Below, piece by piece: positions 1 to 39,610 of a stretch of 39,610 nucleotides of DNA; within the stretch, counting starts at the first letter, position 1; the number at the start of each line of letters is the position of its first letter. The notes under the pieces were generated by a model that was given only the letters and a program-made list of their open reading frames with translations, had not been told where the DNA came from and ran no database searches. The stretch is from positions 1 to 39,610 of the IMG/VR virus record IMGVR_UViG_3300035212_000256. One strand, 5' to 3'. Both the position numbers and the translations under genes were made by a program. Origin of the DNA: a virus.

Positions 1-616
1 CTTTATCACCAGATATTTTACGGGTGCGAATAGCCTTGTTTTCTTCTGTATTAAGTCTATTATAGTAATCAGTCTTTTCTTGCTCCGTTGCCCTACGACC
101 AAGATACTCTACAAAGAACTCATCAATATCTTGATTGGCTTCCATACGGGTAGTAATTGATACACCAGAACTAGGACTAGAACTTCCAGAAGAACCAGAC
201 ATTGATACACGCTTATCCAGCCATGAATTAAATGACTGTGTTAGCGGAATAGCATTATCTACATAATTACTTACAACATCAACGCTAATATCTCTAGCAG
301 CCTCTACAATTGCACGCCTTAAAGCAGTTGAATCCTTAACATCAAACTCTGCTTTATTCATGTATTTAGATTTATATAACTTTGAGCGAAGTGCTTCTTG
401 ACCAGAAGCATTGCCAGCATCTGTTATGTAAGCCCTATAAACCTTATCTGCACTAAGTACTTGGTAGTTTCCTTTTTTATTTATAAAAAGAAAAACTTCA
501 CCCTCTTCTGGTGAATTTAATATCCAACTATTACCGTATTGTGTAACCTTATACTTAGGATTTGGACCACCAAAATCCTCAGTCATATCCTTAAGAGTCT
601 GCGTATTATCTGCCAT
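1..616 (-). CDS. Partial virion-block protein, N-terminal part, cut by the window edge
   Basis: An open frame runs from an ATG at 616 to base 1 without a stop, giving the first 205 residues. The ATG overlaps the stop of the giant gene upstream (TAATG), so the two are probably translationally coupled. A Ser/Gly-rich linker lies near residues 150-160, followed by a YLGRRATEQEKTDYY-type helix. I do not recognise a function. Its place after portal and giant protein and before scaffold and capsid suggests a structural or internal virion protein. The frame at the other end of the window (39032-39610) is probably the rest of this gene if the genome is circular. Confidence 0.8.
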   Translation of the reverse strand, partial: MADNTQTLKDMTEDFGGPNPKYKVTQYGNSWILNSPEEGEVFLFINKKGNYQVLSADKVYRAYITDAGNASGQEALRSKLYKSKYMNKAEFDVKDSTALRRAIVEAARDISVDVVSNYVDNAIPLTQSFNSWLDKRVSMSGSSGSSSPSSGVSITTRMEANQDIDEFFVEYLGRRATEQEKTDYYNRLNTEENKAIRTRKISGDK

Positions 617-3600
617 TAGTTACCTCCAATTGAATATGTGTCACGTGAGTAAAATTTTAAGATTGAAGAAAAGATTGATCTATTCGCTTCTCGAACTGCT
701 GGGTCTACTTGAATCAAAGGCTCCAAAGCCTGTTCAATTGCTTTGCGCTTTGCACGCTTAGCATCGACAAAGTTCCAAATAAGTTTCATCTCTGGGTCAT
801 TAGAGAATGATATAAATTCACGAATAGCCTTAGATGCTATAGCCATATTTTGTCTAGTACTTGAAGATATTGGTGTTTCTTTATCAAAAAGCATTTGCTC
901 TAAAGAACTAAAAAGTTTTTCTTCTGTTGCTATTTCAAATCCACCAGTTTGAAGTGATAGATTAAGTAACGGATTAGCACTTTTAATTTGAGTACGAGCA
1001 GAGGTAGCACGATTTATAATTGCGCGACGTTCTGGAATACTAGCCTCTTTATCTAGCAGTTCACGCTCTTGGCGTTCAATATCAAAGTATTGCTGCTTTG
1101 CCCTAGCAATTTGTACATTATCCAAATACTTTTCTAGTGATGGAATACCCACCAAGTCATTAGCCTCTAGCCATGCATAAGCACTTGAAGTATAATCTCC
1201 CACCTGAGGGGCAAAGATATAGGCTGCCTCACCATAAGTATCAATAGTGTTCTTATTTGTTATAGACCACTTCTTAACTTCATTAGTTTTCTGAATCAAT
1301 ACCTTTGTATTCTTATCACTACGGCTTACTGTATAAATAATTTTGCGTGGATTCTTTCCAATAAACATAGCAACCGCTAGTTCATATGGGTCAAAGACTT
1401 CATTAGATTCTGCCTTAGAAATACCAGCAAGAATATCAAAGAACTCGCTACGCAAACTTGTAACACCAACACGTTTAAGATAGTCAGGAACACCCTTACC
1501 CTCTGTGAGGGTAGGAGTAATTGGTGAAATCATTCCTAGTAGTGAACGTGCAGCAATTACGTTATGGGATGCAATCTTAATTGTTTTAAGATATTCATTC
1601 TTCTGCTCATCTGTAGGATTTTCTGGTAACTGAATGCTTTCATCACCAAATGCTTGTATATATGCAATAGCCTGAAATGCTGCAGTTATTTCTTGACGTG
1701 ACATCTCTTGACGTGGAAGCATGTTTCTTACGTTCTGCAAGAACATAGGAACAATGGCTCTTTGAATTGTAATATCATCGCCTAAATAACCTAGTGCAAT
1801 AGTATCGATTTCATCTGCAAGGTTCTCAGCAGGTGCATCTAATGGACCTGGTGCATAGCCAAGTATTGATCTAAAGCCAATAAAACTTAAGGCAGCAACA
1901 GGACCACTAAAACTAAACATACCAGCATCAGGAGAAAAAGATGGGTTAACTAAACGTAACTTAAGAGTTACATCATTAAATTGTGGAACCTTAAAGGAAC
2001 CACCAGTTAGTTTTTGCATTACTGGTTGGACTGCACTATTAATAATTGTATCTGTAGGTAGTACTACGTTTGGTTCGCCTTGGTCGTCATAGTAAATCTC
2101 ACCGCGAGCAGACAATCCCTGATGCGCAAGGCGCATACGATAGACAACCTGTAGTGGCTTCTCTCGCATTAAGCGATAGTAACGTCGCCAAAAGTCTTCA
2201 GTTGCTCTGTAAAAGCGAGCAACAGTTCTGGTAGATACTGCAAAGTTAGAACGAATAGCAGGATTATCTACATACTGTAGAACTCGATCAACTGCTTCAT
2301 TCATAGCAATTTCAGTATAACGCTTTGCTGCAAGGCTTTCTGCTATTTCTTCTGCTACTTCTTCTTTCATATTTTTGTTTTCAGCAAGAAGACTAGCCTT
2401 TGTTGATTTAGCAAACTCAGCCTGCAAACCAACATATTGATCTCGCAAGCGAGTATAAGTAGCAAGAACTGCTGGCTGACGGAAGATACCAGTAACCTGA
2501 CGGTCCATTTGTTCCATCAAAACATCGCCATGTTTAGCCCAAAGGCTTTGCAATTCTTGTCTTGGAATTAATTCAGTAAACTCAATAGATGTATTAATCT
2601 CACCCTGTAGTCTTGAACCAACGGTAGCCTTTTCAAACTCTTCAAATGAAATACCACCAGTTGACTTAGACCACTTACCAGCAATCTTATTTCCAACCTC
2701 GTCTTCATACTTGACAAGTGCATTGTGCCTAGCAACGACAGCATCAAATAGTTTATCGTTAAAAGAATTTGGTCCACCATGAAAGGCTGTACGCATATCA
2801 AGTAGCATTGTTTCTACGTGAATACGTGCAATATCTGCATCGCCTACCCCACGCTGACGGAATCCAGTAGTATCACCAAATTCATTTAAGAATTTAGTAA
2901 CGCCATCTGCACGTTTAGGGTCAATAAAAAACTTTTTAATCTGATAGTCATATTTAACACCAAGTACTTCTAGCATTTCAGTACGAGCAATTGCAAAATC
3001 TTGCGAAGTACGCAAACCATTGTTCCTAAAGAATGAAGTAACTGGGTCTACTACTACACCAGGAGCAATTGTTCTGGTATTAGCAACAAACCTACGGAAA
3101 AATTGATCAAAATGTGCAAGGGTTAAATACTTATCGTTTACTCGACGCAACTGTTCTGACGACAAAGGTCTAAACTTGCGACCTTTGTTTAAAGAAAGAT
3201 TATTTAACGCTTGAGAAAGTGTACTTTCTGTAAAAATAGCATCAATAATTTCTTTATCAAGTCGTCCACTTAGCGAACTACGGGCAGCAACAGATGATGC
3301 CATAGAGTTTAACGTATCTGGATTGTAAATAAATGCTTCTTTAATCCACTTAAAGTTTCCTATGGCTTCATCTGCACCATACATTGAAAAAACACGCTGA
3401 ACCGTTTCTTCTCTAATCATCATATTCGTAACTTCCTCTAAAGGAATACCCTTAGAGTCTGCAATTTCTTGTGGAATACGAATACGATCTTCAATAGAAA
3501 GACGTTCTTCTGCTCCACCCTTACGAAATGCTTTGTTAAGTCCACGTTTAATTGGACCAACTGCTGCCTTAGAGCCAGTAAGTGCAGTAAGAACTGCTCT

Positions 3601-5775
3601 TTCTTTTCTTAATGATGGACGAGCAAAATTAAGTAGGTCTTGTGCTGGTGCACTAAGTGCATACATAAACGTTTCATCAATAGCAGAACGAATACCTAAG
3701 CGTGGAAAAAGAGTATAGATTGTCCATAAGTTAACTAACTCACTAACATATTTATTTCGAGTAGCACCATCAAACAACGCAGAAATAGAATTCTTGCGAC
3801 GAGTCATAGCAGCAACTTGAATAATCTCTTCGTAGTTAAGAACGGCAACACCCTCTGCTAGTTGGCTAGGCTGAATAGCACCACGCGCTTCTAGAAATGG
3901 AATATCACTTTCAACCCTAACAACATATTCACTAACATCATCCATAAAGTCTTTTGGTATTTCTGTTCTAGCAACTGCTGTCATACCAGATTGATTGTTA
4001 AATGTTTTATTAAGAACTTCATCTATTAACTTTCGACCTTCTGGTGTACCATGTAGACCATAACGGTGCATAATAGTTGCATAAAGATTTCTTAGAATAA
4101 CAATCTGATCATTTGTTGAGGCAGCAAGAAATTCAAATGTTACATAATCTGCTACATCGCGGGTAAATGCTTGACGTGCAACAAGACGAAATGTTTCTGC
4201 CGTTTTAACAGCATCTTCACCAAAAAGAATTCTAGAACCAGCAGGGTTTCTAGACATGCTTCGACCAACTACTTCTGCAATTCTACGAGCCTTTTTAATA
4301 TCAGCATCAATATCTGTAAACCTTGCAATACCAGCAATATTTACGCCTTTATCAATATCATCGCCAACTGTTTTAAGAATATCAGCAGCCTCTGTACCCT
4401 TAGATTGTAATTCATTTACTTTATCAAGGGTACTCTTTGATCTTGCACTTGGATTAAATATTGCATCAGCACTTGCAGCCATGCCTCCACTAATTCCACG
4501 TTGATTCCTTGCAGTAGCAATACCATTACGTAAAAAAGTAATACCATCTACTCGACCAGCAAGCAACATATTGGCATTAACAATATCAGTAAAGAATCTT
4601 TCTGCTGAAGGAGCATCAAATGTTTTTGCTTTAGACAATGTTTGTATAATTTCAAAGTTGCTAAAGCCTTTATACTTTTGAGCAATCTCTCGATATGCCA
4701 AAGATTTCTCAGCATTATTTTCAGAATCAGCAAAACGCTTGATTAGTACGCCAAGTTCACCATTCCATAAGTTAGCAACATCTGGCTTTGCAAATATTGA
4801 TTTAACTGCTCCAATATAGTTGCCATCTTTTGCTTCTTTTGTAATAACATCTGCATACTGAGCGCCCTTAGTAGCAGCCTTGCTTGTACCAAAAGTCATA
4901 TATGTTAATGGGTCAACAAATATTTGATAGGTAGCATCTGTATAACCAGTTGCACGCTTAAGCGTTTTCTGCCACTTTTTTGCTACCTCTACATTACCTA
5001 GATCACCAGCAAAAAACTTAAGTATAGGATTTGTTTTATATCCTGGCTTAACTTCTGCTTCTATAGCAGAACGAAAAACATCACGACCTGGAGATGTTTG
5101 AGCATACTTAACATCTTCAAGAATTAAATTAAACTTCTTTGGCTCATCAAATGCAACCATAATTGCTTCTGTAATTTTAGCATCTACTTTGCCGTACTGT
5201 TCAATAACCTCTCCAGGTGTTTTACCAGCAAGGATTCCTTTAGCAAGTAAAACATACTCTGGTGTATATTTTTCTTCTAATCGGCTAATAGCACCCTTGT
5301 CATAAAGGTCCTTACCAGCATATGCCTGTGACCATACTGTTTTAGCAAATGGATTAAGACCCTTATTAAGCCCAGGACTTGCACCTTGTTGAATCTGACG
5401 AGCAGCAGAATATGGAGTATTAAGAATTTTTCCATACTCACCAGCAATTTTAAAGGTTGCAACAATTGGTGAGGCTGCTGTTTCTGCTACTGTTTTTACA
5501 ATACCAAAAGTTTTTCTTAAAAGAGAAACATCTTCTTTTACAAATTCAGCATTTGGATACATTGCTTTAATAAGTTCTTTAGCATCATCATCTAACGCTT
5601 CAAACTGTTGCTTAGCCATTTTAGTATCCATGGCGCGTAGACGCTTAGCATTTTTTACAGTAAAAGAAAACTGTTCTATAACGGTTGCTTCTTGGTCTGA
5701 AAGACCAGCAGACTGAGCAGCAGTATAAATGTTAGGATTAAGTTCACCGACAACTGGATTTACTATGCGAGCCAT
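616..5775 (-). CDS. Giant 1719-residue protein of the virion block, function unknown
   Basis: The largest gene in the window, on the late strand between portal and capsid. Its ATG overlaps the preceding stop (TAATG). The protein looks soluble and mostly helical with many charged residues; I see no signal peptide, no clear membrane segment and no recognised catalytic motif. A more hydrophobic Gly/Pro-containing stretch lies around residues 1260-1330, and the last 200 residues look helical and charged. Position and size suit a large internal virion or DNA-ejection protein of a short-tailed phage, comparable in role to T7 gp16, but no homology is visible. A polymerase or toxin is possible but unsupported. 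Confidence 0.85.
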   Translation of the reverse strand: MARIVNPVVGELNPNIYTAAQSAGLSDQEATVIEQFSFTVKNAKRLRAMDTKMAKQQFEALDDDAKELIKAMYPNAEFVKEDVSLLRKTFGIVKTVAETAASPIVATFKIAGEYGKILNTPYSAARQIQQGASPGLNKGLNPFAKTVWSQAYAGKDLYDKGAISRLEEKYTPEYVLLAKGILAGKTPGEVIEQYGKVDAKITEAIMVAFDEPKKFNLILEDVKYAQTSPGRDVFRSAIEAEVKPGYKTNPILKFFAGDLGNVEVAKKWQKTLKRATGYTDATYQIFVDPLTYMTFGTSKAATKGAQYADVITKEAKDGNYIGAVKSIFAKPDVANLWNGELGVLIKRFADSENNAEKSLAYREIAQKYKGFSNFEIIQTLSKAKTFDAPSAERFFTDIVNANMLLAGRVDGITFLRNGIATARNQRGISGGMAASADAIFNPSARSKSTLDKVNELQSKGTEAADILKTVGDDIDKGVNIAGIARFTDIDADIKKARRIAEVVGRSMSRNPAGSRILFGEDAVKTAETFRLVARQAFTRDVADYVTFEFLAASTNDQIVILRNLYATIMHRYGLHGTPEGRKLIDEVLNKTFNNQSGMTAVARTEIPKDFMDDVSEYVVRVESDIPFLEARGAIQPSQLAEGVAVLNYEEIIQVAAMTRRKNSISALFDGATRNKYVSELVNLWTIYTLFPRLGIRSAIDETFMYALSAPAQDLLNFARPSLRKERAVLTALTGSKAAVGPIKRGLNKAFRKGGAEERLSIEDRIRIPQEIADSKGIPLEEVTNMMIREETVQRVFSMYGADEAIGNFKWIKEAFIYNPDTLNSMASSVAARSSLSGRLDKEIIDAIFTESTLSQALNNLSLNKGRKFRPLSSEQLRRVNDKYLTLAHFDQFFRRFVANTRTIAPGVVVDPVTSFFRNNGLRTSQDFAIARTEMLEVLGVKYDYQIKKFFIDPKRADGVTKFLNEFGDTTGFRQRGVGDADIARIHVETMLLDMRTAFHGGPNSFNDKLFDAVVARHNALVKYEDEVGNKIAGKWSKSTGGISFEEFEKATVGSRLQGEINTSIEFTELIPRQELQSLWAKHGDVLMEQMDRQVTGIFRQPAVLATYTRLRDQYVGLQAEFAKSTKASLLAENKNMKEEVAEEIAESLAAKRYTEIAMNEAVDRVLQYVDNPAIRSNFAVSTRTVARFYRATEDFWRRYYRLMREKPLQVVYRMRLAHQGLSARGEIYYDDQGEPNVVLPTDTIINSAVQPVMQKLTGGSFKVPQFNDVTLKLRLVNPSFSPDAGMFSFSGPVAALSFIGFRSILGYAPGPLDAPAENLADEIDTIALGYLGDDITIQRAIVPMFLQNVRNMLPRQEMSRQEITAAFQAIAYIQAFGDESIQLPENPTDEQKNEYLKTIKIASHNVIAARSLLGMISPITPTLTEGKGVPDYLKRVGVTSLRSEFFDILAGISKAESNEVFDPYELAVAMFIGKNPRKIIYTVSRSDKNTKVLIQKTNEVKKWSITNKNTIDTYGEAAYIFAPQVGDYTSSAYAWLEANDLVGIPSLEKYLDNVQIARAKQQYFDIERQERELLDKEASIPERRAIINRATSARTQIKSANPLLNLSLQTGGFEIATEEKLFSSLEQMLFDKETPISSSTRQNMAIASKAIREFISFSNDPEMKLIWNFVDAKRAKRKAIEQALEPLIQVDPAVREANRSIFSSILKFYSRDTYSIGGN

Positions 5776-6188
5776 TAGTATCCATATTCAGAAATAATAG
5801 CGTAAAGCATTTCTGCTTCACCAGTAGTATCGAATTGTGCAATTTTTTTAATTGTAGATTGAAGGGTTGCTTCACCTGTTGGAAGGTTAAGTCCTGCACT
5901 TCCAATACCATCACCTCTATCAATACCAGCGGTGATAGGCTCGTTTGGTCGTGTAGTAGGAGCCATCAATGGCGTAGGCATTGGCATAGGAGTAGGTGTA
6001 GGTGCTGGTTGTTCTTTACCAGCCATAGGTGCTGCTGTTTGCTGGTCCATAGTATTTTGACCATATGGCAAACCTGACATGTATTTAGCGCCTTGCGCTG
6101 GTCCACCATCAGTACGTCTAGAGAGAGCACCTGGACCAGATGAAGGTGCTGGATTTTCTGGCTTTCTATATCCGCCCTGTTGTGCCAT
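5775..6188 (-). CDS. Pro-rich small protein between portal and giant gene
   Basis: A 137-residue protein whose first two thirds are Pro/Gly/Ala-rich and probably disordered, including a PTPTPMPMPTP-type run at about residues 63-73. The final 35 residues look folded and helical (TIKKIAQFDTTGEAEMLYAI). The start overlaps the upstream stop as TAATG, and its own stop overlaps the start of the giant gene. Not recognised. Such small disordered proteins beside the portal can be head or neck accessory proteins, but that is inference from position only. Confidence 0.75.
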   Translation of the reverse strand: MAQQGGYRKPENPAPSSGPGALSRRTDGGPAQGAKYMSGLPYGQNTMDQQTAAPMAGKEQPAPTPTPMPMPTPLMAPTTRPNEPITAGIDRGDGIGSAGLNLPTGEATLQSTIKKIAQFDTTGEAEMLYAIISEYGY

Positions 6189-6439
6189 TAGTCATCATCC
6201 TCATCGTCGTCATCCACATACTTGAGTGGATTAATTTTATTTGGCAAGTCTGGAAGTATCCAGTCTGGGTATGAACTTTTATCTTGAATCATACTGATAG
6301 CAATTCCTTCTGAAAAGCCAGCAATACGTAATGCTTTAAAATATTCGTTTAAACTAATGCAGTACTTTTCAAGGATACTATAATCATCGCTAAGAACTGT
6401 TTTAACTTTAGTTCTAGTAGGCTTCTTACGCGCTGCCAT
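6188..6439 (-). CDS. Small acidic-tailed protein downstream of portal
   Basis: An 83-residue protein with a basic first 15 residues (MAARKKPTRTKVK), a helical middle and a strongly acidic C-terminus (DDDDEDDD). A GGGAGA ribosome binding site lies 5-6 bases before the ATG. The gene starts 10 bases after the portal stop and overlaps the next gene by TAATG, so it is firmly inside the late operon. Function not recognised. Confidence 0.75.
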   Translation of the reverse strand: MAARKKPTRTKVKTVLSDDYSILEKYCISLNEYFKALRIAGFSEGIAISMIQDKSSYPDWILPDLPNKINPLKYVDDDDEDDD

Positions 6440-6449
6440 GATCTCTCCC

Positions 6450-8198
6450 TTAGATTACTCGTTGTTGTCTTACCTGTGCTGAACCAGATGCCTCTCCGCT
6501 TGAATTTAAACGGCTTAGTAACATCTGCAAGTCTGGTGGTCCTGCCTCTGCAGGAGCGCCTCCTACTGGAGCGCCAGGAGCAGAGGGGACGGTTTGCTCA
6601 ACTGGAGCGCCAGCAGGAGGATTCTCTGGTGTAAACACTTCCTCGATAACATCCTCAATCGCCTTACCCATTCTGCGTCCCTTGATTGCAGCAGCAATCT
6701 TCTGAATGATTGGTAGAGGGTCTTGTCCCTGAGATGCCATCTGTGGAATTGTTTGCGTATATGCTTGCAGTGAACCAATGAGAGCCTTGCGAAGTTTTTC
6801 AACTTCAATTTTCTCTTGTTCTTGTGTAACGTTAATTCCGAATGGCATTTCTCGCTGTGCCAAGTCTACGGAAATTAAATCGCCGCCCAACGCCTGAAGC
6901 ATAAAAATAAGGCCCTGTGCTGGATTAAGTCCAGCCAACATGCCATAACGAACATCTGCTGAGTAGTCACCCTTGATGTCCTTTGATGGAAGATACTCAA
7001 GTGCGTAAGGCGCACCAGAATCTACTCCACGAATTGTTTTCTTATAATCAAATACTAGTTCATCAACCATAAAGCATGTTGTAATAATATCTTTAAGTGT
7101 TGATGCAAGGATAGCCTGAGCAGATTTAATCTGCGTATCAAAGCCGCCCATAAGGGCTTGTACACCCTGTCCCGTAATAATTGAAGCATCGACGTTACCA
7201 GTTCTTGATTCTGGATAACGTGTACCAGTACGAAGTTCTGCCTGAAGTGTTTGCTGTTGGCTAAATGCACCAGCAGGTATAGGCAGTTCTACTCGACGTA
7301 CACCAGCAGGATTGTTGGTACGGATAACTCCGTCACCACCAAACTCAAACTCTTGCACATCACTTGGTAGAACAATAGGTGATTGAACTGACTTCTCTGC
7401 TGCTTCCATTGCAAGTAATGCAAAACGATTTCGGAGCAACTGAATACCAAGCACATCATCAAACTGTCCACGCATTTGTCCATCAACAGATGGACGACGT
7501 GCAATATGCACAAGCATCTTCTTGACTGGGTTTTCTGCTACAGAAACCGCAAGATTGCCACGTTCTGGAATATAGATAACAGATTGTTCTTTATCATAAT
7601 AACGAATTACTGTAAGTTCCATATTCATATTTTGATCGTAACCATCTCGACCAAGAATAGCATCTTCATGCTCAGGGAACTGAGCAACAAGTTCTGCCAT
7701 TGTCATGCGATATTTCTTAGCGAAGGCAATGCAACGTCCATAGCGGTCAAACTCTGGGTAAGCCCCCACTGGGTTTTCTATGCGGATACGTGGCAGCCCT
7801 GCCTCTTCGTCGAATTCTACAATGAATGGGACGAAACCAAATGTGATGTACCAGTCTGCGCCTGTATACATCTGTACCTGTAAATCCGAATTAACAAAAT
7901 AGTTTGCAGCAATCTGGGTACGGCGATCTGCAAACTTACGTGGCTTGTCTTCTGCTTGATTAATTGCAGAGCAATTGATAGCAGGAAGTGGAGCCATTAC
8001 TTCTGAAAGGTCACGCGCAACAATGTCAACAAAGTTAGCAACTACGTTAGCATCTACACCATCTGGAAAAAACTCTGGGTAAAGGTTTGCTATGTTACCC
8101 TGACGAACAGAGAGAACATTTTCATGACGGTTGTCGCGCTCACGCGACCTGTCCTTTAATGACTCTACTCGCGCAGCAATCTGCTTAACTGATAACAT
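6450..8198 (-). CDS. Portal protein
   Basis: A 582-residue protein second in line after the terminase, where portals normally sit. It would form the dodecameric ring at one capsid vertex through which DNA is packaged and ejected. Visible portal-like traits are an N-terminal helical region (VKQIAARVESLKDRSRERD), a mixed alpha/beta middle, a long helix before the C-terminus and a Pro/Gly/Ala-rich disordered tail (about residues 525-560). Length is in the usual portal range. The SD (TTAGGAC) is 6-7 bases before the ATG at 8198. The assignment rests on order plus overall sequence character; no single diagnostic motif was used. Confidence 0.8.
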   Translation of the reverse strand: MLSVKQIAARVESLKDRSRERDNRHENVLSVRQGNIANLYPEFFPDGVDANVVANFVDIVARDLSEVMAPLPAINCSAINQAEDKPRKFADRRTQIAANYFVNSDLQVQMYTGADWYITFGFVPFIVEFDEEAGLPRIRIENPVGAYPEFDRYGRCIAFAKKYRMTMAELVAQFPEHEDAILGRDGYDQNMNMELTVIRYYDKEQSVIYIPERGNLAVSVAENPVKKMLVHIARRPSVDGQMRGQFDDVLGIQLLRNRFALLAMEAAEKSVQSPIVLPSDVQEFEFGGDGVIRTNNPAGVRRVELPIPAGAFSQQQTLQAELRTGTRYPESRTGNVDASIITGQGVQALMGGFDTQIKSAQAILASTLKDIITTCFMVDELVFDYKKTIRGVDSGAPYALEYLPSKDIKGDYSADVRYGMLAGLNPAQGLIFMLQALGGDLISVDLAQREMPFGINVTQEQEKIEVEKLRKALIGSLQAYTQTIPQMASQGQDPLPIIQKIAAAIKGRRMGKAIEDVIEEVFTPENPPAGAPVEQTVPSAPGAPVGGAPAEAGPPDLQMLLSRLNSSGEASGSAQVRQQRVI

Positions 8199-8225
8199 TA
8201 TTGTCCTAACGATTGATTATTAAAA

Positions 8226-8669
8226 TTACTTGTTTACGCTACCGCGAAGACCAGAGCCTCCGCCAAAACCCATACCGCCACGAAGTCCGCGACCACCGCG
8301 TGGTTTTACTGGAACTTTACGTGTTGTAGGTTTAACTGTTGTGCTTTTCTTGGCTTCTTTTTTGTCAATACGGTCACGCTGTGTAATTTGTTTATCAAAA
8401 GTGTTAATACCGCGTTGCATTGAACTTTTTTTAGCAATGCCAGGAGTTTTAACTTTACCGCGATTATTTCCTTTACCAACAGACATAGTTTTTCCATCTG
8501 GATAAACTATTGCAAGTTTGCCACTTGAAGTTAATTTGCCCTTACCAGTAGAACCAGCAAGAGGCGGCAAAGCACGACGAACCCTATCTTCAGATTTAGT
8601 AATCTTTGTAGGAGCCTTTGTTTTACCAGCCGTTACCTTCTTACCACTACGATCACGACTTGCTGCCAT
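8226..8669 (-). CDS. Lys/Arg-rich small protein between terminase and portal
   Basis: A 147-residue, strongly basic protein (many K, R, G, few acids) ending in Gly/Arg repeats (RGGRGLRGGMGFGGGSGLRG). I chose the ATG at 8669 (MAASRDRSGKK) because it follows the terminase stop by 8 bases and has an AGGAA site upstream; an ATG 30 bases earlier would overlap the terminase and has no clear SD. Probably disordered and nucleic-acid binding. It resembles in composition the basic proteins at 31151-34228. Function unknown; a packaged DNA-binding or assembly protein is possible. Confidence 0.7.
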   Translation of the reverse strand: MAASRDRSGKKVTAGKTKAPTKITKSEDRVRRALPPLAGSTGKGKLTSSGKLAIVYPDGKTMSVGKGNNRGKVKTPGIAKKSSMQRGINTFDKQITQRDRIDKKEAKKSTTVKPTTRKVPVKPRGGRGLRGGMGFGGGSGLRGSVNK

Positions 8670-8677
8670 GTTAATTC

Positions 8678-10567
8678 CTATCCATACATATCTTGCCACT
8701 GCTCTTGATAGGCAGCGTCTAAGTTAACTGATTGTCTTTTTGATCGTTGTGCCTTGGTAGCCCAGCGATTTTCTTTATATCTATTTGTAAATGATGCAGC
8801 CTGCATAAGTTCTTGCACACGCAAGACAGCAAACCATAAAGCCATAACACAGTCGGTCTTACCTCTAGTGTTAGGCTTCCATGTCATTAACTGTTGTAGT
8901 AACGCTTTAATACCTTCAGAGCCATCACTTGATGGAAATTCAATTGAGCCGTTGTTTTGATACTTGCCTTCTATTGCTGTTCCAAAAAAGTTAGACATAG
9001 AGGCAACACCTAGGTTTGTATCCCATTTGTTTCTACCAGTAAAGTGTGGCTTTAAGTCACAACCATACTGGGCAAGCCAGTTACGTAAATCATCATCTAA
9101 CGAGTAAGCCTTCTGGTGGGCGTTGATCTCTACCCGCAGTTCGTTAGGTCTATACTTTTGGACTAACTCTTCAATAGCAGTTCTAATTTTGCCAGGTGTA
9201 GGCTCAGACATATTAACGCAGTCAAGAATGTATATACGACCATCAACTGAGTTATAGTTAATAACCACAAAGGCTGCATGTCCAGCACCCATAGCAGGGT
9301 CAAAGCCTATAATTGTATATCCACGTACATTTGCAGGATGCCCTGGTAGGTCTGGATTTAACACACCACGCTTACGCATGCCATTGATACAACCTTGTAC
9401 CAGCGCAGCAGGAAAAATAGAATCTTCTGCTATATCTTCTTGCTGGTAAACTAGCGCCCAGGTAGAGGCGGTAACTTCACCGCGACGTTTATTAAGGGCT
9501 AGCCCGTCCCACTTAGGATACAAACCGTTTTCATCTGGGGTATCATCATCGCCATCCCAAGGGATGTCAGACTTAGGCCAGAGCGTTACCCAATCTTTGG
9601 GCTTTTCTTTATACTCTAATACAGCAGGCATACCCATATATGTAAAAGGGGTCTTGCCATTGGACCAATACTTCGGGTCACGTAGTTCTTTATAAAAGTC
9701 AGAGGCGGCAATACGGGTTCCTACAATAAGCAACTTGCCGTTCTTGCCCAGACGGGTAATAACTTCCTTCTGCAGCCAGTTGATTTGCTTCTCATACTCA
9801 TGGGCGTTAGAGGTAGTAATGCAGTCGTCAAGGATAATCAAGTCAGCACGTGCGCCATAAATCTGACCACCCATACCAAGGGCTTGAATAGTTGGGTCTT
9901 TCTCGGATGAATCACGCGCATCGCCACCAAGATAGACGGTATCTACACGCCAAGTATCTGAGTCTGCTTTCCAACCGCCTTCAGGACCAAAAGTGTTTTG
10001 CATCTTCTGGTAGCGGGGGTGAGACAATCTCTGCTTAACAGAGTATACGAACTCGCGTGCTTTGTTCAACGTCTTAGAAACCACAATGATGCGGACGTTC
10101 GAGTTGATGGCGATACGGTAGGTTGAGTAGTTCACTGTAACCACAGTGGACTTGGCATGCTCTGGAGGTACATTGACCAGCATGCGGGTCTGGTCCCCTG
10201 GCTCATAGGTCATAGCGGGGTGAAGCCAAGAAGGTTCGCGCCCCTCAATCAAGTCAATCCAGTCCTGATGATGGGGAAACACTTTAGACCCTAAGTATAG
10301 TTCTGAGAACTGGGCAAAGGTAATCTCACTCTTGGGGATTCCCAAAGCCTTAAGGGAGTTGCTCTTGGCATCTTCCTTGGCTTGCTCTAGGCGGCGGGCA
10401 AAATCGGCATCCCTTAGAATCCAGACTCTTGCCGTATCGGGTTGCTTGCCAACTTTGGTCATAGCATTGGATAAAGACATACCCTCTGAAACTAGATCAA
10501 GCACCTGCTGTTTATCTATATTTGCTTTTTGGGTCTTGGCGTTATCAGCACCCTTTATGAACGTCAT
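8678..10567 (-). CDS. terL: Terminase large subunit with HTH-like N-terminus
   Basis: A 629-residue packaging motor. The ATPase domain has a Walker A-like VPPEHAKST at residues 133-141 and Walker B LIILDD at 243-248. The nuclease domain begins around GFDPAMGAGHAAFVV, with D423 the likely first metal ligand of the RNase H-like fold. Residues 18-50 read as a helix-turn-helix (VLDLVSEGMSLSNAMTKVG), unusual at this position and like the DNA-binding part of small terminase subunits. No separate small-subunit gene was found. It is the first gene of the leftward late operon, behind the probable promoter at 10588-10616. Confidence 0.93.
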   Translation of the reverse strand: MTFIKGADNAKTQKANIDKQQVLDLVSEGMSLSNAMTKVGKQPDTARVWILRDADFARRLEQAKEDAKSNSLKALGIPKSEITFAQFSELYLGSKVFPHHQDWIDLIEGREPSWLHPAMTYEPGDQTRMLVNVPPEHAKSTVVTVNYSTYRIAINSNVRIIVVSKTLNKAREFVYSVKQRLSHPRYQKMQNTFGPEGGWKADSDTWRVDTVYLGGDARDSSEKDPTIQALGMGGQIYGARADLIILDDCITTSNAHEYEKQINWLQKEVITRLGKNGKLLIVGTRIAASDFYKELRDPKYWSNGKTPFTYMGMPAVLEYKEKPKDWVTLWPKSDIPWDGDDDTPDENGLYPKWDGLALNKRRGEVTASTWALVYQQEDIAEDSIFPAALVQGCINGMRKRGVLNPDLPGHPANVRGYTIIGFDPAMGAGHAAFVVINYNSVDGRIYILDCVNMSEPTPGKIRTAIEELVQKYRPNELRVEINAHQKAYSLDDDLRNWLAQYGCDLKPHFTGRNKWDTNLGVASMSNFFGTAIEGKYQNNGSIEFPSSDGSEGIKALLQQLMTWKPNTRGKTDCVMALWFAVLRVQELMQAASFTNRYKENRWATKAQRSKRQSVNLDAAYQEQWQDMYG

Positions 10568-10587
10568 GGAGTCCCCTAGATCATCAG

Positions 10588-10616
10588 ATTATAGACAGAT
10601 TGCACCTGCCTTGTAA
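10588..10616 (-). promoter_or_regulatory. Probable promoter of the leftward late operon
   Basis: On the minus strand, TATAAT (plus 10588-10593) lies 17 bases downstream of TTACAA (plus 10611-10616). The -10 box is perfect and the -35 box is weak. Transcription would begin about 14 bases before the terminase ATG at 10567, leaving room for its AGGGG site. The -35 box is inside one of two direct TTGTAACAG repeats, which could serve an activator. Confidence 0.55.
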
Positions 10617-10642
10617 CAGATATATACAGTCTATTGTAACAG
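10611..10642. repeat. Direct repeat TTGTAACAG beside the late promoter
   Basis: Two identical 9-base copies, at 10611-10619 and 10634-10642, separated by 14 bases and 23 bases apart start to start (about two helical turns). The first overlaps the -35 box of the probable terminase promoter. The spacing suits a dimeric regulator binding one face of the DNA, for example an activator of late transcription; that role is inference. Confidence 0.5.
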
Positions 10643-10727
10643 GATGAGTAAGGCTCTAAAAGACTTACGAATCTATTTTGTTCTCTATATATACTTAATC
10701 CGTTCAAACATGTCAAACGAACAGTTT

Positions 10728-10756
10728 TTGCCAAACTATTTATTAAACAGTATAAA
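10728..10756 (+). promoter_or_regulatory. Early rightward promoter
   Basis: TTGCCA (10728-10733), a 17-base spacer and TATAAA (10751-10756): the best sigma70-type match seen on the plus strand of the control region. Transcription would start near 10763 and run through the hairpin at 10831-10872 before the first early gene at 11116, giving a leader of about 350 bases. Confidence 0.6.
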
Positions 10757-10830
10757 AGTCCTGTTCAGACTGGGGGTACTACTGTACAGAAATATTTTTG
10801 GTAGAGATACTCTATTACATTCAGAACCAA

Positions 10831-10872
10831 ATTAAACAATCTGGGGTCTAATAGACCCACAGACTGTTTAAT
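10831..10872. promoter_or_regulatory. Large hairpin in the control region
   Basis: ATTAAACA (10831-10838) pairs with TGTTTAAT (10865-10872). After one mismatch, TCTG pairs with CAGA, then GGGTCT (10844-10849) pairs with AGACCC (10853-10858) around an AAT loop. There are about 18 base pairs with one mismatch and one bulge. No T-run follows on the plus strand, so it is not a simple terminator. It lies in the early leader and could be an attenuator, a processing site, a protein-binding site or part of an origin. Confidence 0.6.
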
Positions 10873-11011
10873 GCTGCCGCTCTATAGTACTGCAGTCTGG
10901 TCTGCTGGGCAGAGGGTTGTCTAGACCGCAGATAAACCTATATGTCTGCGTCCCAGTTTAAATGCATATATGTGCGGATAGTCTATTGGCTGTACCAATA
11001 CATCTCCCTCC

Positions 11012-11046
11012 TTGTCAAGTCATAAGCGCTACGCATTCCTTGACAA
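11012..11046. repeat. Inverted repeat TTGTCAAG / CTTGACAA
   Basis: Perfect 8-base arms at 11012-11019 and 11039-11046 with a 19-base spacer. Each arm contains a TTGACA-like -35 hexamer, and the two point outward, to the left on the minus strand and to the right on the plus strand. I could not find good -10 boxes at the right distance, so operator half-sites are as likely as divergent promoters. Confidence 0.5.
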
Positions 11047-11077
11047 TTCCTTCCGATGTATGGTGTGGTGATATTAG

Positions 11078-11092
11078 ATTGAATGGTTCAAT
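11078..11092. promoter_or_regulatory. Palindrome ATTGAA-TGG-TTCAAT before the first early gene
   Basis: A perfect 6-base inverted repeat with a 3-base centre, 23 bases upstream of the ATG at 11116. Size and place suit a dimeric repressor or activator operator. No binding protein can be named; the winged-helix protein at 16639-17013 and WhiB are candidates only by being encoded here. Confidence 0.4.
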
Positions 11093-11115
11093 CGGTTCTA
11101 ATGATAGGAGTTATC

Positions 11116-11265
11116 ATGTCCGTTCTAATCCGCGATCAGTACGCTGAGTTTCAGGTCATAGACTGCGACTGGTGTCAAGAAGAAGCAACCTGCCGTAGCC
11201 TCTTCCAAGGCGATGTGTGGATTATGTCCATCTGCAAGAAGTGCGAGAAAGGGTCGCTAGCATGA
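11116..11265 (+). CDS. Mini zinc-ribbon protein
   Basis: A 49-residue protein with CDWC at residues 18-21 and CKKC at 41-44, the spacing of a small zinc ribbon. I chose ATG 11116 because TAGGAG precedes it by a suitable distance; upstream ATGs in the same frame lack a site. First gene of the early operon, ending in an ATGA overlap with the next gene. Probably binds nucleic acid or a host protein through zinc; target unknown. Confidence 0.65.
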   Translation: MSVLIRDQYAEFQVIDCDWCQEEATCRSLFQGDVWIMSICKKCEKGSLA

Positions 11266-11441
11266 AACTATGTACTGGGCATGAAGCCCAAGAGTTCTAT
11301 AGCGCACCTGCTGGTGATGGTTCCAAATGTCCCTTGTGTAACCGAGGGCAATGGTCATGCCTTGGGCCTGCAGGTGAGTGGAATGGCGGTTGTGAGTATA
11401 GGTTCTGCGAAGCACCTACCTGCGAATGGGAGAACCTATGA
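11262..11441 (+). CDS. Cys-rich mini zinc-binding protein
   Basis: A 59-residue protein with CPLC near residues 23-26 and further cysteines (C33, C44, C49, C54), enough for one or two zinc sites. The ATG overlaps the previous stop (ATGA), and its own stop overlaps the next start the same way, so it is translated as part of a coupled set. Trp/Gly-rich in the middle (NRGQWSCLGPAGEWNGG). No family recognised. Confidence 0.6.
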   Translation: MKLCTGHEAQEFYSAPAGDGSKCPLCNRGQWSCLGPAGEWNGGCEYRFCEAPTCEWENL

Positions 11442-11524
11442 AAACCTACGACTGCCCTGAGTGTGGGTGGGTAACAGAGTGTTACCCGTCATGTCCAATA
11501 AGAAAAGAAGGAGAGAACAAATGA
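11438..11524 (+). CDS. 28-residue zinc-ribbon microprotein
   Basis: MKTYDCPECGWVTECYPSCP followed by IRKEGENK. The motif CPECGW with C15 and C19 gives four cysteines in 28 residues. Start and stop both sit in ATGA overlaps (11438-11441 and 11521-11524), and its last codons contain the GGAGAG site of the next gene. Easily missed by a length cut-off. It may be a real zinc microprotein or a leader whose translation couples the next gene. Confidence 0.5.
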   Translation: MKTYDCPECGWVTECYPSCPIRKEGENK

Positions 11525-12063
11525 ACGAATCACTAGGCATCACAGTCCACAATACATGCTACGAATGTATGGTGATCGAGCGAGACAAGCAAGATGGTTT
11601 CACAGTGGGTAAGTGTCAGACATGCCTCGATACAGATGAGGCAAGAGACGACGACAAGGCTTACAACCTACACGAAAACGACAGGTTAGCCGAGCCAGGA
11701 AAGGTTCTATCTTACGATACAAGCGACGAACCCAGCGCGAGCGACTGGGTTACATCGCAAACCTACATACGAAAGAGAGGTTGGATAGTGAAGTTCACGG
11801 AGATATGGGACGAAGACAATCCCTTCAGACTGGTAGAGTTATCAGTCAAGTTCTTAGAAACAGATGAACCTCTAATCCGTCACGAGTTCCTACCACCTAT
11901 CGCTCAGTTAATGGACGGCGGTGTACATGAGGAACTATGGGAACTAGAGGATTATACCCAAGCCAAGCGTGAGGTTACATGCAAATGGTGTCATATCCTC
12001 ACACCCAAACTATTCAATGACTGTCAATCATGCGACAAGCCATTGGAACACAACTTAATATAG
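11521..12063 (+). CDS. Protein with two CxxC pairs
   Basis: A 180-residue protein. I chose ATG 11521 (MNESLGITVHN) because of the AAGGAGAG site before it and the ATGA overlap. CYEC (residues 14-17) and CQTC (32-35) make an N-terminal zinc ribbon; CKWC and CQSC near the C-terminus (about 158-174) make a second. The middle is mixed alpha/beta and acidic. A large hairpin follows the gene. Function unknown; nucleic-acid binding is plausible. Confidence 0.7.
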   Translation: MNESLGITVHNTCYECMVIERDKQDGFTVGKCQTCLDTDEARDDDKAYNLHENDRLAEPGKVLSYDTSDEPSASDWVTSQTYIRKRGWIVKFTEIWDEDNPFRLVELSVKFLETDEPLIRHEFLPPIAQLMDGGVHEELWELEDYTQAKREVTCKWCHILTPKLFNDCQSCDKPLEHNLI

Positions 12064-12069
12064 TAACAA

Positions 12070-12105
12070 CAGGGTTCCCCTGTCCTGGTGACAGGGGCAA
12101 CCCTG
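12070..12105 (+). terminator. Strong hairpin without T-run
   Basis: CAGGGTT (12070-12076) pairs with AACCCTG (12099-12105), and CCCCTGTC inside it pairs with GACAGGGG around a CTGGT loop, about 15 base pairs with one bulge. No U-tract follows, so it may be an attenuator or processing site protecting the upstream mRNA rather than a full terminator. It lies 39 bases before the ATG at 12144. Confidence 0.5.
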
Positions 12106-12143
12106 ACCAACTAACTATCAACTACTAAACAAGGAGAAACAAC

Positions 12144-12500
12144 ATGTTACAAAACACACTAACAGTTAGTGGCACAATCAAGGCGTTCACTGACAAAAGC
12201 ATCAAGACCAACGAATACGGTACTCAACTCATTGGCTGGATTAGCCAGCGAGATGTACCACGCATGAGCAACGGCGATGCAGTCGGCTCACCAAAATATG
12301 TAGTGGGTGTAGGAATCAAGGCTACAGACCCAGAAGTGGTAAAGACATTGGTCGAACTCGACCAAGCCAGACAGGGCGCGATGGAATCACGCCCAGTCAC
12401 ACTGACAGGACGACTCACACAGTGGGTTGCTAAGTCAAAGACTGGTGGGGCTGATGAGTTCCGCTATCAACTAGAGGTACACGCAGTCGAAGTACTCTAA
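12144..12500 (+). CDS. Possible OB-fold single-strand DNA-binding protein
   Basis: A 118-residue protein behind a strong AAGGAG site. The N-terminal half alternates like beta-strands (LTVSGTIKAFTDKSIKTN, then GTQLIGWISQRD), and the second half has VTLTGRLTQWVAK and FRYQLEVHAVEVL, as expected for a five-stranded OB barrel. Single-strand DNA-binding proteins have this size and are expected in a phage early region, and no other candidate is visible. There is no acidic C-terminal tail. The call is structural inference; an unrelated beta-barrel is possible. Confidence 0.45.
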   Translation: MLQNTLTVSGTIKAFTDKSIKTNEYGTQLIGWISQRDVPRMSNGDAVGSPKYVVGVGIKATDPEVVKTLVELDQARQGAMESRPVTLTGRLTQWVAKSKTGGADEFRYQLEVHAVEVL

Positions 12501-12506
12501 AGATTA

Positions 12507-12545
12507 GGAGGGTGGGTGACTATCACAGTCACTCACTCTCCTTTT
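12507..12545 (+). terminator. Rho-independent terminator with anti-SD arm
   Basis: A 14-base stem, 12507-12520 with 12528-12541, loop TATCACA; two positions pair as G-U. TTTT follows at 12542-12545. It ends the transcript of the 12144-12500 gene. The 3' arm plus T-run (CTCTCCTTT, 12536-12544) is also perfectly complementary to AAAGGAGAG (12597-12605), the ribosome binding site of the next gene, so read-through RNA could fold in two exclusive ways. Confidence 0.7.
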
Positions 12546-12608
12546 AGTACGGGAACCTCCGTATACGTACAGCAATTGGTAAGTCCATTATAATTCAAAG
12601 GAGAGATT

Positions 12609-12788
12609 ATGTTTATCAGTGAGACACAACTACTAGTCATGCTAATCTGCGCGTCAGTCATGGCTGGTATGATGACACTACTATTCATAGCAAACTATCG
12701 TCTGCTCAAAGACAATAGATTCTTGCGTAGTAGGCTATCAGTCTGGCGTAAGAGATGCCAGCGAGAGCATGTAGAAAAGCCATTCTAA
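12609..12788 (+). CDS. Small membrane protein
   Basis: 59 residues. One hydrophobic segment covers about residues 8-29 (LLVMLICASVMAGMMTLLFI), followed by a basic, helical tail rich in Arg/Lys, so an N-out, C-in single-span protein is likely. The AAAGGAGAG site precedes the ATG, and the stop overlaps the next start as TAATG. Function unknown. A small early membrane protein could alter host membrane or superinfection properties, but nothing in the sequence shows it. Confidence 0.65.
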   Translation: MFISETQLLVMLICASVMAGMMTLLFIANYRLLKDNRFLRSRLSVWRKRCQREHVEKPF

Positions 12789-12979
12789 TGAAAAAATATG
12801 ACATACTATTTTTAGCAGATCACTTCGTACTAGTAACTACAGTTGAGATAACTGGACCTGCATCAGAAGGTGACATAGAAGATGAAGCACTAGAGCGCTT
12901 GGCTTCTGAGTATGGTGTTGAATTCGCCAACACTCTCAAAGATTGCAGAGTAGAAATCACGGAGTCACCAGACAAATGA
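12788..12979 (+). CDS. Small acidic alpha/beta protein
   Basis: 63 residues starting MKKYDILFLADHFVLVTTVEI; a beta-hairpin followed by an acidic helix (DIEDEALERLASEYG) and a last strand. Start chosen at the TAATG overlap with the preceding gene; its stop forms ATGA with the next start. Not recognised. Confidence 0.6.
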   Translation: MKKYDILFLADHFVLVTTVEITGPASEGDIEDEALERLASEYGVEFANTLKDCRVEITESPDK

Positions 12980-13080
12980 ACTTCGTAATTGTATGTCGGC
13001 ATTGCTGGCAAGGTACTAAGTATGATGCACTTGATGTTGTGACAGGATTAGAGTGCGACAAATGCGGAAAGATACTATAA
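12976..13080 (+). CDS. 34-residue zinc-ribbon microprotein
   Basis: MNFVIVCRHCWQG, then CDKCGKIL at the end: two CxxC pairs 17 residues apart, a complete minimal zinc ribbon. It starts in an ATGA overlap with the preceding gene. Too short for usual gene callers, but the motif and coupling support it. Function unknown. Confidence 0.6.
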   Translation: MNFVIVCRHCWQGTKYDALDVVTGLECDKCGKIL

Positions 13081-13093
13081 GAAAGGTAGAGCA

Positions 13094-13231
13094 ATGAGTG
13101 AGCCACAATACCTAGAAGGTGACAACGCAGCACTAAAAGATGAGTGCGCTGATTGCGGTAACTTTATATTCACATGTGAGTGCAGTGAATCAGACCCAGA
13201 CTACGCTCACGATACACGCTTCGATGACTAA
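13094..13231 (+). CDS. 45-residue Cys-rich microprotein
   Basis: A small acidic protein with CADC (residues 18-21) and CEC (28-30), three or four zinc ligands. A GAAAGGTAGAGCA site lies before the ATG, and its stop overlaps the transglycosylase start (ATGACTAA). It belongs to the same family-by-pattern of mini zinc proteins in this operon. Function unknown. Confidence 0.55.
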   Translation: MSEPQYLEGDNAALKDECADCGNFIFTCECSESDPDYAHDTRFDD

Positions 13232-13670
13232 CACATTGAAGAGATACATAGCAGTGGCTAGCAGTATGATGCTAGTCTTTGCTACACTAATAGGCATACC
13301 TACTAAAGAATACATTAAACAAATAGCAGCAAGTCAAAACTGTATACCATTTGGTATTGCATTTGTTGTGCCTAAATTCTGGAACAAACAAATGTCTAAA
13401 ACATATGCTTATGGAATGATACGACTAGATTATCCTAAGTGGGGTAAGGGTGAATGGATTGCCCTTACAAAACTATGGGGTAAAGAATCAGCATGGAATC
13501 ATCTAGCAGACAACCCTAAGTCTAGTGCTTACGGAATAGCACAAGTTCTTAACACTAAACCTGGAACTCCAGCCCCTCTCCAGATTGAGAGGGGGCTGTC
13601 GTACATAGAACATAGGTATGACAAACCTTCAGTAGCATGGGCACATTGGAAAAAACATGGATGGTACTAG
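13224..13670 (+). CDS. Membrane-anchored lytic transglycosylase (SLT-like)
   Basis: 148 residues. Residues 9-25 are a hydrophobic anchor. From residue 72 an SLT-type lysozyme-like domain follows: LTKLWGKESAW with E88 as the likely catalytic acid, SSAYGIAQVL (100-109) and IERGLSYIEHRY with the closing AWAHWKKHGWY. This domain cleaves the MurNAc-GlcNAc bond of peptidoglycan. The ATG overlaps the upstream stop; there is no strong SD, so coupled translation is likely. Being early-strand and far from the lysis cassette, it may act on the wall locally during infection rather than in final lysis. Confidence 0.8.
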   Translation: MTNTLKRYIAVASSMMLVFATLIGIPTKEYIKQIAASQNCIPFGIAFVVPKFWNKQMSKTYAYGMIRLDYPKWGKGEWIALTKLWGKESAWNHLADNPKSSAYGIAQVLNTKPGTPAPLQIERGLSYIEHRYDKPSVAWAHWKKHGWY

Positions 13671-13671
13671 T

Positions 13672-13848
13672 ATGAAATCATATTATATTATACAATCAGA
13701 GATAGAAGTAGAAGCATCAGATGATGATACTGCTTTAGCATTACTGCAAGACACTATAGGTTTCAGCGGATTCAAAATGGTTCGCTGGATAGATACCCGA
13801 CTAACAGAAAGAGAGAGCACAAATGACAACAGCAATGACAATCAATGA
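13672..13848 (+). CDS. Small protein of unknown function
   Basis: 58 residues; start MKSYYIIQSEIEVEASDDDT at 13672, just after the transglycosylase stop. Two beta-strands, a helix (DTALALLQDTI) and a last strand with a Trp, ending in an Asn/Ser/Asp-rich tail that overlaps the start of the next gene by 26 bases. The tail may be an artefact of the overlap. Not recognised. Confidence 0.55.
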   Translation: MKSYYIIQSEIEVEASDDDTALALLQDTIGFSGFKMVRWIDTRLTERESTNDNSNDNQ

Positions 13849-14317
13849 CCAACTCGTAGAGTTGGGAACACTAGTAGACAATCAAGACAAAGTAATCCAG
13901 CGTGCTGGTGCGATTATGATCGAAACCTTATTTAACGAGAGCGAATATATAAGCCAAGATGAAATAGCAAAAGCACTATTTTATCTAACAGATATTCAAG
14001 TGCGTGACTATGCACTAGGGTTACTAAACCCATCAACACCTGATATGTTCAGACCTGCACTATCGCTATTGGTTGAGTCAGCACCAACAGATACTGATTA
14101 CATCAATGGACCAGCATGCTTGCTTGCTGCACTAGAGTATGAGCAGGATAACAAAGCAGATGCACTGCTTATGTTATCAAATGCTAGCGAGAACTACTCA
14201 CTTGCCCAACTATTAAACCGAGTATTTACAGCCAACTGGCCTGCTAATGCATTCGGAAGAATGCGTGATGAACTGCATCCTAAGGTAGCAGCAGGCATCT
14301 TTGAAGATGAGGCATAG
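13823..14317 (+). CDS. DUF4192-like protein
   Basis: 164 residues. The C-terminal half reads PACLLAALEYEQDNKADA followed by a LAQLLNRVF segment, the pattern I associate with the DUF4192 family, common in actinobacteria and their phages: small helical repeats describing a 'workload' of helices ending in a Trp/Pro turn. GAGAGCACAA precedes the ATG. Biochemical role unknown. Its presence supports an actinobacterial host. Confidence 0.65.
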   Translation: MTTAMTINDQLVELGTLVDNQDKVIQRAGAIMIETLFNESEYISQDEIAKALFYLTDIQVRDYALGLLNPSTPDMFRPALSLLVESAPTDTDYINGPACLLAALEYEQDNKADALLMLSNASENYSLAQLLNRVFTANWPANAFGRMRDELHPKVAAGIFEDEA

Positions 14318-14319
14318 TC

Positions 14320-14676
14320 ATGGGTCTTGATATGTATCTATATCAAAAAGAAACACATGAGGTAGCATACTGGCGCAAGGCTAATGCTATTCATGGGTGG
14401 ATTATCAATGCTGCTGGAGTAACAGATGATGGAACTCCAGTACATTTAAGCAAGCAATTAGTTATTCAACTGCGTGATATTTGTGCTGAAGTACTACAAG
14501 TAGGCACAACAGACTATGCAGAAGAGATGCTACCACCCACACCAGGATTCTTTTTTGGTAGTTCAGAAGTAGATGAATGGTACTGGGATAATATAAAAGA
14601 AACAGTTACAAAACTAACTGAAATTATAGACCAGTCAGTTGAAGATCAAGAGTTCGAATACTACGCTAGTTGGTAA
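14320..14676 (+). CDS. Conserved phage protein, MGLDMYLY type
   Basis: 118 residues starting MGLDMYLYQKETHEVAYWRK, then NAIHGWI. This opening is a pattern I have seen in conserved hypothetical proteins of many phages. No catalytic motif is evident; aromatic and acidic residues dominate the C-terminus. It begins 2 bases after the previous stop. Function unknown. Confidence 0.7.
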   Translation: MGLDMYLYQKETHEVAYWRKANAIHGWIINAAGVTDDGTPVHLSKQLVIQLRDICAEVLQVGTTDYAEEMLPPTPGFFFGSSEVDEWYWDNIKETVTKLTEIIDQSVEDQEFEYYASW

Positions 14677-14689
14677 GGAGAGAGATAAA

Positions 14690-14968
14690 ATGGGAAGACA
14701 AACAGCAGAATCCATAGCAGGATTTGATATACCATTACTAAATCAAATAGAAATGCATTTAACAGGTAACTTCTATCCACCAATACCAAGGTTCATGGCA
14801 CAGACATGCGTTGATGCACTCAATGCATACTGGGAAGAAGACATTGACCGCATGATTGATATGCCTAAAGGGGTATCATATAAGGGCTCGACTTCTGCCC
14901 CCGCGTGGGCTATCGTCGAGCAACACAGGCTTGACTCATGGCTTGATAGTGATGAAGATTACGAGTAA
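14690..14968 (+). CDS. Small protein of unknown function
   Basis: 92 residues; start at ATG 14690 (MGRQTAESIAGFD), behind TAAGGAGAGAG. The first half has a PPIPRF loop before a helix with paired Cys/Trp; the C-terminus is acidic (DSDEDYE). No family recognised. It sits between the MGLDMYLY-type gene and the DUF932-like gene in a tight early operon. Confidence 0.65.
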   Translation: MGRQTAESIAGFDIPLLNQIEMHLTGNFYPPIPRFMAQTCVDALNAYWEEDIDRMIDMPKGVSYKGSTSAPAWAIVEQHRLDSWLDSDEDYE

Positions 14969-14991
14969 ACTACAAACAAAAAGGAGAAGCA

Positions 14992-16014
14992 ATGCTAGAA
15001 GTTAGCGAAGCATATAATAATACAATAGTAGAACGTATGAATAAACAATCATGGGTACAAGCAGGCACTGCGGTAAACGCAGGGTCTGCATCAGAAGCAG
15101 CACGACAAGCAGGATTAGACTGGAATGTTATGCTTGCAGATATGGAAGCAATTGTTTCCAACAAGGTCAATGAATACGAAACAGTAACTGACCACTATCC
15201 AGTACCTAAACGACAGGCTGTTATCAAACTTGGTAAAGAAAATACCAATGAAGTTATAGGTGTAGTCGGTGATAAGTACAAGATTGTGCAGAACATGGAA
15301 GTATTTTCTGCGCTTGATACGCTTGTTGATTCAGGTGATGCACGCTATACAGCAGCAGGTGAATACAACAAAGGCGCCAACATCTGGATGGTAATGGAAC
15401 TACCAGTCGGAGTACAAGTAGCCAATGACCCACACGCTGCGTTCTTGCTAGTGCAATCATCACATGATGGTTCATGTGCAGTACGTATTCGCCCTATCAT
15501 TGAGCGTTTATTCTGCGCTAATCAAATTAATCGCATCATCAAGGGTAAGCATAAGAACGCTTACACCTATGTAATGAAGCACACTACTAACTCACAGTTA
15601 TCAGTCAGCGACATACGCAACATCACTCAGTTGACTTATGATTCTATTCAAGAGTATGAAGCGGTAGCAAGTACACTACTACAACGCAAGGTAGATGATC
15701 GTGAAGTACGCAACATCTTTAAGTCTGTATGGGCATTACCATCTACAGTTGAAGAGATGCCAGAACATCTACTATCACAAGGCGAGAAGCGTCAACGCAC
15801 TATAGCATTGGCTGGTCGTGAGTCTGCTTGGAATATTTACAGTCAATCAGAAACACAAGAGAACATCAGAGGTACAGCATTCGGTGCATGGCAAGCAGTC
15901 ATTGAACATGCAGATCATCATGCTTCTGGTGGCTCTGATCGTCGTGCCATCGCCACCATCAGCGGACGTAATGACCGCATCAAAGACAAGGCACTAAGCC
16001 TAGTCCTTGTATAA
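14992..16014 (+). CDS. DUF932-like phage/plasmid protein
   Basis: 340 residues behind AAGGAGAAGCA. The middle contains YKIVQNMEVFSALDTLVDSG, then GANIWMVMELP and RIRPIIERLFCANQINRI, which match the DUF932 phage/plasmid-like family as I know it; length is typical. These proteins are widespread on mobile elements and lack a settled function. The C-terminus carries GTAFGAWQAVIEHADHH, also family-like. The next gene begins about 90 bases later after a gap with a GTATGCATAC palindrome (16021-16030). Confidence 0.8.
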   Translation: MLEVSEAYNNTIVERMNKQSWVQAGTAVNAGSASEAARQAGLDWNVMLADMEAIVSNKVNEYETVTDHYPVPKRQAVIKLGKENTNEVIGVVGDKYKIVQNMEVFSALDTLVDSGDARYTAAGEYNKGANIWMVMELPVGVQVANDPHAAFLLVQSSHDGSCAVRIRPIIERLFCANQINRIIKGKHKNAYTYVMKHTTNSQLSVSDIRNITQLTYDSIQEYEAVASTLLQRKVDDREVRNIFKSVWALPSTVEEMPEHLLSQGEKRQRTIALAGRESAWNIYSQSETQENIRGTAFGAWQAVIEHADHHASGGSDRRAIATISGRNDRIKDKALSLVLV

Positions 16015-16103
16015 TATTCCGTATGCATACTGCTAAGGCAGCGATAGCGCGGATGCACCTAAGCATGTGGATAAAAGGCTTAACTAAAAAACGAGAGGGA
16101 AAT

Positions 16104-16484
16104 ATGAATACAATCGAAATAACAACAGATAACAATGTAATAAACTATAATGAGTTAGAAGTAAAACGTTTCATTGAGAAAGCAGGAGAGACCCGTGACA
16201 TTAAATATAAAGTACGTGACTTCTTCAGTGAACTTGAATGGGAAAACGGTGAAACAACAATCACTCGTAGTCAAGTCAACGAGTTACTCGAATCAATTGG
16301 ATGCGACAAACTCCGAACAGACTTTACAGCAACTGTTACAATCACTGCTTATGTTAAATCTTATTCAGCAGAAGACGCAGATGAAGCAGCCGAATGTATT
16401 GCAGACGACATCACTGTAGAGATTGGTTCATCTGGTATTATAGGTATAGATAGTATTGAAGTCTTTGATGTAGAGGAAGAGTAA
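16104..16484 (+). CDS. Acidic protein of unknown function
   Basis: 126 residues from ATG 16104 (MNTIEITTDNN), chosen for the GAGAGGGAAAT before it; an in-frame ATG at 16023 would add 27 residues without an SD. Domain-like features: a basic helix (KVRDFFSELEW), a helix with LLESIGCDKL, then alternating strands TATVTITAYVKSYSA and an acidic end. The TAATG overlap couples it to the next gene. Not recognised. Confidence 0.65.
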   Translation: MNTIEITTDNNVINYNELEVKRFIEKAGETRDIKYKVRDFFSELEWENGETTITRSQVNELLESIGCDKLRTDFTATVTITAYVKSYSAEDADEAAECIADDITVEIGSSGIIGIDSIEVFDVEEE

Positions 16485-16639
16485 TGTTAGGCTATACACT
16501 TAATGATTTTAAAGATATGCAATATGCTATTGAAGAAGGTGTCTTCTATCTACCACCTTCAAACCACGATAACTCACGGCTCAACCTACAGAAGGCTTGG
16601 GATATGATTGAGGGACTCATTCAAGAAGGACGTGTTTAA
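16484..16639 (+). CDS. 51-residue protein
   Basis: MLGYTLNDFKDMQYAIEEGV then a FYLPP turn and a helix with QKAWDMIEGLIQEGRV. TAATG overlaps join it to both neighbours. It is short but shows clear amphipathic helices and ordinary codon use. Function unknown; the small size and place next to a winged-helix protein would fit an accessory factor, which is guesswork. Confidence 0.6.
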   Translation: MLGYTLNDFKDMQYAIEEGVFYLPPSNHDNSRLNLQKAWDMIEGLIQEGRV

Positions 16640-17013
16640 TGAGCCAAGCCTACCTACCCTATAATGGTACTGCTGGCTGGTCAGGTACAGATACATCTGA
16701 GCAGAGAGCGCTAGATAATTTGTACTCAGGTAGGGAATTAAACAACCAGCAAATAGCGTTAGCATATTTAAAAAGTAAAGGCACCAATGGTGCTACCTGG
16801 AAAGAGTTAGCAATTGAAACAGGATGGCATCACGGCACCTCAAGTGGCGTGTTGTCAGTACTGCACCAGTCAGGTGCAATAGTACGCACAATTAAAACAA
16901 GAAATAGATGCAAGATATACGTGCATCAGAATTTCAAAGACCAAGTAATGTATGAAGAATACAAACGGAAAGAAAAACTTTGTCCACATTGTGGACATGA
17001 CATCAATGCATAG
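16639..17013 (+). CDS. Winged-helix DNA-binding protein with C-terminal zinc knuckle
   Basis: 124 residues. Residues 37-90 form a winged-helix pattern: ALAYLKSKGTNGATWKELA, recognition helix region GWHHGTSSGVLSVLHQSG, and wing AIVRTIKTRNRCKIYV. CPHCGH at 115-120 could bind zinc with C88 or another residue. Such MarR/DprA-like winged helices occur in many actinophages. Likely a transcription regulator of this phage; possible targets are the palindromes upstream of 11116. It ends before the leader hairpin at 17039-17087. Confidence 0.7.
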   Translation: MSQAYLPYNGTAGWSGTDTSEQRALDNLYSGRELNNQQIALAYLKSKGTNGATWKELAIETGWHHGTSSGVLSVLHQSGAIVRTIKTRNRCKIYVHQNFKDQVMYEEYKRKEKLCPHCGHDINA

Positions 17014-17038
17014 CCGATTCCTATGCTATGATGGGACG

Positions 17039-17087
17039 ACTAGTGGGCGGTAGGTTTTGGCTCTCTCCTTGTCCTACCCCCACTAGT
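17039..17087 (+). promoter_or_regulatory. Leader hairpin with loop complementary to the next SD
   Basis: ACTAGTGGG (17039-17047) pairs with CCCACTAGT (17079-17087); after a one-base bulge GGTAGG pairs with CCTACC. Fifteen base pairs, 18-base loop. The loop holds TCTCCTT (17064-17070), complementary to AAGGAGA (17097-17103), the ribosome binding site of the nuclease gene, so a pseudoknot or switch is possible. A weak promoter may lie just upstream (TATGCT/TATGAT near 17020-17030). No T-run follows. Confidence 0.55.
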
Positions 17088-17106
17088 ATCTAATCAAAGG
17101 AGAAAC

Positions 17107-17880
17107 ATGGCAGAATTAGTTATACCTAGAGATAGGTACGGTAGACCTATGGTTGTACCACCCAAAGGTGGTAAGCCAGTAGCGTATACAAGAACAACAA
17201 CAGTTGCAGGTTCATTAGATGATGGCACTGGATTAGTAGCATGGAAGTTACGGATGGCAGCAACTGGTTTAACGCTGCGTCAAGACCTTTTACTTGCTGC
17301 ATCAGCAGCACGTGAAGACAAGTTAGAGATGGATAAGTTAGTAGAAGATGCTATGGAAGCAGCAGGTGCTACCAAGCAGGCTACAATCGGTACTGCTATT
17401 CACTCTCTTACAGAAAAACTAGATCGTGGTCAAGAACTTGGACCTATACCTGATGATTATGTAGCAGACATACAAGCGTATGCTGATGCAACTAAACATT
17501 TTACAAATGTTTTTATCGAACAGTTCTGTGTCTTAGATAAGTATAAAATTGCAGGCACACCAGATAGAATTGTTGAATACAAAGGTGAAAGGTTTATCTC
17601 TGACCTCAAGACAGGTAGTATTAGTTACCCAAATAAAATTGCCATGCAGTTAGCAGTGTATGCACACGGCTTGCCGTATGACCCTGCTACGGCAACCCGT
17701 AGTAATTGGGGTGACATCAACACAGAGAAAGGAATCATTGTGCATCTACCAGCAGGTAGTGGACAATGTACCCTACATTTTGTAGACTTAGTTCATGGTT
17801 GGAAAGGTATTGAACTAGCCATGAAAGTAAGAAAGCATAGAGAAAAGAAAAACATATCAACGCCGATACAAGGAGAATAA
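17107..17880 (+). CDS. PD-(D/E)XK exonuclease, RecB/Cas4-like
   Basis: 257 residues. Nuclease motifs in order: GTAIHS with H99, GTPDRI with D153, FISDLKTG with D166 and K168, and QLAVYA with Q181. This is the RecB/Cas4-type PD-(D/E)XK arrangement of a metal-dependent DNA exonuclease; there are no Cas4-type iron-sulfur cysteines. It opens the replication/recombination block and shares a stop-start overlap with the next gene, whose zinc motif may support it. Likely role: processing DNA ends for recombination or repair. The SD (AAAGGAGA) may be masked by the leader hairpin. Confidence 0.85.
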   Translation: MAELVIPRDRYGRPMVVPPKGGKPVAYTRTTTVAGSLDDGTGLVAWKLRMAATGLTLRQDLLLAASAAREDKLEMDKLVEDAMEAAGATKQATIGTAIHSLTEKLDRGQELGPIPDDYVADIQAYADATKHFTNVFIEQFCVLDKYKIAGTPDRIVEYKGERFISDLKTGSISYPNKIAMQLAVYAHGLPYDPATATRSNWGDINTEKGIIVHLPAGSGQCTLHFVDLVHGWKGIELAMKVRKHREKKNISTPIQGE

Positions 17881-18344
17881 TGACACACTCAGAAGCACCG
17901 ATCAGCATTACAGTTAAGTCAGCAGCAGGTTCTTTGGTTACAGTTCGTGCATCTAATGCAGAAGAACTAGATCAAACTGTTGCAATGACTCTCGCATCGC
18001 TAGCATCAGCAACAGAAGAACTCGAAAAAGCAGTGCGTGGCACTGGTTTTAGCGCACCAGCAGCAACTCCAATTGCACCAGCGGTTGGTTATGCAGCGCA
18101 AGCGCTAGGCGGTACAGTAATTGCTGAGTCTTTTAATCCAGCACCTGCACCAGCAGGTGGTGGTCAACGTATGTGTCCACATGGAACCATGACTAGAATT
18201 CATGGCATGACTGGTAAGTTTGGTCCATACAAAGGACACTTCTGCCCTGCTAAGCAAGGCGACCCAACTAAATGTACAACACAGTATGTAAAAGCAGGTT
18301 CACCAGAGTTTGCTTCGTTCGTAGCCGACCAGACAAAACAGTAA
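17880..18344 (+). CDS. Zinc-finger protein paired with the RecB-like nuclease
   Basis: 154 residues; TAATG overlap with the nuclease gene. The N-terminal two thirds are strand-rich, helical and then Ala/Pro-rich and disordered (residues 50-95). The C-terminus has CPHGTM, a GKFGPYKGHFCPA segment and a KCTTQYVKAG end: a Cys/His finger that I have seen beside RecB-like nucleases in other actinophages. Probably single-strand DNA binding or a recombination accessory; that is inference from neighbour and finger. Confidence 0.6.
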   Translation: MTHSEAPISITVKSAAGSLVTVRASNAEELDQTVAMTLASLASATEELEKAVRGTGFSAPAATPIAPAVGYAAQALGGTVIAESFNPAPAPAGGGQRMCPHGTMTRIHGMTGKFGPYKGHFCPAKQGDPTKCTTQYVKAGSPEFASFVADQTKQ

Positions 18345-18345
18345 T

Positions 18346-19161
18346 ATGAAAACACTACGTCGTAGTGTTGGCAAGGCAGAGGTGGGTGGCGAACCATTGC
18401 CCCCACCTTTCCAAGCCTTTGCACGTGAAGGAATTATATTACGACGTGCAGAAGTAACAGTAATCGCTGGCACTCCTGGTGCTGGTAAGTCAAGCATTGC
18501 ATTACATATCGCAGCAAGGTTAAAACAACCAACACTATACTTCTCTGCCGATACTAATGCACATACTATGGCTATGCGATTACTTGCACTTCGAGCACGC
18601 ATACCGCAACAACAAGCAGAACAAATGCTAAAGACTCAGCCAGATACAGCAGAGTCAATCTTACGTGAGTATGGAAATATGTATTGGTCATTTGAACCAA
18701 GCCCTACTCTTCGTGATTTAGATGAAGAAGTATCTGCATTCGAAACTATTTGGGGTAGAAGTCCTACACTTATAGTTGTAGACAATCTTATGGACATTGC
18801 TATTGATGGACATGAAGAGTTTGCTGGCATGCGACAGGTTATGAAAGAATTAAAGTATCTTGCAAGAGATACTAACGCAGCAGTACTAGTCTTACATCAC
18901 ACCCAAGAGGGTGCACCTGGCTATCCATGCCAACCACGATCAGCCTTGCAAGGCAAGGTTGCCCAGATACCAGCAATGGTTCTGACTATAGGACAAATGA
19001 TTCAGGGACAAGATATGTATATGTGTATAGCCCCTGTTAAAAATAGATACGGGAAAGCAGATGCAACTGGAAACACGTACATTTCACTAGCATTTGAGCC
19101 TGCTTCTATGCACTTAGAAGATATAGTAAGAGATTACACACAAGTAGAGATGAGAGTATAA
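18346..19161 (+). CDS. RecA-fold ATPase, DnaB-like replicative helicase
   Basis: 271 residues, single domain. Walker A GTPGAGKS at 42-49, Walker B LIVVDN at about 142-147, and LVLHHTQ at 181-187, the sensor of DnaB/RecA-type ATPases. Only the C-terminal motor domain of DnaB is present; there is no N-terminal primase-binding domain. Likely a phage DNA helicase or RepA-like ring ATPase acting with the primase downstream. A RadA/Sms-like recombinase is the alternative. The gene sits between the zinc-finger gene and the resolvase. Confidence 0.85.
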   Translation: MKTLRRSVGKAEVGGEPLPPPFQAFAREGIILRRAEVTVIAGTPGAGKSSIALHIAARLKQPTLYFSADTNAHTMAMRLLALRARIPQQQAEQMLKTQPDTAESILREYGNMYWSFEPSPTLRDLDEEVSAFETIWGRSPTLIVVDNLMDIAIDGHEEFAGMRQVMKELKYLARDTNAAVLVLHHTQEGAPGYPCQPRSALQGKVAQIPAMVLTIGQMIQGQDMYMCIAPVKNRYGKADATGNTYISLAFEPASMHLEDIVRDYTQVEMRV

Positions 19162-19301
19162 TGCCTAAATATAGAATCACATGGGTTCAGCATAAAGAAA
19201 AAGTAATTCGTGCATCATCATTAGATATCGCAACAGAGCGTGCAACAGATTCTGCAACAGGTAACTGGGAAGTAGAAAGAGTAGAGTTAGATAAAGAATG
19301 A
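19161..19301 (+). CDS. 46-residue protein
   Basis: MPKYRITWVQHKEKVIRASS, then a helix (LDIATERATDSA) and a strand GNWEVERVELDKE. Stop-start overlaps on both sides (TAATG and ATGA) support translation. The beta-alpha-beta pattern suggests a folded mini-domain. Function unknown. Confidence 0.6.
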   Translation: MPKYRITWVQHKEKVIRASSLDIATERATDSATGNWEVERVELDKE

Positions 19302-19639
19302 GTAGCGCAGCCAAAGCCAAAGGCTCAGGAGCCGAACGAGATGTAGTGAAGTACCTCAAGGAATGGTTTCCTTATGTTGATAGGCGGTTGGCTGGTGCTA
19401 CACTAGACAAAGGTGATATCTCAGGTATACCTGGAGTTACAATTGAAATCAAAAACCACGCGACAATGAAGTTGTCAGAGTGGACAGAAGAGTTGATAGT
19501 CGAGATGGCTAACGACAAAGCATGGACAGGTGTGGTGTGGCACAAACGCAAGGGTAGGGGAAGTCCTGGCGATTGGTACTGCACCATGCCTGCTCATGTA
19601 TGGGTAGACTTACTAAGGAGAGCATTAAATGATAAATAA
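19298..19639 (+). CDS. Holliday-junction-resolvase-like nuclease
   Basis: 113 residues. GSGAERDVVKYL (E13), KGDISGIPGVTIEIKNH (D40, E50, K52) and a C-terminal helix match the compact E-D-ExK nuclease core of Hjc/VRR-NUC type resolvases; length is typical. It would cut four-way junctions or branched DNA to clear replication products before packaging. ATGA overlap with the 46-residue gene upstream. Other structure-specific PD-(D/E)XK nucleases cannot be excluded. Confidence 0.75.
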   Translation: MSSAAKAKGSGAERDVVKYLKEWFPYVDRRLAGATLDKGDISGIPGVTIEIKNHATMKLSEWTEELIVEMANDKAWTGVVWHKRKGRGSPGDWYCTMPAHVWVDLLRRALNDK

Positions 19640-19796
19640 AATACTTGATGAATTAAAAGAACAAATGGAATGGCATGAATTATTAGCAACGCATGAAGAT
19701 GATATAGTCAAACAAGATGGACATACAATAGCAGCAATGTCATACAATAGAGCAATGCAAGTTATAAGAAAACATGCAACAAAAACCAAGCATTGA
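19629..19796 (+). CDS. 55-residue helical protein
   Basis: MINKILDELKEQMEWHELLA opening, then a mostly helical and charged protein with HEDDIVKQDGHTI and SYNRAMQVIRKH. The ATG lies 11 bases before the end of the resolvase gene, behind AAGGAGAGC. It overlaps the primase start by 23 bases. It may be a small partner of the resolvase or primase; unknown. Confidence 0.55.
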   Translation: MINKILDELKEQMEWHELLATHEDDIVKQDGHTIAAMSYNRAMQVIRKHATKTKH

Positions 19797-20154
19797 AGAG
19801 TATCTCAACTACATAGGCGCAGCCGTGCCTTCTATGGGCAGCGGCTGGCGCAAGATGAAGTGTCCGTTCCACAGCGACAGTCATGCATCAGCAGCAGTTA
19901 ACTATGATAAGAACGCCTTTGTCTGCCATGGGTGTGGTGTCAAAGGCGATACTTATTCCCTAATTATGTACAAGGAAGGAATCAATTTTAGTGAGGCTAA
20001 ACAATTCGCAGAGAAGTTTTCTTCTTCAGGCAACTCAGAGATACGCAGCGAAGATAGAAAACGCAGCAGAGTATCTATCAAGCCGTCTACTCTCGGTAGA
20101 AGAGGCAAACATATTTCATCTGGGGTTGGTCGTAGACCCGCTGCCAGGGCATGA
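19774..20154 (+). CDS. DnaG-like primase, zinc-binding part (split gene)
   Basis: 126 residues. C30-x2-H33 and C51-x2-C54 (CHGCGVKGD) form the CHC2-type zinc domain that reads the primase start site, and KEGINFSEAKQFAEKF follows as in DnaG-type proteins. The last 30-40 residues become Arg/Ser-rich and look like a wrong-frame tail. The rest of the primase lies in the +1 frame at 19991-20626, overlapping this gene by about 160 bases, so the functional product may need a frameshift near 20016-20030 or two subunits may assemble. The start at 19774 lacks a strong SD and overlaps the preceding gene. Confidence 0.8.
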   Translation: MQQKPSIEEYLNYIGAAVPSMGSGWRKMKCPFHSDSHASAAVNYDKNAFVCHGCGVKGDTYSLIMYKEGINFSEAKQFAEKFSSSGNSEIRSEDRKRSRVSIKPSTLGRRGKHISSGVGRRPAARA

Positions 20155-20626
20155 ACCATATACAGGTAGACTAGCCATTCCATATATCACGCCATCAGGC
20201 GTGGTAGATATTAGATTTCGTGACCTAACGGGCACACACGATGCTAAGTATATGGGATTAGTTGGTTCCGAAACAACAATGTTTAACACACAAGCAGTCT
20301 TTGCAGCAGATGATTATATCTGTGTCACCGAAGGTGAGTTCGATTGCATTATAATGAGTGTTAAAACTCAACACCCAACAGTAGGTATTCCTGGGGCAAA
20401 CAACTGGAAGAAACATTACTCAAAGATTCTAGATGATTTCGAAACAGTTATAGTCCTAGCAGATGGCGATAAACCAGGGTTAGAGTTCGGCAAGAAGATC
20501 AGCCGTGAACTTGGTAATGTTAATATCATTAGCATGCCAGATGGTGAAGATGTAAACAGCATGATAATCAAACAAGGGAGTGAATGGATTGACGAACGAA
20601 TCAGAGAATGCGTTGCCGCTGGATGA
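19991..20626 (+). CDS. DnaG-like primase, Toprim catalytic part (split gene)
   Basis: 211 residues if the GTG at 19991 is used. AAEYLSSRLL, the GRLAIPYITP segment, VTEGEFDCI (E114) and VIVLADGDKPG (D158, D160) form a TOPRIM domain, with PDGEDVNSMI closing it. The first 15 residues look like the wrong-frame reading of the upstream gene; real homology seems to begin near residue 18. AAGGAAGGA lies 10 bases before the GTG, so separate initiation is possible; a +1 shift from the zinc-domain frame is the alternative. Confidence 0.8.
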   Translation: MRLNNSQRSFLLQATQRYAAKIENAAEYLSSRLLSVEEANIFHLGLVVDPLPGHEPYTGRLAIPYITPSGVVDIRFRDLTGTHDAKYMGLVGSETTMFNTQAVFAADDYICVTEGEFDCIIMSVKTQHPTVGIPGANNWKKHYSKILDDFETVIVLADGDKPGLEFGKKISRELGNVNIISMPDGEDVNSMIIKQGSEWIDERIRECVAAG

Positions 20627-20903
20627 TAGTTTTTGGGAACATGTCAAGCATCTAGATTTTCAAGTAGGCATACAACTAGAGCCAGATAAGTATTTAAATA
20701 TTATAAATGCACTTGAAAGTATCTACGATCTTATTAAAAAGGGAGAGAATGAGGATGCAAAGTTCTTTATTACAGGGCTGGCTGCAACCTTATTGGCTGG
20801 TAAGTATGGCAAAAGCCAAGATGTTCTCAATGAAATGATAGTCAGAATCTTAAACGAAAACATGGACCATGAACTAAGGAAGTTACTCGATGAAAAACAG
20901 TGA
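20589..20903 (+). CDS. Helical protein of unknown function
   Basis: 104 residues from TTG 20589, chosen because GGGAG (20576-20580) is 8 bases upstream; a GTG at 20580 would add three residues but overlaps that site. Mostly amphipathic helices, including LNIINALESIYDLIKK and KFFITGLAATLLAG. It overlaps the end of the primase and the start of the DUF1599-like gene. Not recognised. Confidence 0.6.
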   Translation: MTNESENALPLDDSFWEHVKHLDFQVGIQLEPDKYLNIINALESIYDLIKKGENEDAKFFITGLAATLLAGKYGKSQDVLNEMIVRILNENMDHELRKLLDEKQ

Positions 20904-21183
20904 TGATGTAGATGTAATCCTCAATCAACTAGCCAATATTATGCATAAAAAGCATAAAGACTATGGGCCTATGAACATATCGGGAGCACCAGGTGGTGCT
21001 ATGAATGGTCTGCGAGTCAGAATGTATGACAAATTGGCTAGGCTAAACAACCTAATAGATACAGGCGACACGCCCAACTACGAATCTATTGAAGATACCT
21101 TAATTGACCTTGCAAACTATGCCATAATTGGATTGCTTGTCCAACGCGGACAGTGGGAGGGAATCCCTAGCAATGGAGAATAG
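20890..21183 (+). CDS. DUF1599-like (Nmad1-type) protein
   Basis: 97 residues. KKHKDYGPMNISG, GLRVRMYDKLARLNNLI and SIEDTLIDLANYAIIGLL follow the DUF1599 pattern, also described as a nucleotide-modification-associated domain and widespread in phages. It may act on nucleotides or modified bases; no other hypermodification gene is visible here. Overlap of 14 bases with the upstream gene suggests coupling. Confidence 0.75.
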   Translation: MKNSDDVDVILNQLANIMHKKHKDYGPMNISGAPGGAMNGLRVRMYDKLARLNNLIDTGDTPNYESIEDTLIDLANYAIIGLLVQRGQWEGIPSNGE

Positions 21184-21185
21184 AT

Positions 21186-21923
21186 GTGAAACGAGTAGTC
21201 GTATTAAGCGATTTACAGATACCGTATCAACACGATAAAACTGTAGATGCCACACTAGAGTTCATCCAAGATTATAAACCAGACGAACTCTGGTGTGTTG
21301 GAGACGAACTAGATGCACCCGAACCTAGTCGCTGGAACAAGGGTATGGCTGGTGAGTATGCAGAAACGCTGCAAGATAGTATTGATTTAACGCATGACAT
21401 TATGGCTCGTTACCGCAAGGCTTTGGGTAACAAGCCATTTTACATTCAACGTAGTAATCATACTGATCGTATTGATACTTACATGCGTAAGTATGCGCCA
21501 GCCTTTATGTCTCTTAAATCTTTAGAGATTGAAGAACTATTAGGTTATGGTAAGTTAAAGATTAATTACTTACATAAGATGCATGAACTACTACCTGGAT
21601 GGGTAATGGCACACGGCGACGAAGGCGCACTCAACCGCGCACCAGGGGCTACTGCTTTAAATTTAGCAAAGCGATTGGGCAAGTCAGTTGTATGTGGACA
21701 CACGCATCGCGTGGGTCTGCAACATGAAACCACTGGTTTCTATGGCAAGACCAACACTTTGTACGGATTAGAGGTGGGGCATATGATGGATGTAAAGCAG
21801 GCTAGTTACCTTACATCAGGCAGCGCCAACTGGCAGCATGGTCTCGGTATCTTAGTAGAACATAACCGCAAGGTAACACCATTTGCTGTACCAATTGTTA
21901 ACGGTGAGGTAATTATTCCATAA
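21186..21923 (+). CDS. Calcineurin-like metallophosphoesterase
   Basis: 245 residues, GTG start with GGAGA 7 bases upstream. Metal-binding motifs: SDLQ with D9 and Q11, GDELD (G39-D40), SNHTDR with N91-H92, MAHGD with H143 and GHTH at 171-174. This is a complete dinuclear phosphoesterase site. Substrates of phage members are usually unknown; nucleotides, DNA 3' ends or RNA are candidates. It follows the DUF1599-like gene and overlaps the sigma-like gene by TAATG. Confidence 0.85.
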   Translation: MKRVVVLSDLQIPYQHDKTVDATLEFIQDYKPDELWCVGDELDAPEPSRWNKGMAGEYAETLQDSIDLTHDIMARYRKALGNKPFYIQRSNHTDRIDTYMRKYAPAFMSLKSLEIEELLGYGKLKINYLHKMHELLPGWVMAHGDEGALNRAPGATALNLAKRLGKSVVCGHTHRVGLQHETTGFYGKTNTLYGLEVGHMMDVKQASYLTSGSANWQHGLGILVEHNRKVTPFAVPIVNGEVIIP

Positions 21924-22573
21924 TGAATTACATTGAAGAGTACAACGATGTAGTCCAACAGTTATCATCTGAATATTATAGACGTTACAACATGCTTGAA
22001 CGTGATGATATAAGACAAGAACTATGGCTATGGTTTGTAATTCACCCACGTAAATATAAAGAGTGGTCAGAGTTAGAACAAAAAGATAAAGATAAATTAA
22101 TAGCCAAGTCGCTACGCAACGCAGCACTTAAGTACTGTGAAAAAGAAAAAGCGCGTAAAATTGGGTACGATTCGTCCGATTTATACTACTATGATGTATC
22201 AGTTGTTGAGGCTTTTCTTCCTTCGATTATTTCTGGAACCTATGCAATTCCAGTAAGTATCCAAGATTTAAATGCCAAGTTTGGTAGTGGAAGTTTGGCT
22301 GATGGTAATAACTGGCTAGCACTTAGAAGTGATATCTCATCAGCATTTAATAAACTATCTGATGCCAAGCAAAATATACTTAGACTTAGGTTTAGTATAG
22401 ATTCACCTGATTGGACATTGTTATCTAAAGATATGGATAGCACACCAGATGGTGCGCGTATGAAAGTACAGCGTGCAGTAAGTTCTCTTATCAAAAACCT
22501 TGGTGGCTGGCGACCATACAATGAAAGCGATACAGTGAAAGAAGAAGTTGATGAGCGAACAGACGAAGTTTGA
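21923..22573 (+). CDS. Sigma-factor-like protein
   Basis: 216 residues. ERDDIRQELWLWFVIHP near residues 25-42 resembles the start of sigma region 2. KLSDAKQNILRLRF and DWTLLSKDMDSTPDGARMKV with the closing AVSSLIKNLGG near residues 143-190 resemble the region 4 helix-turn-helix of sigma70-type proteins, including the sequence that reads the -35 box. It could redirect host RNA polymerase to late promoters. TAATG overlap with the phosphoesterase. Family members are weakly conserved, so the call is moderate. Confidence 0.6.
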   Translation: MNYIEEYNDVVQQLSSEYYRRYNMLERDDIRQELWLWFVIHPRKYKEWSELEQKDKDKLIAKSLRNAALKYCEKEKARKIGYDSSDLYYYDVSVVEAFLPSIISGTYAIPVSIQDLNAKFGSGSLADGNNWLALRSDISSAFNKLSDAKQNILRLRFSIDSPDWTLLSKDMDSTPDGARMKVQRAVSSLIKNLGGWRPYNESDTVKEEVDERTDEV

Positions 22574-22742
22574 TCTCAGAGGTGAACCAACCTTTGCCTG
22601 CATATGTGGTTGCTTAATGTTTAGAATTACAGTTATGTGGGATGAAGACACTAGAGCAATAGGTTGGTATGATCTAGCGCAAGAATGTATATCATGCGGT
22701 ACAGTAACAACCGCACCGACAGAGATAGATGGGTGTGAATAA
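22551..22742 (+). CDS. Zinc-ribbon protein
   Basis: 63 residues from ATG 22551 (MSEQTKFDLRGEP). CICGC (residues 18-22) and CISC (47-50) around strand-rich sequence (LMFRITVMWDED) make a zinc ribbon. It overlaps the sigma-like gene by 23 bases and the next gene by TAATG. Probably a small nucleic-acid- or polymerase-binding factor; function unknown. Confidence 0.65.
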   Translation: MSEQTKFDLRGEPTFACICGCLMFRITVMWDEDTRAIGWYDLAQECISCGTVTTAPTEIDGCE

Positions 22743-22903
22743 TGCCATTGTATGATTTTAAATGCTCGACCTGTAGTGAGGTAATAGAAACAAATGAAAA
22801 CATACCACCAGTTTGTTCTACGTGTAGTGGAACTATGCTACGTGTTTGGTCTGCCCCAGCAGTTAGGTTTAATGCACCAGGCTTTTACTCAACAGGAGGA
22901 TAA
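22742..22903 (+). CDS. FmdB-like zinc ribbon
   Basis: 53 residues: MPLYDFKCSTCSEVIE, later CSTCSGTMLRVWSAP and the closing FNAPGFYSTGG. The MPLYDF start, two CxxC pairs and the APGFYST end are the pattern of FmdB-family zinc ribbons, common in actinobacteria and their phages and suspected to regulate transcription. TAATG overlap upstream; the last codons contain the GGAGG site of the WhiB gene. Confidence 0.75.
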   Translation: MPLYDFKCSTCSEVIETNENIPPVCSTCSGTMLRVWSAPAVRFNAPGFYSTGG

Positions 22904-23170
22904 ATGTATAAGTTCACATCCGAAGCAAATTGTATAGGCATAGATGTTGAGATGTTCTTTACAGAAGAAGGAAGTGGTACATTTAAAGAAGAGAATCTTC
23001 TTAAACGTATCTGTGGTGCATGTACTGTTAAGTCTGAGTGTCTTGACTATGCATTACAAAATAGTGTGCAAGGATGGTGGGGAGGCACATCAGAAATACA
23101 ACGCAAGAGATTGCGTAGACAACTTAATATAATTCCACAACCAGTCATAGTCGAAAGGAACTACGCATGA
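22904..23170 (+). CDS. WhiB-family iron-sulfur regulator
   Basis: 88 residues. C10, C37-x2-C40 and C46 are the four ligands of the WhiB [4Fe-4S] cluster, and QGWWGGTSEIQRKRLRR (56-72) is the WhiB G(V/I)WGG turn followed by the basic C-terminal helix. WhiB proteins bind the sigma factor of actinobacterial RNA polymerase and change promoter choice; phage copies can repress host genes. CAGGAGGATAA gives a strong SD. Near the end of the early operon, after two zinc ribbons and a sigma-like gene. This is the best single indicator of the host phylum. Confidence 0.93.
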   Translation: MYKFTSEANCIGIDVEMFFTEEGSGTFKEENLLKRICGACTVKSECLDYALQNSVQGWWGGTSEIQRKRLRRQLNIIPQPVIVERNYA

Positions 23171-23361
23171 GCGTATTAGAACTAGCAACAGGAGTATTTA
23201 TCGCACTTACATTAAGGGATGTTCTTAATACAGGTAGCAATCTTGTGGTGTCATGGCTCAATGCCAGACGCTATCGCCTTCTACTAGAGGAAACAGCCGA
23301 AGAACTATATGGCTATGAAGAGGCTAAGGTAAAGGCTAAGAAGCCTAAAGCAAAGCGTTAG
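23167..23361 (+). CDS. Small membrane-associated protein
   Basis: 64 residues. A hydrophobic N-terminal segment (LELATGVFIALTL) is followed by NLVVSWLNARRY, an acidic helix and a Lys-rich tail (KVKAKKPKAKR). The ATG overlaps the WhiB stop by ATGA. Last rightward gene, immediately before the bidirectional terminator. Function unknown. Confidence 0.65.
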   Translation: MSVLELATGVFIALTLRDVLNTGSNLVVSWLNARRYRLLLEETAEELYGYEEAKVKAKKPKAKR

Positions 23362-23368
23362 AAAACAG

Positions 23369-23414
23369 AAAAGACCCCCACCTGGTAGGTTAAAGTACCA
23401 GAGTGGGGGCTTTT
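23369..23414. terminator. Bidirectional terminator between converging operons
   Basis: AAAAG-A-CCCCCAC (23369-23381) pairs with GTGGGGGCTTTT (23403-23414), with CTGGTA (23382-23387) paired to TACCAG (23396-23401) inside and a GGTTAAAG loop. A T-run follows the stem on both strands (CTTTT and, on the minus strand, GTCTTTTC). It ends the early operon on the plus strand and the late operon on the minus strand. Confidence 0.9.
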
Positions 23415-23423
23415 GTGTCTGTA

Positions 23424-23443
23424 TGGGGCTGCTAGGCCCCTTA
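23424..23443. terminator. Second small hairpin after the holin gene
   Basis: GGGGC and GCCCC around TGCTAG (inside 23424-23443), about 9 bases downstream of the holin stop on the minus strand. With the larger stem at 23369-23414 it makes a two-step terminator for leftward late transcription. Weak alone, as no long T-run follows directly. Confidence 0.5.
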
Positions 23444-23451
23444 AAATGCTA

Positions 23452-23655
23452 TTATAATGAGCCAGGACCGTAATCTTTAGAGTTCTTATTAGCCCATTTA
23501 GCCAATGGCGCAGCCAATGCGCCGATTAGAATGGCATACTGTGGAGCCATGTCAGTAATAAGGGCAATGCCCATAGTCACGGCAGCAGCCACGACAGCAA
23601 GGGCGTAATCCCTGACAGCCTTCTTATGCTTTTCAGATAGTTTAAACTTCTTCAT
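23452..23655 (-). CDS. Holin candidate
   Basis: 67 residues with a basic amphipathic start (MKKFKLSEKHKKAVRDY) and two hydrophobic segments (about 18-35, ALAVVAAAVTMGIALI, and 39-53, YAILIGALAAPLAKW), then a charged tail. Two-span holins of this size are common. It overlaps the endolysin stop by ATGA and is the last late gene. The membrane pore it forms would release the endolysin to the wall. Confidence 0.8.
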   Translation of the reverse strand: MKKFKLSEKHKKAVRDYALAVVAAAVTMGIALITDMAPQYAILIGALAAPLAKWANKNSKDYGPGSL

Positions 23656-24098
23656 TTTGTATCCTTTTTTGGTAGTCGTTTTACTTTGGAAACAATCTTG
23701 TTTACCGCTTTAGCCTTGCCCAGCCAAGGAAACCATGCAGATGTATCACTGCCACAGCCATCCTTGATGGAGATATGCAGATGCTTATCGTGTTTGTTAG
23801 CCCCTGTGTATGGATAGATACCATTTTTCTGTGACCAAATACGTCCCTGAAATATAAGATACTTTACACGCTTGTCTTCTTGCAGTTTAATAAATAGTTC
23901 TACGCAGTTAATCCCATTTGCTGGGTCATGCGTTAAGTCAACTGCATATCCTGTGTTGTGATCTGAATTAGGATTCTGATTCAGATGCGCTGCTGATGGT
24001 AGTAGCCCATCGCTTGCCTTCTTGCGCTTAGGGCGCAAGGCTGTTGCTTGTCTAAGCACTGCTATCGCTGCAGGTGTTGCTCTCTTTGCGATTTTCAT
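23652..24098 (-). CDS. Endolysin, M15-type D,D- or L,D-peptidase
   Basis: 148 residues. SDHNTGYAVD with H47 and D54, plus KHLHISI with H106 and H108, form the zinc site of the M15 (VanY / L-alanyl-D-glutamate peptidase) family. It would cut peptide cross-links or stem peptides of peptidoglycan. There is no signal peptide, which fits release through the holin next door. A basic tail (KRLPKKDTK) may bind the wall. ATGA/TAATG overlaps on both sides place it in the lysis cassette. Confidence 0.9.
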   Translation of the reverse strand: MKIAKRATPAAIAVLRQATALRPKRKKASDGLLPSAAHLNQNPNSDHNTGYAVDLTHDPANGINCVELFIKLQEDKRVKYLIFQGRIWSQKNGIYPYTGANKHDKHLHISIKDGCGSDTSAWFPWLGKAKAVNKIVSKVKRLPKKDTK

Positions 24099-24298
24099 TA
24101 ATTGTTTCTTTCAAATAGTAATTTATATATGTCGTCTACTCTGCCTTCAAGACGATTGACTTGATCTTTGAGTGAGTTACCACCGTTGGGCCTTAGTTCA
24201 TACAAAAAATGTTTTACTAACCATTTAATGAAGATAGTAAATCCTCCTATAATACTAAATATGCCAACTATTACAGCAACCCACTCATTTACTGTCAT
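24098..24298 (-). CDS. Membrane protein with coiled coil, lysis-cassette member
   Basis: 66 residues. One hydrophobic segment (about 5-27, EWVAVIVGIFSIIGGFTIFI) is followed by a LRPNGGNSLKDQVNRLEGRV coiled coil. This layout is common in small phage proteins beside endolysins and is often called holin-like or antiholin. Stop-start overlap with both neighbours. It could be a second holin, an antiholin or a spanin-like anchor. Confidence 0.7.
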   Translation of the reverse strand: MTVNEWVAVIVGIFSIIGGFTIFIKWLVKHFLYELRPNGGNSLKDQVNRLEGRVDDIYKLLFERNN

Positions 24299-26352
24299 GA
24301 AACAGTCCTTACAGTAATTTCAATAATGCCACCATAGCCAGAGAAAGCACCGCTAGGTGGTGTACTGCGTATGAAAGAAATTTTTTCAATTTGTACTTGA
24401 TTCATTTCTTGAGTATTTAAATCTTGAAACAACACTATATCCCCAAACTGTTCTAACTTATCTAGTTCAAGTATGCGATCAAAGGCTCTGCCTTTATAGC
24501 CTACAATAACTCCATTGCGATCTGTTTCCGTATCAAAGTTAAATACTGGGTATCTAATTAATCTTTGACGTGGTGTAGCAATGGTTGCTTTAGCCTGATA
24601 GCCCTTAAAGGTTGGGCCCTTACTTGTATCTGTTGCATCTCGATATAAAATAAATTTATATGCTAGATATTCTTGTGGAGATGATGGATTAGAAGTAGCA
24701 ACCTCTGGACCACCAGTACTTCCATCGTAAGATATAACATTATATTCTATGCCAGTAGTGGCTTCAGTATCATCTTGAGCGACTGTATTCATCGTCATTG
24801 AACCATACTTAAAGTTTCCTCGGCCTAACAAACGCTTAAAGTTTTTAGGTTCTAGTGTGCCAAAACGAATTTTACCTGTAGTTAAGTAACCTTCTGTACG
24901 TAAAGTTGCAGAATCTTCAATGTAAATTGTGCCATCTACTGTGCCATTATTTGCTGTACAAAATACAATTCTATCAGCAACCGATGAGTCATCATTACCG
25001 ACAAAAGCACAAGCAGTTGTTTTATATCCAGAAACACCATCTTGATATACGTCATTAGCATAGGCAAAACGCAATGGTGCTATTTCATTTGATAGATCAA
25101 TACGAATTAATCCAGGCTCACCTGCTACGCCAGTAGCACACCATACATAATGGTCGCGTGAAGCAAAGTCAAAACAAGGTTGGCTAGTTTCTACAATCAA
25201 TGGACCATAATTAATAGAACCATCTTGATCTGATACAGAAGCAACACGAATACCACGATTAGTACCAATCATCATATAGCCAAGATAGTAATAAATCTTA
25301 TGTACTATTTCACCTACTGGTAGTTCGGCTGCTACCACCGATGAGGTAAGGGCTGGCATTGCACCTGCTGTAGATAGTGTGAACTTTTCAATAGTAGATT
25401 GAATGCCGTTATATCCAGCAATATAAATTGCTGGACCAGATGCTGTTATGCTGGTATAAACATGAGTAGTTGACGGATGCGTATAAAGAAGTACTGGTGT
25501 GGACGAAACCAATGGTGGACACTCATATACTTTATTATCAGCGCAGATTACTAAGCGCTGCTTTATATATTCAATAACAGCATTTGAAATAATCTGACTG
25601 TTATCAAATACCTTGAACTCATCGGCTGTACTAGCAGAAGAACCAGTCAGTGGCTTACCAAATACTGTTAACTTAGTTGTGCCACCAACGGTAGCATTGG
25701 TAACCCAGTATGCTTTAGTTCCATCATCACAGATAGCATAGACTGGATAGACACCAGCACCAGCAGTATAGTCAATAAAATGAGTTACCGTTCCATTCGC
25801 TGCAATCTTGTCTACATCATACTCATCTAGTAATAATACACCCTTAGTTGTGTTCCATTTAATTGAGCGCAAGTGTTGCTGTGTCACACCATTAGATGCA
25901 ATAGTTCCAGTAGTTAAGTGAGTAGATGTACAGGATTTAAGTAGTGTTGCCTGTCCCTTGGTCCAGACATCAACACCTTTGCTATCAGCAAAGCGGTAAT
26001 GTCCTGATTCATCGTTAGTTATCGGGTCATAAAATGTAATACCTGAACCGCTATGGAAAGACATCTGTGAGCGCAGCCACCAACCAGTTAACGATTGCTC
26101 TCCAGGTTCTTGACCATTATCAAATTGATCTTTACGAAATGGTGCAGTTTCACGAATAGCAACATTCTTGTCACTAACTGCAGAGATAAATGGCATACCA
26201 GAAATAGCCATATCATAAGATATGTTTGTATTTTGCCAGATAGCATCAGTAGATACAATACCAATATCGGCAGTTGCTCTTGCAATAGGTAAGCCGTCGC
26301 CCGCTAAGGGCCATACGTTGCCATCACCTTCGGTAATATCTCTACCAGTCAC
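24295..26352 (-). CDS. Beta-rich tail protein, nozzle candidate
   Basis: 685 residues, GTG start at 26352 with AAGGAGTAAC before it. Almost entirely beta-rich with repeated blades (for example TKAYWVTNATVGG, RLVICADNKVYECP, GPAIYIAGYNG), which suggests a beta-propeller as in the nozzle proteins of podoviruses (T7 gp12 type). The late-operon position between the receptor proteins and lysis cassette, plus the absence of tube and tape measure, supports a short-tail nozzle or baseplate-like hub. Assignment is by fold impression and order only. Confidence 0.6.
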   Translation of the reverse strand: MTGRDITEGDGNVWPLAGDGLPIARATADIGIVSTDAIWQNTNISYDMAISGMPFISAVSDKNVAIRETAPFRKDQFDNGQEPGEQSLTGWWLRSQMSFHSGSGITFYDPITNDESGHYRFADSKGVDVWTKGQATLLKSCTSTHLTTGTIASNGVTQQHLRSIKWNTTKGVLLLDEYDVDKIAANGTVTHFIDYTAGAGVYPVYAICDDGTKAYWVTNATVGGTTKLTVFGKPLTGSSASTADEFKVFDNSQIISNAVIEYIKQRLVICADNKVYECPPLVSSTPVLLYTHPSTTHVYTSITASGPAIYIAGYNGIQSTIEKFTLSTAGAMPALTSSVVAAELPVGEIVHKIYYYLGYMMIGTNRGIRVASVSDQDGSINYGPLIVETSQPCFDFASRDHYVWCATGVAGEPGLIRIDLSNEIAPLRFAYANDVYQDGVSGYKTTACAFVGNDDSSVADRIVFCTANNGTVDGTIYIEDSATLRTEGYLTTGKIRFGTLEPKNFKRLLGRGNFKYGSMTMNTVAQDDTEATTGIEYNVISYDGSTGGPEVATSNPSSPQEYLAYKFILYRDATDTSKGPTFKGYQAKATIATPRQRLIRYPVFNFDTETDRNGVIVGYKGRAFDRILELDKLEQFGDIVLFQDLNTQEMNQVQIEKISFIRSTPPSGAFSGYGGIIEITVRTVS

Positions 26353-26361
26353 CGTTACTCC

Positions 26362-26445
26362 TTAGTATATTTGTTCTTCAGATTCATCTATTGCATCGTC
26401 AATGTCCCACAATAATGGAACTATCTCAGTTACTAGTGTGTTCAA
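26362..26445 (-). CDS. Possible 27-residue microprotein, TTG start
   Basis: TTG at 26445 lies 7 bases after GGGAG and opens a frame ending with TAA at 26362: hydrophobic NTLVTEIVPLLW, then acidic DIDDAIDESEEQIY. Its stop runs into the AAGGAG site of the nozzle gene, as for the coupled genes elsewhere. It could be a leader that couples translation of the next gene rather than a functional protein. Confidence 0.35.
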   Translation of the reverse strand: MNTLVTEIVPLLWDIDDAIDESEEQIY

Positions 26446-26484
26446 AACACATCTCCCGTTATAGTAAATAAACTATATTAAACT

Positions 26485-26514
26485 TCTATATTCAAATGCG
26501 TACATAAGTGTCAA
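26485..26514 (-). promoter_or_regulatory. Internal late promoter candidate
   Basis: On the minus strand TTGACA (plus 26509-26514) stands 18 bases before TATAGA (plus 26485-26490), and a TATAGT follows a little later. It is in the only sizeable gap of the tail region (26353-26533). It would drive the nozzle, endolysin and holin genes separately from the long late operon. Confidence 0.5.
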
Positions 26515-26533
26515 AACCTAACAGGTGTGAGGC

Positions 26534-26764
26534 TTACTTTGTAATTGCAGCGATTTCTTCGTCAGTCAAGCCTAGTGCTTGCAACTTATTTTGAGCAGAT
26601 AATTTGGCTGCTGCTTGGGCTTCTTCTATTACTTGGGCTTCGGCACGCTGCGCTTCTTCTATCACGCGGTCTGCTTCCATTTGTGCTACTTCTTCATCTG
26701 TTAGTTCTACTTCTAGAACTTCTCCAGTAGTGCAGTTAACTTCGATTCGTTTTGGATTAGGCAT
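26534..26764 (-). CDS. Small acidic protein after the paralogous trio, possible tail chaperone
   Basis: 76 residues from ATG 26764 (MPNPKRIEVNCTTGEV), chosen for the GGAG site 7 bases upstream; an ATG at 26830 would overlap the previous gene by 74 bases. VEVELTDEEVAQ-type start of a long acidic/Glu-Ala helix, then KLQALGLTDEEIAAI at the end. This is similar in style to small tail-fibre assembly or chaperone proteins. Not firmly assigned. Confidence 0.6.
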   Translation of the reverse strand: MPNPKRIEVNCTTGEVLEVELTDEEVAQMEADRVIEEAQRAEAQVIEEAQAAAKLSAQNKLQALGLTDEEIAAITK

Positions 26765-27263
26765 TTGATACTCCATATAGATAGGCGGTTGTGTACTGGA
26801 AGTGATTTGTTGTTCCAGAAAAAATTTCAATTGAGGTTATAGCAGCGGTACTAAGCCAAGCACCGCTGTTTAGATAAGTGTAAGAAGTTACGGCATTATT
26901 TTCTGCTATTGAATCAGAGTTAAGACTTTTATTTGTAGAACTTGCATAATTTGGAATATAAATATCCGCACTTCCAAAAACATTTGCAGCAAAGTTGTTG
27001 CCAGGAACAAGTATAGACTGGGTATTTGTATTAGAAACACTGACAACAGTAGCGCCATCTCCTCTGACTGCTCTACTGCTGCGATTAGTACCAGCACCAT
27101 TAAATCTAACTGCAAGAGGTAATGGTGCGGTAGCGCTATCATGTCGCCCAGAAAACTTTACAATTAAATCTGTGTAACCACTGGGAATACTGCTGAATGT
27201 AATAGTTGTAACACCACCTGAGCCGACTTCTACGCCTGGACCGATTTGATTAAATGTTGGCAT
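26757..27263 (-). CDS. Third member of a tandem beta-rich trio, receptor-side candidate
   Basis: 168 residues: GSGGVTTITFSSIPSGYTDL, later ASSTNKSLNSDSIAENN, ending in a TTAYLYGVSNA strand. The same scheme (Ile/Thr-rich strand, IPGTYxDL turn, Leu/Ile strand, Asn/Ser loop, final YGI strand) recurs in the two upstream genes. A compact jelly-roll-like fold is likely, and the place after a tail fibre suggests attachment to host polysaccharide or fibre decoration. TAATG overlap with the previous gene. Confidence 0.7.
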   Translation of the reverse strand: MPTFNQIGPGVEVGSGGVTTITFSSIPSGYTDLIVKFSGRHDSATAPLPLAVRFNGAGTNRSSRAVRGDGATVVSVSNTNTQSILVPGNNFAANVFGSADIYIPNYASSTNKSLNSDSIAENNAVTSYTYLNSGAWLSTAAITSIEIFSGTTNHFQYTTAYLYGVSNA

Positions 27264-27802
27264 TATTCCGCCTTTATTCCGTAGAGTGTAAAACTTGAAC
27301 TAGCAATAAAACTTGCACCACTTTGGCTAGGTTCTAAAACAATTGAGGTAATTGCAGCAGTGTTTCTCCACATTCCAACTTTTGCCATAGTTCCGTCAAC
27401 ATTTGTTGTACCATTTTGACCTGACCCTCGATGGAGAACTGTTTTGAAGGTTGTTGTAGCGCTGTAGTTTTGGATATTAATTACATTCGAACTAAATACG
27501 GCTGAGGTATTTGCCAAAAGATTAATGGTATCATCGTTTGTATTTCTTTCTGATACTACTGTATTGCCTCCCCCTGTATTTCTAGCAAATAAAGATGTAG
27601 CAGAATAATTAGTACCACTGGTACTATTATCACCATTGAAATATATATGAGGGTAGTTCATATTGTTAAATGTTGATTGGTCTGCTTGCATATTTGCTAT
27701 CAATACCAAGTCAGTATAAGTACCTGGAATGCTTGAAAATGTAATTGTCCGCGTTAATGTTCCTAAAGTCTGAGTCGCTATTTTCTCGTAAGTTGTTGTC
27801 AT
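27263..27802 (-). CDS. Second member of a tandem beta-rich trio, receptor-side candidate
   Basis: 179 residues: IATQTLGTLTRTITFSSIPG then TYTDLVLIANMQADQ, later FKTVLHRGSGQNGTTN and the final SFTLYGIKAE. Same layout as its neighbours but diverged in sequence. AAGGGGTAGTC before the ATG is a good SD. See the trio finding for how they may relate. Confidence 0.7.
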   Translation of the reverse strand: MTTTYEKIATQTLGTLTRTITFSSIPGTYTDLVLIANMQADQSTFNNMNYPHIYFNGDNSTSGTNYSATSLFARNTGGGNTVVSERNTNDDTINLLANTSAVFSSNVINIQNYSATTTFKTVLHRGSGQNGTTNVDGTMAKVGMWRNTAAITSIVLEPSQSGASFIASSSFTLYGIKAE

Positions 27803-27804
27803 GA

Positions 27805-28359
27805 CTACCCCTTAATTCCATAAAGTGCGTACCTTGAGTGTTGGGCAAAGTTACTTCCAGAGTTTGTAGTGAAAGTAATTGAAGTAATTGCTGAGGTAGA
27901 AAGCCACAATGTAGAACGGAGCATTATTCTTCCGTCCCCGTTAGAATCCCAACCAGTTAAACTTCTTGCAGTTTTATATTTATTAGTAGAAGCATAGTCT
28001 AGAATATCAATAATTCCTGCACCAAAAGCACTCGCTGTGGCAGTATTTCCTGTAATGGTAAGTGAAAGCGGAATAGCATTTCCAAGGTCTTGGCTGGAAG
28101 CAGTTGAACCATTTCCAATTAATGAGTGCATACGATAATTGGTTGTTGTTGTATCTGAATTGAAGGTCATCTTTACATTGCCTTCTACTGCGGAAGCCAA
28201 GTCTCTAGAAATCCCACGAATTTGTAAATGCTTATAGGTTCCAGGAATAGAGGTAAAGGCAATAGATGACTGCCCACCCGAGCCGACAGTTACGGTTGCA
28301 ATTGATTCATAAGAACCTTTTTGTATTCCAGAAGCAATAATACCTAAACTGATTGCCAT
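27805..28359 (-). CDS. First member of a tandem beta-rich trio, receptor-side candidate
   Basis: 184 residues from ATG 28359 (MAISLGIIASGIQKGSYESI), chosen because it makes TAATG with the tail-fibre stop; an earlier ATG at 28386 would overlap the fibre by 28 bases. IATVTVGSGGQSSIAFTSIP and the GTYKHLQIRG strand define the shared scheme; the last strand is RYALYGIKG. Likely a virion surface protein. Confidence 0.7.
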   Translation of the reverse strand: MAISLGIIASGIQKGSYESIATVTVGSGGQSSIAFTSIPGTYKHLQIRGISRDLASAVEGNVKMTFNSDTTTTNYRMHSLIGNGSTASSQDLGNAIPLSLTITGNTATASAFGAGIIDILDYASTNKYKTARSLTGWDSNGDGRIMLRSTLWLSTSAITSITFTTNSGSNFAQHSRYALYGIKG

Positions 28360-30221
28360 TACACTATGTCTCCAGTAACTAGCCAAGTATCTGTTGCTAT
28401 CTTTATTGCTGAGGCAACCGCGTTAACTGCGCGTAATTTTGGAGAAGTGCTTGTAGCACCAGTTGATAGGATAGTTGTTGTTCCAGGAGTTACCGCCGTA
28501 ATTGTTGGTTGTCCTGCACCAGTAATCCAAGCCACATCAATTCTTGCACCCACTGGGAATGCTACAGAAGCATTGGTTGGGATAGATAGCGTTTGAGCAG
28601 AAGCATTGTTTGATGTAATAAACTTGTTGTTGTCTGTCAGTACAAATGTATATGTAGTTGCTGTATTGGCATTGATTGCTTGGTTAATCTTAGGGTCAGT
28701 TAAAGTCTTGTTAGTAAGAGTTTCTGCACCAGCAAGGGTTACTTCAAGTGCTGCCCAAGAGGATGCAGTTCCATTAGTAGTTAAATACTTACCTGAGTTA
28801 CTAGTCTGGCTAGGTACTACATACTGGGTAGAGTCTGTAGCCACAAGAGTCTTGCTAGTTGGAATTGCAGTACCATTGATAGACGTAGCGGTAGCCACAC
28901 CTAGTATAGGCGTAATAAGGGTTGGTGTATTATCCACTACGAACTTAGTACCAGTACCAGTTTGTGAGGCAATAGACGTTGCACTGCCTACAGATGTGAT
29001 AGGACCAGTTAGGTTAGATGGAGCAAGGACTGCAGTATCAATGTAGTTCTTGGTAACTGCATCCTGCGCATTGGTTGGGTCGCCAAGACCTGTAATCTTG
29101 TTCGTTCCCATAGCAAGAGCACCAGTCATTGTGCTACCAGACTTGAGTACTACAGTGTCAGAAAAGTTTCCTGTGTCAGCAATAGCAGCAGCAATCTCAT
29201 CAAGGGTATCAAGCGTGCTAGGTGCACCACCGATAAGGTTATTGATTGCCGTTCCAACAAATGATGTGGTAGCAATTTGAGTTGTAGCAGTTCCTGCTGT
29301 AGCAGTTGGAGCAGTTGGAGTTCCAGTTAGCGCTGGACTAGCCAACGGAGCATACGTGCTTGATGCTGTGGCTGTAGCCAACTTAGCATCTAATTGAGTT
29401 TGAATAGCAGAAGTTACACCATCAAGGTATCCAAGTTCTGTTGTAGATACTGTTGAGGACGGAGCAATTTTTGTCCAAGCAATCGCAGCAGAAGCATTAA
29501 CATCTGCATCTACAATGCTATTGGCAGCAATGGCTGCTGTAATACTAGCGTTAGCAGTTCCATTAAATGATGCAGAAGTACCAGTTACGTCACCTGTAAG
29601 GCTGATTGTACGCCCTGTGGCTAGTGCTGTGGCTGTTGCTGCGTTACCTGTGGTTGAACCAGATGAGCCAGTAACGTTACCCGTTACGTTACCAGTAACG
29701 TTGCCTGTAATGTTTCCTGTAAAAGTACCAGCGATAGCACCAGTACCAGTAATGGTTGGGCTAGTAATAGTTGGGGTTGCGATGGTAGGAGATGTACCAA
29801 ATACTAAAGAACCAGTACCTGTTTCATCAGAAATAACGCCTCGTAGTTGAGTAGAAGTAGTTGCGGCGTGTGCTGCAAGAGTTCCTTCTGCATGATCGTT
29901 AGCCTCTTGATAGTCACGACCAATAGCCATATGGCGAACCTCTGCACCAGCAGAGTGAGCCTGTGCTACAGAACCGTTAATGTTGCGAACAATTGATAGC
30001 GTATTTCCAGAAACAGGGTTTGTTGTGCTAGAAAATACATCTACAATTTCTTCAAGGGCTGTATCTGGGTCAATAACAATTGTATAGGTTTGATTAGCCG
30101 TCATTGTAATACCGCCCATAAGGGCTGGTCCAGAAACTACTGTAATAGAACCACTGCTAGAAGTAATTGCGGTAGTTAAAGTTGTTCTCTGTGAACGGGA
30201 TGAGTATTTTCTAACTGTCAT
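28359..30221 (-). CDS. Tail fibre protein
   Basis: 620 residues, beta-rich and Thr/Ala/Gly/Ser-rich. It begins MTVRKYSSRSQRTTLTTAI and has a 5-fold repeat of a TGNVTGN-type unit (about residues 165-185), then LDGVTSAIQTQLDAKL, a motif seen in many phage tail fibres, and a C-terminal part rich in LTNKTLTDPKIN and TGAGQPTITAV. A fibrous, trimeric shaft is likely. The gene begins 9 bases after the connector-like gene. It is the probable host-recognition fibre together with the three small genes downstream. Confidence 0.85.
   Translation of the reverse strand: MTVRKYSSRSQRTTLTTAITSSSGSITVVSGPALMGGITMTANQTYTIVIDPDTALEEIVDVFSSTTNPVSGNTLSIVRNINGSVAQAHSAGAEVRHMAIGRDYQEANDHAEGTLAAHAATTSTQLRGVISDETGTGSLVFGTSPTIATPTITSPTITGTGAIAGTFTGNITGNVTGNVTGNVTGSSGSTTGNAATATALATGRTISLTGDVTGTSASFNGTANASITAAIAANSIVDADVNASAAIAWTKIAPSSTVSTTELGYLDGVTSAIQTQLDAKLATATASSTYAPLASPALTGTPTAPTATAGTATTQIATTSFVGTAINNLIGGAPSTLDTLDEIAAAIADTGNFSDTVVLKSGSTMTGALAMGTNKITGLGDPTNAQDAVTKNYIDTAVLAPSNLTGPITSVGSATSIASQTGTGTKFVVDNTPTLITPILGVATATSINGTAIPTSKTLVATDSTQYVVPSQTSNSGKYLTTNGTASSWAALEVTLAGAETLTNKTLTDPKINQAINANTATTYTFVLTDNNKFITSNNASAQTLSIPTNASVAFPVGARIDVAWITGAGQPTITAVTPGTTTILSTGATSTSPKLRAVNAVASAIKIATDTWLVTGDIV
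29669..29728 (-). repeat. 12-base tandem repeat in the tail fibre gene
   Basis: Five imperfect 12-base units beginning CAGTAACGTTAC, CCGTTACGTTAC, CAGTAACGTTGC, CTGTAATGTTTC and CTGTAAAAGTAC (plus strand). They encode the Gly-Asn-Val-Thr repeats of the fibre shaft. The spacing is exactly in frame, so changes in copy number would keep the reading frame. Confidence 0.8.
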
Positions 30222-30230
30222 TGACTATTC

Positions 30231-31154
30231 CTATCGACTATATCGAATGCGTGGGGGATATTGTTGTTGCTGTCCTTGTACTTCTTCTGCAAGACGTGCT
30301 GTATAAAGTTTGTACAATTCTCGCGTTGCTGAATTTCCAGAACCATATGGACGCTTACTGTCCAACTCATCAGCCTGTGGGCTGAATACAACATTACGTG
30401 CTGGGTCAATAAAGGATAGAAGACGATAGGCTGCACCAAGTACAACTACATCTTTAACAGACTCAGGCAATCCTGTTTGTTCAGAAAATGAATCTTCTGA
30501 TGCTGTGCCAAGAACTGTTGGTGCTGTTGCATAAGTTACATTAATCTTACGACCAGTCATAATGCGCATATCGTTGATTGTAATTGTTTGTGCGCCAGAA
30601 CCCCATGTTACTGCGTCTGGAGATGAATCCCATTCATACTTAGAAATAGGAACCCAGCGTTTTGTTGAACCAATATCCTGCCATGAAAGACGTAGAATAT
30701 TTTGTATATTTAAATTATTAAAAACATACGCATCAACTGTTGAGTTATATGTAAAGGATGTATTTTTAGCAGCAAACATGCTACTACCAATAGCACGAAT
30801 TGTATCTTGAATTGCACGCTTAACTGAACTACGTGGAAACGTAGGCTTAATTACAACACGTGAACCTGCAGCATGTGTTACTGCTGTTGTTCCCATAAAT
30901 CCTCGACCATAAGGAGGAACCGTTGCATTTCTTGAAATGCGGTCATACTCGGTAATCCAAATTAGTTCATCATCAATTTCTACAACACCTTCACCAACCT
31001 GATCTGCTGCTAAAGAAAACACAGTAGGTACAGAAAGCGTAGATGTTGTGGTAGAAATATCAGATGTAAGGTGAGTAGTTTGATCTTGCTGTAAAGTGTA
31101 ACCAGAAAGATTCATTGTTACTTCATTGGTTAAATCATCTAATGTTGATGTCAT
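30231..31154 (-). CDS. Head-to-tail connector-like protein
   Basis: 307 residues. DELIWITEYDRI and a GRGFMGTTAVTHAAG turn are found in the first third; helical RSSVKRAIQDTIRAIGSSMF follows; the last third has TGLPESVKDVVVLGAAYRLL. Adaptor or tail-completion proteins of podoviruses have this size and position, just before the fibre. Its ATG overlaps the stop of the basic 435-residue gene (ATGA). The exact class is unknown. Confidence 0.6.
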   Translation of the reverse strand: MTSTLDDLTNEVTMNLSGYTLQQDQTTHLTSDISTTTSTLSVPTVFSLAADQVGEGVVEIDDELIWITEYDRISRNATVPPYGRGFMGTTAVTHAAGSRVVIKPTFPRSSVKRAIQDTIRAIGSSMFAAKNTSFTYNSTVDAYVFNNLNIQNILRLSWQDIGSTKRWVPISKYEWDSSPDAVTWGSGAQTITINDMRIMTGRKINVTYATAPTVLGTASEDSFSEQTGLPESVKDVVVLGAAYRLLSFIDPARNVVFSPQADELDSKRPYGSGNSATRELYKLYTARLAEEVQGQQQQYPPRIRYSR

Positions 31155-32458
31155 TTAATTATTTTACCTATGTTTCTAGTGCTTTTTGCTGCTTCTTCTG
31201 CTTTGCGTATTATTTCGCCTGCTTCTTTTATTTGGCGTTCGTTAAGAATTCTACGCTGATTACGAATAACTCGTTTAAGTTCAGCAGTCTTGGCTTTTTT
31301 ATCCGCAGGATTTGTAGACTTTTTAATTTCTCTTATGAGTCTAGTGGTATTAGTCCGAACACCTGGCTTCACACCTGAAGCGCCTTTTTTAGGTTTAAAG
31401 TCAGCCCCAACTTTTAATGATGGGTTTTCAACTTCTTTCATAGAACGCTGAGCCAGTATTGTTGCTTCTTTATCACCAGTAGTACCAACATTACCTCTTG
31501 TTGGTTTTTCTGCACCAGATGCAATACGGCTTTCAATTGAACGCTGTGGGTCTTGTGCACTTCTGGCACCAGGTCCACCTTTATCGCGAAATCTAATGCG
31601 GTAGTATCTATCAATAATTTCTTTTTCTCTGGCATCATTTCTTGTAGTGCCAGTTGAACCTCTCTTAGGAGTAGGCTTAGGACGTGCAGGATTTACACGC
31701 GGAGTTAATACATCACGCAATTTGTCGCGTTTAATTCTATCTCTTTCAGCCTTTACATCTTTAGCCTTGCGTGGTTCTATTTTACGTACAGTAATAGCGC
31801 TACCATTTTTATTTGTTGTACGCTTTACTGGTCTTGATACTGTAACTTTTTCTTTAGTAAGGAATGGTTTTACTTCACCAGAAACTATTCTTGTTCTATC
31901 TGCTGGTCTTACAAAGTCAGTACTTTTTATATCTCTTACAATTCTGCCTTTTGTTACAGTTTTTTTAACTTTAACTGGACGAGCAGGACCTTCTGCTCTT
32001 TGTGTTAATTTAACATCTATTTTTTTACCAGGACCCATTCTAACCACAGGTCCACCAGAGGTTCTTCTAGTAATAGTAGCGCCTGGTTTTGGTTTAGTAG
32101 AACGAAGGGCGGCACTGCCACCTTCACGACGAGCCCTTGGACCAGCAGCCTTTTCAGCAGCACGCGTAGCAGCAACTTTAGATATCTTACCCTTAGGAGG
32201 ACCACTGTATGTAGTTCTTAATCCACCACCAGTATTTGGTTTTGGTTTACCAGAACGACTACTTTGATTGGCTATATTAATTGCTCGATCAAGAGTTCTA
32301 CCACTAACTGCTTTAGGTCCACCCTTTTGTGCAATTACTTTTCTGGCAACTTGTCGCATCTCACTTTGAGCAAGTTTCTTTACACCTTGCTTTGCTGCCT
32401 GAGCAGCAATTGCACGTGCAATTGCAAGTGCTATTGGTACTACTAATGGTCCTGGCAT
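31151..32458 (-). CDS. Large basic protein (Lys/Arg-rich), 435 residues
   Basis: A hydrophobic N-terminal helix (residues 3-22, GPLVVPIALAIARAIAAQAA) is followed by more than 350 residues rich in Lys, Arg, Pro, Thr and Gly with very few hydrophobics, mostly disordered, and an acidic/Lys mixed helix at the C-terminus. One step downstream of the small basic genes and upstream of the connector. It may bind packaged DNA or form a scaffold around the head-tail interface. Family not recognised. Confidence 0.7.
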   Translation of the reverse strand: MPGPLVVPIALAIARAIAAQAAKQGVKKLAQSEMRQVARKVIAQKGGPKAVSGRTLDRAINIANQSSRSGKPKPNTGGGLRTTYSGPPKGKISKVAATRAAEKAAGPRARREGGSAALRSTKPKPGATITRRTSGGPVVRMGPGKKIDVKLTQRAEGPARPVKVKKTVTKGRIVRDIKSTDFVRPADRTRIVSGEVKPFLTKEKVTVSRPVKRTTNKNGSAITVRKIEPRKAKDVKAERDRIKRDKLRDVLTPRVNPARPKPTPKRGSTGTTRNDAREKEIIDRYYRIRFRDKGGPGARSAQDPQRSIESRIASGAEKPTRGNVGTTGDKEATILAQRSMKEVENPSLKVGADFKPKKGASGVKPGVRTNTTRLIREIKKSTNPADKKAKTAELKRVIRNQRRILNERQIKEAGEIIRKAEEAAKSTRNIGKIIK

Positions 32459-32459
32459 G

Positions 32460-32744
32460 TTACCACTTAACCTTATCTGCCCAGTATGCTGCGCTTAGTT
32501 TGCCTTTAGAAATATTTTTAGCGTGACGTGCTTTAAAAGATTTACGACGTGCTGCATATGAAGCCGACTCACCAGTTTTTTTAGGTGAACCAGATACTCC
32601 CTGTTGCCCAAAGCGAATAGTCTTAACAGTTGTACCAACCTTGGCTACAACTACATGAGACTTCTTGGGGTGGTTAGGGGTACGCTTTGGCTTGTTAAAG
32701 CCTGCCACCCCAGCCCTTGTTAGCCGTGAATCTTTTTTATTCAT
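32460..32744 (-). CDS. DUF6321-like basic protein
   Basis: 94 residues. DSRLTRAGVAGFNKPKRTP, then a FGQQGVSGSPKK segment and FKARHAKNISKGKLSAAYW. I recall this combination from the DUF6321 family, widely found in phages and giant viruses, without known function. Strongly basic. ATGA overlap with the DUF5872-like gene upstream and one-base gap to the 435-residue gene. Confidence 0.7.
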   Translation of the reverse strand: MNKKDSRLTRAGVAGFNKPKRTPNHPKKSHVVVAKVGTTVKTIRFGQQGVSGSPKKTGESASYAARRKSFKARHAKNISKGKLSAAYWADKVKW

Positions 32745-33136
32745 CTGAATTTCGCTGTTTTCTTTGCTATAGATTTAGGTTGTCTTACAAATTGCTTACC
32801 CTTGGCTGTGCCAACCCGCTTTGCAGCGGTGGTTTTAGCGTACTCAGAGGCCGATAGAGCCTCTCTAGCCTTCTTGGGAAGGTAACGCTCACCAGTAGCC
32901 TTTGCCCCCTGTGTGCTGGGCTTACCTGACTTTGTGCCCCACTTCTCTTTAGTCCATTTGGACAAAGATTTCTGAGCCTTAGTCTTGCTACCTGAGTAAC
33001 CACCGCCTGCTTTTTTATAGGCTTGGGCTAACAGTTGGGCTTTACGGGCAGACCATTGACCAGACTTGCCACCCTTAGACCCAGCCATAATCTGGTTCTT
33101 AAGTCGTTCACGGGTACTTGCTTTGGTATATGCCAT
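32741..33136 (-). CDS. DUF5872-like basic protein
   Basis: 131 residues. LSKWTKEKWGTKSGKPSTQG, then RYLPKKAREALS and SEYAKTTAAKRVGTAKGK, a pattern I associate with DUF5872, seen in large DNA viruses and phages. Highly basic, few hydrophobics except the Trp-Thr-Lys-Glu-Lys-Trp core. It may bind nucleic acid. Directly coupled to the DUF6321-like gene; the two often seem to travel together. Confidence 0.7.
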   Translation of the reverse strand: MAYTKASTRERLKNQIMAGSKGGKSGQWSARKAQLLAQAYKKAGGGYSGSKTKAQKSLSKWTKEKWGTKSGKPSTQGAKATGERYLPKKAREALSASEYAKTTAAKRVGTAKGKQFVRQPKSIAKKTAKFR

Positions 33137-33155
33137 TATCTGCCTTTAACTTCTG

Positions 33156-33494
33156 TTACTTAATTCGTCTTTTTGGTCTTGTTGAAGACTTGCGATAACC
33201 AGATGCCTGGCCGCCTACATAGGAAACCGTGTTTCCAGGTTTAGACCTTACGGTCTTTGTCGACTGGTTCATTGCGCCTGGCTTGAGAGACTTGCCAGTA
33301 TTGGCGCTAGCGCCACCGCTGGTTGAACCACTAATACTAATTTTCATTCCAGACTTTGTTACAGAAGTTTTCGGAGCAGCCTTCTTGTTTCCAGCAGCAT
33401 TTGGGTTCAAATACCCTGATGTTCTGTTGGTAGCACCAGTAGTATTTTTTGCTGGCTTAGGTCGTGCTCCGCTAATTGTAGCCTTTTTCTTCAT
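33156..33494 (-). CDS. Basic low-complexity protein
   Basis: 112 residues, Lys/Thr/Gly/Ser/Pro-rich (KKKATISGARPKPAKNTTG; GSTSGGASANTGKSLKPGAM; SGYRKSSTRPKRRIK at the end). Probably disordered and DNA-binding. AAGGAGATAACA precedes the ATG, so it is expressed. Part of the basic-gene run. Confidence 0.65.
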   Translation of the reverse strand: MKKKATISGARPKPAKNTTGATNRTSGYLNPNAAGNKKAAPKTSVTKSGMKISISGSTSGGASANTGKSLKPGAMNQSTKTVRSKPGNTVSYVGGQASGYRKSSTRPKRRIK

Positions 33495-33533
33495 TGTTAT
33501 CTCCTTAGATGAATGTTAAACTAATTACTTTTT

Positions 33534-33719
33534 TTAGATTACTTTAAATTTGTTTGGATTTTTACCAACGCCTGGCTTAGGTTTTGCTGTTGGCTTTGGC
33601 TTAGAACCTGTAATACCTACTATTTTTCCCACTAATGCTGGGCCTTTTGGCGCCATTGCAGGCTTTGTCGTTGGCTTTTTAGTACCAGGCTGAAGAAATT
33701 TATCATTCCCTTGACGCAT
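33534..33719 (-). CDS. Basic low-complexity protein, 61 residues
   Basis: MRQGNDKFLQPGTKKPTTKP then PTAKPKPGVGKNPNKFKVI. Lys/Pro/Gly-rich, no hydrophobic core. It resembles the neighbouring genes in composition and in using KPKP/KPGVGK blocks. Expression is supported by position in the operon and a purine-rich stretch before the ATG. Confidence 0.55.
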   Translation of the reverse strand: MRQGNDKFLQPGTKKPTTKPAMAPKGPALVGKIVGITGSKPKPTAKPKPGVGKNPNKFKVI

Positions 33720-33731
33720 AATTATAATCCC

Positions 33732-34043
33732 TTACTTCTTCTTGTATTTTTTAATAGTTGCTGGGTCATTAAAACCCTTAATAATTACATCGTAATCTTT
33801 GGGACGAGTAAGTCCTGGCTTAATCTTCATAGGAGGCTTCTTGCCTTCTAATAGAAAATCATCAAGTGTTTTCTTTTTAGAAGTTTGAGCCTTAGGCTTT
33901 GCTGTACTAGTAGACTTTTTCTTTGGACCTGCCATTGGCATAGGCTTTGCTGTTCTACCACCAGGTGTAACTCTAGGCATAGGAACTGGTGTAGCAGTTG
34001 ACTTGCGAACTCTTGGCTTAGGTGCTTTTGGTTTCATTGCCAT
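33732..34043 (-). CDS. Basic Pro/Lys-rich protein, 103 residues
   Basis: MAMKPKAPKPRVRKSTATPV and PMPRVTPGGRTAKPMPMAGP, then a small hydrophobic segment KKTLDDFLLEGKKPPM and KDYDVIIKGFNDPATIKKYK at the end. The last 40 residues may fold; the first 60 look disordered. TAATG coupled to its upstream neighbour. Confidence 0.6.
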   Translation of the reverse strand: MAMKPKAPKPRVRKSTATPVPMPRVTPGGRTAKPMPMAGPKKKSTSTAKPKAQTSKKKTLDDFLLEGKKPPMKIKPGLTRPKDYDVIIKGFNDPATIKKYKKK

Positions 34044-34228
34044 TATTTCTTTTTACCCATCTTCTTAGGCATAGCCTTTTTAGCAGACTTTTTAACTGTC
34101 TTCTTTTTTGTTTTCTTTGCGCCCATTTTCATGGCCTTATCTTCCAGACCTTCAGCCTTGGCATACATCTTTGCTGCCTTCATACCTGCTGGCGTATATG
34201 GAAACTTCTTTTCTCCAAACATCGGCAT
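34043..34228 (-). CDS. Basic Lys-rich protein, 61 residues
   Basis: MPMFGEKKFPYTPAGMKAAK then a tail of KKTKKKTVKKSAKKAM type. The first 30 residues could be helical, and the last 25 resemble histone H1-like Lys/Ala tails. Starts in a TAATG overlap with the Cys-rich gene upstream. First of seven basic genes in a row. Confidence 0.65.
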   Translation of the reverse strand: MPMFGEKKFPYTPAGMKAAKMYAKAEGLEDKAMKMGAKKTKKKTVKKSAKKAMPKKMGKKK

Positions 34229-34671
34229 TAGATTACTCCTACTTCTTTTAGTGAGGTTATAGATTCTTTTGTAATTGATTGTGCTGTTGTTGCTGCGGTA
34301 TCAGCATCAAATGCTGAACCCATAACATTAGACGCTTCTACTGCTGCCTTAACATGTGCCATGCTAGTTCCAGCAGGCTGGATACCCTGAGCACGTGCAC
34401 TTCTATAAGCATCTAATTCGCCATTCCATTTTTTGTTAGACATAGCCTTACTGGAATTAGCATCTCCTGTATTTAGTTGTAGGGTACGTGCCTTGCATCC
34501 GAAACAATCATCATCGCAATTCACGTGGTCAATATCAATATCTTCTTCATCTTTAAACGGTTTTTCAGATACTAAGCCACATAGTAGGCAGTCATATTGT
34601 GTCACCCTAAAGTTATGGGCTTCATCAAAGCCCCATTCTTTTACCCTGCTAATATGATTGCAATATGTCAT
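34228..34671 (-). CDS. Cys/His-rich protein, zinc-binding candidate
   Basis: 147 residues. C4 and H6, then CLLCG (residues 29-33), DHVNCDDDCFGCKA (49-62) give at least six possible zinc ligands. The C-terminal part (about 70-147) is helical and Ala/Thr-rich. ATGA overlap with the upstream gene. Likely a structural or assembly protein from its place between capsid and the basic block, but the fold is unknown; it does not contain the HNH nuclease signature. Confidence 0.6.
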   Translation of the reverse strand: MTYCNHISRVKEWGFDEAHNFRVTQYDCLLCGLVSEKPFKDEEDIDIDHVNCDDDCFGCKARTLQLNTGDANSSKAMSNKKWNGELDAYRSARAQGIQPAGTSMAHVKAAVEASNVMGSAFDADTAATTAQSITKESITSLKEVGVI

Positions 34672-34922
34672 ATAGTCTCCACCGTGTAACCCGCTGCTTC
34701 TAAATCATCTTTTTCTGTTTCTTCTACTTCGTATGAATAGCCACCAATATATGAAATATCTGCATCTGCTACTTCTTCGGCAGATGGATATCTCACTTCG
34801 TAGTATTCCCCATCAACCTTTAATACTGTTATCCCTTTTTCTATTTTTATACGGGAAAACAACGGGTGGTACTCACCTTCAAATTCTTCAAGAATTGTAG
34901 GTGTTGTAAATTTATATACCAT
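34668..34922 (-). CDS. Small acidic protein downstream of capsid
   Basis: 84 residues. Beta-rich (RIKIEKGITVLKVDGEYYEV) with an acidic YEVEETEKDDLEAAGYTVET tail. Small head-completion or capsid-decoration proteins commonly follow the capsid gene, but this call is positional. A good AAGGAGAACTAA site precedes the ATG. Confidence 0.6.
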   Translation of the reverse strand: MVYKFTTPTILEEFEGEYHPLFSRIKIEKGITVLKVDGEYYEVRYPSAEEVADADISYIGGYSYEVEETEKDDLEAAGYTVETI

Positions 34923-34949
34923 TTAGTTCTCCTTAATGAACTTACCGCA

Positions 34950-34982
34950 AAGCAGGGGGCGGTTTTAACCTGACCCCTGCTT
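34950..34982 (-). terminator. Hairpin after the capsid gene
   Basis: AAGCAGGGG (34950-34958) pairs perfectly with CCCCTGCTT (34974-34982), with a GGTT-TT-AACC inner stem, 19 bases after the capsid stop on the minus strand. No T-run follows on the minus strand. Such structures commonly stabilise the abundant capsid message or lower downstream transcription. Confidence 0.6.
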
Positions 34983-35001
34983 CACAGTCAATCAATTAAG
35001 A

Positions 35002-36009
35002 TTAAACGTTCTGACGACCTGATGCAGCGGTTTCAATACGAACCATTGCTGGTGTGCGGTAAAGCGCCCAGTTGATGATTCCGTACCAGCCTGCTGGTGA
35101 GAAACGGTTGAAACGGTCTTGGATAACTCCAACTTCCATTCCTGGTTCCTTCCAGACAGCCTCTGCAAGAGCCTGTGCTCCAACAACATATGTGTTATAA
35201 ACACGTGTCTGTGTTGTGCTTGAGCCTGCACCTGACTGTGAGTTTGTAGCGTTTGCTGTTTCGATGAAACGAACGCCTTCCCATGAACCTGTTTCTCCGC
35301 CGTAAAGTGGAGCAGCATTCTGGTACTCATGTGGTGTACGCCATACGTTGTTACCTGTCTCGGTGCGGAGATCAGCAGAAACCTCTGGGTGGATGTATGA
35401 AACATACATTCCAGAAGCCTTGTACTGAACACCAGCAGCACGCATCTTGGTAACTGCAGTGCGGATAGCAGCAGACTTCATTGTGTCTGCGCCTGTAATT
35501 GCTGTCTTAGCAGCAACTGTTCCAACACCTTCGTATACGTTTGTTACTGACTGAACTGAAGATGCTGTAGATACACGAACGATGTTCGCGCTAGCATCCA
35601 ACTTAGCAACAACAGCAGCATCAAGTGTCTTGGTCATGTTAAAGCCAATTGCGTTAGCAACCCAAGGGTCGATGTTAGCGATTGACATTAGGTTGATCTT
35701 CTTAACTGGAAGCACTGAGCGTCCGAGTTCAAGTTGAGCAATGTCAAGATAAGATGTTGCTGGTAGTGCAACTGAATCTGGGTCAACAGTCTCTGAGAGA
35801 GTTGCTCCTGCTACAGTTGTGTCAGCAATATCTGTGTTAAACTGGAAACGGATTGAAGATCCGTTGTGTGTAAGTGAGCCGATCTTCTTGTCGGCAATCT
35901 CGCGGAACTTTGGCAATACACGGAGGTTGGTTTCAATCAACTTATCGTATGCTAAAGTTACAAGATTAGCACCAACACCAGAGGTGGTGGTAGAAAAGAC
36001 ATCTGCCAT
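35002..36009 (-). CDS. Major capsid protein
   Basis: 335 residues. TTSGVGANLVTLAYDKLIET, ADKKIGSLTHNGSSIRFQFN, LGRSVLPVKKINLMSIANID and AALYGGETGSWEGVRFIET follow the N4-gp56-like type of HK97-fold capsid proteins (assembly without visible cleaved N-terminus). The scaffold-like gene directly upstream and the hairpin after it fit a capsid gene. GAGGG lies 11 bases before the ATG. Clear as a capsid; the family assignment is from memory. Confidence 0.85.
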   Translation of the reverse strand: MADVFSTTTSGVGANLVTLAYDKLIETNLRVLPKFREIADKKIGSLTHNGSSIRFQFNTDIADTTVAGATLSETVDPDSVALPATSYLDIAQLELGRSVLPVKKINLMSIANIDPWVANAIGFNMTKTLDAAVVAKLDASANIVRVSTASSVQSVTNVYEGVGTVAAKTAITGADTMKSAAIRTAVTKMRAAGVQYKASGMYVSYIHPEVSADLRTETGNNVWRTPHEYQNAAPLYGGETGSWEGVRFIETANATNSQSGAGSSTTQTRVYNTYVVGAQALAEAVWKEPGMEVGVIQDRFNRFSPAGWYGIINWALYRTPAMVRIETAASGRQNV

Positions 36010-36031
36010 TTGGCGATACCCTCTTTCTTAG

Positions 36032-36523
36032 TTATTGCATCTTATTAGAGATGCTATTAATGATGGATAGTAATTCTTCTTCAGAGTTTCCGTCATAGTT
36101 TTGTAACATATCAACATATTCATCTGAAACGTCGGGAGTCGCGGCATACTGTGTAGCATCATCCTGTCGAGAAAATTCTCGAACAGATTTATTCTGCACA
36201 GGCTCCTCAGTTTGTGGCTGATACCCGATTAAATCTCCATTATCTTGAAGCCAGTTATTAACTGCTTCTTCATTGACTTCATCTAAATCCTTTAGGATTA
36301 GACGGGCAGCCTTGGAGTTGACTCCCTTAGATTCTAGGACTGTCTTGACAGTTGACTCTTTCTGTTGGCGTTCGAACATTTCCAACTTTTCAGTCAGTTC
36401 TTTGATTCGTTTTTCATCAGCACGTTTAGCCTTACGAAGGTCTTTAATACCATCCGTCTCGTCATTCATGCCTTGATTAAAATCAAGATCGTCATCGTTA
36501 TCCCAGTCATTGTTGCTTCTCAT
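36032..36523 (-). CDS. Scaffold-like protein
   Basis: 163 residues, very acidic. A Asn/Asp-rich start (MRSNNDWDNDDDLDFNQGM), a coiled coil (residues 25-60, KDLRKAKRADEKRIKELTEK), then LILKDLDEVNEEAVNNWLQD and a Glu/Asp-rich end. This is the layout of phage capsid scaffolds, and it is the gene directly before the capsid. GAGG lies 5 bases before the ATG. Confidence 0.8.
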   Translation of the reverse strand: MRSNNDWDNDDDLDFNQGMNDETDGIKDLRKAKRADEKRIKELTEKLEMFERQQKESTVKTVLESKGVNSKAARLILKDLDEVNEEAVNNWLQDNGDLIGYQPQTEEPVQNKSVREFSRQDDATQYAATPDVSDEYVDMLQNYDGNSEEELLSIINSISNKMQ

Positions 36524-36644
36524 GCAACCTCACCCTTCTATTGTTGTTTAGTTCGCAGACCACAGTGACAGTTCGGGGAAACTGGCTGGCTTCTACTCCT
36601 AGTCTTGTACGCCTGACGGGGCTAGTAGGTCCGTCTAGGGATTC
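36524..36644. other. Intergenic gap before the scaffold gene
   Basis: 121 bases with no convincing gene. A GACGG / CCGTC pair (36615-36619 and 36631-36635) makes a short stem with an 11-base loop, and no T-run. It could be a promoter or processing region for the scaffold-capsid pair; I see no clear -10/-35 boxes. Confidence 0.5.
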
Positions 36645-39032
36645 TTAGAATTGGCCTGTATTACTCTGTTGTGTACCTGTACGTAGTCGTCCAGATGAAC
36701 CAGAGAATGAAGCCACTTCGCGTTCAGCAAGTTGCTGACGCTTGCGCTTAGCAGAGGCTAGCCCTTGAAAGACTTCCTGTTCTGCTGTTGCTTGTGTATA
36801 TGTATCTCCATAAATTTCACCAAGTTTACTTGATGTAGGTAATACTTCACCTACTGATGAGTACCCTTCACGTGCCTGCTCTTTAGTAATACCATACTGA
36901 GCAAGGGCTGTAGCAGCAGCACTACTAGTAGCAAGATTTTGAGTAATAGCAGCAGCACCAATTTCTGCAGCAGTAACCTTCTCTTGTAACTTAGGTAGAT
37001 TTTCCTTTGGATTTATAAAGTATTTAACAAGGTCTTCATCTTTTATACCAAAGAATGATGTCATTGTTTCTTTAACCTTAGGGTCTGCGTTCTTTACACG
37101 GGTAACAATTGTGTCTATTCTTTCCTTAAACTCAACAGCAGATGTATCTCCAGCAATAAGATTAGCCATTGCTGCTTGTCGAGTAGAAGTGTCTGCACCC
37201 AACTCATTAGCATATCCATAAGCCTTAAGAGTCTGCATGTAAGAGTTTTCTAAATCTAAATATTCTGCTTCAGATAAAACATTTAGTCCAGCACTGCGAC
37301 GATCTTCATTACCCTTAAAGCGTTTAAAATATGCAGGTTCTTTTCGTATCTCAAGAGCAGCCTGATTAGGGCCAATATCTTTTTCCATATAACTTTGAAT
37401 TACTGAAGCAAGTTCTGCGAGTCCAGCATCTGTAAGAGTTTTTGTTAATATCGCATATGCATCTTCATCTACTGTTGTGCGGAACTTACGTCCAGACTGC
37501 AGCAATGTTTTTGATGAACCATCTGAATAAAAACCAATAGTATTTCCATACTCATCAAGTTGAGTACTAACAAGAGTAACAACATTTGGGTCATTACCAT
37601 TATTATAAATGGTAGTAGTATTGTTACTGTTTGTAATATTATTACTATTATTAGTATTATTATTATTAGTACTAGTATTAGTGTTAGTGTTAATCGGAAC
37701 AGGTCCAACAAAGTCAGGGTCTCCTGGTTGAGAATCCCATTCTGGATAATTGAATGTTGGGGTAAAGTTTTTAACTATGCCAGATTGTGGTGCTCCTGAA
37801 ATAGGGTTAATGTTGGTATCAAGAACAAGTTTAGTACCACCGCCAGCCGCTAAGTAATTAGCACCTGTAGCCTCATTGCCCTGTATCCCCGTAGGGTTTC
37901 CGTTGGCATCGTAACCAGTAGGAGCAAGAACACTAGCAACTGCTCCAGATGACAGACCACCAAGTGGTCCATATTGGGTTAAAGAATCAACAGGCGGCTT
38001 GAGGCCACTTAGTTTTTCGCCATATCCACGTTCTAAAAGAAACTTCTCTTCTGCTTTTTCTTCTTCTGTTAAAGGATTTCCAGAAGTTTTCTTTCCCTTA
38101 ATAAGTTCAAGTCTATTGACTTGATAACTTTCCATAAACTTTTGTTCTTCTTCTGTTGGTCTATAGCCAGAAGCGGTTGCTTTTCCTTTAATGGTATTAA
38201 ATAGTTCTTTGGCTTTTGGACTTGATAAATTTGTAGGTATTATTGTAGTGAATGTTTCAGTATTTGGTTTAGTATCCACGCCAGCGACTACTCCAGCAGG
38301 TAGACCACCTAGTGGTCCATTACTACCTATAGCGCCTGTAGAACCCGTAGAACCCGTAGAGCCCGTATCAGTACTACCTGTAATTGCTTTTGGAACAAAA
38401 TCTTTTACATACTGTTCGTAAGGAGTTCTGTCTGCTGATGCAAGTTTTTCTTGTCGTTTATCCCATTCTTCCTTAGACATTGGAGTAGTAGTCTTGGCTT
38501 CCTTAGCAGCACCAAGGGATTCTTGTAAATCTTTTTCTCTTTGTCTTTCAAGTGTAACCGCACCGAAGGTCCCACCTTCTCCTGCTGCTGTTTGAGTAAT
38601 CTGATTAACAACTGCTGGGGTTACTGACTGACCAACACCTGATGCCTTAACATCTGGGTTTGTAACTATAGCATTAGTTGTATTACTAACAATAGAATCA
38701 ATAACTGCTGATGATAAATTAGGAGTTAAAGAAGGAGCAAGAGAATCAACAATTGCTTTAGTAATACTTTCAACTTCTACCTTGTTGGGTGCTTCACCCT
38801 TTGCTGTATTAGTAACAACTGGAGTATTAACAATAGTTTTCGCAATGAGTTCTGTTAAAAGTTTTGATTGAGCAAGTACCCTACTATCATAAGCAGCATC
38901 TGCGCTACCACCAATTTGTCTAGGTGCAGGGGTATTTGTAGGTGTTGCCGCAGGTGTTGCTGCAGGCTTAGGTGCAGGTTTAGGTGCAGGCTCACGACCA
39001 CCATCTATTAAAGGACGAGTTATTCTAGCCAT
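36645..39032 (-). CDS. 795-residue virion-block protein with low-complexity linkers
   Basis: Starts MARITRPLIDGGREPAPKPA with an Ala/Pro-rich region (residues 10-35), then a helical stretch (residues 40-150), a Gly-Ser-Thr repeat (about 222-235), an Asn/Thr-rich run (about 447-480) and a long helical C-terminus (residues 500-795) with repeated Ala/Glu/Lys. Coiled-coil-like and multi-domain. TAATG overlap with the upstream gene. Position before scaffold suggests a virion or internal core protein. No family recognised. Confidence 0.75.
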   Translation of the reverse strand: MARITRPLIDGGREPAPKPAPKPAATPAATPTNTPAPRQIGGSADAAYDSRVLAQSKLLTELIAKTIVNTPVVTNTAKGEAPNKVEVESITKAIVDSLAPSLTPNLSSAVIDSIVSNTTNAIVTNPDVKASGVGQSVTPAVVNQITQTAAGEGGTFGAVTLERQREKDLQESLGAAKEAKTTTPMSKEEWDKRQEKLASADRTPYEQYVKDFVPKAITGSTDTGSTGSTGSTGAIGSNGPLGGLPAGVVAGVDTKPNTETFTTIIPTNLSSPKAKELFNTIKGKATASGYRPTEEEQKFMESYQVNRLELIKGKKTSGNPLTEEEKAEEKFLLERGYGEKLSGLKPPVDSLTQYGPLGGLSSGAVASVLAPTGYDANGNPTGIQGNEATGANYLAAGGGTKLVLDTNINPISGAPQSGIVKNFTPTFNYPEWDSQPGDPDFVGPVPINTNTNTSTNNNNTNNSNNITNSNNTTTIYNNGNDPNVVTLVSTQLDEYGNTIGFYSDGSSKTLLQSGRKFRTTVDEDAYAILTKTLTDAGLAELASVIQSYMEKDIGPNQAALEIRKEPAYFKRFKGNEDRRSAGLNVLSEAEYLDLENSYMQTLKAYGYANELGADTSTRQAAMANLIAGDTSAVEFKERIDTIVTRVKNADPKVKETMTSFFGIKDEDLVKYFINPKENLPKLQEKVTAAEIGAAAITQNLATSSAAATALAQYGITKEQAREGYSSVGEVLPTSSKLGEIYGDTYTQATAEQEVFQGLASAKRKRQQLAEREVASFSGSSGRLRTGTQQSNTGQF
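37590..37700 (-). repeat. Asn/Thr-coding low-complexity DNA in the 795-residue gene
   Basis: A stretch of ATT, AGT and GTT triplets on the plus strand that encodes an Asn/Thr/Ser-rich linker at about residues 447-480. It is a likely disordered hinge. Triplet repeats of this type can expand or shrink without changing frame. Confidence 0.7.
38335..38367 (-). repeat. 9-base repeat encoding Gly-Ser-Thr
   Basis: Three to four copies of CCCGTAGAA-like units (plus strand), in frame, encoding TGSTGSTGST. They lie in the 795-residue protein and form a flexible linker. Confidence 0.7.
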
Positions 39033-39610
39033 TAGTATCCCATCAATCCGAATGATCTAAGGATTTCATTAGCATATCCTGCTGCCTCTTCCCTAGCACT
39101 TTTTGTTTTTAAAAACACTGGTTTTGTTTTTGGATTTGTGCGTAATAATTTTCTATAATCTGTTATTGTCATAACACCATCTCCACCCTCATTCTTGAGG
39201 GCTTGCTGAATATCTTCATCAAATATACTAATTGAAGAATCTGGTATTTCAAGCATTTGTGATTTATAGTATGCAAACTGACTAGAAATGTCAGATACCT
39301 TTACACCTTGGTCAATCAATGGTGCTAACTTTCCATAAAATGCTTTAGACATTTCTTTAATAGATTTTTTTTGTGCATCTAAGTTTCCAGTTGTTAGACT
39401 ACCGCCTGGCTTAAGACCACTAATAACCTTTTCAAGTGCTTGTTTAGTATCTAGATTGATTCCAAAGTCGGAAGCATAAACCTTAAGTTCAGATACATCT
39501 TGTGCAATCTTGCCATTACCATTTATAATATTTTCAATTGGAATACCTCTAACGGCTGATGTTAGCACTGATGCACGAATGCGAAAGACATCCGTAACAT
39601 CCAATCCTTC
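39032..39610 (-). CDS. Partial virion-block protein, C-terminal part, cut by the window edge
   Basis: Frame open from the right edge to a TAA at 39032. The visible 192 residues begin EGLDVTDVFRIRASVLTSAV; an internal TTG at 39604 is probably not a start. Later SELKVYASDFGINLDTKQAL and KSIKEMSKAFYGKLAPLI look helical and continue to YANEILRSFGLMGY. The stop overlaps the start of the 795-residue gene (TAATG). If the terminal C bases at 1 and 39610 are the same base, the frame joins exactly to the partial gene at 1-616 (…SGDK-EGLDVTDV…), giving about 397 residues. Confidence 0.75.
   Translation of the reverse strand, partial: EGLDVTDVFRIRASVLTSAVRGIPIENIINGNGKIAQDVSELKVYASDFGINLDTKQALEKVISGLKPGGSLTTGNLDAQKKSIKEMSKAFYGKLAPLIDQGVKVSDISSQFAYYKSQMLEIPDSSISIFDEDIQQALKNEGGDGVMTITDYRKLLRTNPKTKPVFLKTKSAREEAAGYANEILRSFGLMGY

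Follow-up and report, generated by a model that had tools for sequence, protein, structure and literature searches.

The DNA packaged by tailed phages is thought to be neutralized by cations and polyamines, not by proteins (PMC3281028). Virus-encoded proteins of high pI that are proposed or have been shown to bind packaged DNA include the basic DNA-binding proteins of the PBCV-1 virion (PMC3281028) and the ascovirus protein P64 (PMC6163548), and marine giant viruses encode a putative nucleoprotein, DVNP, which was present in one virion proteome (PMC11953307). A further viral protein, Tlr6F, is conserved in almost every polinton-like virus, in several virophages, in many giant viruses and in some phages; its function was unknown in 2015 (PMC4642659) and it was still uncharacterized in 2025 (PMC12220804). 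The DUF5872 domain is also annotated in a giant virus, CpV-BQ1 (PMC12085832). If the reading that we favour for the locus described below is true, a dedicated, compositionally conserved locus that encodes cationic late proteins in a widespread group of aquatic phages would challenge the view that cations and polyamines alone are responsible.

The window, that is, the whole stretch of DNA analysed here, is a 39,610-base IMG/VR virus record (IMGVR_UViG_3300035212_000256) classed as linear. It represents a freshwater-type tailed phage whose capsid protein is approximately 40% identical to those of Streptomyces phage FlowerPower and its kin (Beephvirinae), and the presence of a WhiB gene would agree with an actinobacterial host. 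The order scaffold, capsid, the genes at 34668 and 34228, a variable slot, and the genes at 30231, 28359 and 24295 is largely common to the window phage and the FlowerPower kin; we define the slot as the interval between the 34228 and 30231 genes (Table 1). As originally predicted, the slot of the window holds seven consecutive basic late genes, B1–B7 (31151–34228), all of them genuine ORFs on the minus strand with pI values of 10.36–11.93, contiguous and within one closely spaced late head/neck operon. The encoded proteins contain 21–34% Lys plus Arg, 0–9% Asp plus Glu and no cysteine at all; their net charges range from +13 to +72 and sum to +199 for one copy of each of the seven, and the neighbouring proteins at either end of the island are acidic or neutral. 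Only eight of the 53 probable genes in the window have a pI of at least 10.3 and seven of those eight are adjacent, an arrangement reproduced in none of 200,000 gene-order shuffles (0/200,000), so that gene order alone would not yield the basic cluster. The island proteins are also high in disorder-promoting residues. With 13–34% Lys and 0–12% Arg, they are not of the arginine-rich, protamine-like type represented by baculovirus P6.9.

Table 1. Genes of the capsid region, the slot with its boundaries, and the second slot in the window
Feature	Position	Strand	Length (aa)	pI	Description
Major capsid protein	35002..36009	(-)			phrog_1357; query used to find relatives independently of the island
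Left slot boundary	34228..34671	(-)	147		Conserved acidic late protein, phrog_10483/24600
B1	34043..34228	(-)	61	10.4	34% Lys, no Arg; MPMFGxKKFPYTxAGxKAAK family
B2	33732..34043	(-)	103	10.7	Pro/Lys-rich, PVPMP motif; homologues in few relatives only
B3	33534..33719	(-)	61	11.0	Pro/Lys-rich; single weak relative found
B4	33156..33494	(-)	112	11.9	No Asp/Glu, low complexity; clear Shine-Dalgarno sequence
B5	32741..33136	(-)	131	10.9	Two modules, DUF5872-like/phrog_17747 and phrog_14910
B6	32460..32744	(-)	94	11.5	phrog_7595; most conserved gene of the island; distant Tlr6F/DUF5754 homologue
B7	31151..32458	(-)	435	11.5	Net +72; in few relatives, these approximately 30% identical with similar charge
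Right slot boundary	30231..31154	(-)	307		Conserved late protein, phrog_7578; weak tail-protein match, phrog_1101
Eighth basic gene	8226..8669	(-)	147	11.64	Net +31 (from upstream GTG start); between terminase and portal

The coding strand of the island is A-rich, and base composition alone predicts mildly basic translations (+0.08 to +0.13 net charge per residue for random sequence of matching composition). Taken with the near lack of relatives for B3 and B4, this could be read to mean that the proteins are a by-product of DNA that is rich in purines and low in complexity, without any selected function, a reading that we consider highly improbable. Compared with mononucleotide shuffles of the gene itself, every one of B1–B7 shows an excess of positive charge (z +1.6 to +2.9), and the late genes on either side of the island show a deficit (z −2.8 to −5.3); base composition contributes to the basicity of the island but is insufficient alone. 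The pattern is, moreover, slot-wide, and B5 and B6 are conserved despite strongly diverged silent sites. For B1, B5 and B6 the by-product reading is refuted by their conservation.

Relatives were collected both from B6, which gave 19 loci with the two boundary genes in this order (FlowerPower, which has no B6, included), and by alignment of the capsid protein alone, which removes any bias from using B6 as the starting point. Three or more ORFs of pI 10 or above occupy the slot in 34 of the 39 capsid-found contigs that also carry the right boundary; B6 is present in 32 of the 39, and three (L105, L132 and L139) have an island without B6. In the 19-locus set, 97 of the 108 ORFs that lie between the two boundary genes have a pI of at least 10, compared with only 2 of 74 genes located more than eight genes from B6 in the same lineage. 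Together with the window's own genes, the slot ORFs of this set fall into approximately 34 sequence clusters. Other occupants of the slot in relatives include a DUF6496 protein and several unnamed families. A run of this kind had been described as unusual for a phage of about 40 kb: the cluster is indeed non-random, but such runs are the rule in this phage's own lineage. The expectation of a conserved seven-gene order did not survive the search of relatives, in which B1, B5 and B6 are found repeatedly and unrelated, equally basic genes take the place of the others. As judged from these comparisons, the conserved unit is the slot and its charge, not a seven-gene cassette, with B6 (Tlr6F-like) and B5 as the conserved core.

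The island may also be missing altogether. FlowerPower (NC_048706) has no island in its slot and neither B5 nor B6 in its genome, and four metagenomic relatives with capsid proteins approximately 40% identical to that of the window (L150, L151, L155 and L162) resemble it in having no island. Compensating basic proteins elsewhere in island-free phages were sought and none was found; in the 40,000 bases examined of the metagenomic contig G033 (40,911 bases), no protein combines a pI of at least 10 with at least 19% Lys plus Arg. Such sister phages indicate that the island is optional, not essential to this virion or capsid design, and, sharing the capsid lineage, would argue against an essential packaging role for the island proteins. 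The GC content of the island-free metagenomic relatives is 0.47–0.57 versus 0.38–0.44 in those bearing the island, which makes AT-rich composition a partial confounder. Relatives with and without the island constitute natural controls.

An eighth basic gene, likewise part of the original prediction, is present apart from the island (Table 1) and marks a second slot. In relatives whose terminase is 84–88% identical, the gap between terminase and portal nearly always contains one or two unconserved basic ORFs (pI 10.6–12), and in L258 and L272 it contains five or six; in most of the more distant relatives it measures 8 bases. Several of the L258 and L272 ORFs carry an N-terminal tag of the form MANxxKxxKGxKKAxK. 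A stretch of 47–49 aa is common to two second-slot ORFs and main-slot proteins, and a second-slot ORF of G044 resembles, by eye, the N-terminus of B7; from these likenesses it appears that genes move between the main and second slots. Some members have amphipathic, Lys-rich N-termini (L258 and L272 MANIKKVVKGVKKATK) and the N-terminus of B7 is Ala-rich, features that would suit membrane-active cationic peptides assisting lysis. Such a role is very improbable: the lysis-type genes of the window lie at 23452–24298, away from the island, and B5 and B6 contain no long hydrophobic segment.

Strong turnover of genes at a fixed site, the existence of a second slot and the complete absence of the island from some relatives are features of an accessory hotspot, in which small, rapidly replaced genes directed against host defences or competitors would be expressed late, or would travel in the particle and enter the cell at infection, their charge serving to bind host nucleic acids or acidic host proteins. 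Proteins of mixed charge would be expected in such a hotspot, yet 90% of slot ORFs have a pI of at least 10. No Pfam or NCBIfam family with an anti-defence-type function was matched, the conservation of B5 and B6 far exceeds that usual for accessory genes, and we regard this explanation as unlikely.

B5 consists of an N-terminal module (GSKGGxxGQWSARKAQLLAxxY; phrog_17747/DUF5872-like) and a C-terminal module (SLxKWTKExW...RYLPxxA...GKQF; phrog_14910), which are separate genes in other phages; the fused protein is 79–91% identical among relatives of this lineage that keep the fusion. In L046 the C-terminal module is fused instead to B6, which hints at a functional link between the two proteins. 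The labels DUF5872-like and DUF6321-like given to members of the island hold as resemblances only, both matches being below the Pfam cut-offs: DUF5872 (PF19197) matches residues 8–75 of B5 with an E value of 6e-5 (24.0 bits; cut-off 27.5), and DUF6321 (PF19846) matches B6 with 15.8 bits (cut-off 28.5) and 28 of 58 B6 homologues at E<0.1 (best 7.6e-4). The predicted structure of B5 has a mean pLDDT of 69. Among the remaining genes, B1 recurs in relatives as the first gene of the island and has a weak match to phrog_33179 (E 9e-4), no relative of B4 was found in the slots compared, and B7 consists of an Ala-rich, helix-like N-terminal stretch followed by a Lys/Arg-rich, probably disordered body.

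B6 matches phrog_7595 over its full length (E 6e-40, positions 4–96 of 96) and is approximately 75–94% identical among relatives whose capsid proteins are approximately 36–88% identical. Its fourfold-degenerate sites differ at approximately 0.45–0.7 of positions, that is, near saturation; since protein identity has been kept nonetheless, B6 is under strong purifying selection, and recent horizontal transfer is ruled out as the source of its high identity. In L003 and L004, silent-site divergence is greater for B6 (0.60–0.64) than for the capsid gene (0.30–0.35), which suggests that B6 has also been swapped between lineages. B6 is present in unrelated phages of roseobacters, SAR116, Synechococcus, Prochlorococcus and Vibrio, and on MAG contigs assigned to many phyla; cultured phages bearing it include the roseophages CRP-4, CRP-5, CRP-9 and P12053L, HMO-2011 and the cyanophage KBS-S-2A. 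Its basic surroundings are found there too: in the unrelated phages 43% of proteins just upstream of B6 are basic versus 5% far away, and on the MAG contigs basic neighbours are enriched near B6 relative to far from it (Fisher p 6e-4). In other phages the gene occupies late modules: it immediately precedes the capsid gene region in KBS-S-2A, and it is situated between the tail accessory factor and stabilization protein in a P22-like phage, and between lysis and terminase genes in CRP-9.

The charge and predicted disorder of the island proteins suit non-specific binding of nucleic acids, and B6 has a very weak uL24-like similarity (E 0.15–0.35). It could therefore be proposed that the proteins remain unpackaged and act in late host takeover, coating or compacting the host nucleoid or binding ribosomes or RNA so as to shut down the host. 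We think this quite unlikely, as the genes belong to the late head/neck operon and not to an early region, and the B6 superfamily occurs in viruses whose hosts span different domains of life (PMC4642659). The uL24 and baseplate similarities of B6 (E 0.08–0.4) were judged to be due to chance.

With respect to its family ties, B6 itself scores only 11.6 bits against DUF5754 (PF19058; cut-off 27.4), and 25 of 58 B6 homologues match this family at E<0.1 (best 0.0043). A search of B6-carrying genomes for DUF5754 identified in L216 an ORF (1167–1460; 97 aa) that scores 45.3 bits against PF19058, above the cut-off, and the B6 profile finds the same protein at E 3e-18 (model positions 10–95); through this bridge, B6 is a homologue of Tlr6F. 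A family spanning such different hosts and capsids would fit a function tied to viral DNA. The predicted structure of B6 is a beta hairpin with two helices (mean pLDDT 69); Foldseek with this model of modest confidence returned nothing at E≤0.001 against the PDB and viral models, and there was no significant match of B6 to PDB sequences. A B6-like segment is also present in phrog_220, 'minor head protein and DNA pilot', which is matched by 57 of 58 B6 members (best E 9e-8); the match is restricted to positions 535–604 of the 1338-position profile, so that B6 does not belong to the profile as a whole. In the loci fetched, no long fusion corresponding to a phrog_220 member with a B6-like segment was found, the exceptions being the L046 fusion described above and three short MAG ORFs, two of which (L187 and L194) resemble artefacts of ORF calling.

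The phrog_220 segment, the location of the island between capsid and neck/tail genes, and weak matches of 15 of 58 B6 members to Phage_tail_tube_init (best E 2e-4) raise the idea of neck/tail or ejection proteins, either internal virion proteins travelling with the DNA or small morphogenesis factors, whose charge would contact the portal and DNA end and not serve condensation. Morphogenesis factors should be neither dispensable nor interchangeable, whereas the island genes are both, and the tail-tube match is confined to a minority of B6 members; we consider this explanation improbable. As an identity for B6, Phage_tail_tube_init was judged unreliable.

Our working hypothesis, which we favour tentatively, is that the slot is a conserved position in the late operon that houses optional cationic, DNA-associated proteins, which are probably packaged. 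The cationic proteins would be made alongside the head proteins and would probably accompany the DNA into the head, or else coat it shortly before or after packaging, partially neutralizing and organizing it in the manner of virus-encoded protamines or nucleoproteins. B6 and B5 would be the folded, conserved members and the others largely disordered cationic chains, which, we propose, are interchangeable because their charge is of greater importance than their sequence. The analysis establishes the basic island, its constant position, the turnover of genes with retention of charge, the purifying selection on B6 and the homology of B6 to Tlr6F; DNA binding, and above all packaging, we infer. 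As support we count the charge, the lack of cysteine, the disorder-promoting residues, the late head/neck position, the interchangeable members, the phrog_220 segment and the Tlr6F link. The original suggestion of histone-like, DNA-condensing proteins is sustained in so far as the genes are real, basic and situated in the late head/neck operon, and the basicity of the slot is kept, but none of the seven proteins has a Pfam match to histones, HU/IHF, Lsr2 or any other known DNA-binding family. Counting against packaging, a substantial contribution of basic proteins to the neutralization of phage DNA is stated to be without evidence (PMC3281028), and the papers searched yielded no virion proteomics for this or any other phage bearing B5 or B6. 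As a purely arithmetical estimate, the eight proteins at 60 copies each would offset approximately 17% of phosphates, so that the proteins would aid cations and not replace them, and the seven island proteins would fill approximately 8,000 nm3. A bolder, more doubtful extension is that aquatic tailed phages package chromatin-like cationic mixtures from a dedicated slot in which charge and not sequence is inherited, and that the Tlr6F superfamily, to which B6 belongs, is a nucleoprotein common to tailed phages, virophages, polinton-like viruses and giant viruses. Island phages offer a tractable system for learning the function of Tlr6F.

Among described systems, FlowerPower and the Beephvirinae share the capsid lineage and, largely, the head/neck gene order of the window phage, but FlowerPower differs in having no island in the slot and neither B5 nor B6, and it has an endolysin gene in its terminase-portal slot. 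The PBCV-1 proteins and P64 resemble the island proteins in being virus-encoded and of high pI; they belong, however, to large eukaryotic viruses and are backed by experimental evidence, whereas the island is known from its genes, and a sequence relation between them was neither found nor tested. DVNP is usually a single gene and not an island, and no relation to the island proteins emerged from Pfam scans. DUF5872 is matched by the N-terminal half of B5, which lies below the curated cut-off and, in addition, carries the second module that is a separate gene elsewhere. The likeness to Tlr6F/DUF5754, a small protein found across many DNA viruses, lies in the near full-length homology of B6 to the L216 protein; the differences are that B6 itself falls under the Pfam cut-off and that here it is one of several basic genes forming an island in a tailed phage.

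The relatives of B6, the most conserved gene of the basic island, include a 97-residue protein encoded by a metagenome-assembled genome titled Opitutae. The B6 profile and DUF5754/Tlr6F each match this protein, which is a useful bridge between DUF5754, DUF6321 and phrog_7595, parts of one family that are held separate in Pfam. The B6 gene itself is also present, without annotation, in the reference genome of Roseobacter phage SIO1.

Short shared segments recur in otherwise dissimilar basic proteins. The motif KVSQxTIDxIK is found in island proteins of four related loci (L009, L012, L016 and L019), and related stretches of 47–49 residues lie in ORFs adjoining the terminase gene in two others (L226 and L229). 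Several proteins of the terminase–portal gap in L258 and L272 have in common an N-terminal amphipathic tag resembling MANIKKVVKGVKKATK, possibly a targeting or packaging signal.

Features in the window and in compared loci
Feature	Locus	Position	Strand	Remark
Basic genes, terminase–portal gap	L258	2301-4476		5–6 per locus
Basic genes, terminase–portal gap	L272	3787-5773		5–6 per locus
97-aa protein	L216	1167-1460	minus	
B6 gene	SIO1 (NC_002519.1)	24065-24277		
Non-basic 246-aa protein inside island	L036	3281-4021		glycosyltransferase-like by eye
Non-basic 246-aa protein inside island	L063	4736-5476		glycosyltransferase-like by eye
1719-aa late protein	window	616-5775		
WhiB-family transcription factor	window	22904-23170		Pfam E 2e-14
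Large tail-fibre-like protein	window	28359-30221		GNVTGNVTGNVTG repeats
21-tRNA array	FlowerPower (L298)	15986-18057		directly upstream of scaffold/capsid genes

The 1719-residue late protein, which had no match in Pfam, PHROG or NCBIfam, is a possible internal virion protein; it is similar in size to gp9 (1635 residues), encoded downstream of the portal gene in the Streptomyces phage FlowerPower. The WhiB-family gene points to an actinobacterial host, and FlowerPower likewise has such a gene. Unlike FlowerPower with its tRNA array, the window has no tRNA gene.
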